From positions 1-64,000 of the forward strand of contig CANLQK010000006.1 of assembly GCA_947493255.1 (NCBI GenBank): a stretch of 64,000 nucleotides of DNA, written 5' to 3'. Under the pieces are notes generated by a model. The model was not told the origin of the DNA. It saw nothing but the letters and a program-made list of their open reading frames with translations, and did not search any database. Numbering within the stretch: position 1 is the first letter of the stretch; the number at the start of each line of letters is the position of its first letter. Of the stretch, positions 1 through 64,000 are shown piece by piece. The stretch comes from an uncultured Paracoccaceae bacterium. Its GTDB lineage: Bacteria; Pseudomonadota; Alphaproteobacteria; Rhodobacterales; Rhodobacteraceae. Both the position numbers and the translations under genes were made by a program.

Positions 1-73
1 TACCGTGGTCAACGTGGCCAATTGTGCCGATGTTAACGTGTGGTTTATTACGTTCAAACTTTTCCTTAGCCAT
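1..73 (-). CDS. tuf: Elongation factor Tu, N-terminal fragment
   Basis: Only the first 24 codons lie in the window; the rest runs off the left edge. The translation begins MAKEKFERNKPHVNIGTIGH and continues into the GHVDHG phosphate-binding loop, which is diagnostic of EF-Tu. EF-Tu delivers aminoacyl-tRNA to the ribosome in the cytoplasm. A GAGGG Shine-Dalgarno-like sequence lies about 10 bases ahead of the ATG. Roseobacters often carry two tuf copies; which one this is cannot be decided from the part shown. Confidence 0.95.
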   Translation of the reverse strand, partial: MAKEKFERNKPHVNIGTIGHVDHG

Positions 74-136
74 GATGTGGCACCCTCATATTGACGGCCA
101 CCGCATCTTCGGTCGGCCCTGTGATAATACGCGGGC

Positions 137-165
137 GATGTAGTCTGGAATCAGGCAAATATCAA
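137..165 (-). promoter_or_regulatory. Candidate promoter for tuf
   Basis: On the minus strand TTGATA (160-165) and TACATC (137-142) are separated by 17 bases. The -35 is close to consensus and the -10 is poor. It lies about 64 bases before the tuf start, in the 134-base gap between tuf and the lipoprotein gene. Assigned by eye only. Confidence 0.35.
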
Positions 166-207
166 GTGAATCGTGCACCGATTGATCTATCGGGTTGAAC
201 TGTGGCG

Positions 208-867
208 TTAGAGGCCCGCTTCCGCCTCGATTACACCGTCGGGCGCTGGCTGGTCAGGCGCCAAAAGTTCGGGATTATCGACCAAGACATTGCCTTCGAG
301 AATCGTATCGTCTTCGGGCAAGACCTCGGGCACGCCACCAAACCACTGGGCGTTTTCACGCATTGTTCGTTCAATCGCGCGGGCCGCGTTGAACGCCAGC
401 CCTTCCATCTGTTCATCGGCGGAACGGGTGTACCCTGACCCGAGGAACGGCACGCTACAGCACGGTTCAAAAACGGTCAGTTGGATGGGTTCTTCGTTGA
501 TCTTTTCGCCGGTGGTATCTTCGAAGAAGTTCACCGTGAAGATAAGGACCGATTTGGGGGAATAGACCAGCGGAACACCTGGGTAACCCAGAACATAGCC
601 TTCTACGGCGACGCCGACATGAAAATAGGCGCCACCAGGGAAGCGCGTGTTGTTCAAGCGGTCATCCACGGCCGTGATCATGGCCTGTTTCCAAGCTTCG
701 TTTTCTGCGGGGCGCGAAAACGGGCCGCGCACTGGGTCATTGGCCACGGCTACGTTGTGACCAAGTAGGAAATTTCCGATGGGTTCTGGGGTTTCGGTTA
801 GATCGTCACGTATGCCGCCACAGGCCGTCAACGTGACCGCCGCAATCAAAGCCAAAACCAAACGCAT
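208..867 (-). CDS. Hypothetical lipoprotein
   Basis: This 219-residue protein starts with a type II signal peptide; the lipobox LTAC puts the lipidated cysteine at residue 16, so an envelope lipoprotein is expected. The mature part has no domain I recognise. It contains an adjacent Cys-Cys pair (FEPCCSVPF) in the middle and a Pro/Asp/Glu-rich C-terminus. It is the last gene of a minus-strand run after parC, the DUF898 protein and the M48 protease, with a 56-base gap to the protease. Function unknown. Confidence 0.8.
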   Translation of the reverse strand: MRLVLALIAAVTLTACGGIRDDLTETPEPIGNFLLGHNVAVANDPVRGPFSRPAENEAWKQAMITAVDDRLNNTRFPGGAYFHVGVAVEGYVLGYPGVPLVYSPKSVLIFTVNFFEDTTGEKINEEPIQLTVFEPCCSVPFLGSGYTRSADEQMEGLAFNAARAIERTMRENAQWFGGVPEVLPEDDTILEGNVLVDNPELLAPDQPAPDGVIEAEAGL

Positions 868-923
868 GTTATTTCCCCTAACTGGTGTCAGACATGATTA
901 GCGCACCAATTGCAGTGCTGCAA

Positions 924-2093
924 TCAATCGCAGATTGATTGAAGGGCTGCCCATTCGTCATCTGTAAGAACTGGGCGGAAAACCGCGTTGTCTGGTTCAG
1001 CATCATAGGCCGCAGCGATCCGGTCGCCCAACGCGGGGTGAGATTGGAAATGTTCCATGAAACCGGAATGATCGCCGCCGTCGGCTGCGAGCCGTTCGAA
1101 GAAGGTGCCAATGGCGGACGGGGGCAAGTCTGCGGCCAGCAGTGCGTTATGGGCAAAGACATCGGCCGCGGCTTCGGCGTCTTGGGTATAGTCGGCTTGG
1201 ATGATGCGTTCGGCCATAAACAACACGACGGCCCCACCTGCGAAATCGCCCAACAGCAAGCCAAGGACACCAATGGAGCCAGCGGACCGTAGTGCAATGC
1301 GCGTTGGGTCGCGGGCGACAACATGGCCGGTTTCATGGGCGAAGACGGCGGCGACTTCTTCTGCGGTTTCGGCTTCTTCCAAAAGGCCACGGAAGAACAC
1401 CACATAGCCACCGGGCAGAGCAAATGCGTTGACCATGTCGTGGTCAAGCACATGGACCGTCAGAGGTGTTTCGAGGTCCATGTCCTCGGTGATGCGGCTT
1501 TCAATTTTGGCGAGGGCAGCGAGACCTTTGGGGGCGTCGCAAGTCGCCAATCCGTCAAAACCGGTTTCATCTAGCGCGGTGCGAATTTGTTCGAATGTGG
1601 CGTCGCCCAGCGCACGTTCGCCAGCCGGTGGCAGGTATTCTGCCAACTGGTCGGCCATGATTGGGACCAACACGAAAATGATAAGGGCGACCGAGCCGAT
1701 TGCTGCCGCGGCCCAAGACAGCAGTCGGCCGCGTCGCACCGTCTTCGCCCGCTTGTTAAGGCGTTTCGCACGGGCGCGGATAAGCTGGCGGTCTTGTGGG
1801 GTTTGGACAACCAGCCGCGCGGTCGGGTCATGTTGGAGACGCAGGATCAGGGTGTCATCACCAGCTTGGTCACGCAGGGCGCGTAGGTCCGTGTAGCGCC
1901 AATTGAGCGTCGCGGTAGCCGCATGAAGAACGAGGCGTTGCGCGGCATCGTCATAGGTCAGCCGAACCTGTTGCGGCGCGGCGCGGTCACCGTCGAGGAA
2001 CAGCCCCTGCCCTTCGACAACCCGAGGAGCGGCTGTGAGGTCGGTGGGGCCGTCGACGTTTATGATTGTTTTTTCGCTCAAATTGCCCCCCAT
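924..2093 (-). CDS. M48 family membrane metallopeptidase
   Basis: A 389-residue protein with a zinc-protease motif HETGH at residues 253-257 (ligands H253 and H257, catalytic E254) and a probable third ligand E307 in DAEAAAD, as in the M48 (HtpX/Oma1/BepA) family. One membrane helix lies at about 126-147, so the protease domain is probably periplasmic. An N-terminal soluble domain of about 120 residues precedes it. The ATG at 2093 overlaps the DUF898 gene by 16 bases and has no visible ribosome site. A TTG at 2081, four codons in, forms a TTGA overlap and has GGGGGG just upstream, so it is a credible alternative start. Probably involved in envelope protein quality control; the substrate is unknown. 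Confidence 0.88.
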   Translation of the reverse strand: MGGNLSEKTIINVDGPTDLTAAPRVVEGQGLFLDGDRAAPQQVRLTYDDAAQRLVLHAATATLNWRYTDLRALRDQAGDDTLILRLQHDPTARLVVQTPQDRQLIRARAKRLNKRAKTVRRGRLLSWAAAAIGSVALIIFVLVPIMADQLAEYLPPAGERALGDATFEQIRTALDETGFDGLATCDAPKGLAALAKIESRITEDMDLETPLTVHVLDHDMVNAFALPGGYVVFFRGLLEEAETAEEVAAVFAHETGHVVARDPTRIALRSAGSIGVLGLLLGDFAGGAVVLFMAERIIQADYTQDAEAAADVFAHNALLAADLPPSAIGTFFERLAADGGDHSGFMEHFQSHPALGDRIAAAYDAEPDNAVFRPVLTDDEWAALQSICD

Positions 2094-3277
2094 AGATCTA
2101 GGGCTTCGGCAAAGCCTTCGGCCTCGCGGAATTCGTCGCGGTCTTTTTGGCTGACTTCAGAAAGGCTGTCTGCGTTTTCGATGGTCAGGGTTTCTGCGTA
2201 GTGGCGCCAAATCGGCATGGTTACAAAGCAATGCCGAAGAACGGACCACAGCAAAAGGATCGCAAAGTAGGCGATGACACCAAGCACTGTCCAAACGATT
2301 GTCGGAAGGCCATAAATCTCACCCGTGTTGGGGGCGGAAGAATAAATGGAACCGTTCTTTTCCATTTCGATCACACCAACAGCGATGGTGATGGGAAGCG
2401 CCGGCAACATACAAATGAGAATCGTCGCAAGGTAGCCGAAGACATAGATGCGCACCGCGGTACCCACCTTTGGTTCCGCTAAAAGGCGGACGTCTCCGGC
2501 AGATTTATGGTTCGCCAGCAGGCGTTTTGCCGTAACCGTGTAGTGGATCATTCCAAAGATGAGGTAGGGAACCGCGACCAAACCCACCATCGCGACTGTT
2601 TCGTTTTCAAGCGCGAGTGCCCCAGCCGCGACTGCCAAGGCAACGGTAGCGATCAGGACATGCACATACGCCGGCATCAACATGGTCCATGTGCCACCTT
2701 GATGTAACGTCGCTGAGCCAAAGACGGTGCGGTCTGTGCGGTACTTTTCGAGGTAGAATGTTTTGCGGGGCCAAAGGATCCCGCAGGTTATCACTGTAAG
2801 GAACCAATGCCACAGCGCACGGCCTGCGTACCCCCAAGCGCCCGGTTCAAGGCCAAAGCGCACCCCGCGCCAACGGGTACGAGCCAACACATAACGGCGT
2901 GCCCGATAGCGGGCGTAAAACCAAACAGGGATGACCCCGACAAGGCTGGCGGCATAGGCGGTGAAACTGGTGGAAAATAGCGACAGGCTGGCGAACATCA
3001 GGATCAGGTTCACGACGCCGATGTAGAAGGCCATGACCACCACGGCCATGAAGAAACCAAGCAGTTTTTCGAACGGGTCGCCCACATATTCCAGCGGCAA
3101 ACCGCCTGGCCTGATGGACGACCAATACCAACGCCGCAGCCGCGATTTCATCCAGAACCGATAAAACCCGAGGGTCAGGACCGTCCAGAACGACGCCACC
3201 AAGGCGAGCTTAAACAGCCGTGGCCGTTGCCCCGCGAATTCGGTCTTTAGACCATCAGAGGGGGCAACATGTGTCAC
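2078..3277 (-). CDS. DUF898 family membrane protein
   Basis: The protein has the multi-helix architecture of the DUF898/YjgN family: a motif such as LGFYRFWMKSRLRRWYW after the first helix, then repeated pairs of helices with basic loops. An upstream ATG at 3346 is available, but it would overlap parC by 73 bases. I chose the GTG at 3277, which overlaps the parC TGA as GTGA and begins [13 protein letters not shown], giving 399 residues. Translational coupling to parC is likely. No enzymatic motif is visible and the function of the family is not established. Confidence 0.85.
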   Translation of the reverse strand: MTHVAPSDGLKTEFAGQRPRLFKLALVASFWTVLTLGFYRFWMKSRLRRWYWSSIRPGGLPLEYVGDPFEKLLGFFMAVVVMAFYIGVVNLILMFASLSLFSTSFTAYAASLVGVIPVWFYARYRARRYVLARTRWRGVRFGLEPGAWGYAGRALWHWFLTVITCGILWPRKTFYLEKYRTDRTVFGSATLHQGGTWTMLMPAYVHVLIATVALAVAAGALALENETVAMVGLVAVPYLIFGMIHYTVTAKRLLANHKSAGDVRLLAEPKVGTAVRIYVFGYLATILICMLPALPITIAVGVIEMEKNGSIYSSAPNTGEIYGLPTIVWTVLGVIAYFAILLLWSVLRHCFVTMPIWRHYAETLTIENADSLSEVSQKDRDEFREAEGFAEALDLWGAI

Positions 3278-5682
3278 GTAAAGCGGTTGTCCCTTGGGAA
3301 GCCACGCGGTGCCATGCGGCCGGCGCTGGCGCGTTTGGCTGTCCATTCGGCCAGTTCCGTTTCGGTGCGCGTGCGACCGGCGGGGTCCAGCCAGCTGAGG
3401 CCAAATTCGAGCACGAAGGTTGTGGCATCGGACAATCCGCCGTCTTTATATTTTTGCAGACGGACGCCTTTGCCGCGACCCATTTCGGGAAGTTCTTCGA
3501 TTGGGAAGATCAGCACCTTGCGGTTTTCACCGACGGCGGCGACATGGTCGCCCATGACAGGTTTACAGACCAATGCACTGGTGTCGCCGCGCACGTTGAG
3601 CACCTGTTTGCCCGCACGGGTTTGCGCCACGACATCATTTTCAGGCACGACGAAACCATCACCAGCGGTCGACGCGACCAACAGTTTTTCACCGGGTCGG
3701 TGAATGAACAATGCAACGATTTCTGCTTCGTTCGGGAGGTCGACCATCAAACGCAACGGTTCGCCCATGCCGCGCCCGCCCGGAAGGGTCGAGGCACCGA
3801 TCGTGTAGAACCGCCCATTGCTGCCAAAGACCAACAAACGGTCTGTGGTTTCAGCGTGGAACACAAAGCGGCCTTCGTCACCGTCTTTGAATTTCAGGTC
3901 GCGGTTTAGGTCGATGTGGCCGGACATGGCCCTGATCCACCCCATTTTGGAGCACACAACCGTCACTGGTTCTTTATCGATCATGGCTTCCAGAGGCACA
4001 TCTTCGATAACGCCAGCTTCGGCAAATACCGTACGGCGCGCGCCGCCTTCAGCGGTGGCACCCATCAGTTTGCGGGTTTCGCGCAATTGGTTGGCGATGG
4101 ATTTCCACTGTAGGTCTTCGCTGTCGAGAAGGTCTTCGAGGTCCGCACGTTCTACCATGAGCGCGTCGCGTTCTTTGACCAATGCGTCTTCTTCCAGACG
4201 ACGCAACGACCGCAAGCGCATGTTCAAAATTGCTTCGGCTTGGACGTCGGACAGGCCGTTTTCGCGCCCAGCATAAGACGACGGAATTTTGCGTTCGCTG
4301 TCTTCCATCCAATCGGGTGCTTTTGCGTCCTCATCAACGATCAGCGACAGGGAGGACACATCGACGCCAGCAAGTGGCGATTGGTAGTCAGATTCGTCTG
4401 TGGCGCGTTTGATGATGGATTGGTGCGGCGTGGACCAATCTTCATACATCAAGGCGGCCTTCGGGTCGTCGTCGTAGCGGATGATGTCTATGACACGGTC
4501 GAGGTTCAGGAAGGCCGTAATCAGGCCTGCGAGGACTTCGAGGCGGTTGTCGATTTTGTCCATCCGGTGCTGAGACCGGCGTTGCAAAACCACACGACGG
4601 TGATCGAGGAAGGCACGCAACACTTCTTTTAAGCTACAGACCTTGGGGGTCAGCCCGTCGATCAACACGTTCATGTTGAGGCTGAACCGCGTTTCCAGAT
4701 CGGAGTTGCGGTAGAGCATGCCCATAAGCACATCAGGATCGACGTTTTTGGATTTAGGTTCGAGGACAATGCGAATGTCGTCCGCGGATTCATCGCGGAC
4801 ATCGGCCAGAATTGGGATCTTCTTGGTCTGGATGACCTCGGCTAGCTTTTCGATCAGTTTGGATTTCTGAACCTGATACGGGATTTCGGTGACAACGATT
4901 TGCCACTGACCGCGACCCAGATCTTCGATTTCGTATTTGCACCGCAAACGGAACCCGCCCTTGCCCGTGCGATAGGCTTCGGCGATGTTTTCTTTCGGCT
5001 CGACGATAATGCCGCCCGTCGGAAAGTCGGGGCCGGGGATATATTCGAGAAGGGTTTCATCGCGCGCATTCGGCGATTTGATGAGGTGCAGGCAGGCCTG
5101 AATGAGTTCATCAAGGTTATGGGGCGGGATGTTCGTCGCCATGCCAACCGCAATACCGCTAGACCCGTTGGCCAGAAGATTCGGGAATGCCGCCGGTAGG
5201 ACAACTGGTTCTGTGAGCGTCCCGTCGTAGTTTTCGCGGTAATCGACCGCGTTTTCAGACAGCCCTTCGAGCAGCGCCTCGGCGGCGGCGGTCATGCGGG
5301 CTTCTGTGTAACGGGCCGCAGCAGGGTTATCGCCGTCGATGTTGCCGAAGTTACCCTGCCCGTCGACGAGCGGGTAACGCACGTTAAAGTCTTGGGCCAA
5401 ACGCGCCATCGCGTCGTAAATGGCGGCGTCACCGTGGGGGTGATAGTTACCCATCACGTCGCCAGAAATTTTCGCAGATTTACGGAAACCGCCTTTGCTG
5501 GCCAGTTTCAATTCGCGCATCGCGTAGAGGATTCGACGGTGAACAGGTTTTAAACCATCCCGCGCATCGGGCAGTGCGCGGTGCATGATCGTCGACAACG
5601 CGTACGTCAGGTATCTATCCCCGATGGCACGGCGCAACGGTTCAGTCGGGTTCATCTTGGGGTCAAATACATCATCTGTCAT
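3274..5682 (-). CDS. parC: DNA topoisomerase IV subunit A
   Basis: An 802-residue type IIA topoisomerase subunit that cuts and rejoins DNA and decatenates chromosomes together with ParE. The catalytic tyrosine is Y125 in AARYTEAR. The winged-helix/tower part and C-terminal beta-pinwheel repeats (for example [13 protein letters not shown]) follow at the usual positions. The short pinwheel fits ParC rather than GyrA. In the quinolone-binding region [12 protein letters not shown], Ala86 and Asp90 replace the Ser80 and Glu84 of E. coli ParC. It is the first gene of the run parC, DUF898, M48 protease, lipoprotein. parE is not in the window. Confidence 0.96.
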
Positions 5683-5849
5683 AGATATCGTGTGTAACGA
5701 CCGCGCTTTTGCCCGACAACGGTGAAATCAGATGTGCCCATCGTTTTTTTCCCCGTGAGCGGTCGGCGATTTTCCTCCTATTTGGTGCCAATCTCTGTTA
5801 ACGATTAAGGCAGGGTAACGATTGTGAGAATCTCTGGGGGGTTCGTGTT

Positions 5850-6356
5850 ATGAAAACGTATGTATGGCTGACTTTTGCTTTTATGGGCTGGGGTTACTAC
5901 GAAATGTCTGGTGGCGATGAGTTCGTTCCAGTTCAGGAACCCGTCATTGCCGAGGCGGAAATTGAGCCCTCCGAAGACCTTGTGACACGCGCAAGCACAC
6001 CAACGTTGCTGTCTGTTTCAACATCGAATGTTTCGACATCACAGCCTGAGGCTGAGGCCAGCATCATTCCTGCTGTCGCGCAGGCGACTCCGGTTGAAGA
6101 CACTGTGGTTGAAACGATTGTCGAGGTTGCTGCCCCGATCGAAGCCGCACCACTAGATATCCGCCAAGTGGCTGGGTCCCGTGTGAATATGCGGATGGGC
6201 CCGAGCACGGATTTTGATGTGATCACCACATTGAATGCCGGAGCTGAAATGGAAGTTCTGGAAGTGAACGCAGACGGCTGGGCCCGCGTCAGCACAGTGG
6301 ACCGTGGCATCGAAGGCTGGATGGCAGAACGTCTTTTGACTGCGCCACAGGGTTAA
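5850..6356 (+). CDS. Secreted SH3 domain protein
   Basis: 168 residues: a short hydrophobic N-terminus (about 4-17) that may be a signal anchor, an acidic Ser/Thr/Pro/Ala-rich linker (about 25-103), and a bacterial SH3 domain from about 105 to 164 with the characteristic RVNMRMGPST (111-120) and EGWMAERLL. Such domains usually bind peptidoglycan or metal in the envelope. It is transcribed divergently from parC. A direct repeat TAACGATT (5799-5806 and 5816-5823) lies just upstream. Function beyond wall association is unknown. Confidence 0.85.
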   Translation: MKTYVWLTFAFMGWGYYEMSGGDEFVPVQEPVIAEAEIEPSEDLVTRASTPTLLSVSTSNVSTSQPEAEASIIPAVAQATPVEDTVVETIVEVAAPIEAAPLDIRQVAGSRVNMRMGPSTDFDVITTLNAGAEMEVLEVNADGWARVSTVDRGIEGWMAERLLTAPQG

Positions 6357-6395
6357 GACACTTGTCGGCTCGCGTTTTGCGGGCCACAAGGTTGC

Positions 6396-7223
6396 ATGAC
6401 CAAATCTATTCTTATTACGGGCTGTTCTTCTGGTATCGGATATGACGCCGCCCATGGCATGCGCGCCGCAGGTTGGCGCGTTTTTGCTTCGTGCCGCCGA
6501 CAGGCGGATTGTGACCGGCTGATCAGCGAAGGGTTTGAATCCCCGCTGATTGATTATGCGGACACGGCAACGATTGAAGCCGGGTTGGCCGAGGTTTTGG
6601 CTGCGACTGGCGGAACGTTAGATGCGCTGTTTAATAACGGGGCCTTCGGAACACCGGGCGCGATGGAAGACGTGCCACGCGCGGCACTTGAGGCGAATTT
6701 TAACACCAACGTTTTCGGGGTGCACGACCTCACAACCCGTGTGATTCCGGTCATGCGAGCGCAGGGCCATGGCCGCATTGTGCAACATTCATCTGTGCTT
6801 GGCCTTGTCGCGATGCGGTGGCGGGGCGTTTACAACGCGTCGAAATACGCCCTTGAAGGGCTGACCGATACTTTGCGCATCGAGATGGCGGACACGGACA
6901 TCAAGATCGTTACGATGAACACGGGCCCAGTTACATCCAAGATACGGGAAAAATCTATCCCGCATTTCGAGAAATGGATCGACTGGGAAAATTCGCCGCG
7001 CCGCGCGCAATACGAACGTGGATTATGCAAGCGCCTGTATGAAGACAATGGCCCTGACAAATTCGAGCTGCCGCCTTCTGCGGTGACTGCGAAGCTGTTG
7101 ACGGCTGTCACGCACAAGAACCCCAAACCGCGGTATTACGTCACAACCCCCACATATATTATGGGCTTTTTGCGTCGTATCCTGCCAAGTCGGGCCATGG
7201 ATTGGGTGCTGCGCAAAGCGTAG
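6396..7223 (+). CDS. SDR family NAD(P)-dependent oxidoreductase
   Basis: 275 residues of the classical short-chain dehydrogenase fold: cofactor motif TGCSSGIG (8-15), NNGA-type motif at about 80-83, catalytic Ser132/133, Tyr146 and Lys150 in YNASKYALEG. The Arg34-Arg35 pair after the second strand suggests NADPH preference (inference). The C-terminus resembles retinol/17-beta-hydroxysteroid dehydrogenase-like SDRs with a hydrophobic tail. It lies 40 bases after the SH3 gene, and the twin-helix gene follows. Substrate unknown. Confidence 0.88.
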   Translation: MTKSILITGCSSGIGYDAAHGMRAAGWRVFASCRRQADCDRLISEGFESPLIDYADTATIEAGLAEVLAATGGTLDALFNNGAFGTPGAMEDVPRAALEANFNTNVFGVHDLTTRVIPVMRAQGHGRIVQHSSVLGLVAMRWRGVYNASKYALEGLTDTLRIEMADTDIKIVTMNTGPVTSKIREKSIPHFEKWIDWENSPRRAQYERGLCKRLYEDNGPDKFELPPSAVTAKLLTAVTHKNPKPRYYVTTPTYIMGFLRRILPSRAMDWVLRKA

Positions 7224-7283
7224 CCCTTGCCCTTTCGCGCCTTCCCGCTAGGTGTGAATAACAAATTAAAGGACCAAAGACCG

Positions 7284-7484
7284 ATGGCTGACGACCCCTT
7301 TTTCTACGTAATTATAGCGTCCTGCCTTGTTGTGGCGGGTGTATTGGTTTGGGGCGTGTCCCAGTTCGGGCGCGGCGGCGACCCGAAGAAGTCGAACAAG
7401 ATCATGCAACTGCGTATTCTTGCCCAGTTCGTTGCTGTGGTTTTGATTGTTGGTTTTGCGATTATTCGCAGCACACGGGGATAA
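7284..7484 (+). CDS. Twin transmembrane helix (HIG1-like) protein
   Basis: A 66-residue protein with two membrane helices (about 7-25 and 44-62) joined by a basic loop (GRGGDPKKSNKIMQLR). This layout fits the small HIG1-like twin-helix proteins common in alphaproteobacteria and often linked to respiratory complexes. The start MADDPFF is supported by AAAGGA 10 bases upstream; an in-frame upstream start would not be. It is followed after four bases by the adenosyltransferase gene, so the two are probably co-transcribed. Confidence 0.8.
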   Translation: MADDPFFYVIIASCLVVAGVLVWGVSQFGRGGDPKKSNKIMQLRILAQFVAVVLIVGFAIIRSTRG

Positions 7485-7488
7485 CGAA

Positions 7489-8064
7489 ATGGTCGTCTTA
7501 AACAAAATCTACACCAAAACGGGTGACGCTGGCGAAACCGCATTGGGCAATGGCAGCCGCGTTGCTAAACATTCGATGCGGGTGAATGCCTACGGCACAG
7601 TGGATGAGGCAAATGCAACCGTCGGGTTGGCCCGCCTGCACGCGGATGGCGACATGGACGCGCAATTGGCCATGATCCAGAACGACCTGTTCGACCTTGG
7701 CGCGGACATGTGCCGCCCCGATATGGAAAAAGACGCGGACGCGGAATACCCGCCATTACGTATGAGCGACGGGCAAGTTGCGCGCTTAGAAGCCGAAATT
7801 GACGTGATGAACGAAAACCTTACGCCGTTACGGTCGTTCATTTTGCCCGGTGGGTCGGCGTTGGCTGCCAATTTGCACCTGTGCCGGACAGTGTCGCGCC
7901 GCGCTGAACGTCTGGCCGTGGAACTATCGACGGTAGAAACCGTGAACCCCGCAGCTGTGAAATACCTAAACCGCTTGTCTGACTGGTTTTTCGTGGCATC
8001 GCGTATCGCCAACAATGGCGGCAACGACGATGTGTTATGGGTTCCGGGGGCGAATCGGACTTGA
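7489..8064 (+). CDS. pduO: PduO-type cob(I)alamin adenosyltransferase
   Basis: 191 residues of the PduO/ATR family, which transfers the adenosyl group of ATP to cob(I)alamin or cobyrinate to make the coenzyme form of B12. Recognised from the N-terminal KIYTKTGDAGETALGNG (ATP-binding), then YGTVDEANATVG, and RSFILPGGSALAANLHLCRTVSRRAER, all typical of the trimeric family. It is not the CobA/BtuR type. It supplies the adenosylation step that the cob cluster at 42.6-53.4 kb lacks. The ATG at 7489 is chosen because the family begins close to KIYT. Confidence 0.93.
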   Translation: MVVLNKIYTKTGDAGETALGNGSRVAKHSMRVNAYGTVDEANATVGLARLHADGDMDAQLAMIQNDLFDLGADMCRPDMEKDADAEYPPLRMSDGQVARLEAEIDVMNENLTPLRSFILPGGSALAANLHLCRTVSRRAERLAVELSTVETVNPAAVKYLNRLSDWFFVASRIANNGGNDDVLWVPGANRT

Positions 8065-8310
8065 TTGCTGCAGAGCGATCAGGGCCTATCTCATGATTAG
8101 GCCATTCGAAATCTAAACGTCATTCCCAACGAATTGTGACATGTAGCGTTAACAGCATTGACAGCGTGAAATTTTTCCGCGTTTTTTCACATACGCGACG
8201 TCAGGAACAAATCTAACGTCGATTCCTATCTATTTTCTGCAGCCTAGCTGCGGTATTTGGAACAAGAATTTGAACTCAGCCTGCGTGCTGTCCTATGGGA
8301 GATACTGTTG
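8065..8310 (+). promoter_or_regulatory. Intergenic region upstream of etfBA
   Basis: 246 bases without a gene. It holds a hairpin GGCCTA/TAGGCC (8083-8103, 9-base loop, no T tract) just after pduO, a TTGACA at 8158-8163 that could be a -35 but has no good -10 at the right distance, and an inverted repeat GTGAAA/TTTCAC (8166-8190). The etfB promoter must lie here; its exact position is not visible to me. Confidence 0.4.
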
Positions 8311-9069
8311 ATGAAGGTCCTCGTACCCGTCAAACGCGTGATCGATTATAACGTGAAAGTTCGTGTTAAAGCGGACGGCAGCGGTGTTGATCTCGCCAAT
8401 GTCAAAATGTCTATGAACCCTTTCGATGAGATTGCTGTTGAAGAAGCGATCCGGCTGAAAGAAGCAGGCAAGGCCGAAGAAATCGTTGCGGTTTCCATCG
8501 GTGTGAAACAAGCCCAAGAAACGCTGCGCACGGCGCTGGCGATGGGTGCTGACCGTGCAATCTTGGTAGTTGCCACCGACGACGTGCACCAAGACATCGA
8601 GCCGCTGGCCGTTGCGAAGATCCTGAAGGGTATCATCGACGAAGAACAGCCGGGCCTTGTTTTGGCTGGTAAGCAAGCGATTGATAACGACATGAACGCG
8701 ACAGGCCAAATGTTGGCTGCCCTGACCGGTTGGTCGCAGGGTACGTTTGCATCCGAGCTGGACGTGGATGGCGACAGCGCCACCGTGACCCGCGAAGTAG
8801 ACGGCGGATTGCAGACCATCAAGATCAAGATGCCTGCTATCGTAACTGTTGATTTGCGCCTTAACGAACCACGGTACGCATCGCTTCCAAACATCATGAA
8901 GGCGAAGAAGAAGCCGCTGGATGAGAAGACACCGGCTGATTACGGCGTGGATGTTGCGAACCGTCTGGAAATTGTTGGCACTGCCGAACCAGAAGCCCGC
9001 GCTGCAGGTATCATTGTTGGTTCTGTGGATGAGCTGGTTGAGAAACTTAAAGAAGTGGGTGCTGTATAA
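8311..9069 (+). CDS. etfB: Electron transfer flavoprotein subunit beta
   Basis: 252 residues, the usual length. The start [17 protein letters not shown], the beta-subunit signature in [22 protein letters not shown] and the adenine-nucleotide-binding core are all present. ETF is a soluble heterodimer that carries electrons from acyl-CoA and other flavin dehydrogenases to ETF-ubiquinone oxidoreductase. Here it would accept electrons from dehydrogenases such as the Mcd encoded at 20.7 kb. An in-frame start 18 codons upstream is less likely; the chosen ATG has GGGAGA nine bases upstream. It overlaps etfA by one base (TAATG). Confidence 0.96.
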
Positions 9070-9998
9070 TGGCTGTTCTTCTGATTGCTGAAGTTGTGAA
9101 TGGTGCGCTGTCTGTTGACGCCACTGCCAAGGCTCTGACTGCTGCGAAGCAAATGGGCGAAGTTACAGTGTTGTGCGCTGGTTCTGATTGTTACGATGCG
9201 GCTGCGACCGCAGCGACATTGGACGGCGCAGCGCGCGTGCTAAGCGTGTCTGACGACGCTTACGGCCATGATTTGGCTGAACCAATGGCTGACTTGATTG
9301 TTGGTTTGGCTGGCGAATTCTCGCATATTGTTGCGCCATCTACCGCCGCGTCCAAAAACATTTTGCCACGTGTTGCGGCATTGTTGGATGTGATGGTGAT
9401 TTCCGAAGTGACTGGCGTTGTTGACGCCGACACATTCGAACGCCCGATCTATGCCGGTAACGCGATTCAGACTGTAAAATCATCTGACGCGACGAAGGTG
9501 ATGACCATCCGGACATCCACATTCGACGCGGCTGGCGACGGTGGTTCGGCCGCTGTGGCTGAAATTGATGCGGCTGCGAACCCTGGCTTGTCCGAGTGGG
9601 TTGAAGACAAGGTTGCCGAAAGCGACCGCCCAGAGCTGACATCTGCGGGTGTTGTTGTGTCTGGTGGTCGTGGTGTTGGGTCTGAAGAAGACTTCGCACT
9701 GATCGAAGGCTTGGCAGACAAGCTGGGCGCGGCTGTTGGCGCGTCCCGTGCGGCAGTGGATTCAGGCTATGCGCCGAACGACTGGCAGGTTGGCCAGACG
9801 GGTAAGGTTGTGGCCCCTGATCTTTACGTTGCTGTCGGTATTTCCGGTGCGATCCAGCACCTTGCCGGTATGAAAGATTCGAAGGTTATCGTTGCGATCA
9901 ACAAAGACGAAGAAGCACCAATTTTTCAGGTCGCCGATTTCGGCCTGGTTGCAGACTTGTTCGATGCAGTTCCCGAGCTGACCGGAAAACTGGGCTAA
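9069..9998 (+). CDS. etfA: Electron transfer flavoprotein subunit alpha
   Basis: 309 residues. The N-terminal domain is followed by the FAD-binding C-terminal domain with [31 protein letters not shown] and the [15 protein letters not shown] motif. It pairs with EtfB and binds the redox-active FAD. A strong intrinsic terminator follows 24 bases after the stop, so etfBA is a two-gene unit. Confidence 0.96.
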
Positions 9999-10022
9999 GC
10001 CCAGTTCATGAATTGAGAGAAG

Positions 10023-10048
10023 GGCCCGCCGTTTTGGCGGGCCTTTTT
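10023..10048 (+). terminator. Intrinsic terminator of etfBA
   Basis: Perfect 8-bp stem GGCCCGCC (10023-10030) and GGCGGGCC (10036-10043) with a five-base loop, followed by five T. It lies between the end of etfA and the convergent DUF6473 gene. Confidence 0.93.
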
Positions 10049-10055
10049 CGTTGGC

Positions 10056-10874
10056 CTAGGACAGTGCGAATGTCAGCGGCACAGACAATGCTTTGGCCGC
10101 GGCGTTGTGGGCTGACGCGCCAAGACTATCTTGGGCCGCCAACGTGTCTAGTGGCGCAAAAGACATACCGGCTGTGTCACCACGCGGTTCCACCACCTCG
10201 ATGATGTCTTCAACGTGATTACGCAAGTCTTCTAGCATTGATGCCGTGACAAACACCGGTTCTGACGCCGGATCATGGCCGCTGCCATCATCCGAGGGAG
10301 ACCGAGATGCAAACCACAACAAAAAGACCTTTCCTGCCGCGCCATCGATAAGTGCACGCATACGGGTCATCCATGTGGATTGCAGACACGTGCGCACCAA
10401 TGCGAACCGCGCCTCGTCTTCGGATCGCAACCGAGATATGAGGTGGCCCGTGAAGGAAATCTCCGAAAAATCAACTTCGGGGAAGAGGGCAGTTAACCGG
10501 TCCGTTGGGGCAATGAACCTGTCGTTGCGCCGCGGATGCACCCGATAGTAGGCATTGCTAAGGTTTGCAGCCCCGATCACCTGTATAACGACGGCCGAGG
10601 CGTCGTGGCAGATGGCCTGAACTGCGGTGTCTTTGAGGTAGACATCGGGGCCGGCAGCCTGACATCCCAAATTTACACACACTTCACCCGTAGCTGTTTC
10701 AACAAGGGTGCTAAACGGCTGCGAGATATAGCGTGCAAATGTGTCAGACCCGCCAAGGAACGCAAAGAAACGGCCATCTGTGGGCCGCCGAGGCCCACGA
10801 AACGACAGTCTGGAAACGCCGTAGGTACATGGCGCAAGGCGCACTGCATTTGCATAGTTTGTATAGGTTTTCAT
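10056..10874 (-). CDS. DUF6473 family protein
   Basis: 272 residues. Motifs SFRGPRRPTDGRFFAFLGGS, VNLGCQAAGPDVYL, VIGAANLSNAYYRVHPRRND and ALFPEVDFSEISFTGH match what I know of the Rhodobacterales DUF6473 family. Its conserved Gly-Asn and Arg-Arg-Asn-Asp blocks suggest an SGNH-hydrolase or sugar-modifying role, which is inference only. The ATG at 10874 has AAGGG eight bases upstream; a GTG three codons earlier is possible. It is transcribed toward etfA and apparently alone. Confidence 0.75.
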   Translation of the reverse strand: MKTYTNYANAVRLAPCTYGVSRLSFRGPRRPTDGRFFAFLGGSDTFARYISQPFSTLVETATGEVCVNLGCQAAGPDVYLKDTAVQAICHDASAVVIQVIGAANLSNAYYRVHPRRNDRFIAPTDRLTALFPEVDFSEISFTGHLISRLRSEDEARFALVRTCLQSTWMTRMRALIDGAAGKVFLLWFASRSPSDDGSGHDPASEPVFVTASMLEDLRNHVEDIIEVVEPRGDTAGMSFAPLDTLAAQDSLGASAHNAAAKALSVPLTFALS

Positions 10875-11036
10875 GGGTCCCACCCTTTTTAAATTTCACT
10901 CACCATGGTCAACTTTCTGCCGATTCCGTTAGCAAATGGATAAAGTGTTAATTTTACTAAACTCGACTTGGGTTCATTGCCTTGAGAGTACCCCGCTGCA
11001 GGCCTATGGTGGCGGCGATCTTTGAAAGGCGGACCT

Positions 11037-11912
11037 ATGGGTATTGAGCGAATTGGCGTCGTTGGCGCGGGGCAGATGGGCAACGGGATTGCACATGTCT
11101 GCGCCTTGGCAGGCTATGACGTTTTGATAACAGACATCAGCGCCGACGCCTTGAGCGCAGCGGTGGCCAGCGTCACCAAAAACATGGACCGCCAAGTTTC
11201 CAAAGGGTTGATTACAGAGGCCGAAAAGGACGAAGGCCTGCGCCGGATCAACACGACGCTGACCTTGACCGACCTTGGCCCGACAGATTTGGTGATTGAA
11301 GCAGCGACTGAACGCGAAACAGTCAAACAGGCGATCTTTGCGGACCTACTGCCTCACCTGACACCCGATACCATTTTAACGTCGAACACGTCGTCCATTT
11401 CCATCACACGGCTGGCATCGCGCACGGACCGGCCGGAAAAATTCATGGGGTTCCATTTCATGAACCCCGTGCCGATCATGCAATTGGTCGAATTGATCCG
11501 CGGTATTGCCACAGACAGTGACACGTTTGATGCCTGCAAAGGGGTTGTTGACCGACTGGGGAAAACGGCAGCCACGTCGGAAGATTTTCCGGCGTTCATC
11601 GTGAACCGGATCTTGATGCCTATGATCAACGAGGCGGTCTATGCGTTGTACGAAGGGGTGGGAAACGTCGAATCCATTGATACGTCGTTGAAGCTGGGCG
11701 CAAACCACCCAATGGGACCGTTGGAATTGGCCGACTTTATTGGGTTGGATACATGTCTGGCGATCATGAACGTGTTGCACGACGGGTTAGCAGATACCAA
11801 ATACCGCCCCTGCCCGCTGCTGACGAAATACGTCGAAGCCGGGTGGTTGGGTCGTAAAACGAAACGTGGGTTTTATGACTACCGCGGTGAAACGCCAGTT
11901 CCGACGCGCTAG
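11037..11912 (+). CDS. 3-hydroxybutyryl-CoA dehydrogenase
   Basis: 291 residues, the size of single-function HBDH enzymes. The NAD-binding GAGQMG (10-15) is near the N-terminus. The family blocks SNTSSISITRLA, FMGFHFMNPVPIMQLVE and DFPAFIVNRILMPMINEA, and the C-terminal domain ending GLDTCL and GRKTKRGFYDY, are present. It oxidises (S)-3-hydroxybutyryl-CoA to acetoacetyl-CoA, or the reverse, in butyrate/PHB-linked and fatty-acid metabolism. The ATG at 11037 has AAAGGCGG upstream. It converges with the acyltransferase gene, overlapping by four bases. Confidence 0.93.
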   Translation: MGIERIGVVGAGQMGNGIAHVCALAGYDVLITDISADALSAAVASVTKNMDRQVSKGLITEAEKDEGLRRINTTLTLTDLGPTDLVIEAATERETVKQAIFADLLPHLTPDTILTSNTSSISITRLASRTDRPEKFMGFHFMNPVPIMQLVELIRGIATDSDTFDACKGVVDRLGKTAATSEDFPAFIVNRILMPMINEAVYALYEGVGNVESIDTSLKLGANHPMGPLELADFIGLDTCLAIMNVLHDGLADTKYRPCPLLTKYVEAGWLGRKTKRGFYDYRGETPVPTR

Positions 11913-12790
11913 TCTTCTTTCAGCGACAATGTATGCTCGCGCAGCCAAGCCATAAAGGCACGCGGGTCTTTGCTGCGTTCGGCGACTTCTTCTGCCGGAA
12001 TGGGTTTGCCAATGACGGGCTTTTGCGGTTTGTCAAAGGCGTGCGCGACTTCGTGGATCAACAACCCCTGACGCAAAGTCGAGCTGATTTGGTTCGCGAT
12101 TTGATAGGCCCGTGAATTGCTGCCCGGAAAATAACACGGAACGATCGTTGCGCCGGATCGTTTGATCATCTTGGCGGTAAAGACGTTCCATTCTTGTTCG
12201 ATCGCGGGGCCGAACGCCGTTTCAGACGCAGCAACGACACCCGATGGGAACAGGGCGATCAAGCCACCATTGCCGAGATGTTCCATCGCCTTAGCGCGCA
12301 TTTCGATCATCTTTTTCTGCGCATTTTCTTCGTGAAGAAAGGGAACAGGGATCATGTAACTGGATGCGCTTTCGTCGATCCCTGTAAGCAAAGCACGGGT
12401 CAAAATACGGTAATCATTGCGGCGCCGACCAATAAGGTCCGCCAAGATCATCCCGTCCACTAACCCATGCGGGTGGTTGGCCACGAACATGACGGGGCCT
12501 GTTTCGGGGATATTGTCGAGCTGGTCTTGCGGGGTTTGAATTTCGATCCCCATTGCGCGCATGGTCGCTGGCCAAAACGCCTGCCCCGTTGGGGTGCCCA
12601 TTTTCTCGAATTTGCGTACACGGCGGATGACCTTGATCTTACCGGTCACCCATTCCATCGCCATGATGAACCAACGTTTGGTATTGCTGTCAAAGGTTTC
12701 CGAATAGGTCAGCGATTTTCGATCATAAACGCGCGGCGCGTCTTCGACCGTATCGGATGTGTCTTTTGTGATGTTCGAAGGTTCAGTCAA
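11909..12790 (-). CDS. Lysophospholipid acyltransferase family protein
   Basis: 293 residues with the PlsC-like acyltransferase domain from about 90 to 260. The acceptor motif is N-H-P-H-G-L-V-D (105-112), the HX5D variant seen in the hemolysin-associated and ornithine-lipid acyltransferase branch rather than the HX4D of PlsC itself. LFPSGVVAASE corresponds to the second block. Probably membrane-associated lipid acylation; substrate not determined. It lies 32 bases downstream of ptsH on the same strand, so it may be the tail of the chvIG-hprK-rapZ-PTS unit. Confidence 0.82.
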   Translation of the reverse strand: MTEPSNITKDTSDTVEDAPRVYDRKSLTYSETFDSNTKRWFIMAMEWVTGKIKVIRRVRKFEKMGTPTGQAFWPATMRAMGIEIQTPQDQLDNIPETGPVMFVANHPHGLVDGMILADLIGRRRNDYRILTRALLTGIDESASSYMIPVPFLHEENAQKKMIEMRAKAMEHLGNGGLIALFPSGVVAASETAFGPAIEQEWNVFTAKMIKRSGATIVPCYFPGSNSRAYQIANQISSTLRQGLLIHEVAHAFDKPQKPVIGKPIPAEEVAERSKDPRAFMAWLREHTLSLKED

Positions 12791-12822
12791 ACGCTATTTC
12801 CTAGCCTGTCGGGAGTCGGGAC

Positions 12823-13092
12823 CTAGTCCCCTTCACCGAACTTATCGGCAACAAGCGCAGCCAGCGCATCCATGAGCTGATCAGCCTGAGGCCCTTTGGT
12901 TTCGACCTCAATAGAGGTTCCCTTGGAAGCTGCCAACATCAAAAGACCCATAATGCTGTCGCCATCGGCGGACAACCCGTCTTTCTCTACTTGCGCGCTT
13001 GCATCGAATTGTTCGGTGACTTCGACAAACTTTGCGGAAGCACGGGCATGGAGCCCCTTGATATTTGTGATTTCAAGACTGCGGGTGGTCAT
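12823..13092 (-). CDS. ptsH: HPr-like phosphocarrier protein
   Basis: 89 residues, the full HPr length. The phosphorylated histidine is His15 in GLHARAS. The region around the usual Ser46 reads SIMGLLMLAASKG, so the kinase-target serine is present (Ser46-equivalent in DSIMG). The serine site together with hprK in the same run supports regulation by HPr kinase, as in the alphaproteobacterial PTS that phosphorylates regulators rather than sugars. It follows the EIIA gene by three bases. Confidence 0.93.
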   Translation of the reverse strand: MTTRSLEITNIKGLHARASAKFVEVTEQFDASAQVEKDGLSADGDSIMGLLMLAASKGTSIEVETKGPQADQLMDALAALVADKFGEGD

Positions 13093-13095
13093 AAT

Positions 13096-13491
13096 TTATG
13101 TATCCAAATCAACGGAATGACTGTCGATATATTTTCTTCCAGCGTCGAGCGCTGCCTTGACCGCATCGGGCACCGATTTACGGCGCGATTTAGCAAGTTT
13201 TACAAGCATTGGCAGATTTGCACCGTACATTATTCGGCGATTTTCGGGGCTACAGGCACGTAAGGATAAGTTAGAGGGCGATCCGCCAAACATATCAGTC
13301 ACGATCACAACACCTTCGCCGACATCAACAGCATCAGCGGCGTCGCATATTTCATCCTGCTTTAGGGCACGGTCATCTTCAGGAGCGATCGCAATCGCCT
13401 GAATGCCTTTCTGCCTGCCGACAACATGTTCAACCGCCGACAGATATTCTGTCGCAAGCCGTCCATGCGCCACAATCACGATTCCGATCAA
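13096..13491 (-). CDS. PTS EIIA component, mannose (EIIA-Man) type
   Basis: 131 residues. The phospho-acceptor is His9 in IVIVAHGRLA, with the family block VIVTDMFGGSPSNLSLRA at about 61-78. No sugar-permease (EIIB/C/D) genes are nearby, so it is most likely the regulatory EIIA of the incomplete alphaproteobacterial PTS, accepting phosphate from the adjacent HPr. Gene order hprK-rapZ-EIIA-ptsH is conserved in this class. Confidence 0.92.
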   Translation of the reverse strand: MIGIVIVAHGRLATEYLSAVEHVVGRQKGIQAIAIAPEDDRALKQDEICDAADAVDVGEGVVIVTDMFGGSPSNLSLRACSPENRRIMYGANLPMLVKLAKSRRKSVPDAVKAALDAGRKYIDSHSVDLDT

Positions 13492-13527
13492 ACCTGTTTC
13501 CCTACGATCTGATGAGAACGAATAGAC

Positions 13528-14379
13528 TCATGCCACCCGTTCCAGTTCCCGATGCCTTTTAGACACCTGCCACCCCTTTTCCGCAAGGGCCATCGCGACT
13601 TGTTCCGTGATGTATACGGAGCGGTGTTGCCCGCCGGTACACCCGAACCCGATACTGATGTGTGATTTTCCTTCTTTGCGGAAAGCAGGCAGTAGCGTCA
13701 GCAACAGATCGGTGACCTTGGCCTTGAAGGGTTCAGTGAGCGGGTCGGTTTCGACATATGCGCCCACGGGGCCGTCCAGCCCGGTCGATGTGCGCAGGTC
13801 GGGGTCCCAATGGGGGTTCTTTAGAAACCGACAGTCAAAGGTCATGTCGGACGCTTTGGGCAGCCCTCGTTTATAAGAAAACGATTGGAGCGTGATCCCG
13901 AACAGGGCCGCACCGCCATCACCAAACCAATCGGTCAGACGTGCCTTCAGGTCGTGGGGAGATGAGTCGGATGTATCGAGCAGGAATTCTGCCTGTTGGC
14001 GCAAGGGCGCTAGGATGTCGGCCTCGCGGCGGATACCTTGAATGGCTGGTTCATCTGGTGAGAGCGGGTGGCGGCGGCGGGTTTCGGAATAGCGCCGCAC
14101 GAGTGTATCTTCTGACGCTTCGAGGAACAGAAGTTGGCAGTCGACGTCTACACGCGCATGCAGTTGTTTCAGAACATCTGTGACACCGGCGGTGGAAAAA
14201 TCGCGATTGCGCACGTCGACACCAATCGCCAGCGGCGCACTCAACGGGCCGTCGGTAAGACGCGGGATGAGCGAAAGCGGGACGTTATCGATTGCCTCGA
14301 AACCAAGATCTTCTAGAACGTTGATAGCTGTAGAGCGACCGGCCCCAGATGGGCCGCTTACGAGAATGATCTTTTGCAT
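13528..14379 (-). CDS. rapZ: RNase adapter protein RapZ family GTP/ATP-binding protein
   Basis: 283 residues of the RapZ/YvcJ family. N-terminal P-loop GPSGAGRS (9-16), the NVPLSLIPRL block, then the C-terminal domain with HISIGFGCTGGQHRSVYI, which binds amino-sugar ligand or RNA in E. coli RapZ. The P-loop lysine is replaced by arginine (R15). Starting at MQKIILVSG (14379) fits the family better than the upstream ATG at 14400. It lies in the HPr-kinase/PTS unit; in enterobacteria RapZ controls glucosamine-6-phosphate synthase through small RNAs, and whether that holds here is unknown. Confidence 0.92.
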   Translation of the reverse strand: MQKIILVSGPSGAGRSTAINVLEDLGFEAIDNVPLSLIPRLTDGPLSAPLAIGVDVRNRDFSTAGVTDVLKQLHARVDVDCQLLFLEASEDTLVRRYSETRRRHPLSPDEPAIQGIRREADILAPLRQQAEFLLDTSDSSPHDLKARLTDWFGDGGAALFGITLQSFSYKRGLPKASDMTFDCRFLKNPHWDPDLRTSTGLDGPVGAYVETDPLTEPFKAKVTDLLLTLLPAFRKEGKSHISIGFGCTGGQHRSVYITEQVAMALAEKGWQVSKRHRELERVA

Positions 14380-14416
14380 AAGCGATTTTGTTTCCGGCAC
14401 TTTAACCCCTAAAGAA

Positions 14417-14866
14417 CTAGTCTGATCTACCGTATTTCAGATAGTGTATCATCGCTTCTGCGACATTGGGAGTCGCGGGACGGTGGAGCACGGTAACGTC
14501 CCGGTCAAAAATTGTTATGTGGCGCCGCGACGGTAGTCGGTCGACCTCGTCTTGGCCCAAATCAAGGATCGTGTGCAGGCGTTCACCCGTGACGATAGGG
14601 GCGTTGAGCAGGCCGAGGCCACGCACCTCTATCAAAGGCTGTGCAGAGCTGGGAGCGTGGGCATAGACACCGTTGGGGTTCATTGACAGCTGGGTCACGT
14701 CATCAGTTATCAACGCCGCGCCTAATGAAATCATGCGCAGTGCGAGGCTCGATTTTCCCGCACCACTGGGCCCTGCAATAACCAGTGCTTTGTCTGCATA
14801 ACTAACTGTTGTCGCATGGAGGCTAAGCGCACCATCCGGCATGCGCTTGATCGGGACCGACAGCAT
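14417..14866 (-). CDS. hprK: HPr kinase/phosphorylase, short alphaproteobacterial form
   Basis: 149 residues, equal to the C-terminal catalytic domain only; the N-terminal domain of the roughly 310-residue Gram-positive enzymes is absent. Walker A GPSGAGKSS is at 32-40, the acid pair ITDDVTQL at about 53-60, and the LLNAPIVTG region follows. It phosphorylates HPr on serine. It begins immediately after chvG stops, so coupled expression with the two-component system is likely. The short form is normal for alphaproteobacteria. Confidence 0.9.
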   Translation of the reverse strand: MLSVPIKRMPDGALSLHATTVSYADKALVIAGPSGAGKSSLALRMISLGAALITDDVTQLSMNPNGVYAHAPSSAQPLIEVRGLGLLNAPIVTGERLHTILDLGQDEVDRLPSRRHITIFDRDVTVLHRPATPNVAEAMIHYLKYGRSD

Positions 14867-16606
14867 CTAGACCGGCAAACCGACCACGAAACGTGCGCCC
14901 AATGGGTCTGACCCGATATCGGCGTCGGTTGGGCGAATATTTTCCGCCCAAATTACACCGCCGTGGGATTCCACGATCTGCTTTGAGATCGCCAGACCAA
15001 GACCGGAGTTGTCGCCGAATTGTTGTTCAGGGCGTTCTGAATAGAAACGCTGGAACACTTTTTGCAACGCACCTTCGGGGATGCCCGGGCCGGTGTCTTC
15101 AACCACAATCAGCACGCGGTTTTCACGTTTGCGGGCCCACACGCGTATGGCGTCACCGTCTTCGCAAAAGGACGTTGCATTGGAAATTAGGTTCACGAAC
15201 ACTTGGGCTAGACGCCCTTCTAGGCCCATAATTTCGATGGGGTCTTTGGGAAGATCCGCAATAAAGTCGACACCTTTTTGCTTCGCTTCGTTGCCCAAAA
15301 ATTCCGTAAGGTGATCAAGCATTTTGATGAGGTTGAAGGGTTCTTCTTCCTCTTTCACCAGCTCAGCATCCAAACGGGACGCGCTGGCGATGTCGCTGAC
15401 CAACCTGTCCAACCGCTGAACATCATGATTGATGACGTCCAACATGCGGGTCCGGTGTTCTTCTTTTTTGGCCAGCCGCAATGTGCCAACCGCAGAGCGT
15501 AAGGACGCAAGCGGGTTCTTGATTTCATGTGCTACGTCGGCAGCGAATTGTTCGTTGCCTTCAATTCTTTCGAAAAGTGCTGACACCATCCCGCGTAAAG
15601 CACCGGAAAGCCGACCGATTTCATCTGGCCTACCGGTCAAGTCCGGAATGCGAATACGGTGGGGCGACATTTTTCGAGCATTCTTGTCACGGCCCAGTTC
15701 TGCGGCATCAGCCAAATCGGAAAGCGGGTTTGCGATTGTGGACGCCAATACCAAGCTCAAGATTATCGAGACAATGACGCCGATCACAAACATCTGTAAA
15801 AGTCGTTCGCGGTCATGCGCAACCAACACGTCGAGCTCACCTGGCTTGGACACCAATGCGATCACGCCAACCTGTGCGCCGCCTTGCTGGACCACAGGTG
15901 TCATCACGCTAAAGAACGATTTTCCTTGAGCGTCTGTGCTAGCGTCCAGCCATGTTCCGTTTGCCAACGTGTCCGGTACGAAGTCTGGTAGCACCGTGGA
16001 AAGATCCAGTTCGACCTGCTGGGCTTCTTCGTTTCGGAACAGATTGGCCGCGGCTGACCAAACTCCCGACAAAACGCGTGTCAAGAAAACGCCACTGTTC
16101 CGGTCCGGAAGACCACGTACGGATTCATCGTCCGGAGTTGGGTCAGACCAACGGCCGACCAAGTTGCCTTGCGTGTCGAGCAAATACACGACCACACCGC
16201 CCCGAAGATCGAGGTTTTCCAAAGTGACGCGCGCATCACCGCCGTCACCCGACATGAGATTAACCGGCGCGTTCACAGGCAACTGGGCTTCGAACACATC
16301 AGCAATCAATTCGACCTCGTTTACCATCGCGGAGGCACGTTGGTAGGCAAGGTTTTCACGAGCAGGGTTCAAGTACAGGACACCCGCCACAAGCACGATC
16401 AGCGCTAGCAAGTTAAACGTAATAATTTTACGGGCCAGCGGTGATCGTTTGAGCTGCATGAAACCACGTCGTCTGCGCCCAATTTCTTGTGGGTCATCAG
16501 GACGCGGTGCCACAAAGTCATCGCCCAACACGACACCACCCGTCTGCCGCGCGGCAGCGCGGACGGACTTTAGGTCGCGAACGTCAATCTTTGGGGCAAC
16601 CGTCAT
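14867..16606 (-). CDS. chvG: Sensor histidine kinase ChvG
   Basis: 579 residues. A cytoplasmic N-tail is followed by TM1 (about 59-79), a periplasmic sensing domain (about 80-268), TM2 (about 270-290), HAMP, and an HK core with the phospho-acceptor His360 in FAADVAHEIKNPLASLRS. The N box (FVNLISNATSF), G1 (VEDTGPGIPEGA) and G2 (NSGLGLAISKQI) motifs are all intact. ChvG/ExoS senses acid or envelope conditions and phosphorylates ChvI. chvI lies 12 bases upstream, and hprK follows directly. Confidence 0.94.
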   Translation of the reverse strand: MTVAPKIDVRDLKSVRAAARQTGGVVLGDDFVAPRPDDPQEIGRRRRGFMQLKRSPLARKIITFNLLALIVLVAGVLYLNPARENLAYQRASAMVNEVELIADVFEAQLPVNAPVNLMSGDGGDARVTLENLDLRGGVVVYLLDTQGNLVGRWSDPTPDDESVRGLPDRNSGVFLTRVLSGVWSAAANLFRNEEAQQVELDLSTVLPDFVPDTLANGTWLDASTDAQGKSFFSVMTPVVQQGGAQVGVIALVSKPGELDVLVAHDRERLLQMFVIGVIVSIILSLVLASTIANPLSDLADAAELGRDKNARKMSPHRIRIPDLTGRPDEIGRLSGALRGMVSALFERIEGNEQFAADVAHEIKNPLASLRSAVGTLRLAKKEEHRTRMLDVINHDVQRLDRLVSDIASASRLDAELVKEEEEPFNLIKMLDHLTEFLGNEAKQKGVDFIADLPKDPIEIMGLEGRLAQVFVNLISNATSFCEDGDAIRVWARKRENRVLIVVEDTGPGIPEGALQKVFQRFYSERPEQQFGDNSGLGLAISKQIVESHGGVIWAENIRPTDADIGSDPLGARFVVGLPV

Positions 16607-16618
16607 GGCTAGCCTTCT

Positions 16619-17320
16619 TTATTCTTCGTTGTATCGATACCCGATACCATACAAAGTCTCGATCGCTGAAAACTCATCATCAGCGGTGCGCATTTTCTTG
16701 CGCAAACGTTTGATGTGACTGTCGATCGTGCGGTCGTCGACATAGACCTGATCATCGTAGGCAACATCCATCAGCTGATCGCGTGATTTCACGAAACCGG
16801 GGCGTTGGGCCAGTGCCTGCAACAGCAGAAACTCGGTGACGGTCAAGGACACATCGTTGCCCTTCCATTTCACCGCGTGGCGCAACGGGTCCATCGACAG
16901 TTCGCCGCGGATCATAATTTTGGTTTCTTCGGTCTCTTCGATTTCTTCGCCCGAGATCGCGTCCTGGCGACGCAACAATGCGCGGATGCGTTCAACCAAG
17001 AGACGTTGGGAGAACGGTTTCTTAACATAGTCATCCGCGCCCATGCGCAGACCCAAGACCTCGTCAATTTCGTCATCTTTAGACGTCAAGAAAATGACTG
17101 GCATTGATGTTTTTTGACGCAGACGCTGGAGAAGGTCCATCCCGTCCATGCGCGGCATCTTGATATCCAGCACAGCCAGTTCCGGCATACGCTGGTTGAA
17201 TGCGTCCAACGCTTGCTGGCCGTCATTGTAAGTTTCCACATCGAAGCCTTCTGCTTCGAGGGTGATTTGCACGGACGTCAAAATATTCCGGTCGTCGTCA
17301 ACAAGTGCGATACGTGACAT
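16619..17320 (-). CDS. chvI: Response regulator ChvI (OmpR type)
   Basis: 233 residues: receiver domain with acid pocket D8-D9-D10, phospho-acceptor Asp52 in [13 protein letters not shown] and the conserved Lys in DYVKKPF; C-terminal winged-helix domain with [19 protein letters not shown] and [17 protein letters not shown]. It is the partner of ChvG; in other alphaproteobacteria it controls envelope, exopolysaccharide and acid-response genes. It is the first gene of the unit and divergent from pckA, which in Agrobacterium is a known neighbour. Confidence 0.95.
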
Positions 17321-17539
17321 GGTTATGCCCTTCTACTGCTCAAATTTGCCTGTTTTTTCTTTGTTTTGCCCTGCAAAGGCCCTTCGAATCAATCCAAAAC
17401 TGCAAAAACGTGGCAATCACAGCTTAACATGCCCCTAAAAAAGATAAGCAATGACTAAAATGCCTCACTCTGGCCGGAAGGCCGTGAATTCTGGTATACT
17501 AGCGTAGTAGTTCGCGTCGGCAGAGAAACAAAATTTCCC

Positions 17540-17574
17540 TTTGATTGCGCTAACGGTAATTTGATTGCGCTAAC
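17540..17574 (+). promoter_or_regulatory. Tandem operator-like repeat upstream of pckA
   Basis: The 15-mer TTTGATTGCGCTAAC occurs twice, at 17540-17554 and 17560-17574, exactly 20 bases apart and without mismatch. Each copy contains an imperfect palindrome around GCGC, the shape of LacI-family operators. LacI-family regulators of the PckR/CceR group are known to control pckA and central carbon genes in other alphaproteobacteria; linking this repeat to such a regulator is inference. Confidence 0.65.
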
Positions 17575-17628
17575 AGAACAAAACGCGGGTATTCACGCCT
17601 AAAATCATCATGTTAGGACCGCTCTATC

Positions 17629-17644
17629 GGGGCACTTATGCCCC
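17629..17644 (+). other. Stem-loop in pckA leader
   Basis: GGGGCA (17629-17634) and TGCCCC (17639-17644) form a perfect 6-bp stem with a four-base loop, nine bases ahead of the ribosome site. It lacks a T tract, so a 5' stabiliser or translational element is more likely than a terminator. Confidence 0.5.
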
Positions 17645-17665
17645 CTTCACAGTAGGAGCGAGACA

Positions 17666-19264
17666 ATGGACCACGGCACGGTCAACCCTTCCATGAAACT
17701 GCCTGAGCAAGGCATCACTGGTTTGGGTCATGTCTATTATAACTATTGTGAGGATGATCTTTCGGCAGCCGCAGTCGAGCGCGGCGAAGGCCAGTTGGGT
17801 AAGGGCGGAACGTTCCTGACAACAACAGGAAAGTTCACCGGACGATCACCAAAAGACAAACATGTCGTTCGCAGTGCGACCACCCAAGACACCATTTGGT
17901 GGGACAACAATGCGGCGATGGAACCGGATGCCTTTGACCGCCTGTACGATGATATGATCGCCCACATGGGTGGCAAAGATTACTTCGTCCAAGACCTATT
18001 CGCAGGCGCAGACCCGACACATCGTCTAGACGTTCGGTTTGTGACTGAAATGGCATGGCATGGGCTGTTCATCCGTCATTTGATGCGCCGCCCTTCGGCT
18101 GATGAGGTTGAGGTGTTCACACCAGATTGGACTGTTATCAACTGCCCAAGCTTTTTGGCCGATCCAGAACGCCACGGCTGTCGCAGCGAAACCGTCATCA
18201 CGATGAACTTTGACCGTAAGATCATTTTGATCGCTGGTACGGAATACGCGGGGGAGAACAAGAAGTCGGTCTTCACGTTGTTGAACTACCTGCTACCGGA
18301 AAAAGACATCATGCCGATGCATTGTTCGGCCAACCACGCGCAGGGCAACCCTGTGGACAGCGCCGTGTTCTTTGGCCTGTCCGGCACAGGCAAGACAACG
18401 TTGTCTGCTGATCCGGACCGCGTGTTGATTGGTGATGACGAGCATGGCTGGTCTGATCGCGGCATTTTCAACTTTGAGGGCGGGTGTTACGCGAAGACCA
18501 TTGGTCTGAACCCAGAGGCCGAGCCAGAAATCTATGCGACGACGCAGATGCCAAATACCGTGATTGAAAACATGGTGTTTGATCCTGAGACGTTGGAGTT
18601 GGATTTTGAAGACGACAGCCTGACGGCCAACATGCGGTGTGCTTACCCGTTGAACTACATCTCTAACGCGTCAGAAAGCGCGTTGGGTGGTCATCCGAAG
18701 AACATCATCATGCTGACATGTGATGCCTTTGGTGTGTTGCCACCCATTGCGCGGCTGACACCAGCGCAAGCGATGTACCATTTCCTGTCCGGCTTTACGT
18801 CTAAAGTCGCAGGAACAGAACGGGGTGTTACCGAACCAGAACCCACATTTTCCACCTGTTTCGGTGCCCCGTTCATGCCGCGTCGCCCAGAGGTTTACGG
18901 CAACCTGTTGCGGTCCAAAATCGCAACCCATGGTGCGACCTGCTGGTTGGTGAACACGGGTTGGACCGGTGGCGCCTATGGCACAGGTAGCCGGATGCCG
19001 ATCAAGGCAACCCGCGCATTGCTGACATCGGCATTGAACGGCACATTGGCCGAAGGCGAATTCCGCAAAGATCAAAACTTCGGCTTTGACGTGCCTTTGT
19101 CATGCGCTGGGGTGGACGATGTATTGCTGACGCCACGCGACACGTGGGAAAATGCCACAGCCTATGACGCGCAAGCGGCAAAGCTGGTGGATATGTTCGC
19201 CAATAACTTCGAAAAATATGTTCCGTTCATCGATGAGGATGTCAAAGCCGCCGCGATTGGCTAG
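17666..19264 (+). CDS. pckA: Phosphoenolpyruvate carboxykinase (ATP)
   Basis: 532 residues. It converts oxaloacetate and ATP to phosphoenolpyruvate and CO2, the first committed step of gluconeogenesis. The kinase-1a P-loop [12 protein letters not shown], the kinase-2 motif [32 protein letters not shown] and [15 protein letters not shown] are intact. Such a gene fits growth on C2 and C4 substrates together with the ethylmalonyl-CoA pathway suggested by mcd. It is preceded by a good ribosome site and an operator-like tandem repeat. Confidence 0.97.
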
Positions 19265-19273
19265 ACTGCCTGC

Positions 19274-19825
19274 ATGAACATGCGACACACATATATCTGC
19301 AGCGCCCTGGCCATTGGCTGGGGCGTTTGCGTATCCGCCCAAGAGGCTGATTTCATGTCTCCGATGATTGGGCACCTCGAAGCTGGCGTGTTATGCGCCC
19401 AAGACGGCATGGTTGTACGAGACGCCCCAGACACGGTCGCGGGCACCACTCATGTCGTTGAACAGGCCCCCGATTTCATCAGCATGGGCCGTGCTGTGCC
19501 TGCCGTGTTGGGCGTAGGGTTTGGCGTCAAATCGGGCGTACTGGGCGACATCGGCGTGGATGGCGTAACGATGACATTGACCCACCCCGCGTTCGAGGGG
19601 ACCGGTGCAACCGAACAGAGTTTTGTCACACGGGTTGGGTCCGAGAATGCGCCAGGTGTGACGTTTTACCAGTTCGATTATCGATACGAACTGGCCCTCG
19701 GGGATTGGACCATGACCGCGTCTGTTGGGTCGACGATTTTGTACGAGATTCACTTTACCGTCGTTCCGCCCAGCGCGCTGCCCGAGCTTGCAGAAGCCTG
19801 CAATTATTTGGACCTGATTGGTTAG
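19274..19825 (+). CDS. DUF3859 family secreted protein
   Basis: 183 residues with a signal peptide (about 1-22, cleavage near SAQEA). The mature chain reads as a beta-rich domain (GVGFGVKSGV, MTLTHPAFEG, YRYELALGDWTMTA) that I associate with DUF3859. It lies nine bases after pckA, but a functional link is not evident. It ends against the convergent TauE-like gene with a four-base overlap. Probably periplasmic; function unknown. Confidence 0.7.
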   Translation: MNMRHTYICSALAIGWGVCVSAQEADFMSPMIGHLEAGVLCAQDGMVVRDAPDTVAGTTHVVEQAPDFISMGRAVPAVLGVGFGVKSGVLGDIGVDGVTMTLTHPAFEGTGATEQSFVTRVGSENAPGVTFYQFDYRYELALGDWTMTASVGSTILYEIHFTVVPPSALPELAEACNYLDLIG

Positions 19826-20595
19826 CCAAAAAACCCTTTGCGCAGCAGGTTCAACCCACCCACGACCAACATCACCAGAGTTGCCTTTCGAAAGGCGGAT
19901 TGGTTCATGCGGTCTTGGATCTGAAACCCGAACCACATCCCGATCAATGCTGGGATTAACATCAGCGCAGAAAAGGTTGTCGTAGCCGCATTCAGGACAC
20001 CACTAAACAGGTGTGCAATCAGCAATGCCAACGCGCCTGAACCATAGATCACCCCTTGAACGACCATTTGTTTGGCTTTGGGCGTATCAATGGCAAGCAG
20101 GTAAAGGACAGTTGTCGGCCCCCATGTTCCTGCCATCCCCCCAAGAAACCCCGAAATTGATGCAACGATGATTTCGCTGATACCGCGCCGGTGCGGTGGG
20201 ATTGTAATGCGCACGCCAAGCAATTGGATGATCGCCAAAATGACGACCGGGATGCCGAGGATGAAATAGAAGACCTGTTGCGGGATGCTTGGAACGAACT
20301 GCGCGAAAAACAGGATCGCGATGCACACAATGAGCGCGTACCGCCAGACATCGCGCACAGCAGACACAACAGGTGCAACGCCTTTGCGGAACACTTGCAA
20401 CGAGTTGGTAACGACCACGGGGATGATAAGGCTGGCCAATGCCAGTTGCGGTTCCATGATCGAACTGAGGCCAGAAATCATGATCAATGGGAGCGCAAAG
20501 CCGATAGCGCCTTTCACCGTCCCTGCGAACACAGCGATCGTGAATGAGGCAATCAACACCCATGTGGGCAGCTCTGAAATGATTGAAAAGTCCAT
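19822..20595 (-). CDS. TauE/SafE family anion permease
   Basis: 257 residues with about eight membrane helices and the two half-repeats of the TauE/SafE family (AGTVKGAIGFALPLIMISG near the start, ISGFLGGMAGTWGPTTVLYL in the second half). Members export sulfite, sulfoacetate or related organic anions. Starting at MDFSIISELPTW puts the first helix in the normal position; a longer in-frame start adds 46 non-conserved residues overlapping the mcd control region. No taurine genes are nearby, so the substrate is open. Confidence 0.85.
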   Translation of the reverse strand: MDFSIISELPTWVLIASFTIAVFAGTVKGAIGFALPLIMISGLSSIMEPQLALASLIIPVVVTNSLQVFRKGVAPVVSAVRDVWRYALIVCIAILFFAQFVPSIPQQVFYFILGIPVVILAIIQLLGVRITIPPHRRGISEIIVASISGFLGGMAGTWGPTTVLYLLAIDTPKAKQMVVQGVIYGSGALALLIAHLFSGVLNAATTTFSALMLIPALIGMWFGFQIQDRMNQSAFRKATLVMLVVGGLNLLRKGFFG

Positions 20596-20691
20596 GAATT
20601 GACGTTTAACAAAGCCGAGCGGTTGACGCACTCCCCAAAACCACTGCGACACTTTTGTTCTAATTCTTTTATGTTTGTGAATTATTATTGC

Positions 20692-20731
20692 GCTGCAAAT
20701 GCGAAATCTGTATTGCTGCAGATGCACAATC
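20692..20731 (+). promoter_or_regulatory. Direct repeat ahead of mcd
   Basis: Two 17-mers, GCTGCAAATGCGAAATC (20692-20708) and GCTGCAGATGCACAATC (20715-20731), match at 14 of 17 positions, 23 bases apart. Each has a TGCA-N2-TGCR core. They end one base before the AAGGGA ribosome site, so a bound protein would cover the leader. The core recalls the TTTGCAAA sites reported for short-chain acyl-CoA regulators (PccR/RamB group); that link is inference. Confidence 0.55.
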
Positions 20732-20744
20732 AAGGGAATCGGCT

Positions 20745-22427
20745 ATGCCCCGCGACGGAAACGACATGAACGCACACGACCCAATTATTCTACCTGATCT
20801 ATTGGCAACGACTGGCGCCGCAATTGCGCCACTTCGCACCTTACTGGACACCGCCAAAGACTGTGTACGGGCCAAAGTGATGGACGGGGATCGCGTGTCT
20901 GGCGCATTGGTCGAGGCCGAACAAACAGCGGCACACGGGCTGGCATGGTTGGCCACATATGTCGAAGCTTTGGCGCAGATGCAGGCATGGGCCGAGCGTT
21001 TGAACGCGGATGGGAAATTTGGTGAAGTCGAACAGCTGATCCACCAGATCGCATTCGGGGAATACCTTTGGCAGATCTATGGCGGCATCCCGATGAACCA
21101 AGGCGAAATCGTCCGCCTGCAAGACATCGGGCTGACCCAAGACCAGATGCGCACGATGATGGAACCGGCTGTGATGAATCTCAGCCAGTCGGGCAACACC
21201 CAAGCCGCACGTCTTCGGTTAGTCGCCTTAATGCAGGATCGCGCAGCCGAAATTACGGTTGGGACGACTGGGCTGGAAGACGAACTGGAAATGATCCGCG
21301 AACAGTTCCGCCGGTATTCCGTCGAAAAGGTCGAGCCATTTGCCCATGAATGGCACCTGAATGACGAATTGATCCCGATGGAGATCATCGACGAGTTGGC
21401 CGAGATGGGTGTGTTTGGCTTGACGATACCAGAAGAATTTGGCGGCTTTGGCCTGTCCAAGGCCTCTATGTGCGTTGTGTCCGAAGAACTGTCGCGCGGG
21501 TATATCGGCGTTGGGTCATTGGGCACCCGATCCGAAATCGCGGCCGAGCTGATCTTGGCCGGCGGCACGGACGAACAGAAAGAAAAGTGGCTGCCACGAT
21601 TGGCGAGTGCAGAAACTCTGCCAACCGCTGTATTCACCGAACCAAATACCGGTTCGGATTTGGGCTCGTTGCGCACGAAGGCCACCAAAGACGGCGATGA
21701 CTGGATGCTGAACGGCAACAAAACGTGGATCACACATGCGGCGCGCACCCATATGATGACCGTGTTGGCACGCAGTGTGCCAGGCACAGATGACTACAAA
21801 GGCCTGTCGATGTTTCTGGCCGAAAAGACACCGGGAACAGACGAAGCCCCGTGGCAAGATCCTGGCATTTCCGGCGGTGAGATCGAAGTTTTGGGCTATC
21901 GCGGGATGAAAGAATACACGCTGAACTTTGATGATTTCAAAGTCAGCGGGGACAACTTGTTAGGTGGAACCGAGGGCAAAGGGTTCAAACAGCTGATGGA
22001 GACGTTCGAAAGCGCGCGCATCCAAACAGCCGCGCGCGCGATTGGTGTTGCCTGTTCCGCGTTAGATGAAGGCATGAACTATGCCCAAGATCGCAAGCAG
22101 TTTGGCAAGGCCTTGATCGACTTCCCTCGCGTGGCAAACAAGCTGGCGATGATGGCCGTAGAAATTATGGTGGCGCGACAGCTGACGTATTTCAGTGCCT
22201 TCGAAAAAGACGAAGGTCGCCGGTGTGACGTCGAAGCAGGGATGGCCAAATTACTGGGTGCACGGGTTGCTTGGGCCGCGGCGGACAATGCGTTGCAAAT
22301 CCACGGCGGCAACGGTTTTGCACTAGAATACAAAATTAGCCGCATCCTGTGCGACGCCCGCATCCTGAATATCTTTGAAGGTGCCGGTGAAATTCAGGCA
22401 CAGGTGATCGCGCGGCGCATTTTGTAG
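20745..22427 (+). CDS. mcd: (2S)-methylsuccinyl-CoA dehydrogenase
   Basis: 560 residues, matching Mcd and about 170 longer than ordinary acyl-CoA dehydrogenases. The extra N-terminal helical domain (1 to about 170) precedes the acyl-CoA dehydrogenase fold with GLTIPEEFGGFG, TAVFTEPNTGSDLG, NGNKTWITHAARTHMMTVLA and QIHGGNGFALEYKISRI. Mcd oxidises methylsuccinyl-CoA to mesaconyl-CoA in the ethylmalonyl-CoA pathway for acetate assimilation and gives electrons to ETF. The start at 20745 has AAGGGA at optimal distance; a second ATG at 20766 is possible. A related long acyl-CoA dehydrogenase of other specificity is the main alternative. Confidence 0.87.
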   Translation: MPRDGNDMNAHDPIILPDLLATTGAAIAPLRTLLDTAKDCVRAKVMDGDRVSGALVEAEQTAAHGLAWLATYVEALAQMQAWAERLNADGKFGEVEQLIHQIAFGEYLWQIYGGIPMNQGEIVRLQDIGLTQDQMRTMMEPAVMNLSQSGNTQAARLRLVALMQDRAAEITVGTTGLEDELEMIREQFRRYSVEKVEPFAHEWHLNDELIPMEIIDELAEMGVFGLTIPEEFGGFGLSKASMCVVSEELSRGYIGVGSLGTRSEIAAELILAGGTDEQKEKWLPRLASAETLPTAVFTEPNTGSDLGSLRTKATKDGDDWMLNGNKTWITHAARTHMMTVLARSVPGTDDYKGLSMFLAEKTPGTDEAPWQDPGISGGEIEVLGYRGMKEYTLNFDDFKVSGDNLLGGTEGKGFKQLMETFESARIQTAARAIGVACSALDEGMNYAQDRKQFGKALIDFPRVANKLAMMAVEIMVARQLTYFSAFEKDEGRRCDVEAGMAKLLGARVAWAAADNALQIHGGNGFALEYKISRILCDARILNIFEGAGEIQAQVIARRIL

Positions 22428-22428
22428 C

Positions 22429-23025
22429 CTATTTGAACGGCACCAGAACACAGGGCATGTCGCGCAGACCTGGCAGATCATCGATGACGTATCCGTTGCA
22501 ATCTGTCAGCGCGGCATCTGCCGCTTCGCGTGGTGACCCGTAGTTCCAGACAACTGAATAGGCACCGTCTTCGCCGACAGCCATCGCGCGAAACTGGTTC
22601 CATGATGGGTCCGGGTTGTGAAAATAATTCGCAGCTTCGGCGGACATGGAAATTTGGCCGCTTTGAAGGGGGACATAGTTTTCGGGTAGGATCTCGGCGT
22701 AGACCAAACAGCGCGGCCCGTGTTTCAAGCACTCTTCAGTGGCAATTTCGCGGGCGGCTTCTAGCGAATTGGCCCCAGTGACATACCCATAGCCAAAGTC
22801 TTTGGTAATGGCGAAGGCACCGAAATAGACAGACCCATCTAAAAAGTCGTTTTCGAATGCTGACAACGTGTCGCTTGGCAATTCAAGGCCAGACACCACG
22901 TTTACAACGCCCACAGGTGGGTAGGTTAGAACCTGTTGTATGGGTTCGTTGAATTGGACTGGCGTTATGTGGGGCGCCGGACCGGGCACGGTGAACGTGA
23001 TGGATAATGCAAATTCTACAATCAT
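22429..23025 (-). CDS. Hypothetical protein with tandem DUF4189-like repeats
   Basis: 198 residues. The ATG at 23025 has GGAGGG at ideal spacing. Two copies of a Cys-containing module are visible, about residues 65-115 (FGAFAITKDFGYGYVTGANS...ATEECLKHGPRC) and about 145-198 (FRAMAVGEDGAYSVVWNYGS...ALTDCNGY...MPC), each with a hydrophobic strand, a Gly/Tyr turn, an Ala-rich helix and two cysteines that could form a disulfide. The start resembles a weak signal sequence. Probably extracytoplasmic; function unknown. Confidence 0.65.
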   Translation of the reverse strand: MIVEFALSITFTVPGPAPHITPVQFNEPIQQVLTYPPVGVVNVVSGLELPSDTLSAFENDFLDGSVYFGAFAITKDFGYGYVTGANSLEAAREIATEECLKHGPRCLVYAEILPENYVPLQSGQISMSAEAANYFHNPDPSWNQFRAMAVGEDGAYSVVWNYGSPREAADAALTDCNGYVIDDLPGLRDMPCVLVPFK

Positions 23026-23119
23026 AGTTCCCTCCAAATATGACGTTAGACAATCACGGCTTTGGCATTCGGTAAAGTCGGGCCTTTCGGCACATATGCA
23101 AAACGCTTAGGTTTGGGGG

Positions 23120-23506
23120 ATGCGAATGTTTGTTTTCTTAGCCTTCCTTGCCGTGAATGCCTGTGGTCCAGATGAAACCATATCAGGGTATGCCGATACG
23201 TCGGCGGTCTATCATTTGGTCAGCATTGATGGTGTGCCATTTTCAGAGACAGCGACGATATCGTTTCCTGAAAAGGGCGCCGTATCGGGCCAAGGCCCCT
23301 GCAACCGTTATTCAGCGTCTCAGAACACGTTCTATCCATGGTTTGAAATGGGCCCAATCCTATCGACAAGACGGGCCTGCCCCGAGCTAAACGCCGAAGC
23401 CGCATTTTTTGCAGCGCTGAGCGAGATGTCTTTAGCGGAAGTCGCAGGCGATGTCTTGTTGCTGACGGGCGAAAACGGGCGCGAACTGACATTTGAAGCC
23501 CGCTAA
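23120..23506 (+). CDS. META domain lipoprotein
   Basis: 128 residues. A type II signal peptide ends at lipobox VNAC (Cys15). The mature part has the META/HslJ pattern: [11 protein letters not shown], a GPCNRYSAS turn, [24 protein letters not shown] and a final [15 protein letters not shown] strand. Proteins of this family sit in the outer membrane or periplasm and are linked to motility or antibiotic stress; the role here is unknown. It converges with recO by a four-base overlap. Confidence 0.85.
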
Positions 23507-24231
23507 GACGTTCGTTTGAACTGGTCGATCAAGCGCGCACGGGCCTCGGGCAAGGTACGGTCGCCTAAGGATGGCGCGAGATGGTTTTCAAGAAAATGAC
23601 CCGTTGTTGAAAGAGCGGTGATCACATCGGTGACGTCTGCGTCCCCTTCCCCCACCATCACCGGCGTCAATGGCAACATCCGGTCGGCCCATTCGCCAGC
23701 GGCAGTTTGCGCAACGGCGCGGCCTGTACGGGGCGAAACATAGGTCAGGTTTTCAGTGCTTCCCGTCACAGCACATGAAGACAGGTCTAACCCAAAGCCG
23801 AGTTCATTGAGCAGCGCCATTTCCCATTGCAGGTAGGCAAGCGGCCAAACATCGCCTTGCCCCAACAGGTCTAATAATTGGATGGATCGTTTGTAGAGTG
23901 GCGGGTGGTCTTCACGTTCTGGCAGGGCAAACGCAAGGATTGCGGTAACCGCATTTAGACCCGCTAAGGCAACCCTGTCTGACATTACCACTGCAGCGCG
24001 GCTGCGGACCGGCTCAACGGTAAAACTGCCCAAGTGTTCTTCAAGCCGCGCCTTCCACGTCACATCGAGCTGGGCACCGGGTTGCAAGATGGGGGCGATT
24101 TTACGGCTGGTACCACCACGGACGATGCCCGCTGCGCGGCCATGGGTAGCCGTAAACACTTCGATAATTACCGAGGTTTCGCCGTGTTTGCGGACCTTCA
24201 ACAAAGCCCCTTCGTCGCGCCATTCAATCAT
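23503..24231 (-). CDS. recO: DNA repair protein RecO
   Basis: 242 residues. The N-terminal OB-fold starts [38 protein letters not shown], typical of RecO; a helical C-terminal domain follows, with a single cysteine at [12 protein letters not shown]. RecO loads RecA with RecR at gaps. It is the last gene of the acpS-lepB-rnc-era-DUF1491-recO run. Confidence 0.93.
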
Positions 24232-24240
24232 GGTGCCAGC

Positions 24241-24573
24241 CTAGGCCAATGACGGGTCATCAAGCAAATGGCGGCCCTGTTTATCCTCAACCTCGATGAC
24301 CCAAAGGTCAGGGTCGAAACCAGCCTGTTTGGACAGGGACGCGTCTACTTCGGCCTCTGGTCCAGTTGCCAAGGTCACCCATTCGCGCTCACCGCTCATC
24401 AGGTCAAATTGGCGTTGAAATGCCTGCGCCTGCCCATCAAGCGTGTTGAGTTTAACAAGTACGGACCCCGCCGTAGCATCGCCCTTTCGGGTGACGAATA
24501 CAGGAATATCGACAAGGCGCAAACGTGTCAGATAGGCCGACACCCAAACATCCGTTGTCAGACGTGCGTTCAA
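24241..24573 (-). CDS. DUF1491 family protein
   Basis: 110 residues. The pattern ARLTTDVWVSAYLTRLRL, VFVTRKGDATAGSVLVKLN and a C-terminal DPDLWVIEVEDKQGRHLLDDP matches DUF1491, a small alphaproteobacterial family usually placed between era and recO. Its start overlaps the era stop by four bases (ATGA), so it is translationally coupled. Function unknown; position suggests a link to RNA or translation metabolism. Confidence 0.85.
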   Translation of the reverse strand: MNARLTTDVWVSAYLTRLRLVDIPVFVTRKGDATAGSVLVKLNTLDGQAQAFQRQFDLMSGEREWVTLATGPEAEVDASLSKQAGFDPDLWVIEVEDKQGRHLLDDPSLA

Positions 24574-25478
24574 GAATTGCCGTCCTTAAAATCGAGGCCC
24601 ATTTCCGAATACCGTTCGGATTCTTCGAGCCAGTTCGGGCGCACTTTGACCTGCAAGAACAGGTGAACCTTGCGGCCCAAGAATTCGGTCAATTCTGCGC
24701 GGGCCGCTTGGCCTACCGCCTTGATAGTTTCGCCACGGTTGCCCAACACGATACCTTTGTGGCCGTCGCGCATGACGTAGACGATTTGATCGACCTTGCA
24801 GGACCCGTCTTTGCGTTCTTCCCAGTTTTCGGTTTCGACCGTTAGTTGGTAAGGCAGTTCTTGGTGCAAACGCAGGGTCAGCTTTTCGCGTGTCATTTCG
24901 GCGGCGATCATTCGCATGGGCAGATCGGCGATCTGGTCTTCGGGGTACAGCCAAGGTTCTTCTGGCATGCGTTCTGCCAGCCATTTGCGGATGTGGTCAC
25001 AACCGTGACCCTTTTCAGCAGAGATAAGGAAGGTTTCAGCGAAGTCGAACCGTTCGTTCAGGTCTTTGGTTAGGCCCAACAGAACAGGTGCATCCACGCG
25101 GTCGATTTTGTTGATTGCCAGCGCCACTGTGCGGCCTTTGCCGACGTCGCCCAAACGTTCAAGGATGGCTTCGACGCCTTTGGTGATGCCACGGTGGGCT
25201 TCGATCATCAAAACGACAACGTCGGCATCTGCAACGCCGCCCCATGCGGCCGCAACCATCGCGCGGTCAAGGCGGCGTTTGGGTTGGAACAGGCCAGGTG
25301 TGTCGACGAATACGATTTGGCTATCGGCCTCGATTGCGACGCCACGAATACGGGCGCGGGTGGTTTGAACCTTGTGAGTCACGATGGACACTTTGGCACC
25401 AACCATGCGGTTCAACAGGGTAGATTTACCTGCGTTGGGTTCCCCGATAAGGGCAACAAATCCGGCACGTTGGGTCAT
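24570..25478 (-). CDS. era: GTPase Era
   Basis: 302 residues. G1 GEPNAGKS (12-19), G3 DTPGLF, G4 NKID, and the C-terminal KH domain with [18 protein letters not shown] and [15 protein letters not shown], which binds the 3' end of 16S rRNA during small-subunit assembly. It overlaps rnc by four bases. Confidence 0.97.
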
Positions 25479-26164
25479 TCTTTTTGTCCTTTGATGCGCG
25501 TCAAGAGCGCCTTGGCTGCGGCCTGTTCGGCCTGCCGTTTGCTGGTGGCTTCCGCCTGTTCAGTCGCACCGGATTGCAGTTTCACTTCAATGGTAAAGAC
25601 CGGTGCATGGTCGGGGCCGGAACGGGAAATTTCTGTATATTTGGGTGGCTGTTCGCCAAGCCCTTGTGCGTATTCTTGCAACGCTGTCTTTGGGTCGCGG
25701 GCGTCTTCTTCGACGTTGATGATCCGGTCACCCCAAAGGGCAACAACGATGCGGCGCGCCACATCGAAACCGGCGTCTACATAAACAGCCGCGATGACGG
25801 CTTCCATTGCGTCGGCCAAAAGCGCCTCTTTGCGACGCCCGCCGGTCAACATTTCGGAACGACCCAATTTCAAGACGGCGCCAAGGTCAATCTGGCGGGC
25901 CACATCGGCACAGGTTTCTTTACGGACAAGCGCGTTAAACCGTGGGGCAAGCAACCCTTCAGCGGCATTCACATCAGCGTTCAACAACGCCTCGGACATC
26001 ACAAGGCCGAGCACCCGGTCGCCCAGAAATTCGAGACGTTGATTGTCGTCACGGTGGGGGGACGACATAGACGAATGGGTCACGGCGCGGATCAAATAAT
26101 CCGGCTTGGAAAACTCATGACCAAGCCGGTCTTGGAACGCACGGAGGGGGGCAGATAGCTTCAC
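25475..26164 (-). CDS. rnc: Ribonuclease III
   Basis: 229 residues from the GTG at 26164, which overlaps the lepB TGA as GTGA; a longer in-frame reading (to 26197) would add 11 residues inside lepB. The RNase III signature [19 protein letters not shown] carries the metal-binding acids. A C-terminal double-stranded-RNA-binding domain ends [13 protein letters not shown]. It processes rRNA precursors and structured mRNAs. Confidence 0.95.
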
Positions 26165-26979
26165 TCGATCCCCTTGAAGAAACGATCGCCACGCCATGTC
26201 CAGAATGCCAACAAAGATGTGCCCGCGGACGAGAACATGACCCGATCAGCACGGCCAACAATGTCTTCAAGCGGAACGAAACCGACGCCACCAGACACCT
26301 GCGCACGGCGGCTGTCTGATGAATTGTCGCGGTTGTCGCCCATGAAGAAATATTCGCCCTCTGGAACTGTGAAGATGCCGGTGTTGTCCAATGCGCGGTC
26401 ACCCACGTTCAGGACGGTATATTCGCGGCCATTTGGGAGCGTTTCGGTGAAACGCTGTTTTAAGCAGTCTTCGCCGATTGGTACGGTGCCGTTGGCGCAG
26501 ATCGGAAAGGTCGGCGGTTGCCCACGGCGTACAAAGGGTTCTGAAAACAAAGCCGCTTCGGTCTGTGGAACAGGGTCGCCGTTCAGGATGATTTGACCAT
26601 TTACGACCTGCACCGTGTCGCCCGGCATGCCGATCAAACGTTTGATGAAATCGCGCCCAGTCACAGGGTGGCGGAACACAACAACATCGCCGCGTTCGGG
26701 TTCAGACCCCATGAAACGGTCGTTGCTGCCTTTGAAGACACCACAAAAATCTTCCGCGTCCACATCAATGCCGACGGCAGGGATCACGATGGACGGGCAA
26801 GACGCGTAGGAATACCCATATGCCATTTTGTTAACGAACAAGAAATCACCCACCAAAAGGGTTTCTTTCATAGAGCCTGACGGGATCCAGAACGGTTGAA
26901 ACAACAGTGTACGGAACACGCCCGCAATCAACAGGGCGTAAACCACTGTTTTGACGGTTTCTTTAATGGATGCCCACAC
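26161..26979 (-). CDS. lepB: Signal peptidase I
   Basis: 272 residues. One N-terminal membrane helix (about 9-27) is followed by catalytic Ser36 in [10 protein letters not shown] and the general base Lys113 in [14 protein letters not shown], then the [11 protein letters not shown] box near the C-terminus. It cleaves signal peptides on the periplasmic side. An insertion with Cys residues ([24 protein letters not shown]) between boxes fits the alphaproteobacterial form. Confidence 0.96.
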
Positions 26980-27043
26980 GGCGTCGCCTCATCATTAATG
27001 GTCAATAAAATTTGGGGTTATGTGCGCGTGACAGCCCACCGAG

Positions 27044-27463
27044 TCAACCCGCAGTCTGTGGTGACGCCACGAGGCGCGCTTCGATCACAACAAAGGCCTG
27101 CGCCCAAGGGTGGTCGTCTGTCAGGGTGACGTGAATAATTGCTTCGTGGCCGGCCGGTGTCATTTCGTCTAGCCTGTCCTTTGCCCAACCGGTTACAGCC
27201 ATAACAGGCTGCCCTGTTCGCAAATTGGTGACGGCCATGTCTTTCCAAGAAATGCCCATTGCAAGACCTGTGCCCAACGCCTTTGAACAGGCCTCTTTGG
27301 CGGCCCAACGTTTGGCGTAGGTGCCTGCCACGTCTTTACGACGTTCGGCTTTTGCCTGTTCGATGTCAGTAAACACGCGATTGCGGAACCGGTCACCAAA
27401 ACGGTCTAAAGTTCCTTGAATACGTTCAATATTTGCGAGGTCAGAGCCGATACCAAGGATCAT
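27044..27463 (-). CDS. acpS: Holo-[acyl-carrier-protein] synthase
   Basis: 139 residues. It transfers phosphopantetheine from CoA to ACP. The N-terminus [15 protein letters not shown] holds the magnesium ligand Asp8, and [16 protein letters not shown] is the second conserved block, with its Glu. It is 64 bases upstream of lepB on the same strand and overlaps the LysE-like gene by four bases, so it is now part of a transcription unit that starts at the Dabb gene. Confidence 0.95.
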
Positions 27464-28083
27464 GGGGTCAATTTCGTCGTTAGAAGTTTCAAAGATGCCG
27501 CGCCGAACAGTAGCCCAAATGCGACCTCGAACAGGCGGCGTAATCGCAGATAACCGCGCGCGATCGGTGGGGCCGAAAACAAAATCGCATAGCCAATAAA
27601 CACGCAGGCCGAGGTTAATATTAAGGCTGCGAATAATTCAGCGACAGTGACAGGGCCGGCATCTGCGGTAAGCGCGATGGCATAGATTGACCCCCACCCC
27701 AGCACAGCCTTTGGGTTCGTGAGATGCAAAAGCAGTCCTTTCACAAAGAACCCCGCTCGCGGGGCCTTAACCGCATGCGTTGCGCCCCCCTTCCAAGCTG
27801 AACGCAAAGATTTGAACGCCAAGAACAAGAGGTAGGTCGCACCGATGTATCGCAACACATCAAACGCCCAAGCATTGGCGACCATCACGGCTGAAAACCC
27901 CAACGCGGCTGCTAGGCCCCATGTTGCAGACCCAACGACGACGCCAAGAGCGATAAGGACGCCATCGCGGCGGCCATGTTCCATCGAAGTACTTGAAATT
28001 GCCAAGGTCGCGGGCCCCGGGCTGCCACCGCCAATAGCCCAACCTAGCAAGATCAGCGGCAACGGTATTAGAAATTCACTCAC
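27460..28083 (-). CDS. LysE family amino acid exporter
   Basis: 207 residues with five to six helices and the LysE/RhtB opening [40 protein letters not shown]. The GTG at 28083 has AGGA eight bases upstream and is preferred over a TTG two codons earlier. Such proteins export amino acids or related metabolites across the inner membrane; substrate unknown. It lies within the insert that separates acpS from pdxJ. Confidence 0.88.
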
Positions 28084-28531
28084 GGGCAAGGTCCTGTGTT
28101 ACGGCGACTTCGCCGGTAGATTGGTTTACAGTAATGGACACAAGCGCGCTGTTTTGAAAGCTTTGTTCCGGAAGATAGATGATCGCGGGGATCTGAAATG
28201 TCAGGCCGACAGCAGGGTCATATTCCGCAGACAATTCTTCGAACATCATTGCGGCGTATCCCAACCCTTCGTCAAGCCCGACGACAGTACAGGTTCGCCC
28301 GGCCAGTTCATCTGTCGGCGGGTGCAGGATAAGCAGGTAAAACGCCGCCGCCGCAGGTTCGGCCACATCGAGAAGCGCGACACGTATAGCCCCGTCGGCA
28401 AAGGTGGCGCTGTGGTCTTCCCACGGTTCGACGATAGAATCTGCGCGCGCCTGCCAATCACAGGGAAACGCGACTTGGGCGGATGCTGGGGCGGCGATGG
28501 TCAGGGCAAAAAGGATACTCGTTAATTTCAT
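28076..28531 (-). CDS. Hypothetical secreted protein
   Basis: 151 residues with a clear Sec signal peptide (cleavage after APASA at about 18). The mature chain has two cysteines (CDWQ near the start, TCTVVG in the middle), which could pair, and no domain I recognise. It overlaps the Dabb stop by four bases and the LysE gene by about 8-14 bases, so all are probably one unit. Periplasmic; function unknown. Confidence 0.7.
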   Translation of the reverse strand: MKLTSILFALTIAAPASAQVAFPCDWQARADSIVEPWEDHSATFADGAIRVALLDVAEPAAAAFYLLILHPPTDELAGRTCTVVGLDEGLGYAAMMFEELSAEYDPAVGLTFQIPAIIYLPEQSFQNSALVSITVNQSTGEVAVTQDLARE

Positions 28532-28845
28532 GGGGTCTCTCCGGTACTAATGTCGTAGACTTTGATGCCTTCTGCGCCCCCACACATGGCAACCAGACGC
28601 GCACCCAAAGCTTGATGGCGGGGGTCGTCTGCGTAGCGGTGCAAACTCGTGAGGTTTTCGAATTGGCAAACGAAGCCATAGGGTGCTTCTGGCGACTTAC
28701 CTTCAACGTCGATGTTGGGGCCATGGGTGAAGGCAGAAAACCCGTCGACCAGCCCGACCAAGTCATTCAATCCGGCCATTACTTCCGCCAATTCGTTCAT
28801 GTCCGCAGTTTTGGGCAATGAAAGGAAAACGATATGTTGGATCAT
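28528..28845 (-). CDS. Dabb (stress-responsive A/B barrel) domain protein
   Basis: 105 residues from MIQHIVFLSLPK, where the dimeric alpha-beta barrel domain begins; an in-frame start 49 codons upstream adds non-conserved sequence. The fold shows the expected order: strand HIVFLSL, helix MNELAEVMAGLNDL, GLVDGFSAFTHGPNID, YGFVCQFENLTSLHRYADDPRHQALG. Such proteins are small cytoplasmic dimers, some of them monooxygenases or cyclases. It is the first gene of the unit running through acpS and lepB to recO. Confidence 0.8.
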   Translation of the reverse strand: MIQHIVFLSLPKTADMNELAEVMAGLNDLVGLVDGFSAFTHGPNIDVEGKSPEAPYGFVCQFENLTSLHRYADDPRHQALGARLVAMCGGAEGIKVYDISTGETP

Positions 28846-29041
28846 TGGCTGGCCATTTTCAAAAGCAGTTTCAGGTACATTGTAACCGCTAATAGCCAAA
28901 TATTCGCCCCCCATTTTCCCGCTGAGCGCACGACATCGTGTGGTCGGACCTTTTGCAATTAGCGTGACGCGACCTAACATTGCACTACCCAAGTAAGATT
29001 CGCGCCTAAAGCGAGGCCCAATTCAACACCGGAGATGTCCC

Positions 29042-29929
29042 ATGACCCGCATGACCGCCAAAGATTTCGACCAAGGACTGTTAGACCTTTACGACTTTTA
29101 CGCCCACGGAAAAATCACCAAGCGCGAGTTTCTAGACCGCGCTGGAAAATACGCCGTAGGTGGTGTGACTGCCGCCGCCCTTTTGGGGATGCTTAGCCCT
29201 GATTATGCGATGGCGGAACAAGTGTCGTTCAACGACGCTGACATCCATGCAGACTACATTATGTACCCGTCGCCAAATGGCACCGGTGACGTCCGCGGTT
29301 ATTTGGTTCGGCCCGCGAACGCAGAAGGCCCTTTGCCTGCTGTGCTGGTGATTCACGAAAACCGAGGCTTGAACCCCTACATCGAAGACGTGGCACGCCG
29401 ACTTGCAAAGGCCGGATTTATGGCGCTCGCCCCAGATGGATTGACGTCGGTAGGTGGCTATCCGGGCAACGATGCCGATGGGCGCGACCTGCAACGCACG
29501 GTCGATGGTGTTCAGCTGATGAACGACTTTTTTGCGGGGTTTGAACACCTTTTGAAACGAGAAGACAGCACCGGTAAAGTAGGTGCGGTTGGGTTCTGTT
29601 ACGGTGGCGGCGTGGTCAGCGCAATTGCTGTGGCCTATCCAGAACTGGCGGCTGGTGTGCCGTTTTACGGGCGCCAACCAGCTAGCGAAGACGTTGCCAA
29701 AATCCAGGCCCCTTTGATGGTCCAGATGGGCGAGTTAGACGAGCGGATCAACGCAGGTTGGCCAGATTTCGAGGCCGCTTTGCAGGCCAACGACAAAACC
29801 TACGAGGGCTACATCTACGAAGGCGCTAATCACGGTTTCCACAACGATAGCACCCCAAGGTATGATGAGGAAAAGGCCGAGTTGGCGTGGGGCCGTACGA
29901 TCGGTTGGTTCGAAACATACCTAACCTGA
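29042..29929 (+). CDS. Dienelactone hydrolase family protein
   Basis: 295 residues. The alpha/beta-hydrolase triad is Cys186 (GFCYGGG), Asp233 (GELDERI) and His264 (GANHGFHND), with the DLH-type Glu106 in HENRG. Ahead of it, residues 1-60 carry a charged segment and a hydrophobic stretch (KYAVGGVTAAALLGMLSPDYAMAE) that looks like a signal or anchor without a twin-arginine pair, as in YghX-type enzymes. Probably hydrolyses an ester or lactone in the periplasm or at the membrane; substrate unknown. Monocistronic, diverging from the Dabb gene. Confidence 0.87.
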   Translation: MTRMTAKDFDQGLLDLYDFYAHGKITKREFLDRAGKYAVGGVTAAALLGMLSPDYAMAEQVSFNDADIHADYIMYPSPNGTGDVRGYLVRPANAEGPLPAVLVIHENRGLNPYIEDVARRLAKAGFMALAPDGLTSVGGYPGNDADGRDLQRTVDGVQLMNDFFAGFEHLLKREDSTGKVGAVGFCYGGGVVSAIAVAYPELAAGVPFYGRQPASEDVAKIQAPLMVQMGELDERINAGWPDFEAALQANDKTYEGYIYEGANHGFHNDSTPRYDEEKAELAWGRTIGWFETYLT

Positions 29930-29938
29930 TATCGGGGT

Positions 29939-29960
29939 GGCGCGGAGTTAGCTCCGCGCC
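29939..29960. terminator. Hairpin between convergent genes
   Basis: A perfect 9-bp stem GGCGCGGAG (29939-29947) and CTCCGCGCC (29952-29960) with a four-base loop. It lies between the ends of the dienelactone hydrolase gene and pdxJ and includes the pdxJ stop codon. There is no T tract on either side, so it is a probable bidirectional 3' end structure rather than a classical terminator. Confidence 0.6.
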
Positions 29961-30688
29961 TCGTCCATCAAGCGACGCATTTCTGCCATCGCATCGGGCA
30001 GCCCGCGGAAAATGGCCTCGCCAATTAAGAAATGCCCGATGTTAAGTTCCATCACCTCTGGGAAAGCGGCCACTGGTTTGACAGTGTCGTAGGTCAGCCC
30101 GTGGCCCGCATGGACCTCGAGCCCTAAGGAATGAGCATATGTAGACATCTCGCGCATGCGTTCTAATTCGACGTCACGGGCAGCGAAATCGCCATCAGAA
30201 TGGGCATCGCAATATGCACCGGTATGAAGTTCGATCACTTGCGCGCCAATACGCGCTGCAGCCTCAATCTGACGCTGATCAGCCGCAATGAAAATAGACA
30301 CGCGGCAGCCCGCCTCACGTAAGGGCGCAATATAATGGGCCAACGCATTTTCTTCGCGGGCCACTTCTAGCCCACCTTCAGTTGTTCGTTCCTCGCGTTT
30401 TTCGGGAACGATGCAAACGGCATGAGGCTTGTGGCGCAAGGCGATAGCTTGCATTTCTGGCGTGGCAGCCATTTCGAAATTCAAAGGGACCTTCAGGGCA
30501 TCCATCAATGCATCGATGTCCGCATCAGCGATGTGGCGGCGGTCTTCGCGCAGGTGCGCTGTAATTCCGTCGGCACCGGCTTGTTCCGCTAGCATAGCGG
30601 CGCGCACAGGGTCAGGGGTGTTCCCGCCACGTGCGTTTCGCACAGTTGCCACGTGATCAATGTTAACACCGAGACGTAATTTGGACAT
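29948..30688 (-). CDS. pdxJ: Pyridoxine 5'-phosphate synthase
   Basis: 246 residues. It condenses 3-amino-2-oxopropyl phosphate with deoxyxylulose phosphate in vitamin B6 synthesis. The N-terminus [19 protein letters not shown], the block [14 protein letters not shown] with catalytic His and Arg, [10 protein letters not shown], and the C-terminal [19 protein letters not shown] and [14 protein letters not shown] are all intact. It follows the DUF2062 gene on the same strand. Confidence 0.97.
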
Positions 30689-30726
30689 ACATCAGCCCTC
30701 CTTCTGGACTGATGATATAACAGCGT

Positions 30727-31383
30727 TTAGCCGCCGTCAGCCGGATTCTTCAACTGTGCCAATTTTTCCCGCAACCGTTTGCGACGGCTGTTTTGATACA
30801 CCTTGATGACCGGCACGCTGAGGTAATAGCAAACCGTTGCGGCAATGACGCCCGGCAGTATTCCCCCGATCATGTAGGGATAGAACAGCTCATCGTAGAA
30901 CATATGCAAGCCGCGCCAATCCATTGTCTCATCGGTGAAGATGGCTTTGAAATTACGCCCAAGATCACGAAATGCGTTTCCGAATTGGCAGCCGATTCCG
31001 CAAAAATCTTTTCCCGCTGGTGCATCTAGAAGGTTACGATCCATTCGCGTGCCAAGCAGCCAATGCCCTGTCGTCAACGCCGACCACGCGATTGGAAGAT
31101 AGGTAAGTGGGTTACCAAAGAATGTTCCCATGAGTGACGCAAGGATGTTTCCCCGCATCAATGCAGCCAGCCCCATCGCGATGAAAAAGTGAAGGCTGTA
31201 AAACGGCGTGAAAGACGTAAAAACACCTGCCCAAATCCCACGGGAGATTTTTTCTGGTGTATCTGGCAATCGGCGAACACGGTGTTTGACGTACTGCGCT
31301 GCGCGCGCCCAGCCACCACGGGGCCAGAGAAATTCCAGCGCCACCCGCCAGATTGGCCGTCTGTCTCGACGTCTGAAGACCAC
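30727..31383 (-). CDS. DUF2062 domain membrane protein
   Basis: 218 residues. The DUF2062 pattern is clear: GIWAGVFTSFTPFYSLHFFIAMGLAALMRGNILASLMGT, then GNPLTYLPIAWSALTTGHWLLG, and a final helix near residue 185. It starts with GTG. Three or four membrane helices; basic N- and C-terminal tails, presumably cytoplasmic. It lies between spoT and pdxJ on the same strand. Function of the family is unknown. Confidence 0.88.
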   Translation of the reverse strand: MVFRRRDRRPIWRVALEFLWPRGGWARAAQYVKHRVRRLPDTPEKISRGIWAGVFTSFTPFYSLHFFIAMGLAALMRGNILASLMGTFFGNPLTYLPIAWSALTTGHWLLGTRMDRNLLDAPAGKDFCGIGCQFGNAFRDLGRNFKAIFTDETMDWRGLHMFYDELFYPYMIGGILPGVIAATVCYYLSVPVIKVYQNSRRKRLREKLAQLKNPADGG

Positions 31384-31415
31384 CGATACCTATCCTTGCC
31401 CTAGGGTCTAGGGCG

Positions 31416-33551
31416 TTAGCTGCTGCGTTGAACCTGCCCTGTTCGGCTTGGGTCCCTATGACGCTCTATTGACGCGACATTTGTGTCGGCTTCAAGGGCT
31501 GTCATGATAATATGCATGTGTTCGATGTCGCGTAGATCAACCTCTACCAACAGACGGTAGTAATCAGGTTTACGATCAATAAATGCTAAGTCGGAAATAT
31601 TGGCATCGTGTTCGCCGATTAGCGTACAAATCCGCCCCAACACACCTGCATCGTTTGTAATGGTCAGTTCCAACGTGATGGTGCTTGACGCCGAATGCGT
31701 CCCTTCTTGCCAATGCAGGTCGATCCAACGTTCTGGTTGGTCTTCTAGATCAGCAAGGACTTCACAGTCGATCGCATGAACTACGACACCCTGACCACGG
31801 TAAGTAATTCCAACGATACGTTCACCTGGCACGGGTTGGCAGCATTGGGCACGTCTGTGGGTTTGATCTGCATCCAAACCAATAACAGCGCGGCGTGCTT
31901 CGATCTCTTGGCCAACGGATTTAGCCAGGTCTGGGTAAATTGCGGTCACCACTTCGCGGGACGTGATCTCGGCCGCGCCGACACGTTCCAGCAGGTCATC
32001 AATACTTCCAAGCGACAAAGCCTTGCCTGCCGTTTGCAACGCTTTGTCTGTTGGTTTTTTGCCGACGTTGTCAAACGCCACACGCACAAGTTCGCGGCCC
32101 AGCCGAATAAACCGATCACGGTCTTCGCCGCGCAACGCTTTACGGATCGCAGTTTTTGCGCGCCCCGTCACTGCGATGTCTATCCACGTGGCCTGCGGCG
32201 TTTGGCCTTCGGCAGTAATGACATCAATGGACTGACCGTTCTTCAAACGGGTCCAAAGCGGCACGCGCAATCCGTCAACTTTGGCGCCAACGCAAGCATG
32301 GCCGATGCGGGTGTGAATTGCATAGGCGAAATCAATGGGCGTTGCGCCCCGCGGTAGTTTGATCACGTCGCCCTTGGGCGTGAAACAGAACACTTGGTCC
32401 TGATACATTTCCAGTTTGACCAGATCGAGAAACTCGTCGTGGTCGTGATCTTCGTCCAAGCGTTCGGTTAGCTGCGCGATCCAGCGTGCGGGGTCGACAG
32501 CGAAACGGTTCTCGACGCGTTCCCCTTCACGATACGACCAGTGCGCGGCGACCCCTGCCTCGGCGACTTCGTGCATTTCAACCGTGCGGATCTGCACCTC
32601 GACGCGCTTACCATCACGGCCAGAAACGGTGGTGTGTAACGACCGGTAACCGTTGGATTTTGGTTGGCTGATATAGTCTTTGAACCGTCCCGGAACAGCG
32701 AACCATCGTTGGTGAATGGCCCCTAGGGCAGCATAACAATCTGCCTCTGATTGGGTGATGATGCGGAAACCGTAAATATCGGACAGGCGGCTGAACCCCT
32801 GTTCCTTTTCTTGCATCTTACGCCAGATCGAATAGGGTTTTTTTGCACGGCCGTAGATGTCGCAAGCGATGCCTGCCTTGTCCATCTCGTGTTCCATATC
32901 CAACGTGATCTTTTCGACAACGTCGCCGGTTTCCTTTTGCAAGGTGATGAAACGGCGAATGATGGAATTACGACCTTCGGGGTTCAGCACCCGGAACGCG
33001 AGGTCTTCGAGTTCTTCGCGCATCCACTGCATCCCCATGCGACCCGCGAGAGGGGCATAGATGTCCATGGTTTCACGGGCCTTTTGGGCCTGCTTTTCAG
33101 GACGCATGGATTTGATCGTGCGCATGTTGTGCAAACGGTCGGCAAGTTTAACCAAAGTCACACGCAGATCGCGTGACGTCGCCATAAACAACTTTCGAAA
33201 GTTCTCGGCCTGTTTGGTTTCGCTGGACGACAGTTGCAGGTTTGTCAGCTTGGTGACGCCATCTACCAGCTCGGCAATTTCACGACTGAAACGTTTTTCG
33301 ACTTCCGAATACGTGGCTTTCGTATCTTCGATCGTATCGTGAAGCAGCGCTGTGATCAGCGTGGCATCATCCATCTGCTGTTCAGCAAGAATGCCCGCAA
33401 CAGCAACAGGATGGGTGAAATAGGGTTCACCAGAATGACGGAACTGTCCGTCATGCATTTCCTCGCCGAATGCAAAAGCATCGGCGAGCATTTTTTCGTT
33501 TGTCTTTGGGTTGTATATGCGAACCAGCGCGATCAGGTCATCGGCAGTCAT
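31416..33551 (-). CDS. spoT: Bifunctional (p)ppGpp synthetase/hydrolase (RSH)
   Basis: 711 residues with all RSH domains in order: HD hydrolase (THPVAVAGILAEQ and HD at 71-72), synthetase (RAKKPYSIWRKMQEK, DIYGFRIITQ, GYRSLHTTVSG), TGS (FTPKGDVIKLPRGATPIDFAYAIHT), a zinc-finger-like region (AQCCQPVPGERIVGI) and a C-terminal ACT domain. Both the HD pair and the synthetase signature are present, so it probably makes and degrades the alarmone; alphaproteobacteria usually have this single enzyme. Next to rpoZ as expected. Confidence 0.96.
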   Translation of the reverse strand: MTADDLIALVRIYNPKTNEKMLADAFAFGEEMHDGQFRHSGEPYFTHPVAVAGILAEQQMDDATLITALLHDTIEDTKATYSEVEKRFSREIAELVDGVTKLTNLQLSSSETKQAENFRKLFMATSRDLRVTLVKLADRLHNMRTIKSMRPEKQAQKARETMDIYAPLAGRMGMQWMREELEDLAFRVLNPEGRNSIIRRFITLQKETGDVVEKITLDMEHEMDKAGIACDIYGRAKKPYSIWRKMQEKEQGFSRLSDIYGFRIITQSEADCYAALGAIHQRWFAVPGRFKDYISQPKSNGYRSLHTTVSGRDGKRVEVQIRTVEMHEVAEAGVAAHWSYREGERVENRFAVDPARWIAQLTERLDEDHDHDEFLDLVKLEMYQDQVFCFTPKGDVIKLPRGATPIDFAYAIHTRIGHACVGAKVDGLRVPLWTRLKNGQSIDVITAEGQTPQATWIDIAVTGRAKTAIRKALRGEDRDRFIRLGRELVRVAFDNVGKKPTDKALQTAGKALSLGSIDDLLERVGAAEITSREVVTAIYPDLAKSVGQEIEARRAVIGLDADQTHRRAQCCQPVPGERIVGITYRGQGVVVHAIDCEVLADLEDQPERWIDLHWQEGTHSASSTITLELTITNDAGVLGRICTLIGEHDANISDLAFIDRKPDYYRLLVEVDLRDIEHMHIIMTALEADTNVASIERHRDPSRTGQVQRSS

Positions 33552-33567
33552 ACTGGCTCACACCACC

Positions 33568-33930
33568 TTATTTCTGGCCTTGGGCTTCCATCAAGGCGCG
33601 CAAAAGCTTTTCTTCGCTCAGGTCGTCTTCGGCAGGCTTGTCAGCTTCAGAAGAACCACCACCCATGAGCAACGCCATAGAATCTTCTTCTGGCTCATCG
33701 ACTTCGATCTGTGTTTGGTTCGCTTCGATCATGCGCTCGCGCAGTTCGTCCGCTGTTTGGGTTTCGTCAGCGATTTCACGCAAGGAAACGACAGGGTTTT
33801 TGTCGTTGTCACGGCTGACGGTCAACGCGCCACCAGCAGAGATTTCACGGGCACGATGTGCCGCGAGCATCACAAGCTCAAAACGGTTTGGAACCTTGTC
33901 AACGCAGTCTTCAACGGTCACGCGGGCCAT
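33568..33930 (-). CDS. rpoZ: RNA polymerase omega subunit
   Basis: 120 residues starting [30 protein letters not shown], the conserved omega N-terminus. The acidic C-terminal tail (about 80-120) is longer than in E. coli, as is usual in alphaproteobacteria. Omega supports assembly of the polymerase and takes part in ppGpp response. It is 16 bases upstream of spoT, a conserved pair. Confidence 0.95.
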
Positions 33931-34022
33931 AGCGGCACTCCAATCAATCAAACATCGGGGTTATTCAGACTGGTTCTCTAGAGGCTTGACATAAAAAACA
34001 CAACCCGATTCCCCCGTCTTTT

Positions 34023-34592
34023 CTAAGGCATGTGGCGGATGACGGCCTGTCTTTCTTCCAATGGGCGGTTATCGAGCATTTCCAATGTCGTCTGGCCATG
34101 CCGCGGATGGGTCCAGTTGGGGGCGACGTCGGCCAATGGCACCAAGACAAACGAGCGATCTTGCACGCGGGGATGCGGCAGGATGAGGCAGTCCGGCGTT
34201 TCTGCTTGTTGGGCTTCTAGCGCCAGATTTTGCCAACGGTCAAAGGTTTCGGGGTCGGGCAGAACAACGTCGCCTTGGGCAATTAGATCAAGGTCAAGCG
34301 TACGTTGCCCCCAGCGTTTTTCTCGTACACGGCCGAGTTCGGCCTCGATCTGATGCAAGGCGCTGAGCACCATTTGCGCACTGTCAGTCGTAAAGAACGC
34401 ACAAGCCGCATTCACAAAATCGGGCCCGGCACCTGCTGGGAAAGCTGGCGTTTGATAAAGAGAACTAACTTCGAGATCACCCCAATGCCGTACCATAGCA
34501 TCGATGGCAGCCTTCACCGTCTGTTCCGGATGGCCAGCACGTGATGCCGCATTGCTGCCGATCGCAACGAGCGTTAATTTTCTTTTTTTCAT
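34023..34592 (-). CDS. folK: Hydroxymethyldihydropterin pyrophosphokinase
   Basis: 189 residues. The HPPK pattern is visible: VAIGSN near the N-terminus, SSLYQTPAFPAGAGPDFVNAACAFFTT, ELGRVREKRWGQRTLDLDLIAQGD with the magnesium-binding Asp pair, and LILPHPRVQDRSFVLVPLADVAP. It pyrophosphorylates the pterin precursor in folate synthesis. The nearest upstream gene is divergent (the NYN gene), so folK starts its own unit and may read into rpoZ 92 bases downstream. Confidence 0.95.
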   Translation of the reverse strand: MKKRKLTLVAIGSNAASRAGHPEQTVKAAIDAMVRHWGDLEVSSLYQTPAFPAGAGPDFVNAACAFFTTDSAQMVLSALHQIEAELGRVREKRWGQRTLDLDLIAQGDVVLPDPETFDRWQNLALEAQQAETPDCLILPHPRVQDRSFVLVPLADVAPNWTHPRHGQTTLEMLDNRPLEERQAVIRHMP

Positions 34593-34700
34593 GTTGTTGA
34601 CCTTGCTTCACCTGACGTAAAACCTAAACTCCAAACTCTTGCTGGGAAATCCACTCACACTCTTCCCACCGGCAAGACGCTTTTGAAAGGACTTTTTGGA

Positions 34701-35273
34701 ATGTTTTATCGAGACGAGCGCCTTGCGCTCTTCATCGACGGATCGAATCTTTACGCTGCATCTAAATCACTCGGCTTTGATATTGATTATAAGCTATTGC
34801 GCAAAGAATTCATGCGTCGCGGAAAGCTGTTACGCGCTTTCTACTACACTGCACTGCTGGAAAACGACGAATATTCACCGATCCGCCCGCTTGTTGATTG
34901 GCTGAATTACAACGGGTTCACCATGGTCACGAAACCCGCCAAGGAATTCACCGATTCCATGGGGCGGCGGAAGATCAAAGGCAACATGGACATTGAATTG
35001 GCCGTCGACGCGTTGGAATTGGCGCCACATGTGGATCACATCGTGATCTTTTCCGGGGACGGCGACTTCAAACCCTTGATCGAAAGCCTGCAACGCAAAG
35101 GGGTGCGGGTGTCTGTGGTGTCAACGATCCGCAGCCAACCACCGATGATTGCCGACGATCTACGTCGCCAGTGCGACAATTTCATCGAACTGGACGAATT
35201 GCGGGATGTTGTCGGAAGACCCCCACGGGAGCCACAAGACACACCCTTGGGTGAAATGGCCGAAGAAGACTAA
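34701..35273 (+). CDS. NYN domain (LabA-like) putative ribonuclease
   Basis: 190 residues from the ATG at 34701, with AAAGGA upstream. The PIN-like NYN fold shows its acidic residues in LALFIDGSNLY (Asp13), NMDIELAVDAL and VIFSGDGDFKPLIE, plus GVRVSVVSTI. The family consists of metal-dependent RNases or is involved in RNA turnover; the closest type is LabA/DUF88. It is monocistronic and ends in a strong terminator. Confidence 0.88.
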   Translation: MFYRDERLALFIDGSNLYAASKSLGFDIDYKLLRKEFMRRGKLLRAFYYTALLENDEYSPIRPLVDWLNYNGFTMVTKPAKEFTDSMGRRKIKGNMDIELAVDALELAPHVDHIVIFSGDGDFKPLIESLQRKGVRVSVVSTIRSQPPMIADDLRRQCDNFIELDELRDVVGRPPREPQDTPLGEMAEED

Positions 35274-35279
35274 AGACTG

Positions 35280-35302
35280 GGGCACCTTCGGGTGCCCTTT
35301 TT
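35280..35302 (+). terminator. Intrinsic terminator after NYN gene
   Basis: Perfect 7-bp stem GGGCACC (35280-35286) and GGTGCCC (35291-35297) closed by a TTCG tetraloop and followed by five T. Confidence 0.95.
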
Positions 35303-35396
35303 ACATTTGCATGCATTCTAATGGCGCGCTGCACATGCGCGGTCTGGACGACGCCCCCGCCGCGTTTTAGGGTCTGCCCTAATCGGAGATCCTTTT

Positions 35397-36356
35397 ATGA
35401 CTGACACCAAACGCCCTGACTTGATGTTGTACCTTGCGGCCCCACGCGGGTTTTGTGCCGGTGTGGATCGCGCCATCAAAATCGTGGAGATGGCGTTGGA
35501 AAAATGGGGCGCTCCAGTCTACGTACGCCATGAAATCGTCCACAACAAATACGTGGTCGATGATCTGCGCGACAAGGGTGCGGTGTTTGTCGAAGAACTC
35601 GATGAATGCCCCGATGACCGGCCCGTTATTTTCTCGGCCCATGGCGTGCCCAAAGCGGTGCCTGCCAAGGCCGCAGAACGGGACATGGTCTATGTGGACG
35701 CCACCTGCCCACTGGTCAGCAAGGTCCACATTGAGGCCCAGCGCCACGCCGACAACGGTTTGCAGATGATCATGATCGGCCACGCTGGGCACCCCGAAAC
35801 CGTGGGAACCATGGGGCAGTTGCCCGACGGCGACGTGTTGCTGGTGGAAACGGTGGAGGACGTGGCCACAGTCGATGTACGCGACCCTAATAAACTGGCC
35901 TTTGTGACGCAAACGACCCTGTCCGTTGATGACACAGCAGACATCGTGGCCGCCCTGAACGCGCGGTTCTCCGCGATCGTTGGCCCGCACAAGGAAGACA
36001 TCTGCTACGCCACCACCAACCGCCAAGAGGCGGTGAAGGCCGCCGCGCCGAAATGCGATGCAATGCTGGTCGTGGGCGCGCCCAATTCGTCCAATTCCCA
36101 ACGGTTGGTTGAGGTCGCCCGACGTGCGGGCTGCGATTATTCCCAACTGGTCATGCGCGACACGGACATCGACTGGCGCGCGCTTGAGGGGATTTCATCG
36201 CTTGGCATCACCGCAGGCGCCTCCGCCCCTGAGGTGCTGATCAATGAGATCATCGACGCGTTCAAAGCGCGATATGATGTGACCATTGAAGTGGTGGAGA
36301 CCGCCGTGGAAAATGTGGAATTCAAAGTCCCGCGCGTGCTGCGTGAACCGGCCTGA
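35397..36356 (+). CDS. ispH: 4-hydroxy-3-methylbut-2-enyl diphosphate reductase
   Basis: 319 residues. It is the last enzyme of the non-mevalonate isoprenoid pathway, a [4Fe-4S] protein. The first cluster cysteine is Cys20 in [13 protein letters not shown], the second in [12 protein letters not shown], the third in the usual AGASAPE-containing C-terminal half (CDYSQLV region). The substrate-binding histidine in IGHAGHPE and NSSNSQRL are present. GGAG lies ahead of the ATG. First gene of a plus-strand run through rnhA to the TRIC gene. Confidence 0.96.
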
Positions 36357-36363
36357 CGGGCCC

Positions 36364-36819
36364 GTGACCGACTACATCACATTCGAAGGCGCGGTTGAGC
36401 CGATAGAGTGGGGCAAGGCGACCTATACCGTGCTCCGCATTCCCGCGGAAATCGTTGAGGCAATCGGACCAACGCGCCGGGTTGAGGGCGAAATCAACGA
36501 CCACCCCATAAACATGGCCCTGACCAAAGCGCCCGTCATCGACGATGTCTTCCTCTATGCAGGCAAAGCTGTGCTGCGTCACATCGGCATTGAGCCGGGT
36601 GAGAGGATTGAGGTCCGCCTGCGTGCAGCCCCCGACGATGCGGTAGAGGTGCCAAGCGACGTGATCAACGCCTTGCGATCGGCCGGATTGACCGACACAT
36701 GGGGCGGCCTGACTGCTGGCAAACAACGCGGGATGTTGTATCAGGTGAGGTCAGCCAAACGGGCAGAGACCCGCATCAAGCGGATCGCCAAACTACTGGC
36801 GGAGGTGAAGGAGCTTTGA
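36364..36819 (+). CDS. DUF1905/YdeI-like protein
   Basis: 151 residues from a GTG seven bases after ispH. The first half is a DUF1905 beta-barrel-like segment (TYTVLRIPAEIVEAIGPTRRVEGEINDHPINMALTKA). The second half carries the YdeI/OmpD-associated helical pattern (VPSDVINALRSAGLTDTWGGLTAGKQRGMLYQVRSAKRAETRIKRI). Family function is not established. Coupled to the next gene by a TTGA overlap. Confidence 0.8.
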   Translation: MTDYITFEGAVEPIEWGKATYTVLRIPAEIVEAIGPTRRVEGEINDHPINMALTKAPVIDDVFLYAGKAVLRHIGIEPGERIEVRLRAAPDDAVEVPSDVINALRSAGLTDTWGGLTAGKQRGMLYQVRSAKRAETRIKRIAKLLAEVKEL

Positions 36820-37280
36820 TCTTGGACCGCGTAAGGGAAATCCCCAAATCTGCCCTGATCCTCGGGTTGGCCGGCCTGCTGCCGTTCATTTGGGGCGCCA
36901 TCACCATCTACAGCCAAGGGGCTGCTGAATTGACCATGGGGCTGGTCGGCCCACGGTTCATCGGACCTTACGTGGGCTTGGCCTATGGCACTGTGATCCT
37001 GTCCTTCATGTCCGGCGTGTTGTGGGGCTTTGCCACAAAGGCTGACGGCGGTCAGGCCGCCACGGGGTACGTGCTGTCGGTGCTGCCCGCGCTTTGGGCG
37101 TTCTTCATGATCGGCGGGGGGCCAGTGTCGGCGGGCATGAACCTGATCGCGGGCTTTGTGGCCTTGCTGGTCCTTGATTACGCATTCTGGACATGGGGGT
37201 TGGCCCCACGTTGGTGGATGGCCCTACGGGTGATCCTGTCAGGAGGGGTGGTACTGTGTTTGCTGCCAATCGTGATATGA
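36816..37280 (+). CDS. DUF3429 family membrane protein
   Basis: 154 residues with four membrane helices (LILGLAGLLPFIWGAITIY, a YGTVILSFMSGVLWGF helix, LSVLPALWAFFMIGG, and a C-terminal pair). The start is a TTG at 36816 overlapping the previous stop as TTGA, with GGAGGT nine bases upstream, which is an unusually strong ribosome site for a TTG start. A longer reading to 36699 lies inside the previous gene. Function unknown. Confidence 0.82.
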   Translation: MILDRVREIPKSALILGLAGLLPFIWGAITIYSQGAAELTMGLVGPRFIGPYVGLAYGTVILSFMSGVLWGFATKADGGQAATGYVLSVLPALWAFFMIGGGPVSAGMNLIAGFVALLVLDYAFWTWGLAPRWWMALRVILSGGVVLCLLPIVI

Positions 37281-37879
37281 GCGCAGATGAAAAAACAATT
37301 GCTGTCTACAATGAAAAGGCCGCTGACTACGCCACCAAGTTTGACACTGGCAACAAACCCGGCGCCCAATTGCAGCGGTTTATGGATGCGTTGCCAAAAG
37401 GTGGGCGGGTCTTGGATTTGGGCTGCGGCCCTGCGCGGTCTTCGCGCCTCATGTTAGATGCAGGTTTTGACGTGGATGCGGTGGATGCATCTACATCGAT
37501 GGTCCAAGTCGCGGCGGATATAAACAACGTGAATGTCCGGCTGGGTACCTTTGACGACATCACACAGGCCGCCGCATACGACGGCATTTGGGCGAACTTT
37601 TCATTGCTGCACGCGCCAGAAGACCGCCTGCCAACCTACATCATGGCGATCGCCAATGCGTTGCGGGTTGGCGGCGTTTTCCACATTGGAATGAAAGTTG
37701 GCACAGGTATGTCACGTGACGCCATTGATCGCCGGTATACCTATGTGACGCCTGCGTTTTTGGATGGCCTATTGAGCGACGCTGGCCTAAAGGTCACCGC
37801 CACAGACGAGGGGCGTGATGTTGGCTTGTCGGGGTCAAGCGACCCATGGGTTGTAAAAATGGCGGTAAAGAATGGCTGA
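37277..37879 (+). CDS. Class I SAM-dependent methyltransferase
   Basis: 200 residues. SAM-binding motif [13 protein letters not shown], the acidic end of strand two (DAVDAS), and [28 protein letters not shown] are clear. The ATG at 37277 overlaps the previous stop as ATGA. Small cytoplasmic enzyme; methyl acceptor unknown. It overlaps rnhA by eight bases. Confidence 0.87.
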
Positions 37880-38330
37880 TTTGTTTGCCTACACAGACGG
37901 GGCATGTTCGGGAAATCCCGGACCCGGCGGGTGGGGCGCATTGTTGATTGCGCGCGACGGTGATGCAGTTGTGAAAGAACGCGAACTTAAAGGCGGCGAG
38001 CCCAATACAACCAATAACCGGATGGAGCTGTTGGCGGCCATCACGTCGTTGGAAACACTGGCGGGGCCATCGACGATCACCATTGTGACGGACAGTTCGT
38101 ATGTCAAAGACGGGATCACCAAGTGGATCTTTGGGTGGAAGAAAAAGGGCTGGAAAACGGCCAATAAGAAACCCGTAAAGAACGAAGAGCTTTGGAAACG
38201 GTTGGATGCAGCCACCCAGCGCCATGATGTGACATGGGAATGGGTAAAGGGCCACGCAGGCCATCCAGAAAACGAACGTGCAGACGAGCTGGCACGGGCT
38301 GGTATGGCCCCATTTAAGGCTGCGAAATGA
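37872..38330 (+). CDS. rnhA: Ribonuclease HI
   Basis: 152 residues. Degrades RNA in RNA-DNA hybrids. The catalytic acids are Asp9 ([18 protein letters not shown]), Glu52 ([10 protein letters not shown]) and Asp74 ([10 protein letters not shown]), with the C-terminal [20 protein letters not shown]. Part of the ispH-rnhA run. Confidence 0.97.
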
Positions 38331-38947
38331 GCGTCGTTGAAATCCTCGACCTGATTGCTGTGTTCATCTTTGCGCTGACCGGTGCGTTGGTGGCCAGCCG
38401 TGCGCAGTTGGACCTTGTGGGTTTCGTATTTATTGCCTGTCTCACGGCCGTTGGTGGCGGGACCGTTCGCGATGTGATCTTGGACCGCGGTGTGTTTTGG
38501 GTTGGCGAGCCTAGCTTTGTTCTGGTCGCGAGCATGGCTGCGTTACTGGTGTTTTTCACGGCGCACTTTCTGGAATCACGACTGAAGGCAATCTTCTGGC
38601 TGGATGCGGTTGCGTTGGCAGTTGCTGTGCCTGCCGGTGTCGCGGCCGCTATCAATTTAGGAGTGGATTGGCCGGTCGTGTTGATTATGGGCGTGGCAAC
38701 AGGCTGCTTTGGCGGTTTGATGCGCGATGTCGTCTGCAACGAGGTGCCGCTTGTCCTGAAACAGGGCGAATTATACGTGACCTGTGCCCTAGTTGGTGCC
38801 GGTGTTGCGATGATTTTGATGCAGTTGGACCAACCGCTAACGACGGCCTTGCTGGCCTGCGCGGGGTCTACATTCGCCTTGCGGGCAGGGTCATTAGCGT
38901 TTGGCTGGAGCTTGCCGGTCTACAAAAGCCGACCGCCCCGTAGCTGA
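38327..38947 (+). CDS. TRIC-type cation channel family protein
   Basis: 206 residues, seven membrane helices, built from two UPF0126 repeats; each repeat has the glycine-rich motif ([21 protein letters not shown] in the first, [21 protein letters not shown] in the second). Prokaryotic TRIC proteins conduct monovalent cations. It overlaps rnhA by four bases and ends one base from the convergent fmt. Confidence 0.88.
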
Positions 38948-39856
38948 TCAGGTCAGCTGGGTCGGTGGGGTCCAACCTTTGATCATATCCGCGACTGGTG
39001 CGGCCCGTTTACCGGCACGCTGCGCCGCCAAGATTTCTACTGCACCGCTTGCGCAACCAACGAACATCTTGTCTGCCTCAATCAACACTTGTCCTGCGGG
39101 CAACGTTTTGTCTGACGCCACTGCCTTGAGGAGCTTCAAGCGGTCGCCGTCCGCGTCAGCCCATGCGCCTGGAAACGGTGAAAGCCCATTGATGTGATTG
39201 GCCAGTTCAACCGGCGCCAAACCCCAATCGACACGGGCCTCGGCTTTGTCGATTTTGCTGGCATAGGTAACGCCATCTTCCGGCTGCAGGGTCGCTGTCA
39301 ACGTCGGCAAAGTATCCAATGCATCGACGATGGCAGCCGAACCCAAGGCGCTGAGGCGGTCATGTAATTCGCCAGTGGTTTCACCAGTTTCGATCGCTAC
39401 TTCACGGCGCAGCAAGACTGGACCAGTGTCTAAACCTGCCTCCATTTGCATTATGCAAACGCCAGTCGCTTCGTCGCCAGCCATGATAGCGCGGTGGATT
39501 GGGGCTGCCCCGCGCCAACGCGGTAACAAAGATGCATGGATGTTTAGGCACCCCTGCTTTGGCGCATCAAGAACCACCTGCGGCAGGATCAAACCATAGG
39601 CAACGACCACCGCAATATCTGCGTTCAGGCTAGCAAATTCTGCTTGTTCGGCTGCGCCTTTCAACGAAACAGGGTGACGGACCGGCAAACCCAACGCATC
39701 TGCCCGGGCGTGCACGGGCGTGGGGCGTTCTTTCTTACCACGTCCAGCGGGCCGCGGGGGTTGGCAGTAGACGGCACACACCTCGTGCCCAGCGTTCACC
39801 AAAGCATTCAGAACAGGCACCGAAAAATCGGGCGTTCCCATAAAGACAATGCGCAT
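38948..39856 (-). CDS. fmt: Methionyl-tRNA formyltransferase
   Basis: 302 residues. It formylates initiator Met-tRNA. The N-terminus [19 protein letters not shown], the folate-binding [22 protein letters not shown] with catalytic Asn/His/Asp context, and the C-terminal tRNA-binding domain ending in [15 protein letters not shown] are present. It is in one run with the two def genes, as often in alphaproteobacteria. Confidence 0.96.
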
Positions 39857-39878
39857 TGCGTTCCCCTTTGTGCGGCAA

Positions 39879-40376
39879 TCAGCCGTTCAGCTTTTTCGCC
39901 TTCTTCAACAACATGGCCCGTTTGGTCCGGCTCAGGTTGTCGAAATACATTTTGCCATTCAAGTGGTCGATCTGGTGTTGCACTGACGTTGCCCAAATAC
40001 CGACGAAGTCCCGTTGTTCTTCAACCCCATCGACGTTCAAGAATTTCACCGTTACGGCGCGGGGGCGTTCTAGGCCAGCCGACATTCTAGGTAAATTGGG
40101 CGAGGCTTCTTCGTGGGCGCGCAATTCGACAGAGGCATGTAAAATAGTTGGGTTGGCCATACGCACCGCTTGGCCGCGTTTGTCTGATGCGTCTACAACT
40201 GCCAATCGTAATGATACGCCCAACTGGGGGGCCGCCAAACCGACGCCGGGCATGGCGTCCATCGCCTCAATCATTTCGTCCCACAACGCTCGAATGTCTT
40301 CGTTAATTTCGGGGACGTCGGTGGCGGGGGTGCGCAGCACCTTGGCGGGCCACATAACAAAGGGTCGATGGGCCAT
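39879..40376 (-). CDS. Peptide deformylase-like protein, catalytic residues lost
   Basis: 165 residues and clearly homologous to deformylase: motif I GVGLAAPQ is intact (44-51). Motif II, normally EGCLS, reads EEASPN near 89-94, so the metal-binding cysteine is gone. Motif III, normally HEIDH, reads HQIDH (134-138), so the catalytic glutamate is a glutamine. Both histidines remain, but the enzyme should not deformylate. It sits 22 bases ahead of fmt and 19 after the intact def. The reading frame is undamaged and ordinary in composition, so it is kept for some purpose; it is not a simple pseudogene. Confidence 0.88.
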
Positions 40377-40395
40377 TGGGCCTCCGGTCTACGGC

Positions 40396-40938
40396 CTAGC
40401 CGTTCTTTGCTTCGCGCGCCAATTCGCGTTTCAGCTTTTGCATCTTACGTGTGATCATCTGACGCTTCAGCGGCTTAAGATGGTCAATAAACAGCTTGCC
40501 ATTCAGGTGATCAATTTCGTGCTGCACACAGGTCGCCCAAAGACCGTCAAATTCTTCCTGAACCTCTTTGCCGTCCAAACCTGTCCACTTCACCTTTACG
40601 ACCGCAGGGCGCTCGACTTCGGCGTATTGATCAGGGATCGAAAGGCACCCTTCGTCATAGACGTTCAACTCGTCCGACTGCCCAATGATTTCTGGGTTGA
40701 TCAGGACCATTGGTTCCGGCGACGCGTTTTCGTCTTTCACGCAATCCATCACCAACATGCGCTGCAAAATACCAATTTGTGGCGCGGCCAAGCCAATACC
40801 TGGCGCGTCATACATGGTTTCTAACATATCATCTGCCAGCGCACGCAGTTCTGTATCGACGGACCCAATTGGGTCAGCTTTTGCTTTAAGGCGCGGGTCA
40901 GGGTGCAGTAAGATTTTTCGAAGTGTCATGCCGCCCAT
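40396..40938 (-). CDS. def: Peptide deformylase
   Basis: 180 residues with all three motifs: GIGLAAPQ (47-54), EGCLS (96-100, metal-binding Cys98) and HEIDH (140-144, catalytic Glu141). It removes the formyl group from nascent proteins. The ATG at 40938 has no ribosome site; a second ATG at 40929 (MTLRKILLHPDPRL) matches where the family usually begins. First gene of def, def-like, fmt. Confidence 0.96.
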   Translation of the reverse strand: MGGMTLRKILLHPDPRLKAKADPIGSVDTELRALADDMLETMYDAPGIGLAAPQIGILQRMLVMDCVKDENASPEPMVLINPEIIGQSDELNVYDEGCLSIPDQYAEVERPAVVKVKWTGLDGKEVQEEFDGLWATCVQHEIDHLNGKLFIDHLKPLKRQMITRKMQKLKRELAREAKNG

Positions 40939-40953
40939 TTAAGGTGATCTTAA
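40939..40953. promoter_or_regulatory. Perfect TTAA-N7-TTAA (CtrA-type) site
   Basis: TTAA (40939-40942), seven bases, TTAA (40950-40953): the exact full consensus of the alphaproteobacterial cell-cycle regulator CtrA. It touches the def ATG on one side and lies 73 bases ahead of the patB-like gene on the other. Recognition is by consensus only; a single site can occur by chance. Confidence 0.5.
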
Positions 40954-41025
40954 CATAGGTGCAACATGGGTCAGGGCTTGCACCTGCGGACCAAGCGGAT
41001 AGCCTACCCACAAAGGAGATCTTGT

Positions 41026-42195
41026 ATGAACTTTGACACCCCCATCAACCGTCGCGGAACCCATTGTGTAAAATGGGACATGATGGAGAAGCTCTATGGC
41101 GTGGACGAGCAAAGCGGCATCGCGATGTGGGTCGCCGATATGGAGTTTCAACCGCCAGCCTGCGTTCAGGCGGCCATTCAGAAGATGCACGATCATGGCG
41201 TCTATGGATACTTCGGGGACGAAAGCAAATATCTGGGTGCAATCCAGTGGTGGATGGACACGCGGCATGGCTGGAAGATTGACCCGTCTTGGGTGTTTAC
41301 GACCCATGGGCTGGTGAATGGCACAGGCATGTGCGTCGATTCATTTACCGCGCCGGGGGATGGCGTGGTGTTGTTCACACCCGTCTATCATGCCTTCGCT
41401 AAAGTTATTAAGGCTGCTGGGCGCGAAGTGGTTGAATGTAACTTGGTCAACGATGCTGGCCGCTACGAATTTGATTTCGACGCTTATGATGCTCAGATGA
41501 CTGGCAAAGAACGCATGGTGATTTTGTGTTCTCCTCACAACCCAGGTGGGCGCGTTTGGACGAAAGGTGAATTGCAGGCTGTCGCCGCATTTGCAAAACG
41601 TCACGATCTGATTTTGGTCAGCGACGAGATCCACCACGACCTTACGTTCCCAGGGCATAAACATATTCCGATGGCCCACATCGAAGGGATCGAAGACCGT
41701 TTGGTGATGATGACAGCCACCACCAAAACGTTCAACATTGCGGGGTCCCATTCCGGCAACGTTATTATCGAAGACCCTGACCTGCGCCGCCAGTTTGGGG
41801 CGCGGATGGCCGCATTGGGGATGTCGCCAAACTCGTTCGGGTTGTTCATGGCGGAGGCCGCCTATTCGCCAGAAGGTGCCGCATGGGTCGATGAATTGAA
41901 GGTCTATTTAGACGGAAATCGACGGGCGTTCGACGAAGGGGTCAACGCCATTCCGGGTTTGAAGTCGATGGCGTTGGAATCTACTTATTTGGCGTGGGTC
42001 GACTTTAGCGGCACAGGTATGACCCGCGACGAATTCACCAACCGTGTACAAAAGGAAGCCAAGATCGCAGCGAACCACGGCCCAACCTTTGGCAGCGGCG
42101 GCGAGGATTTCTTGCGGTTCAACTTTGCTGCGCCACGCGCTCAAATCGACGAAGCCGTCGCAAGGTTGGCGAAGGCGTTTGGCGATTTGCAATAA
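41026..42195 (+). CDS. patB: MalY/PatB-type PLP C-S lyase or aminotransferase
   Basis: 389 residues of the class-I/II aminotransferase fold. The PLP lysine is Lys234 in MTATTKTFNIAGSHSGNVII, with the MalY/PatB blocks MWVADMEFQPPACVQAA, CSPHNPGGRVWTKGEL and ILVSDEIHHDLTFPG. Members cleave cystathionine or other cysteine conjugates; in marine roseobacters a similar enzyme frees sulfur compounds. Start chosen at 41026, preceded by AAAGGAG. Monocistronic. Confidence 0.9.
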   Translation: MNFDTPINRRGTHCVKWDMMEKLYGVDEQSGIAMWVADMEFQPPACVQAAIQKMHDHGVYGYFGDESKYLGAIQWWMDTRHGWKIDPSWVFTTHGLVNGTGMCVDSFTAPGDGVVLFTPVYHAFAKVIKAAGREVVECNLVNDAGRYEFDFDAYDAQMTGKERMVILCSPHNPGGRVWTKGELQAVAAFAKRHDLILVSDEIHHDLTFPGHKHIPMAHIEGIEDRLVMMTATTKTFNIAGSHSGNVIIEDPDLRRQFGARMAALGMSPNSFGLFMAEAAYSPEGAAWVDELKVYLDGNRRAFDEGVNAIPGLKSMALESTYLAWVDFSGTGMTRDEFTNRVQKEAKIAANHGPTFGSGGEDFLRFNFAAPRAQIDEAVARLAKAFGDLQ

Positions 42196-42205
42196 ATTTA
42201 ACTGT

Positions 42206-42229
42206 GGTGGTGCCCCAAAGGGCATCACC
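42206..42229. terminator. Bidirectional hairpin terminator
   Basis: GGTGGTGCCC (42206-42215) and GGGCATCACC (42220-42229) form a 10-bp stem with one G-U pair and a CAAA loop, between the convergent patB-like gene and the DUF gene at 42235. T-richness is weak on the plus side; on the minus side an AT-rich stretch follows. Confidence 0.7.
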
Positions 42230-42234
42230 ATTGA

Positions 42235-42579
42235 TTAGCGTGCTAGCAACGCGATCGGGGCATTTTCGTCGCGCACGAAGTCTAGTGGTGCGCCATCTGT
42301 AGCTGATGTGTTGCGTTTGAAGTCATACCGCATCAGATCGCCTTCTTGGCTGGCGGCAACGATCAGGCATTGGCTGACATGACGCCCACCATCGTACAGG
42401 TCTACCAACCCGCGAAGACGCTTTTCGGACCCTTGCTCGACGATAAAGCCATCGACCAACATGCGAACAACCGGCAGGCTTTGCCCATTGGCTTCTACCC
42501 GAAGACGGTTTTTGCGACGTGCAGACCGTTTGTTGGCGGCCTGCAGTTCTGCTGTGACGCTATCTGGTAATCTATCCAT
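42235..42579 (-). CDS. Conserved hypothetical protein
   Basis: 114 residues from MDRLPDSVTAELQAA (ATG 42579, with GAAGAGG upstream). A basic N-terminal helix is followed by a beta-rich core (LRVEANGQSLPVVRMLVDGFIVE, RGLVDLYDGGRHVSQCLIVAASQEGDLMRYDFKR). I recall such a sequence as widespread in Rhodobacterales; a PilZ-like barrel is possible but not shown. Single gene between two convergent/AT-rich boundaries. Function unknown. Confidence 0.78.
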   Translation of the reverse strand: MDRLPDSVTAELQAANKRSARRKNRLRVEANGQSLPVVRMLVDGFIVEQGSEKRLRGLVDLYDGGRHVSQCLIVAASQEGDLMRYDFKRNTSATDGAPLDFVRDENAPIALLAR

Positions 42580-42614
42580 GCCATCCTCTTCGCGCGTTAA
42601 GGTAAACATAACAT

Positions 42615-42670
42615 GAATGCGTTTTAAAAAAATCGATTATTTTTATTTTTTTCAGATTATATCATTATTT
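42615..42670. other. AT-rich spacer downstream of cobM
   Basis: A run of almost pure A/T with ATCGAT at its centre, between cobM and the upstream end of the conserved hypothetical gene. The last codons of cobM (KEVNNDII) are part of it. In the minus direction it contains runs of A and T but no stable hairpin. It may hold the promoter of the downstream gene or end the cob transcript. Confidence 0.45.
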
Positions 42671-43440
42671 ACTTCTTTGCCCGCAACGGGCCTTAAAACG
42701 TGGGGCTTCGTCGGGTCGTAAAGTGCACTGTCTGGGAATGCGTGATCACGCGCAAGGGCAGGCCCCACGAGAACCAGTGCGGTTCGCGTTATTTTTGCAG
42801 CCCGAACTTTCTTACCGATATCCGTCAACGTTCCTCGAATGATCTGCTGGTCAGGCCACCCAACACGGTAGACCACGGCGACCGGACAATCGGCCCCGTA
42901 ATGCGGCACCAATTTACGTTCGATTTCACGCAACGCACGAATGCCAAGGTGGATAGCCAACGTCGTGCCCGTGCGCCCGAAGTTATCCAAGGTTTCACCT
43001 TCCGGCATTCCTGTTGATTGCATGGAAACACGGGTCAGCACGATAGACTGTGCAATCTCGGGTACTGTTAACTCCTGCCCCAACGCCGCCGCCGCGGCTG
43101 TGTAGGCGGGCACGCCAGGGATAATTTCATACGGGATACCCTCGGCGTTTAAACGACGGATTTGTTCTGCGATAGCGCCATACAAAGATGGATCACCCGA
43201 ATGCACGCGCGCCACGTCTTGGCCTTTTGCATGGGCCGCCACGATTTCACCGTGCGTATCGTCCAGCGTCATAGGTGCGGTATCCATCACCTTGGCGCCC
43301 TCTGGCGCAATGGCAACAACCTGTTCGGGGACCAAGGAGCCCGCATACAAACAGACAGGGCAGGCCTTGATCAGACGGGCTGCTTTGAGGGTGAGTAGCT
43401 CGGGGTCGCCCGGGCCTGCGCCGATGAAATAGACGGTCAT
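42652..43440 (-). CDS. cobM: Precorrin-4 C11-methyltransferase
   Basis: 262 residues of the cobalamin-type tetrapyrrole methyltransferase family: FIGAGPGDPELLTLKAARLI, VCLYAGSLVPEQVV, the VHSGDPSLYGAIAEQI block and VPAYTAAAAALGQELTVPE, which together point to CobM/CbiF. It adds the C11 methyl group of the corrin ring using SAM. Last gene of the minus-strand cob run, two bases after the cobJ stop. Confidence 0.94.
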   Translation of the reverse strand: MTVYFIGAGPGDPELLTLKAARLIKACPVCLYAGSLVPEQVVAIAPEGAKVMDTAPMTLDDTHGEIVAAHAKGQDVARVHSGDPSLYGAIAEQIRRLNAEGIPYEIIPGVPAYTAAAAALGQELTVPEIAQSIVLTRVSMQSTGMPEGETLDNFGRTGTTLAIHLGIRALREIERKLVPHYGADCPVAVVYRVGWPDQQIIRGTLTDIGKKVRAAKITRTALVLVGPALARDHAFPDSALYDPTKPHVLRPVAGKEVNNDII

Positions 43441-43442
43441 TG

Positions 43443-45281
43443 TTAGGCCTCTTCTGGAAGATATGGATCGTTGCGTTTGTCGGTGAGATCACCGTCGATC
43501 TTGCGGGCGTATCCGCGCGGCGTGAACATGCGGGGGCCTTCGCCCAGCTGCGCCAGACGCGTGTTGGATGAACCAACCAGAACGACGGTCAACATATCCA
43601 CCTCGTCCACCTCTAGGTCTTTCAGCGCACGATACCGCACGTGTTCTGTCGGGCGGCCAAGGTTGGTGGCCAACATAACTGGCGTATCGGCGGGGCGATG
43701 TTTCAGCAGAATATCGCGTGCTTCGGCCAACAGGGTGCGGCGCGTTTTGGATACTGGGTTGTAGAACGCGATCACGAAATCACCCTCCGCTGCGGCATGC
43801 AGTCGCCGGATAATGTCGTCCCGTGGGGTCAAAAGATCGCTGAGAGAGATGGTGCAAAAGTCATGCCCAAGAGGCGCACCTGCCCGCGCCGCGGCGCCCT
43901 GCAGAGCACTGACACCAGGAGAGCAAACAACCTCGACACGGCGCGCGGCATCGCTAACACCTTCTTCATCTGCGGAACGATCCAGCAATTCAAACACCAA
44001 TGCGCCCATCGCGTAGATGCCCGCATCGCCCGAACAAACCAACGAAACGTTCTTACCCAGAGCGGCCTGCTCGAGCGCATAGCGGCACCGTGCCTCTTCG
44101 CCGCCCAACGGGAAATCACTTCGGGTTTTCCCGGCGGCCAATGGACCGAGCAAATCAATATACAATCCATACCCCACCAATTCTTCTGCATCCGCTATAA
44201 GTTTGGACACTTCTGGTGTGCGCCATGTCGCCTGCCCCGGCCCGATACCAACGATGGACAAACGTCCACGGGACCGGCCGCGGTGTTCAGTGATTGGCGC
44301 GGGTGCTTTCGCCAAAGCGAATGTTGTCGTGGCGGTCTTGGTCTTTTCGATATGCAGCACCGCATCTGGCCCTGCGGCGGCAAGCGCAGCGCCTTCGGAC
44401 ACGCCGTGGGTGCCTACCTCAGCTTTTACCACGTCTGACGGGTTCGCAAGCCGGGGCGTTTCTGCATTCAGTTCCTCTGCTGTAAACACCCGTAAGGGCA
44501 CGCCAAGACGTTTGGCCGCTTGGATGATTGCGGGTTCATCTGCCTTCAAGTCAATGGAGGCAACGCAAGCAATCGCGCCTTGGGCGATGTTATGAGCAGT
44601 GAGCGTTTCTTCGATTTGCGCCCACATAGTTTTGGGGTCGGCGTTGCGTGCGCAGCCAAGCCCGAGGGTGAACTGTTGGGGGTGATAGACAAGACAAGTA
44701 TCATCCCCTTGAACGGCTGCATCTGTGACGCACAATTCAACCTCATCGCCTGACGGCAAATCCACATCGAAGATTGGCGTTCCTGACCACTTTACGCCCC
44801 CACCAGACAACAAGGCCGCCATAACCGGTTTCGCATCTTCGGGGTTTTGCAAACGATACCCTGCAGGGGGCACATCCAACGCAACACCAAGCGCGACATC
44901 GCCAGCCGTTGTGACAGCAGCGACACCGCCGATGGCATCGGCAATCTGTTTTGACAGTCGGTTCGCACCGCGATGCCCACCCAGCAATGGGATCACGACG
45001 CCCCCATCATCAGATACAGACACGACAGGTGGTTCGGTACGTTTGTCGGCCAGCAAAGAGGCCACACCGCGGATCAGGATACCCGATGCACAGACTCCAA
45101 TAATCGGGGTCCCAGCGGCGAATAGATCACGGGTGTGATCCAACGCGTTCGGGAAAAACGCATCTGCGTTTTCGACGCGGCCATCGCGACCATGCACGGC
45201 GCAGCCAAGGGCCTTTGCGATACGATGGGCGGTGGGTTCACCCGATGCCGACAGGGCAATAACAACAGGGTCTAGAGCCAT
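43443..45281 (-). CDS. cobJ: CbiG/precorrin-3B C17-methyltransferase fusion
   Basis: 612 residues, twice a normal CobJ. Residues 1 to about 325 are CbiG-like (GVCASGILIRGVASLLADK, LLGGHRGANRLSKQIADAIGG, then the C-terminal CobE-like LGLGCARNADP and ASIDLKADEPAI). Residues 341 to 590 are the C17-methyltransferase/ring-contraction enzyme (LSIVGIGPGQATWRTPEV, VCSGDAGIYAMGALVFELLD, IAFYNPVSKTRR). CbiG opens the delta-lactone after cobalt insertion in the early-cobalt route, so the fusion is notable beside other cob genes. It overlaps cobI by ten bases. Confidence 0.92.
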   Translation of the reverse strand: MALDPVVIALSASGEPTAHRIAKALGCAVHGRDGRVENADAFFPNALDHTRDLFAAGTPIIGVCASGILIRGVASLLADKRTEPPVVSVSDDGGVVIPLLGGHRGANRLSKQIADAIGGVAAVTTAGDVALGVALDVPPAGYRLQNPEDAKPVMAALLSGGGVKWSGTPIFDVDLPSGDEVELCVTDAAVQGDDTCLVYHPQQFTLGLGCARNADPKTMWAQIEETLTAHNIAQGAIACVASIDLKADEPAIIQAAKRLGVPLRVFTAEELNAETPRLANPSDVVKAEVGTHGVSEGAALAAAGPDAVLHIEKTKTATTTFALAKAPAPITEHRGRSRGRLSIVGIGPGQATWRTPEVSKLIADAEELVGYGLYIDLLGPLAAGKTRSDFPLGGEEARCRYALEQAALGKNVSLVCSGDAGIYAMGALVFELLDRSADEEGVSDAARRVEVVCSPGVSALQGAAARAGAPLGHDFCTISLSDLLTPRDDIIRRLHAAAEGDFVIAFYNPVSKTRRTLLAEARDILLKHRPADTPVMLATNLGRPTEHVRYRALKDLEVDEVDMLTVVLVGSSNTRLAQLGEGPRMFTPRGYARKIDGDLTDKRNDPYLPEEA

Positions 45282-45973
45282 GGGTCGGCCCCTTTCGTAA
45301 GTAAGATCATTGAAAAGTAGGGCGCCTTTTCAGGGGCTTCGGACAGGGGCAAAACAACCTGTTCGGCCAGAGTTGCCCGTTCGATATAGCTGGCGGAGGC
45401 GGTTAACCCGAGGTCTTCGATCACGCCGCGAATTTTGGACAGATGGCGCCCGACCTTCATGATCGCCACCGCCTCGGCCCCTGCGATGCGTTCGCGCAGG
45501 GTGGCTTCGTCCATTGGGCCGGGCAAAACTGTCAGGCGTTCGTTGCGCGCAACCAAGGGACGGCCAGAAACCGCGGCGCAGGCTGTGACAGAAGTTACAC
45601 CGGGCACGACTTGCACGTCATAACGTTCTGCCAAGCGCGCATGGATGTACATAAACGAGCCATAGAAAAACGGATCGCCTTCACACAGGCAGACGACATC
45701 TTGGCCTTGATCCAAAACGGTGGCGATTTCGGCGGCGCCGGCGTCATAGGCCGCCTGCGCGGGGGCGCGGTCGGTGGTCATCGGAACATCCATACGGATT
45801 TCCTGAACGTTTTCAGATATTAAACCCGCCGCAATGGCGCGCGCAAAACTGTCGCCGCCTGCCAGCGTTGGATACGCGATCACCGATGCGCCTTCGATCA
45901 GGCGCGCTGCTTTGAGGGTTATCAGGTCGGGGTCACCCGGCCCAAGGCCCACGCCATAGAGTGTTCCGGTCAT
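45272..45973 (-). CDS. cobI: Precorrin-2 C20-methyltransferase
   Basis: 233 residues. The methyltransferase motif GVGLGPGDPDLITLKAARLI is at the N-terminus, with CLCEGDPFFYGSFMYIHARL and VVPGVTSVTACAAVSGRPL, typical of CobI/CbiL. It converts precorrin-2 to precorrin-3A. The start is the ATG at 45973, which overlaps the cobL stop as ATGA; an in-frame ATG at 45991 would lie inside cobL. Confidence 0.94.
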   Translation of the reverse strand: MTGTLYGVGLGPGDPDLITLKAARLIEGASVIAYPTLAGGDSFARAIAAGLISENVQEIRMDVPMTTDRAPAQAAYDAGAAEIATVLDQGQDVVCLCEGDPFFYGSFMYIHARLAERYDVQVVPGVTSVTACAAVSGRPLVARNERLTVLPGPMDEATLRERIAGAEAVAIMKVGRHLSKIRGVIEDLGLTASASYIERATLAEQVVLPLSEAPEKAPYFSMILLTKGADPWL

Positions 45974-47175
45974 CGTTTGATCAAGCTCCATTGGGTGACG
46001 GGCATGGAAGGCCGCCAGCCTGTGCGCGTCCCAACAGCGTCAGCGCGATAGGTTTGCAGCTTGACCAGATCACCGCCGAATTCACGGTGCAGAGCGATCA
46101 GCTCGGCTTCGGATTCTAAGGTCACGGCATTGGCAACGATGCGCCCCAAGGGACGCAGGGCGGACCATGCGCCATCAAACGTTTCGCGGGACAAGCCACC
46201 GCCGATAAACACGGCATCAGGGGCTTCTAAATCATTCAATGATTCCGGCACCTTACCATCGATCAATTGCAGGCGAGGGGCGCCAAGCGCGAGGGCGTTT
46301 TGGGCGGCCATGGCGCGGCGGTCGGCACGGGGTTCGATGCCGATGGCCCGAGCATAACGGGCCGCACGCATCCATTCGATGGCGACAGATCCACAGCCTG
46401 TTCCGATATCCCACAATAACGCACCGCGCATGGGCATGAGTTTGGCCACGGTGGTGGCGCGGATGTCGCGTTTTGTCATGGTGCCGTCCGAGACGAATAA
46501 ATCATCCGCCAAGCCCGGCACACGTGGTAGAAGCGCGGCATCTGGCGCGGCGATGCATTCAATACACAGCGTGTTAAAGGCTGGCACCTCATGCGCCCAC
46601 GTTGCGGCAGTGCCGTCAAAGCGGGCTTCGTCGTCGCCGCCCATTGCGGCAAGAACCGTCATTTTCGACCCACCGAACCCGCGATCCGTTAGAAAGGCCG
46701 CGATCTGAGCTGGTGTTTCGGCCCCTGTCGTCAAAACGATAAGACTTTGATCCGGTTGAATAAATGCAATCATCTGTTCAACAGGACGACCGTGCACAGT
46801 GAGCGTTTCAACATCCGCCAGAGACCAACCCATTCGCGCTGCAGCGAGTTGGAACGCGCTAAGTTGGGGATGATATACGATGTCTTCGGCGGGCAAGTCG
46901 CGGCCAATACGGGCACCTGCAGAGAACCAAAGCGGGTCGCCTGTGACCAACACAACGACGCGTCGATCGCTGTGGGCTTTCAAAGTATCTACCATCGTAT
47001 TGAAGGGTGACGGCCAAGGAATGCGTTCGGCTTTTGTGGTCGATGCAAGGGCATGATGACGTTCGCCGCCAATGATGATTTCGGCGGCTTCGACCACCGC
47101 ACGGGTCGCCGGCGCAAGACCATCCATGCCATCTTCACCGATGCCAACAATATGGAGCCAAGGGGCCTTAACCAT
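45970..47175 (-). CDS. cobL: Precorrin-6Y C5,15-methyltransferase (decarboxylating)
   Basis: 401 residues: a CbiE-type methyltransferase domain (from LHIVGIGEDGMDGLAPATRAVVEAAEIIIGGERH, about 1-200) fused to a CbiT-type Rossmann methyltransferase (LLWDIGTGCGSVAIEWMRAARYARAIGIEPRADR, about 215-395). It methylates C5 and C15 and removes the acetate carboxyl. ATG 47175 has GGGGG ahead at good distance. A longer in-frame reading to 47241 runs through the 11-bp repeats and is not conserved in the family. Confidence 0.95.
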   Translation of the reverse strand: MVKAPWLHIVGIGEDGMDGLAPATRAVVEAAEIIIGGERHHALASTTKAERIPWPSPFNTMVDTLKAHSDRRVVVLVTGDPLWFSAGARIGRDLPAEDIVYHPQLSAFQLAAARMGWSLADVETLTVHGRPVEQMIAFIQPDQSLIVLTTGAETPAQIAAFLTDRGFGGSKMTVLAAMGGDDEARFDGTAATWAHEVPAFNTLCIECIAAPDAALLPRVPGLADDLFVSDGTMTKRDIRATTVAKLMPMRGALLWDIGTGCGSVAIEWMRAARYARAIGIEPRADRRAMAAQNALALGAPRLQLIDGKVPESLNDLEAPDAVFIGGGLSRETFDGAWSALRPLGRIVANAVTLESEAELIALHREFGGDLVKLQTYRADAVGTRTGWRPSMPVTQWSLIKR

Positions 47176-47195
47176 TGAAATATCCCCCTGTTTCA

Positions 47196-47254
47196 AGCGT
47201 ACACAGGGCGTACACAACCTGTACACCGGCTGTATGTACATCTGTATGTCGGTC
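47196..47254. repeat. Tandem 11-bp GTACA repeats between cobH and cobL
   Basis: Read on the plus strand, GTACAC, GTACAC, GTACAC, GTATGT and GTATGT begin at 47199, 47210, 47221, 47232 and 47244, so the spacing is 11, 11, 11 and 12 bases. A full TGTACA is found at 47220-47225 and a second, out of phase, at 47235-47240. The block fills most of the 83-base cobH-cobL spacer and ends about 20 bases before the cobL ATG. Eleven-base direct repeats with TnTACA are the operator type of CarH-like B12-dependent photoreceptors; binding here is inference. Confidence 0.75.
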
Positions 47255-47258
47255 TACG

Positions 47259-47900
47259 TTAACCATTTGAAACCTCTGGCAATCCAGCAGAGAGTGCATT
47301 GACCGCCGCAGAGGCCATGGCGGAGCCACCTTTGCGCCCACGCAGCGCGATGAAATCGACGTCGCGCGGATTGGCGGCGAGTTCGGCTTTGCTTTCTGCC
47401 GCGCCGACGAAGCCCACAGGGAAGCCGAGGATCGCAGCGGGTTTTGGGAAACCTTGATCGATGAGGTCGAGCAGGTGGAACAACGCGGTGGGCGCATTGC
47501 CGATGGCAACGACTGCGTCTTTTATGTGGGGTTCCCAGAATTCGACGGCTGCAGCGGAACGGGTGTTGCAAATGGATTTGGCATGGTCCGGTGTGCGCGG
47601 GTCATTCAGCGTTACGATGACCCGATTGTCCGCTGGCAGGTAGCGGCGGATAATGCCTGCGCCGACCATTTCACAGTCGCACAGAATGGGCGCGCCCGAT
47701 TGCAGGGCGTGGTGACCCGCGAAGGCGACGTCAGGCGAGAATGCCAAACGGTCCGCGATTTCGACCATGCCGCACGCGTGGATCAAACGTGTGATGAGCG
47801 GATGCATGGACGCAGGGAACCGTTCGAGACGCGCCTCTTTTTGGACGGTCGCGAAGGACTGGGCGTAGATCGCTGAAGGGTCGGTTTCGTAGGGGCGCAT
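47259..47900 (-). CDS. cobH: Precorrin-8X methylmutase
   Basis: 213 residues. It moves the C11 methyl group to C12 to give hydrogenobyrinate or its cobalt form. The catalytic histidine is His41 in RLIHACGM. The blocks GAPILCDCEMVGAGI, NRVIVTLNDPRTPDHA, VVAIGNAPTALFHLLDLI and PAAILGFPVGFVGAAESKAEL are typical. Start at the ATG 47900. Its promoter could be its own or that of the upstream cbiX unit. Confidence 0.95.
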   Translation of the reverse strand: MRPYETDPSAIYAQSFATVQKEARLERFPASMHPLITRLIHACGMVEIADRLAFSPDVAFAGHHALQSGAPILCDCEMVGAGIIRRYLPADNRVIVTLNDPRTPDHAKSICNTRSAAAVEFWEPHIKDAVVAIGNAPTALFHLLDLIDQGFPKPAAILGFPVGFVGAAESKAELAANPRDVDFIALRGRKGGSAMASAAVNALSAGLPEVSNG

Positions 47901-47937
47901 GGCTATCAATCAATTGCAGAGGTCAGTCCTTGACCGC

Positions 47938-47960
47938 GGGTGGGGGTGAAGCCCCCGCCC
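47938..47960. other. GC-rich hairpin between cbiX and cobH
   Basis: GGGTGGGGGT and GCCCCCGCCC (47938-47947 and 47951-47960) form a ten-pair stem with two G-U wobbles and a GAA loop. A second smaller hairpin, GGC-GAA-GCC on the minus strand, lies near 47985. They fill the 100-base cbiX-cobH spacer. No T tract follows, so an attenuating or stabilising mRNA structure is more likely than full termination. Confidence 0.55.
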
Positions 47961-48000
47961 ATTGGGGCGGTCGGGGGCTGTCCGGCTTCGCCGTCCAAGT

Positions 48001-49215
48001 TTAGCGTTTCGATTTCCGTGCGCTTTCCGGGCCATGGGGGTGTTTGGCATGGGGGTAAGGCGCATGATGGTGATGGTCGTGATCATGCCCGTGATCATGG
48101 TCATGTCCGTGGTGGTGATGATGATGGTGGTCATCTTGGGACACGAGGCGGCACATGCCGGTGCAGAACGCATCGCAGTGCGTGCAATCCGCGACGTTGG
48201 AACCGGGGGCAGAGGCGCCCTGCCCTTCGACGTGGTGGTGGTGGGATTCTTGGATGGCGCCGACTTCGGACTCAAAACCTACCACGGCGGTGCGGTATTT
48301 ACATAATACGCACGTGGGGGGCGGTGTTTCGGCGAAGGCAGGATGATTGCGCTGATCCGGCGTGATGTGTTTGTGTTCGCCGTTTTCAAACGCCAGAACC
48401 TGTTCGCGGTAGCCGCAGATGCCGCAGTTGGGCGGTGGGTTTTTGCCGGTTTGTTCGATGATGCGTTCAGCGAAGGTTTCGAGGACTTTGGGGTGGTCGC
48501 CCAGATAGCCGGCTTTGACGAATTCGATGTCTGGATGTGCGGCGGCGACTTGATCGGTGAAGCCGTAGATGCGGTCGATTAGGATGCCGGAGAACAGGAA
48601 GTACGGGAAGACGACGATACGTTTGTACCCCAGTTTGGCCGCGTGGCTGAGACAGGGTTCGACGAGGGGGAAGGTCACGCCGGAATAGCCGACTTCGCAC
48701 CAGCCAAAGCCGAGGCCTTCGTGGAGCATCCGTGCGATTTTGGCGACGTTGCCGTTGGCATCGGGGTCGGATGCGCCACGCCCGATGACGACAAGGCAAG
48801 TGTCGTGGCGGGAGACGTCGCCGTGGGTTTTGTTCGCCTGATCGACCGCTTCTTCGATGCGGCCGGCAGCGGCGGCGATCATTTTGGGGTCAACGCCGAG
48901 TTCGCGACCATAAGAGACTTCGATCCCGTGTTTTTGGGCGTAGGTGTTCAGGACCGTCGGGATGTCGTTTTTGGAATGCATGGCGGCAAAGAGCATGCCG
49001 GGGACGGCGAGGATGCGGTCGCAGCCTGCTTCACGGAGTTTATCAAGGCCGTCGCGGATGACGGGGTTGGCGAATTCCAGATAGCCGTATTCGGTTTGCC
49101 AATCTTTGGGCAAAAGCGCTGGGAGTTTGTCAGCGAGGGTTGCAAATTCATCAACGGCGGATTGGCTACGAGAGCCGTGTCCGCAGATCATCACACCGGT
49201 TTTTTGCTGGCTCAT
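48001..49215 (-). CDS. cbiX: CbiX-type sirohydrochlorin cobaltochelatase with Cys/His tail
   Basis: 404 residues. Residues 1 to about 265 hold two CbiX/SirB-like halves (GVMICGHGSRSQSAVDEFA with His13, and VVIGRGASDPDANGNVAKIARML) that insert cobalt into sirohydrochlorin. The C-terminal 140 residues carry paired cysteines, CGIC and CVLC, then CTHCDAFCTGMC, which could bind iron-sulfur or zinc, and after that a run of seven histidines followed by a HDHDH-rich, highly basic end. Long CbiX with a metal-binding tail is known, but this one combines three Cys clusters with His. Overlaps the small membrane protein gene by four bases. Confidence 0.9.
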   Translation of the reverse strand: MSQQKTGVMICGHGSRSQSAVDEFATLADKLPALLPKDWQTEYGYLEFANPVIRDGLDKLREAGCDRILAVPGMLFAAMHSKNDIPTVLNTYAQKHGIEVSYGRELGVDPKMIAAAAGRIEEAVDQANKTHGDVSRHDTCLVVIGRGASDPDANGNVAKIARMLHEGLGFGWCEVGYSGVTFPLVEPCLSHAAKLGYKRIVVFPYFLFSGILIDRIYGFTDQVAAAHPDIEFVKAGYLGDHPKVLETFAERIIEQTGKNPPPNCGICGYREQVLAFENGEHKHITPDQRNHPAFAETPPPTCVLCKYRTAVVGFESEVGAIQESHHHHVEGQGASAPGSNVADCTHCDAFCTGMCRLVSQDDHHHHHHHGHDHDHGHDHDHHHHAPYPHAKHPHGPESARKSKR

Positions 49216-49430
49216 GCTGGCGCTTCCTCTGTGTTTTCGTCTTCGATTTCATCATCGATTTCGGTGTCGTCGTTGGATTTCTTACGCCCGCCCCAAAGCG
49301 CGATCGCCCCTGCGATGGCAATGCCGCCCAACGCAATCCAGTGACCGTGACCTGCGACTTCGCCGATATGACCGATATGTGCCAAAGCTGGCATGGGCAG
49401 GGTCAGTAGGGCGAGAAGGATGGTCCGCAT
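49212..49430 (-). CDS. Small membrane protein (DUF6732-like)
   Basis: 72 residues: a signal-like N-terminus (RTILLALLTLPMPALA), then a His-rich loop HIGHIGEVAGHGH (about 18-30), one membrane helix (WIALGGIAIAGAIALWGG), and a strongly acidic C-tail (DDTEIDDEIEDENTEEAP). It overlaps the start of cbiX by four bases, so the two are translationally coupled. His-rich periplasmic loop and acidic tail suggest metal handling near cobalt chelation; this is inference. The DUF6732 label is from memory. Confidence 0.7.
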   Translation of the reverse strand: MRTILLALLTLPMPALAHIGHIGEVAGHGHWIALGGIAIAGAIALWGGRKKSNDDTEIDDEIEDENTEEAPA

Positions 49431-49741
49431 TGTAGTCTCCGTTATTCATCGTTCGGCGTTTGCACACGACCAGAGACCGCTTTCGCGGGGTATGGACGAT
49501 TTGCGTCTTTGGTCCCCGTTTTGGGTCGACCGCGGATGCAACAACCTCTCTGGCCCTGAAGGGCGTCGTCGGGTGCAGTTTGATCATGCCAGCGGCGCGC
49601 GTGCAATGGGATTCGCGGCAATCGTTTGAGTGTTAGCGACAGACAGATGTGCGGTGACGCACGGTTTCTGCGCTGATGCGTGTGTTTGCGTTCGGGTCAG
49701 TGCGGGCTAAGTAATTGGGACGCAAGGATTGGAGGCGTTCG
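49431..49741. promoter_or_regulatory. Divergent control region: cob unit and GHR
   Basis: 311 bases with no gene. It must hold the promoter of the minus-strand cbiX-cob run. I looked for a cobalamin riboswitch box here and found none. There is a long-range stem, GACCAGAGAC (49468-49477) with GTCTTTGGTC (49505-49514), enclosing a small CCGC-TTTC-GCGG hairpin (49477-49488; its first base is shared), and a GCCC-TGAA-GGGC hairpin near 49552-49563. The ribosome site GGAGG precedes the GHR start. Confidence 0.5.
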
Positions 49742-50716
49742 ATGGGACAATTGGTAGACGGTGTTTGGCACGACGTTTGGTACGATACGAAATCGACCGG
49801 TGGTGCGTTCAAACGTACCACAGCGGCGTTTCGCAACTGGATCACGGCGGATGGGGCTGCGGGGCCGTCCGGCAAGGGCGGATTTGAGGCCGCGTCGGGG
49901 CGGTATCATTTGTATGTATCGTACGCCTGCCCTTGGGCGCACCGAGCTTTGGTGTTTCGTGCGCTGAAGGGGTTGGAGGACCATATTTCGGTGAGTGCTG
50001 TGCATCCTGATATGTTGTCGGACGGGTGGACGTTTGAAGTGGATGAGCATGGGGCAACGGGGGATACGTTGTATGGCCTGCCGTTTGCGCGGGATGTGTA
50101 TTTGAAGGCCGATCCGGGCGTGAGTGGGCGCGTGACTGTGCCGATCCTATGGGACAAGGACCGCGAGACGATTGTGAGCAATGAGAGTTCGGAAATTATC
50201 CGCATGTTCAATTCGGCGTTCAACGGGGTCACAGGGAACAGGGATGACTACTGGCCCGCGGAAATGCGCGATGACATCGAAGAGGTAAATGCGCGGATTT
50301 ATGACACGGTGAACAACGGCGTTTATAAGTGCGGGTTCGCGACGACGCAGGCGGCCTATGATGCCGCTGTGGGACCGTTATTTGACAGTTTGGATTGGCT
50401 GGAGGAACGGCTGGGCCAAGGGCGGTACCTGATGGGAGATCGGTTGACCGAAGCCGATTGGCGGTTGTGGACCACTTTGATCCGGTTCGATGCGGTGTAT
50501 CATTTGCATTTCAAATGTAACCGCAAACGGATCGTGGATTACCCGAACCTATGGGGGTTCACGCGCGATTTGTATCAGGTCGCTGGGGTGGCGAGCACAG
50601 TGAACATGGACCACATCGTGCGCCATTATCATTACAGCCATGAGACGATTAACCCGCACCGGATTATTCCGGTGAACCCTGTGTTGGATTTTGAGGCGGC
50701 CCATGGGCGGGGGTGA
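49742..50716 (+). CDS. Glutathionyl-hydroquinone reductase
   Basis: 324 residues of the GST-Xi (YqjG/PcpF) family. The active-site cysteine is Cys63 in YVSYACPWAHRALVFRALKGL, with the helical GST domain afterwards (EEVNARIYDTVNNGVYKCGFATTQ, YLMGDRLTEADWRLWTTLIRFD, AVYHLHFKCNRKRIVDYPNL). It reduces glutathionyl-hydroquinones with glutathione. ATG 49742 has GGAGG six bases upstream; the longer start at 49715 is less likely. No quinone-degradation genes are near it. Confidence 0.92.
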   Translation: MGQLVDGVWHDVWYDTKSTGGAFKRTTAAFRNWITADGAAGPSGKGGFEAASGRYHLYVSYACPWAHRALVFRALKGLEDHISVSAVHPDMLSDGWTFEVDEHGATGDTLYGLPFARDVYLKADPGVSGRVTVPILWDKDRETIVSNESSEIIRMFNSAFNGVTGNRDDYWPAEMRDDIEEVNARIYDTVNNGVYKCGFATTQAAYDAAVGPLFDSLDWLEERLGQGRYLMGDRLTEADWRLWTTLIRFDAVYHLHFKCNRKRIVDYPNLWGFTRDLYQVAGVASTVNMDHIVRHYHYSHETINPHRIIPVNPVLDFEAAHGRG

Positions 50717-50769
50717 AGGTCTAGAATGAGCCCATAGTCTCTTCGCCAAACTTATGAGATGTTTGCGCA

Positions 50770-51054
50770 ATGCAGCGAATTTCCATCAATATATCAGAAT
50801 GCGAGACCGTAGATGATTTCTACGGGATTTTGCTTACATCACTCGATGCGCCTGTCTGGCACGGACGAAATTTGGACGCTCTATGGGACAGTATCACAAG
50901 TGATATCAACAACGTTATGCCTCCATACTCTATCGAAGTTTCAGTAGGCACCGAACTATCGCAAAGCGTCGCCGTATTACTGCCACGTGTCAAAGCCTTA
51001 TTCGATGAAGCACGAGAACAAGAACATATCGAAGTTGAGTTCAAAGTCGGCTAA
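50770..51054 (+). CDS. Orphan barstar family protein
   Basis: 94 residues. The barstar pattern is seen in DDFYGILLTSLDAPVWHGRNLDALWDSITS, with the Trp-His-Gly-Arg-Asn-Leu-Asp-Ala-Leu core, and a C-terminal strand HIEVEFKV. Barstar is the inhibitor of the extracellular ribonuclease barnase. No RNase toxin gene lies next to it: upstream is the GHR gene, downstream a short ORF and DUF1636. Codon use is more AT-rich than the neighbours (by eye), which suggests recent arrival. Confidence 0.82.
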   Translation: MQRISINISECETVDDFYGILLTSLDAPVWHGRNLDALWDSITSDINNVMPPYSIEVSVGTELSQSVAVLLPRVKALFDEAREQEHIEVEFKVG

Positions 51055-51095
51055 GTCCCGCAAAGCGGACGTCAAGTGACACTGATAGGGAGGCT

Positions 51096-51167
51096 ATGTC
51101 TGAACATCCGTCCAACGCACCCTTGCCCCCACCCGTCAAATCCGCTTTGAAAGGTGGGCTGAATTAG
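51096..51167 (+). CDS. Short ORF (23 codons) ahead of DUF1636
   Basis: ATG at 51096 with GGGAGG two bases upstream, a very strong ribosome site but tighter than usual. The peptide is 23 residues, Pro-rich and basic near the end (APLPPPVKSALKGGLN). It ends nine bases before the DUF1636 ATG, so it could be a leader peptide or a small protein. No homolog recognised; evidence is the ribosome site and position only. Confidence 0.4.
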   Translation: MSEHPSNAPLPPPVKSALKGGLN

Positions 51168-51176
51168 GGGGCTGTT

Positions 51177-51548
51177 ATGACCACATGGATTACCGTTTGC
51201 GACACATGTAAGCGCGAAGGCTGGGATGCCGCGGCGGGCGAGCCGACCGATGGCGAGGCTTTGGCTGAATTGGTTGAGGGATGTGCCGCCGGGGCCGAGG
51301 ACGTGCGCACGCGGCGGGTGTCTTGCACTATGGGGTGTGACCGCGCCGTCAACATCACGGTGCAGGCCAAGGACAAGATCAACTATTCGCTGGGCACGTT
51401 TGAGGCCACCGAAGGCGATGCAGAGGCCATTGTGGAATATGCGGCGAAACATGCTGCAAGCGAGACGGGGCAAGTGCCGTACCGTGAATGGCCACAGGGC
51501 GTGAAGGGGCATTTTGTGTCCCGTCATCAGCCGCTTCCCGAGGAATGA
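51177..51548 (+). CDS. DUF1636 family metal-binding-like protein
   Basis: 123 residues with five cysteines: C8 and C11 (CDTC), C36, C50 and C54 (CTMGC). This fits the DUF1636 family, thioredoxin-like ferredoxin-type folds found in B12 and cobalt-chelatase neighbourhoods; a [2Fe-2S] or other metal site is possible. It overlaps cobC by four bases (ATGA), so it is co-produced with the aminopropanol enzymes. Role in B12 synthesis is inferred from position only. Confidence 0.82.
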   Translation: MTTWITVCDTCKREGWDAAAGEPTDGEALAELVEGCAAGAEDVRTRRVSCTMGCDRAVNITVQAKDKINYSLGTFEATEGDAEAIVEYAAKHAASETGQVPYREWPQGVKGHFVSRHQPLPEE

Positions 51549-52462
51549 GTAAGCGCGACCATGGTGGAGGGCTGGACGCTGCGGTTGCCGCCTATGGGGG
51601 CGTTCGCAGCGATTGGTTGGACCTAAGCACCGGGATCAATCCGGTGCCCTACCCTGTGGGTGAGATTACCGCTGGGGCATGGACCGCCCTGCCCGATCAA
51701 GGGGCGATGGACCGGTTGTTGGCGGCGGCCCGCGTGTTTTGGAATGTGCCGGATGGGGCCGAGGTTGTGGCGGCGAACGGGGCATCAGCGTTGATTGCGG
51801 CGATGCCTCATGTTTGGGATGGAACGCGGGTGTCGATCCCTGCCCCGACCTATAACGAACATGCGGCGGCCTTTGCAGCGAATGGTTGGCAGGTTGGCGA
51901 GCGTGGCGATGTGCATGTTGTTGTGCACCCTAACAATCCCGATGGGCGGGTTTGGGGCGATGCGCCATCCGCGCGCTCTATCGTGATTGACGAGAGTTTT
52001 TGTGACGTGATGCCAGAGGCGAGCCATGTGGCCCGTGCAGTGCATCCTGACACGGTGATTTTGAAGAGCTTTGGGAAATTCTGGGGACTGGCGGGCGCAC
52101 GGTTGGGGTTTGCGATTTGTGCGCCGGAGATTGCACAGAAGCTGCGCGATCAGTTGGGGCCATGGGCCGTGGCGGGGCCTGCGTTAGAGATTGGTGCGCG
52201 GGCGTTGGAAGACGTGGCGTGGGCCGAGGCGACGCGGGACCGGTTGGCGACGGATGCTAAACGGTTGGATGATTTGGTTGGTTGGGATTTGGTTGGCGGA
52301 ACCGATTTGTTCCGCACCTATGCCGTGCCTGATGCGGCAGCGACGCAGGATAAACTGGCCCGTGGTCATGTGTGGTCGCGCATTTTTCCGTACTCGAAAA
52401 CATGGATCAGGTTGGGGCTGCCTGCGCCTGACCAGTGGGACCAGTTGGAGGCTGCGCTGTGA
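51545..52462 (+). CDS. cobC: L-threonine-O-3-phosphate decarboxylase
   Basis: 305 residues of the histidinol-phosphate aminotransferase-like PLP family. The N-terminus [29 protein letters not shown] and the PLP lysine Lys178 in [16 protein letters not shown] are characteristic of CobC (CobD of Salmonella), which makes (R)-1-aminopropan-2-yl phosphate for the nucleotide arm. Start at ATG 51545 in an ATGA overlap. Coupled to cbiB by GTGA. Confidence 0.92.
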
Positions 52463-53355
52463 TCGCGATTGCCTGCGCTATGGTTTTGGACGCGCTGTTG
52501 GGCGAACCCAAGTGGCTATGGGACAGGCTGCCCCACCCTGCCGTGCTGATGGGCCGTGCGGTTGGGGTGTTGGATGCGCGATTGAACAACCGGACGCGGC
52601 GCAATGGCGTTTGGGCGGTTTGTATTTTGGTGATCGGGGCCGCTGTTTTGGGGTGGATCATGGCCGCGATCCCCGGTTGGTGGGTTGAGGTGATCGTCGG
52701 GGCAATGTTGCTGGCGCAGAAATCATTGGTGCAACATGTGCAGGCGGTCGGTGATGCGTTGCGTTTGTCGCTGGGCGATGGGCGGCGCGCTGTTGCGATG
52801 ATTGTAGGGCGCGATGTGCGTGGCATGGATGACGCCGCGGTGGCACGGTCGGCCATAGAAAGCGCGGCGGAAAACCTGAGCGACGGGGTGATTGCGCCGT
52901 TGTTTTGGTTCGTCATCGCAGGGTTGCCGGGGCTGTTGGCCTATAAGGTGATCAACACAGCCGACAGCATGATTGGGTATCGCACCGAGAAACACGAGGC
53001 GTTCGGCTGGGCCGCCGCGCGGTTGGATGATGTGGTTAATTGGGTGCCTGCGCGGATCACCGCACTGCTGATTTGGCTGGCAGGGCCGACCCGTGCCAGT
53101 TTTGGTGCGATCCGCGCGGACGCGGCGTTGCACCGGTCGCCGAATGCAGGCTGGCCCGAGGCGGCAATGGCGCCAGCGCTGGGTGTCGCGCTGTCGGGGC
53201 CACGCAGCTACGAGGGCGTGAAGCAAGAGTTCCCGTTCGTGAATGCCGCTGGACGCAAGGACGCACGCTCTGATGACATTGATGCCGCGGTTTTGAGCCT
53301 TTGGAAGGCTTGGGGGATTTCGCTGATCACGATCATCTTGATTGCACTGTTGTGA
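52459..53355 (+). CDS. cbiB: Adenosylcobinamide-phosphate synthase
   Basis: 298 residues from a GTG at 52459 that overlaps the cobC stop as GTGA. Polytopic membrane protein with the family blocks [64 protein letters not shown] and [44 protein letters not shown]. It attaches the aminopropanol arm to adenosylcobyrate. Called CobD in the Pseudomonas denitrificans scheme. Confidence 0.95.
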
Positions 53356-53391
53356 GGCTACGCTAGGGTGGCCTGAACCAAAGGAGACCCT

Positions 53392-54555
53392 ATGTTCAGA
53401 TCAGCCGTTTTCGCATTTACCGTCTTGGCCGCACCTGTGGCTGCGCAAACCTGTGGCGGGTCATGGGCCGCGTTTCAGGATGGGTTGGTGGCCGAAGCCG
53501 CGACCCATGGCATTTCTGAGAGCACCGCGCGGGGATTTTTGGCCGGTGCACGGCAGGACGCAGAGGTTTTGGCGGCGGACCGGCGGCAGGGTGTTTTCCA
53601 GCGCGATTTCATCGACTTTTCGCGGCGTCTGATTTCGAACAACCGGATTGAAAATGCCCGCGCGCAATCAAGCCGGCAGGATGCGATATTTGATCGCATC
53701 GAAGCGGAGATGGGTATTCCGCGCGAGGTGTTGTTGGCGTTTTGGGCGTTCGAAACGGATTTCGGTGCGGTGCAGGGCAATTTCAACACCCGCGATGCGT
53801 TGGTGACATTGGCCCATGATTGCCGCCGCCCAGAGCTGTTCCGGCCGCAGATTTTTTCAGCGATGGAGTTATATGCACGGGGCGATTTGGACCCCGCAAC
53901 TACCACAGGTGCGTGGGCCGGCGAGATCGGCATGGTACAGATGTTACCCGGAGACATTATTGAAAACGGCCGTGATGGGGATGGCGATGGACAGGTTTCG
54001 TTGAAGACATCCGCGCCGGATGCATTGTTGTCTGGTGCATCGGTTTTGTCATCACTGGGGTGGGTGCCAAACCAGCCGTGGTTGCAGGAGGTGACTGTTC
54101 CAAGCCAGATGGATTGGGCGCTGTCGGGGACTGAAACGACTTTGCCAGCCTCCCAGTGGGCCGCGATGGGTGTTGCTTCGCGCAGTGGCGCATTGGCGGA
54201 ACTACCGGCGTCGTTGATTTTGCCAATGGGGCGAAACGGGCCTGCGTTCCTCGCTTATCCGAATTTCGATGTTTATTTCGAATGGAACCAATCGTTCACA
54301 TACGTTCTTACAGCGGCCTATTTTGCGACCCGTATTGGCGGTGCGCAGGTTTACAATGCGGGCAATCCTGAAGCTGGTTTGAGCGGTGATCAGATCCAAC
54401 AGTTGCAACGGAAGTTGGAAGCGCGGGGTCATGATGTGGGCGGTGCCGATGGCATCATTGGTGCACGCACACGCGCGGCCATTCAGGTGGAACAGACCCG
54501 TTTGGGGATGCCAGCGGATGCTTGGCCCACGGCGGCACTGCTGTCGGCGCTCTAG
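53392..54555 (+). CDS. Lytic murein transglycosylase (MltB type)
   Basis: 387 residues: signal peptide (cleavage after VAA at about 18), SLT-2 catalytic domain (about 20-300) with the catalytic glutamate Glu121 in FWAFETDFGAVQGNFNTRDALVTL, and a C-terminal peptidoglycan-binding domain (about 325-385, SGDQIQQLQRKLEARGHDVGGADGI). It cleaves glycan strands in the periplasm. No lipobox, so it is a soluble rather than anchored member. Confidence 0.92.
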   Translation: MFRSAVFAFTVLAAPVAAQTCGGSWAAFQDGLVAEAATHGISESTARGFLAGARQDAEVLAADRRQGVFQRDFIDFSRRLISNNRIENARAQSSRQDAIFDRIEAEMGIPREVLLAFWAFETDFGAVQGNFNTRDALVTLAHDCRRPELFRPQIFSAMELYARGDLDPATTTGAWAGEIGMVQMLPGDIIENGRDGDGDGQVSLKTSAPDALLSGASVLSSLGWVPNQPWLQEVTVPSQMDWALSGTETTLPASQWAAMGVASRSGALAELPASLILPMGRNGPAFLAYPNFDVYFEWNQSFTYVLTAAYFATRIGGAQVYNAGNPEAGLSGDQIQQLQRKLEARGHDVGGADGIIGARTRAAIQVEQTRLGMPADAWPTAALLSAL

Positions 54556-54911
54556 CGGATTTCGCGGATCGGGAAACGTTGACCGTCCGCGGTGAGCACC
54601 GTGAGACGATCGCCCGCTTGCACGAACATATCGCAGCGTTCTACGCCAGTGACGAAAGTGATGCAGGCGACGTTATCGGTGATTTCGTGATGGCCGTACC
54701 AAACGCCGCCGCCGTTGTCGGGGTTGTACGTCCACGTATAGGTGCCGTCGGTGTTGTAACGGGACACGCCGCCGTCGAAATATTCAAGGTCGTGGACGAG
54801 AATGATTTCGGACAATTCTTGGGCCGTTGGCACTGTATCGGTATCGCGCGGGTTATAGTCTTGGGCGGACACCGGCGCGGCGAGAAGCAGGGGAATGAGG
54901 ACGTATTTCAT
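54552..54911 (-). CDS. Hypothetical secreted protein
   Basis: 119 residues from MKYVLIPLLLAAPVSAQDYNP, a clear Sec signal peptide (cleavage after SAQ at about 17). The rest is beta-rich (DGTYTWTYNPDNGGG, YGHHEITDNVACITF, GVERCDMFVQAGDRLTVLT) with two cysteines that could pair. An in-frame start 23 codons upstream is less likely. Convergent with the transglycosylase gene, overlapping by four bases. Function unknown. Confidence 0.7.
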   Translation of the reverse strand: MKYVLIPLLLAAPVSAQDYNPRDTDTVPTAQELSEIILVHDLEYFDGGVSRYNTDGTYTWTYNPDNGGGVWYGHHEITDNVACITFVTGVERCDMFVQAGDRLTVLTADGQRFPIREIR

Positions 54912-54955
54912 AGGGACGAGTGTGACAGAAGCGGAGTTATCTGTCGCCTCACGAT

Positions 54956-55108
54956 CAGGTGTTCCCCAACCTTGTTTCATATATTGGAAAAGGTAAGGTC
55001 AAACCGCTGTTGGCAATGATGTACCCGTTGCAAGACATCGCCAAGGCGCAGCAGGATTTTCAGGAGAAAAAACACATCGGAAAGATTGTTTTGGTGCCGG
55101 AGGGGTAA
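54956..55108 (+). pseudogene. 3' remnant of an MDR alcohol dehydrogenase/quinone reductase gene
   Basis: Translated on the plus strand, 50 codons read QVFPNLVSYIGKGKVKPLLA, then a segment with YPLQDIAKAQQDFQEKKHIG and KIVLVPEG before TAA. This is the C-terminal end of zinc-type MDR oxidoreductases. No upstream part exists: the frame closes at a TGA 30 bases before and the region is taken by the secreted protein gene on the other strand. It is a decayed leftover of a deleted gene, not a functional ORF. Confidence 0.75.
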
Positions 55109-55120
55109 GGTCAGTTTCTA

Positions 55121-55570
55121 ATGAAGTCTTTATGGAACCGTCCCGGCGGAAAATTGATAATTGCGATCCTATCGATCTTGGCAGCGGGTGCTTTCGTGAT
55201 GGCAGCAGAACCGCTGTTCGGGCGACAAACGTTGGTTGTAGAGATTGAATGGATCGACGCAGTTGAGGAGTGCTCAGGTAGCGGCGGGAAAGCCATATTC
55301 AATTCAAGGTCAGATGCACCAACACGATCCGGCGATAGCTATTGTGGGTTCATTCAGACTAGCCACGGTCTTATTCAACTTCCTGAAGACAGTTTCCTTT
55401 CTCAAGGGCCGCGAAAAGAAATGCTTCATATCTTGCGAGAGAACTGTAGCTTCGAAATTATCGTCGCGGGTTATGGCCTTGACCTATACGAAGGCCAGCC
55501 GCGCCATAACCGCGACCCCAAAACCCTACGTTCTATTGAACGGGTATTTGAATGCCGAGAAGCCAATTAG
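55121..55570 (+). CDS. Hypothetical membrane-anchored protein
   Basis: 149 residues. One N-terminal helix (about 11-30, KLIIAILSILAAGAFVMAA) with a basic preceding segment suggests a signal anchor or cleaved signal. The extracytoplasmic part has four cysteines (EECSGSGG, SYCGFIQ, ENCSFEII, FECREAN), probably disulfide-paired. It lies 12 bases after the MDR remnant and converges with the FAD dehydrogenase gene. The sequence looks more AT-rich than its neighbours (by eye). No family recognised. Confidence 0.6.
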   Translation: MKSLWNRPGGKLIIAILSILAAGAFVMAAEPLFGRQTLVVEIEWIDAVEECSGSGGKAIFNSRSDAPTRSGDSYCGFIQTSHGLIQLPEDSFLSQGPRKEMLHILRENCSFEIIVAGYGLDLYEGQPRHNRDPKTLRSIERVFECREAN

Positions 55571-55591
55571 GGCTGTTGCGAGGTTTTTTTG

Positions 55592-57241
55592 CTACCCCGC
55601 ACTTCTACCCGCAGCCCTGCCCGAAAAGATACAACCACCCAAGAATGTGCCTTCCAGCGAGTTGTAGCCGTGGTAGCCACCACCCCCGAAGCCGGAGGCT
55701 TCGCCTGCGGCATAGAGGCCTGCGATGGGGTTGCCTGCGGCGTCGATGGCTTGGCTGTTGAGGTCCGTTTGCAAGCCGCCCAGCGTTTTGCGGGTGATCA
55801 AGTTGAGGCGCACGGCGATGAGGGGGCCGTTGCCTTCATCGAGGAATTTATGCGGTTTGGCGGTGCGGATGAGCTTGTCGCCGCGGTAATGCCGCGCCGC
55901 TTGGATGGCGGTGATTTGCGGGTCTTTACTGAAGGGATTGTCGACTTGGGCGTCGCGGGCTTCGATCTGCGCGCGCAGGTGTGCCTCGTCGATCAGGTCG
56001 TCGTCGGTGATGCCGTTCATGCCTTTAACGAGGTCGACCAGATTGTCGGCAACGACGAAGTCCGCGCCGTGTTCCTTAAACGCCTCGACAGGACCGGTAG
56101 CGTTTTTGCCGGACAGGATACGTTCCTTTAGCACCTTGGACCATTTGGCCGATGTGAGGTCAGGGTTTTGTTCGGATCCTGAGAGGGCGAATTCCTTTTT
56201 GATGACCTTTTGGGTCAACACGAACCAGCTGTAGTCGAAGCCGGTGTCGAGGATCGCTTTGAAGGTTCCGTTGGTGTCGAAACCAGGCATGGCGGGGGGC
56301 GCGAAGCGGTTGCCGCGCGCGTCGAACCATAGGGACGATGGGCCTGGTAGGATGCGGATGCCGTGGGCAGGCCAGATCGGGTCCCAGTTTTTGACGCCTT
56401 CGGTGTAGAACCACAGACGGTCGCGGTTGATGACGTGGCCGCCTGCGTCCTCGGTGATGCCGATCATGCGGCCATCGACGTGGGCTGGCACGCCGGAGAG
56501 CATGTTTTTCGGGGCGGGGCCAAGACGTTCCGTGGGCCAGACTTTGCGGATGAGGTCGAAGTTGCCACCGATGCCGCCAGAGGCGACGATCACCGCGTCG
56601 GCATCGACGCGGAACTCGCCCACAGCGTCGCGGTTGGTTTGCGCACCTTGGACGGCGTTATCGGGGGCAAGGGTTGTGCCGGACACACCGACAGCCGCGC
56701 CGTTTTGCATTTCCAACCGGTCGACTTGGTGACGATGCAGATAGGTAATGCGGCCCGCGTCGCGGTGTTCGTTGCAGCGGCGGATAAAGTGTTCGAGCAC
56801 ACCGGGGCCGGTGCCCCATGTGATGTGGAAACGGGGTACGGAATTGCCGTGGCCCATGGCGTCGGACCCGCCGCGTTCGGCCCAGCCCACAACGGGGAAC
56901 CAACGCAGGCCCATGTCGTGCAGCCACGGGCGCATTTCGCCTGCCGCGAAGTCGAGATATTTTTCGGCCCATTGGCGTGGGTAGTTGTCTTCGGGTCGAT
57001 CAAATTGCGCCGACCCCATCCAGTCGTTCAGGGCCAGTTCGTGGCTGTCTTTGATGCCCATGCGCCGCTGTTCGGGGGTATCGACCATGAACAGGCCGCC
57101 AAGGGACCAATGGGCCTGACCGCCAAGGTTTTGCGGGCCTTCTTGGTCTACGATCACGACCCTTTTGCCGCGATCCCCAAGTTCAGCGGCGGCGGCAAGA
57201 CCAGCAAGGCCTGCGCCCACAACAACGACATCTGTTTTCAT
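55592..57241 (-). CDS. FAD-binding dehydrogenase (3-ketosteroid dehydrogenase-like)
   Basis: 549 residues from the ATG at 57241, which overlaps the transporter stop as ATGA. N-terminal FAD motif VVVVGAGLAGLAAAAELGDRGKRVVIVDQE, a flavoprotein-2 (fumarate reductase/KsdD-like) insertion, ASGGIGGNFDLIRKVWP, and the C-terminal GLYAAGEASGFGGGGYHGYNSLEGTFLGGCIFSGRAAG. It oxidises or reduces a C-C bond; steroid, urocanate and dicarboxylate substrates are known for the family. Coupling to a BASS transporter suggests that it acts on the imported substrate. Function not settled. Confidence 0.88.
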   Translation of the reverse strand: MKTDVVVVGAGLAGLAAAAELGDRGKRVVIVDQEGPQNLGGQAHWSLGGLFMVDTPEQRRMGIKDSHELALNDWMGSAQFDRPEDNYPRQWAEKYLDFAAGEMRPWLHDMGLRWFPVVGWAERGGSDAMGHGNSVPRFHITWGTGPGVLEHFIRRCNEHRDAGRITYLHRHQVDRLEMQNGAAVGVSGTTLAPDNAVQGAQTNRDAVGEFRVDADAVIVASGGIGGNFDLIRKVWPTERLGPAPKNMLSGVPAHVDGRMIGITEDAGGHVINRDRLWFYTEGVKNWDPIWPAHGIRILPGPSSLWFDARGNRFAPPAMPGFDTNGTFKAILDTGFDYSWFVLTQKVIKKEFALSGSEQNPDLTSAKWSKVLKERILSGKNATGPVEAFKEHGADFVVADNLVDLVKGMNGITDDDLIDEAHLRAQIEARDAQVDNPFSKDPQITAIQAARHYRGDKLIRTAKPHKFLDEGNGPLIAVRLNLITRKTLGGLQTDLNSQAIDAAGNPIAGLYAAGEASGFGGGGYHGYNSLEGTFLGGCIFSGRAAGRSAG

Positions 57242-58101
57242 GAATTGCGGCTCCGTAACCAAAGGACGAATGGGATGGCGGTGACATACATGATCACGCC
57301 GTACATGGCGGACGGCAGACCAATGGTGGGGATGCCGTTTGTGGCGCCCACGATCAGCGGCGCGAGGGTGATGCCGAGGCTGCCGTTTTGGATGCCGACC
57401 TCGATGGAGATGGTTTTACGCTCGCGCCATGTGAGCCCCAGCGCCGTGGCGATCAACAGGCCGCCGATCATGGTCGAAAGGTTCAAGGTCAGCAGCGCAG
57501 GTGCGAGGGTGCCTGCATTTTCCGTAAGAAGGCCCCAGTTCGACGCGATGGCCGCGAGGATGATGAGGACGAAAAGCACAGACGCGATTTTGATGAGGGT
57601 TGGTTCGAGACGGTCCGCAAGTGGGGTTGCGAAATGGCGCAGGACCATCCCAAGGATAACGGGCAACATGGTGAGCAAGAACATCGCGAGGGCAAGGGAC
57701 GTGACCGAAACGTCGGGGGCCGCTTCGCCCATGAAATGCACAACGGCCCAGCTGATCATGATCGGAACGGTGAGGATTGAGGCGAGAGACATGAGCGCCG
57801 TGAGCGACACCGACAGCGCCACATCACCACCCGCCAAACGCGACACTACGTTGGACGTAACACCACCAGGGCAGAGTGCGATGAGCATGACCCCTGCGGC
57901 GATGGCGCCGGAAAGGCCGAACGCCATGATGATCAGGTAGGCCATGACAGGCAGCAGCACGAGCTGACAGGTGGCGCCGATAGCGAAGACCCAGCCCCGT
58001 TCGGCCACGCGTTTGAAGTCGGCCAATGTAAGGCCAATGCCGAGGCTGAACATGATGATTGCCAGCGATAGCGGCAGCACGACGTTTACCAGAATATCCA
58101 T
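57238..58101 (-). CDS. Bile acid:sodium symporter (BASS) family protein
   Basis: 287 residues with about nine helices and the BASS sodium-site region LIALCPGGVTSNVVSRLAGGDVALSVSLTALMS. Bacterial members transport bile acids, keto acids or other organic anions with sodium. Upstream of and overlapping the FAD dehydrogenase gene by four bases, so the two form a two-gene unit. Which anion is moved cannot be told from the sequence. Confidence 0.9.
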   Translation of the reverse strand: MDILVNVVLPLSLAIIMFSLGIGLTLADFKRVAERGWVFAIGATCQLVLLPVMAYLIIMAFGLSGAIAAGVMLIALCPGGVTSNVVSRLAGGDVALSVSLTALMSLASILTVPIMISWAVVHFMGEAAPDVSVTSLALAMFLLTMLPVILGMVLRHFATPLADRLEPTLIKIASVLFVLIILAAIASNWGLLTENAGTLAPALLTLNLSTMIGGLLIATALGLTWRERKTISIEVGIQNGSLGITLAPLIVGATNGIPTIGLPSAMYGVIMYVTAIPFVLWLRSRNS

Positions 58102-58334
58102 TGATCCCCTCCCAAGGCGTTGACGTTGAGGGCATCATAGCGGGTGGGGTTGTTCAAGGGGAGTGGCAGTGTGACGGTGCGTTAGGGTTTGGGTTTCTCT
58201 AGCAAGGGCGTGCTTGGCGGAGGCTTTGATCCGGAAACATGACGCCGGAACCACACTTGTGAGCAACGAATATCGGCCCCGCGCCCTCTTTGCATCTTGC
58301 TGCAGGAAGCCCCAACACTTGCTGTCGCACAATT

Positions 58335-58371
58335 TGACATTGTGCTTGTCAATATGACAAGTATAATGTCA
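58335..58371 (+). promoter_or_regulatory. Two MarR-type palindromes over the marR promoter
   Basis: Two copies of TGACA-N7-TGTCA occur at 58335-58351 and 58355-58371 with centres 20 bases apart; between them CTTGTCA-ATA-TGACAAG (58345-58361) is a third perfect palindrome made of the inner arms. A consensus TATAAT lies at 58362-58367 inside the second copy, followed six bases later by the ATG at 58374. There is no ribosome site, so the message is probably leaderless and autorepressed by the MarR protein. The rest of the 272-base gap (58102-58334) shows nothing else. Confidence 0.8.
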
Positions 58372-58373
58372 TT

Positions 58374-58820
58374 ATGAAAACAGAACACCTTCACCAACTT
58401 ATTTGGATGTCACGCCCTTTAATGCAGGCCGCTGAAGCCTGCGTTGAAGCTGGTCTGGTTGGAACCGATCTTACTGTCCGGATGCGCGCCGTTCTGGAGA
58501 TGCTGGACAAATATGGAGAGCAGACCGTTCCAGAGATTGCGGCAAGGCTCGAAATTAAGCGGCAATACGTCCAGATAATGTGCAACGAAACGCGCGAGTC
58601 CGGTTTCATTGAGCAACGTGCAAATCCGCGTCATAAACGTTCACCTATCATGGCTCTGACGGATCGCGGCCGCACGGTAATCAAAGACATCATTTCCAGA
58701 GAGATGACGCTTATGGAGGAGGTCGGTGGAGACTTAAGCGATGAAGACATTGCTACCGCGCTTAGGGTTGTACGCGCGGTAACGGACAGTTTGAAGCAAG
58801 AAGCAGGAGAGACAGAATGA
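58374..58820 (+). CDS. MarR family transcriptional regulator
   Basis: 148 residues. Winged-helix core: TVRMRAVLEMLDKYGEQTVPEIAARLEIKRQYVQIMCNETRESGFIEQRANPRHKRSPIMALTDRGR, with the wing basic segment NPRHKR. It presumably represses its own promoter through the palindromes immediately upstream. It overlaps the isochorismatase gene by four bases, so that enzyme is the probable regulated function. Inducer unknown. Confidence 0.9.
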   Translation: MKTEHLHQLIWMSRPLMQAAEACVEAGLVGTDLTVRMRAVLEMLDKYGEQTVPEIAARLEIKRQYVQIMCNETRESGFIEQRANPRHKRSPIMALTDRGRTVIKDIISREMTLMEEVGGDLSDEDIATALRVVRAVTDSLKQEAGETE

Positions 58821-59437
58821 TCTTTGGCTATATCTTGGTATCTATGGCCCTCCTCATTGTACTCTGGCTTGGCACTGGGATTAGACGCATCGGTTCGGTG
58901 AGTGTTGGAGCCCCCATACGGCAACGAGATGGATCAGCGCTGCTGCTCATTGATCTGCAATCCGTTTTCTGGGACCGCGGTCCTTATTCGGAGGCCGCGA
59001 AAAACACCGCGGCGGCGGCGATTTTCAAGGACGTAGAAGCGGCGCGCGCGCAAAACCATCCAGTTATTGCTGTACGTCAGGAATGGTCGATCCCATCAAC
59101 GAAGGCTGTGGCCAAACTCGCCATGAAGGGACAGGCGATAGAGGGCAGTGAGGGGACAGAGGTTGCGGAGGTTTTCGCCTCCCTCCCTGATCATGTCATT
59201 GTGAAACGGGTACAGGATGCGTTTGAAACAGGCGAGCTCGACGCCCTTCTGGAACGCCTCGGCGTGGGCCGCCTTCGGATCGTGGGTTTGGATTTCAACT
59301 ATTGTGTGCAGAAGACGGCGCTGGCGGCTAGAAATCGCGGATATGACGTCACTGTCGTAAAAGATGGAACTCTTTCAGCGGCGCCGACGGAGGCTGCTGA
59401 AAAACGGATGTCGGCAGCGGGTGTGATTGTCTCGTGA
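58817..59437 (+). CDS. Membrane-anchored isochorismatase-family hydrolase
   Basis: 206 residues. One N-terminal helix (about 3-20, a signal anchor) precedes a full cysteine-hydrolase domain with catalytic Asp46 (LLLIDLQ), Lys130 (VIVKRVQDAFE) and Cys163 (DFNYCVQKTAL). Family members hydrolyse isochorismate, nicotinamide, N-carbamoyl compounds or amides. The anchor is unusual for a family that is mostly cytoplasmic. Regulated with marR by overlap; substrate unknown. Confidence 0.85.
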   Translation: MIFGYILVSMALLIVLWLGTGIRRIGSVSVGAPIRQRDGSALLLIDLQSVFWDRGPYSEAAKNTAAAAIFKDVEAARAQNHPVIAVRQEWSIPSTKAVAKLAMKGQAIEGSEGTEVAEVFASLPDHVIVKRVQDAFETGELDALLERLGVGRLRIVGLDFNYCVQKTALAARNRGYDVTVVKDGTLSAAPTEAAEKRMSAAGVIVS

Positions 59438-59490
59438 ACGAATATTGTCTCTGAAAGAGCGAACCGCAAAAGGTCTCACTCAAAGGGTCA

Positions 59491-62400
59491 TTAAGCCACC
59501 ATTGTTTCGGCGGCTTTCAGGTCGACCGACACCAATTGGCTAACGCCCTGTTCGCCCATGGTGACACCGAACAGGCGGTCCATGCGGGCCATGGTGACGG
59601 CGTGGTGGGTGATGATGAGGAAGCGCGTGTTGGTGCGGCGCGTCATCTCATCAAGCAGGTCGCAGAAACGGGTGACGTTGGCATCATCAAGCGGGGCGTC
59701 GACCTCGTCGAGCACACAGATGGGGGCTGGGTTCGCGAGGAACACCGCGAAGATCAGCGCCAGCGCAGTAAGGGTTTGTTCCCCACCTGACAGAAGGCTG
59801 AGGGTGCTGAGCTTTTTGCCCGGAGGTTGGCAGAGGATTTCGAGGCCAGCGTCAAGCGGATCGTCAGCTTCGACCATGACTAGTTTTGCCTCGCCGCCAC
59901 CGAACAGGTGTTGGAACAAGGTGCCGAAACTTTCGTTGACCTGTTCGAACGCTGTCAAAAGACGTTCGCGGCCTTCTTTATTCAACGCTGCGATACCGGT
60001 GCGCAGGGCGCGAATGGCGTCTTCTAGGTCGGTCTTTTCTTTGACGAGCAGGTCGTGTTCTTCTTGGACTTCTTTGGCGTCTTCTTCGGCACGCAGGTTC
60101 ACTGCGCCCAGCGCGTCACGTTGGCGTTTCAGACGGTTCACATCGTTTTCGATCGCTTCGGACGCGGGCATTTTGTCCGGATCAACGTCTAGCGTTTCGA
60201 GCAAATTGTCGGGCGTGGTTTCGAGCGCTTCCATGATGCGTTCGACCGCGGCCTGTGTCGTTTCTTTGGCGGCGTCGGAACGGGCTTCGGAGCGGGCGCG
60301 GGATTCACGGGCTTCGGAGGCAAGACGTTCGGCGTCGCGTTCGGTTACGGTGGCTTCGCGCAGGGCGGTTTCACCAAGGGCGAGGACGTCTGCGGCGGCG
60401 GCGCGGCGGGTTTCGGCATCGTCCGTGGCATCGGCGAGTTCTTCGCGTTTGTAGGCGATGTCTTCGGGCGCAAGAAGCGCGTCTTCGAGTTCGGACTGGG
60501 ATGTTTCTTTGCGGTCCAACAATTCGGCGGTACGTTTGTTGGCCGTTTCAAGACGGTGTTTCCAGCCGCTGATTTCTTTGGTGATTTCTTGGCTGCGTTT
60601 GGTGCGCGCTTCGCCTTCGCGGCGGACTTCGTCGAAGTTAGACCGCTTTGCCATCATGGTCATGCGGGCGGCTTCGACTGTCATTTTGACGTCTTCGACA
60701 GCGGCACGCGCATCGTCGAGGTTCGCGAGGCCTTTGGCTGTTGCTTCGGCCTCGGTTAGGGCTTTGCGGGCCGACATGGCCTCTTCTTCGTGACGGCTTA
60801 CGGCGAGGCCGGAGCTGTCGAGTTTGGATTCGGCCAAGTTGCGGTCGGCTTCGGCGCGAGACAGGGCGCGGTTTGCATCGGCCACGGCGGTGTCGGCAGC
60901 GCGGCGGGCAATACGTGCAGTTTTGTCGGCTTCGGCCAATTCGGACAGACGCGTGGTCAGCATTTCGTGGGCTTGGACCATGCCATCGGCACGGGCCAAC
61001 GCATCGTTGAGGTCCTTTTTCAGGCCTTCGAGACGGTTGAGTTGTTGCAGACGTAGGGCGGCGGCAGAGGGGGCGTCTTCGGCCGCAGCGCGGAACCCGT
61101 CCCAACGCCAAAGGTCACCTTCGAGGCTGACGAGACGTTGGCCGGGTTTGAGGTCTTTTTGCAGTTTGGCACCATCGGCGGCATCGACCAGACCCACCTG
61201 CCCCATGCGACGCACCAGCACCTCTGGCACGGAGACATAATTGGTCAGGGCTTTGACGCCTTCGGGCAGCAGTTGCGGCTGGCTGTAGCCGGCCAGTGCA
61301 ACCCAACCAGACCCCATATCGGGGGTGACGGCTGGCGCCTTTAGGTCGTCGGACAGCGCGGCACCGAGGGCCTTTTCGTAGCCGCCTTCGACGCGAAGTT
61401 GGTCGAGGATTTGGCTGCCTTCGGAACTGTCACGATCGACGAGTTTGGACAGCGCGGCTGTTTCCGCACGAAGGGCGTTTGCCTCGCCTTCAGCCTCTGA
61501 TCGCAGCGCGCGTGCGTCGGCTTCGCGCGACTGGGTGTCGGCACGGGCGGCTTCGGCTTCTTGAAGGACGTCTTCGGCGTTTTCGGCTGTGGCCCGCGCG
61601 ATTTCTTCCGCTTCTTCGGCACGTTCGAAGTCGGCCGCGGCGCGTTCTAATGCCGCTTGTGCGTCGGCCCTAGTGGCTTGGGCGCGCTGGGCGTCGGCTT
61701 CGTTTTTCTCTAGCGTTTTACGGTAGTCGTCGATCAGACGTTGGGCGGATTGGTGACGTGCGGCAAGGCGTGCCACGTCTTCTGTCATTTCGCTAAGGTC
61801 GGTTTCACGGTCCGCAAGGATTTGCGCACCATCCGTCGAAGCGTGGCGTGCTTCTTCCAGGCGGTCTTCGTGACCTGCGTGTGCCTTGGCGATTTCGGTG
61901 GCTTCCCATTCCAGACGTTCAATGGTTTCGCCCGCGTCTTTGTTCAATTCGCCTTCGCGGTCCATGTCACGGACCAGTTGTTCGATGCGGTTGGTCAGGG
62001 TTTCGATGGTTTGTTTGGCGCGGGCTTCTTGGTCGGCCAAGGTGTCGCGTTGAACGTGGAGACGTTGCAGCACGGCTGCTGCGATTGCTTCTTCTTCGCG
62101 CAGGGGCGGAAGGGCGTCTTCGGCGGTTTGGCGGGCCTTGGCAGATTGACGCGCCGCCGTTTCGGCAGACGCCGCGGCGGTCGTACGTTCGCGCAGTTCA
62201 TCCATTGCGGCGGCACGAGCTTCGTCGGCTTCTTTCCAACGGCGGTATAACAGCAGGCCTTCGGATTGGCGCAGGTCGTCGCCGATGGCGCGATAGCGGG
62301 CGGCCTGACGGGCCTGCCGCGCGAGCTGGCCCAACTGGCTGGCCAATTGTTCGATCACATCATCGACGCGGGCGAGGTTTTGTTCGGAGCCCTTGAGTTT

Positions 62401-62946
62401 TAGTTCCGCCTCGTGGCGACGTTGATACAGGCCGGAGATGCCTGCGGCCTCTTCCAAGATACGACGGCGCGCTTTGGGTTTGGAATTGATCAGTTCGGAG
62501 ATTTGACCCTGACGTACCAGCGCAGGAGAGTGCGCACCGGTGGAGGCATCTGCGAACAGCATCTGCACATCGCGGGCGCGCACATCTTTTGCGCCGACTT
62601 TATAGGCAGAGCCAACATCGCGGGTGATGCGACGCACGATTTCCAGCTTATCACTGTCGTTAAAGGCCGCAGGCGCGAGACGTTCGCCATTGTCGATTTC
62701 GAGCGAAACTTCGGCGAAGTTGCGGGCAGGACGTGTGGACGCACCAGCAAAAATCACGTCTTCCATGCCGCCGCCACGCATGGCTTTAGGGCGGTTTTCG
62801 CCCATGACCCAACGCAACGCTTCGAGGAGGTTAGATTTGCCGCAGCCGTTTGGACCCACCACGCCTGTCAGCCCGTCCTGAATGATCAGGTCGGTCGGGT
62901 CGACGAAGCTTTTAAAGCCATTCAGGCGAAGGCGGGAAAACCGCAT
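59491..62946 (-). CDS. smc: Chromosome segregation protein SMC
   Basis: 1151 residues: Walker A GPNGCGKSN (31-39), long coiled coils (about 170-480 and 640-990) broken by a hinge (about 500-620, EGGYEKALGAALSDDLKAPA), and the C-terminal ABC signature LSLLSGGEQTLTALALIF with Walker B CVLDEVDAPLDDANV. SMC with ScpAB organises and separates sister chromosomes. No other gene is close on the same strand. Confidence 0.97.
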   Translation of the reverse strand: MRFSRLRLNGFKSFVDPTDLIIQDGLTGVVGPNGCGKSNLLEALRWVMGENRPKAMRGGGMEDVIFAGASTRPARNFAEVSLEIDNGERLAPAAFNDSDKLEIVRRITRDVGSAYKVGAKDVRARDVQMLFADASTGAHSPALVRQGQISELINSKPKARRRILEEAAGISGLYQRRHEAELKLKGSEQNLARVDDVIEQLASQLGQLARQARQAARYRAIGDDLRQSEGLLLYRRWKEADEARAAAMDELRERTTAAASAETAARQSAKARQTAEDALPPLREEEAIAAAVLQRLHVQRDTLADQEARAKQTIETLTNRIEQLVRDMDREGELNKDAGETIERLEWEATEIAKAHAGHEDRLEEARHASTDGAQILADRETDLSEMTEDVARLAARHQSAQRLIDDYRKTLEKNEADAQRAQATRADAQAALERAAADFERAEEAEEIARATAENAEDVLQEAEAARADTQSREADARALRSEAEGEANALRAETAALSKLVDRDSSEGSQILDQLRVEGGYEKALGAALSDDLKAPAVTPDMGSGWVALAGYSQPQLLPEGVKALTNYVSVPEVLVRRMGQVGLVDAADGAKLQKDLKPGQRLVSLEGDLWRWDGFRAAAEDAPSAAALRLQQLNRLEGLKKDLNDALARADGMVQAHEMLTTRLSELAEADKTARIARRAADTAVADANRALSRAEADRNLAESKLDSSGLAVSRHEEEAMSARKALTEAEATAKGLANLDDARAAVEDVKMTVEAARMTMMAKRSNFDEVRREGEARTKRSQEITKEISGWKHRLETANKRTAELLDRKETSQSELEDALLAPEDIAYKREELADATDDAETRRAAAADVLALGETALREATVTERDAERLASEARESRARSEARSDAAKETTQAAVERIMEALETTPDNLLETLDVDPDKMPASEAIENDVNRLKRQRDALGAVNLRAEEDAKEVQEEHDLLVKEKTDLEDAIRALRTGIAALNKEGRERLLTAFEQVNESFGTLFQHLFGGGEAKLVMVEADDPLDAGLEILCQPPGKKLSTLSLLSGGEQTLTALALIFAVFLANPAPICVLDEVDAPLDDANVTRFCDLLDEMTRRTNTRFLIITHHAVTMARMDRLFGVTMGEQGVSQLVSVDLKAAETMVA

Positions 62947-63044
62947 GGGTTGCTCGTTTATGATTCTCTATCCGGCTTATATGCTGCGCGGTCAGGTACG
63001 TCTGAGTCAACGAACCCACACCGGATGTCGCGCAAAATAGGCGG

Positions 63045-63053
63045 TTATCCACA
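63045..63053 (+). promoter_or_regulatory. Perfect DnaA box upstream of smc
   Basis: TTATCCACA, the exact high-affinity DnaA box of E. coli, lies 99 bases before the smc start in the smc/cbiM intergenic region. Only one copy is seen, with no AT-rich unwinding element, so a titration or regulatory site is possible and an origin is not. Confidence 0.45.
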
Positions 63054-63208
63054 AGATATTGCGGATTTGGGCGGTGATTTGGGCAAAGCGGATCAATTGC
63101 CCCAACGGAGAACCTGCAGGGTTTTCACGGCGGCATTTCGTCGGATTCACACCAAATGTGCCGGAATCCGCCTTGACCCACCAACCCTACACGGCGCACA
63201 ACGGTGGT

Positions 63209-63404
63209 GCATGGTTCTTATCTGTGTGGCCAAGCCACGCAGGGGATCAAAAAGGGAATGTGGTGCGCGCCGATCCAAACAGGAGGTACAAAACCACAGC
63301 CGCCCCCGCGACTGTAAGCGGTGAGTGTGCGTTCATGACCACTGGGGCAACCCGGGAAGGGAACGCAAACCACGATGATCCGCGAGCCAGGAGACCTGCC
63401 ATGC
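63209..63404 (+). ncRNA. Cobalamin riboswitch upstream of cbiM
   Basis: The conserved blocks come in order: AAAGGGAATGTGGTGCG (63251-63267), the core ACAGCCGCCCCCGCGACTGT (63296-63315) and the B12 box AGCCAGGAGACCTGCC (63385-63400). A closing helix P1 can form between GCATGG (63209-63214) and CCATGC (63399-63404). A second GCATGG at 63436-63441 overlaps the cbiM ribosome region and could compete for CCATGC. Binding adenosylcobalamin should lower cbiM expression. Confidence 0.92.
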
Positions 63405-63416
63405 TAAATGAAACCC

Positions 63417-63434
63417 GCCGTCGGGGATGACGGC
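63417..63434 (+). other. Hairpin in riboswitch expression platform
   Basis: GCCGTC (63417-63422) and GACGGC (63429-63434) form a 6-bp stem with a GGGGAT loop, between the B12 box and the cbiM start at 63452. There is no T tract, so control of translation start is more likely than termination. Confidence 0.55.
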
Positions 63435-63451
63435 TGCATGGGATAGAAAAT

Positions 63452-64000
63452 ATGCATATCGAACCGGGCGTCGTTCACGGCGCAAAAATGATCTTGAGCT
63501 ACGCAACCGCAGCTGGCGCTGTCACGTATTCCGCCAAAATGGCGTGGGATGCGATTAAGCATCGCGGACCAGTTTCCTTGGCTGCGCGCAGCGTGATCGC
63601 CACTTTGGCGGTTTTCATCTTCTTCGAAGTCCTGCCGCATTTCGCTGTTGGAATTTCAGAAGTCCACTTCATCTTTGGGACAACGATTTTGTTGATCCTT
63701 GGCACAGCCCCTGCTGCGATTGGGTTGGTCGCCGGATTGGCGTTGCAGGGCATGTTGTTTGCCCCATCTGATGTGCCGATGTTCTCGGTCAACATCACGA
63801 CATTGCTGGTTCCGCTGTTTGCTGTGCATTTCCTTGCCAAAAGCATCATCGCGCCGAACACAGCCTATATTGATTTGACATACGCACAGGCGTTCAAGCT
63901 GTCGGCCGCTTACCAAGGCGGCGTGGTTGCATGGGTCGCGTTTTGGGCGATTTACGGTCAAGGCGTTGGTGCCGACAATTTGGCAGCTGTCGGGTCGTTT
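63452..64000 (+). CDS. cbiM: CbiM-type cobalt/nickel transporter permease, 5' part
   Basis: 183 codons are in the window and the gene runs off the right edge. The start MHIEPGVVHGAKMILSYATA has the conserved Met-His ligand pair of CbiM/NikM permeases at its N-terminus, followed by several membrane helices (SLAARSVIATLAVFIFFEVL, IFGTTILLILGTAPAAIGLV, TTLLVPLFAVHFLAK). It would be the substrate-binding permease of an energy-coupling transporter for cobalt. Directly under a cobalamin riboswitch, which supports cobalt rather than nickel. Confidence 0.88.
   Translation, partial: MHIEPGVVHGAKMILSYATAAGAVTYSAKMAWDAIKHRGPVSLAARSVIATLAVFIFFEVLPHFAVGISEVHFIFGTTILLILGTAPAAIGLVAGLALQGMLFAPSDVPMFSVNITTLLVPLFAVHFLAKSIIAPNTAYIDLTYAQAFKLSAAYQGGVVAWVAFWAIYGQGVGADNLAAVGSF

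Follow-up and report, generated by a model that had tools for sequence, protein, structure and literature searches.

The window, that is, the whole stretch of 64,000 nucleotides that was analysed, carries cobH and cobL on its minus strand with an array of short repeats between them. The features of the locus are as follows.

45970-47175, minus strand: coding sequence of cobL, beginning at the ATG that follows the array
47168-47176, no strand assigned: TTAACCATT at the cobL start, with a second copy at 47259-47267 over the cobH end
47176-47258, minus strand: array-bearing spacer of 83 bp from the cobH stop to the cobL ATG
47197-47240, minus strand: four-unit 11-bp array of dialect A, assigned on the basis of the genome-wide family
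47241-47252, minus strand: fifth unit, degenerate and shifted out of step by one base, which precedes the four on this strand
47259-47909, minus strand: cobH reading frame
47250-64000, no strand assigned: GC-skew domain lying 5' of the array and reaching the window end, with the cob-sense strand C-rich (-0.22 to -0.30)

The cobH stop codon occupies 47259-47261, the cobL ATG is at 47175, and the array fills the 83 bp between them, which confirms the position reported in an earlier note on this DNA. On the plus strand, GTAC or GTAT starts at 47199, 47210, 47221, 47232, 47236 and 47244. The earlier note counted five units on an 11-bp spacing; the first four are spaced exactly so, but the fifth (47244) follows only after 12 bp, and the occurrence at 47236 is out of register. 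TGTACA does occur twice, as was claimed (47220 and 47235), and since it is a palindrome, the TnTACA core can be read on both strands at these sites. On the minus strand, which codes for the cob genes, the units from 47240 down to 47197 are TGTACATACAG, CCGGTGTACAG, GTTGTGTACGC and CCTGTGTACGC. We call the strand with TAC in register in each unit the TAC strand; here it is the cob-coding strand. When both strands are read, the window contains one run of at least four GTAC/GTAT at 11 bp, and no such run was found on the plus strand of 200 first-order Markov windows. Tandem Repeats Finder at a score of 30 did not report the array. An origin by slippage was rejected because the core of the units is kept although the free bases of each unit vary. 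Units of 11 bp that share a helix face point to a protein that binds repeats, and in this form the earlier reading was sound. The sole Rfam match within the window is a cobalamin riboswitch (RF00174, 111 bits) at 63195-63417 on the plus strand.

Dispersed arrays and their dialects

A search of the source genome with the array stretch gave 11 matches, eight of which (the query included) were below 1e-3. The neighbouring genes were read as lpdA, xth, metG, murD, a LysR gene and arfB, one copy lies inside a valS-like frame, and some arrays lie between convergent genes. The names given to genes beside or around arrays (lpdA, valS, acs and others) are our reading of the sequences, and the genes are longest-ORF picks. 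The frame read as valS has 788 aa and is unbroken by its array (L006 1501-1539, or C2:497749-497787 of the source genome).

With a model of eight copies, 18 matches were found in the source genome and 38 in G006, and 13 of the 19 genomes of the genus matched. Of the 19, 15 matched a dialect-neutral pattern that asks for four TAC at 11-bp intervals. The units differ between genomes: GCCATACG units give 31 rows of the dialect-neutral pattern in G012 (Pseudooctadecabacter jejudonensis CECT 8397), CCCATACC units occur in G016 (Octadecabacter dasysiphoniae G9-8) and also in G000, G015 and G001, GCAATACC units in G000 and G015, and TATATAC units in G003. Our own detector found four units in 19 of 20 arrays fetched from G016 and in 20 of 20 from G012, the fetched arrays being part of those listed in each genome. 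At the sparse end, G008, a complete genome, gave no array in the model, dialect-neutral or further pattern searches; G013 has a three-unit array at lpdA; and G005 and G009 have remnants or CCATATG units, with 7 and 11 overlapping rows, respectively. Among 149 genomes of the family, 17 match the TAC pattern, some with single rows that are perhaps due to chance and one with 71. An array at C6:190660 of G000 is identical in G009 and lies within a reading frame, and we take it to be a chance match.

The cobH-cobL spacer itself was compared across the genus. It is missing in five genomes, where the two genes overlap (G008, G010, G013, G005 and G009; loci L011 and L019-L022), and its array is degenerate in one locus (L023). 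All remaining spacers have an 11-bp array that is placed similarly relative to cobH and cobL; its units are, according to species, TGTGTAC, GCCATACG, CCATAC(C) or TATATAC. The geometry is mostly kept in relatives where an array is present, but the dialect can differ. The same holds at other places. Between G000 and G016 the dialect differs at lpdA, gltD, xth, an FAD oxidoreductase gene, a fabH-like gene and cobL, and it is the same at acs, icd and a dms-like operon.

These results bear on the identity of the binder. In the earlier note, the array was read as a CarH/LitR operator, at which a B12- and light-sensing MerR protein would control cobL-cobI-cobJ-cobM. According to the part of the source available, CarH operators have three or four tandem 11-bp repeats of nnnnTnnACAn (PMC9304148), and TGTACA agrees with this motif; the likeness, tandem 11-bp repeats with TnnACA, is confined to dialect A. 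However, the other dialects, including some at the cob locus of relatives, do not fit the CarH motif, and the arrays are dispersed beside many unrelated genes, so that the cob genes are not a specific target. The genome was also searched for a MerR-type protein with a B12-binding domain. Three proteins match PF02310 (233, 712 and 669 aa) and none was recognised as such; the 233-aa protein, the one that was domain-scanned, has two B12 domains and no MerR domain, and the 712- and 669-aa frames we take to be mutases. We therefore regard the identity proposed for the binder as wrong and give the CarH/LitR reading hardly any chance. The 233-aa corrinoid protein, with both B12-binding domains, lies on contig C4 of the source genome (L039 1438-2139, minus strand). 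PpsR sites have the motif TGT-N12-ACA; there is none in the array and this candidate was rejected.

A small mobile element with many insertion places would account for the patchy occurrence, the copy within the valS-like frame and the 9-bp repeat flanking the cobH-cobL copy. Against it, the positions are common to species with different dialects, and flanking repeats of at least 8 bp were found at 7 of 55 arrays versus 12 of 275 control places. On the latter counts target duplication was rejected as a general feature, the 9-bp repeat at the cob locus not being general, and we consider the mobile element unlikely. A plasmid or phage source is likewise disfavoured: PLSDB plasmids had no match for dialects A and CCCATACC, phages had one partial 19-base match for GCCATACG, and viral contigs had five stretches for CCATAC and none for dialect A.

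The ribbon-helix-helix gene beside the arrays

When the proteins adjoining arrays were clustered, a recurrent small protein was found, which Pfam assigns to the BrnA family of ribbon-helix-helix (RHH) proteins, PF14384. For two of the RHH proteins the match is above the cut-off (2.8e-13 and 1.9e-12). A PDB sequence search gave no significant match (best E 0.61), and in NCBIfam there was no match near the cut-off.

In the first loci analysed, the RHH gene occurs eight times, and all eight copies start 58-82 bp from an array and read away from it. Because these first loci were mostly chosen for having arrays, the search was extended to whole genomes (80 of 166) as a less biased test. It gave 25 RHH matches above 100 bits; 16 of these 25 were checked for an array, by fetched DNA or by listed coordinates, and all 16 have one adjoining the start. 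RHH loci fetched with their upstream DNA have an array in eight of eight, one of them degenerate (G006). The start of the RHH gene adjoins an array in all 19 checked cases, including Amylibacter and one further MAG locus; the pairing in G009, G010 and G014 is from listed coordinates. In G000, G004 and Amylibacter, a fabH-like gene is on the far side of the array from the RHH gene, and this neighbourhood is perhaps the old home locus of the RHH gene.

The number of RHH genes was also compared with the dialects. G000, G001 and G015 have two RHH paralogs and two dialects (of the TGTGTAC and CCATACC families), with one gene beside each kind. One strong match each was found in G003, G004, G006, G012 and G016. 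With both dialects present, G011 (79% complete) gave one match, and G010 has one match and a single site of another dialect; these traces of two dialects with one gene count against our proposal. No RHH match was found in the complete, array-less G008, nor in G002, G007, G013, G017 and G018, all below 90% completeness, of which G002, G007, G017 and G018 do have arrays. In G014 the RHH gene, next to an array, is split into two fragments (C1:3590168-3590559), and the genome still has 30 model matches; the system there is perhaps in decay. Outside the genus, 24 chosen genomes with the array patterns were compared with 37 hand-picked family genomes lacking them; RHH matches were found in 19 and 14, respectively (Fisher 0.002), and those in the latter group are mostly low-scoring.

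The beta strand of RHH proteins is the DNA-reading element. The proteins of G000 (dialect A) and G003 are 79% identical, and their beta strands are TRVTIRLD and TAISIRLD. The strand is VKVTISLD or RKVTISLD beside CCCATACC units and RKVTMRLD beside the GCCATACG units of G012, and the paralogs of two-dialect genomes differ in it as well; proteins of different dialects are otherwise close. These pairings make the RHH protein the candidate cognate binder of the arrays. A second DnaA-like initiator was rejected as the binder because each of the 19 genus genomes has one Bac_DnaA_C match.

Array polarity and one-sided GC skew

The arrays are oriented relative to the base composition around them. The TAC strand is the C-rich strand of the surrounding 20 kb in all 20 fetched arrays of G016 and in 18 of 20 in G012, where the other two have a skew within 0.005 of zero. 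Third-position profiles split by gene direction show strong skew 5' of the array for about 10 kb, whereas on the 3' side little remains past 3-4 kb (G016, G000 and G012), and the TA skew around arrays has the same sense as the GC skew. A fixed gene-direction correction of 0.09 was applied in the 65-array, cobL-contrast, G003-domain, C6:190660, outside-genus and step analyses; the third-position profiles, TA skew and base-change analysis are without it.

In the 65-array comparison, the left (5') skew is below the right in 59 arrays (20/20, 15/15, 14/20 in G012 and 10/10) and negative in 63. For G000, 15 of 20 loci were taken, as our detector found no array in L124, L129, L132, L138 and L139. 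The step in only 14 of the 20 arrays of G012 speaks against our proposal. Within the window, no 10-kb skew step is larger than the one at the array (47,250); beyond about 3 kb on the other side the skew is close to zero. G000, G016 and G012 have a skew of -0.22 to -0.30 upstream of cobL, versus -0.066 in G005 and -0.033 in G009, which lack a cobL array; the contrast is with these two related array-poor genomes. At C6:190660, the left skew is -0.096 in G000, a weak domain, and -0.004 in G009, where there is none.

In G003, a skew domain some 50 kb long has one end close to the cobL array, and the KOPS-type octamers there are mostly oppositely directed. Over 400 kb of this genome, the highest step peaks, at 178-182 kb and 20.5 kb, are 2-6 kb away from two arrays (175.9 and 15.8 kb), where the step itself ranks in the top 5%. 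A four-unit array at 287 kb (C1:287399-287436) has no skew step and is perhaps recent or unused. The offset of the peaks and the stepless array also speak against our proposal. Co-direction with replication was found for 29 of 39 arrays among the matches listed, by hand count; it holds for 10 of 14 in G003 (by KOPS direction) and 19 of 25 in G006 (by skew, 25 of the 38 matches), and the replichore bias of G003 alone is not significant (p 0.18). Outside the genus, the loci were sorted into families by hand from titles. Among the matches listed, the 5' skew is negative in 35 of 44 arrays of other Rhodobacteraceae (mean -0.110; right side mean -0.038, negative in 22 of 29 outside the genus), compared with 15 of 34 arrays in other phyla (mean -0.006). 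The slightly negative right side outside the genus is a further point against our proposal.

MetJ-type RHH regulators with tandem operators are known, several arrays are directly upstream of start codons, and the RHH gene has its own array. An ordinary regulon was considered on these grounds: the RHH protein would control transcription through many operators, and the skew edges would follow secondarily from the position of the sites next to conserved genes. We find it doubtful, since arrays are also located between convergent genes and within frames, the array direction tracks the local skew in the G016 and G012 sets above although neighbour genes are on both strands, and the one-sided skew persists when split by gene direction, on which the step does not depend.

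Our main reading, with a probability of about 0.6, is that the arrays are RHH-bound polar landmarks where a strand-asymmetric DNA process starts or stops; as part of it, the placement between cobH and cobL would be incidental to B12. The computations show the dispersed family, its polarity and dialects, the pairing of genes with arrays and the one-sided skew. From these we infer the binding, the oligomer form, the cause of the skew and the process: the array would be one of a set of chromosome-wide polar binding sites for the small BrnA-family RHH protein. By analogy with ParR on parC, RHH dimers are probably aligned head to tail on about four 11-bp units. Each RHH protein with its sites would form its own dialect, and arrays at fixed places would switch dialect between species. 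The complex may mark the start of a process running toward the 5' side of the TAC strand, which would be a one-sided, origin-like or nick-and-displace event; the skew sign would correspond to a fork or displaced strand leaving the array in this direction, like half an origin. Alternatively, the complex may stop a process arriving from the 3' side.

The base changes bear on this choice. On the 5' side, the TAC strand has more C, less T and less G, and A is unchanged. A polar barrier, where the RHH array halts a motor from the 3' side that exposes the TAC strand and so spares that strand for tens of kb 5', would give the same skew, and the changes lean that way, as they fit sparing. But an A-to-G change on the displaced strand would fit them also, and the barrier requires a putative motor and a process more asymmetric than replication. 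We hold the barrier to be less likely than not. The start version in its full form is put forward tentatively: an unreported Rhodobacterales system of tens of polar RHH arrays, from which DNA synthesis or single-strand exposure would begin on one side only, in an origin-like or nick-and-displace manner, and thereby create the local skew domains, with protein and arrays switching recognition together chromosome-wide between sister species.

A pac-like packaging start of a gene transfer agent (GTA) was considered too. Packaging is a unidirectional process decaying over tens of kb, the arrays are in a GTA-rich family, and GTA genes are in skew peaks, according to the part of PMC9836097 available. 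Nevertheless, G016 has arrays and strong skew with 0 matches to Terminase_6N (PF03237), and this explanation is very unlikely.

Relation to known systems

RHH proteins on direct repeats serve as relaxosome accessories, and KOPS, Chi and nucleoid-occlusion sites are dispersed, some of them directed along the replichore. The arrays here are likewise dispersed and polar, but they differ in being few, in having four units, an own RHH protein and dialects, and in their one-sided skew. BrnA antitoxins share the PF14384 match; however, in the examined loci it is the array, not brnT, that is directly upstream, and the RHH proteins have extra N- and C-terminal stretches. By eye, no toxin-like gene was recognised upstream of the RHH gene in seven loci, nor a ParM beside it. 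Another close system is ParR/parC of plasmid partition (type II, ParMRC), also an RHH protein on tandem direct repeats. In the part of PMC9426499 available, RHH proteins on direct repeats are partition adaptors, R1 ParR needs at least two 11-bp repeats, and ParR families have their own repeat sequences. The difference is that parC is a plasmid centromere beside parM, and the arrays here are tens of chromosomal sites with a skew edge.

Koppenhofer et al. 2022 described regions of Rhodobacterales genomes where local GC skew is extreme and core and GTA genes are found, and they attribute the peaks to codon use (PMC9836097, part available). The likeness is in local regions of extreme skew rich in core genes; on the other hand, "tandem" is absent from the main text of that paper, and only repeats longer than 800 bp were taken. 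In the literature covered (titles and abstract starts, with subscription papers mostly outside the coverage), we found no report on the arrays or the RHH protein and none linking the skew peaks to arrays. If our reading is true, it would give a concrete cause for these peaks, until now ascribed to codon use, and would extend the range of polar chromosomal landmarks by one that has its own protein. It would also provide a natural recognition-switch series, in which close RHH proteins with few beta-strand changes are each beside their own unit, and many genomic sites re-coded in place. These can be tested in Octadecabacter dasysiphoniae G9-8 and Pseudooctadecabacter jejudonensis CECT 8397.

Among the matches listed, CCATAC arrays with 11-bp spacing are found as well in contigs from Bacteroidetes, cyanobacteria and other sources (L193, L209 and others). 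Among the genomes, G109 is Puniceibacterium sediminis DSM 29052. In G182, G172, G126, G074 and G061, which had no row of the TAC pattern, up to 50 rows matched the control pattern in reverse, CAT at 11-bp intervals; these rows are possibly further dialects, and RHH-protein matches were found in four of the five genomes.
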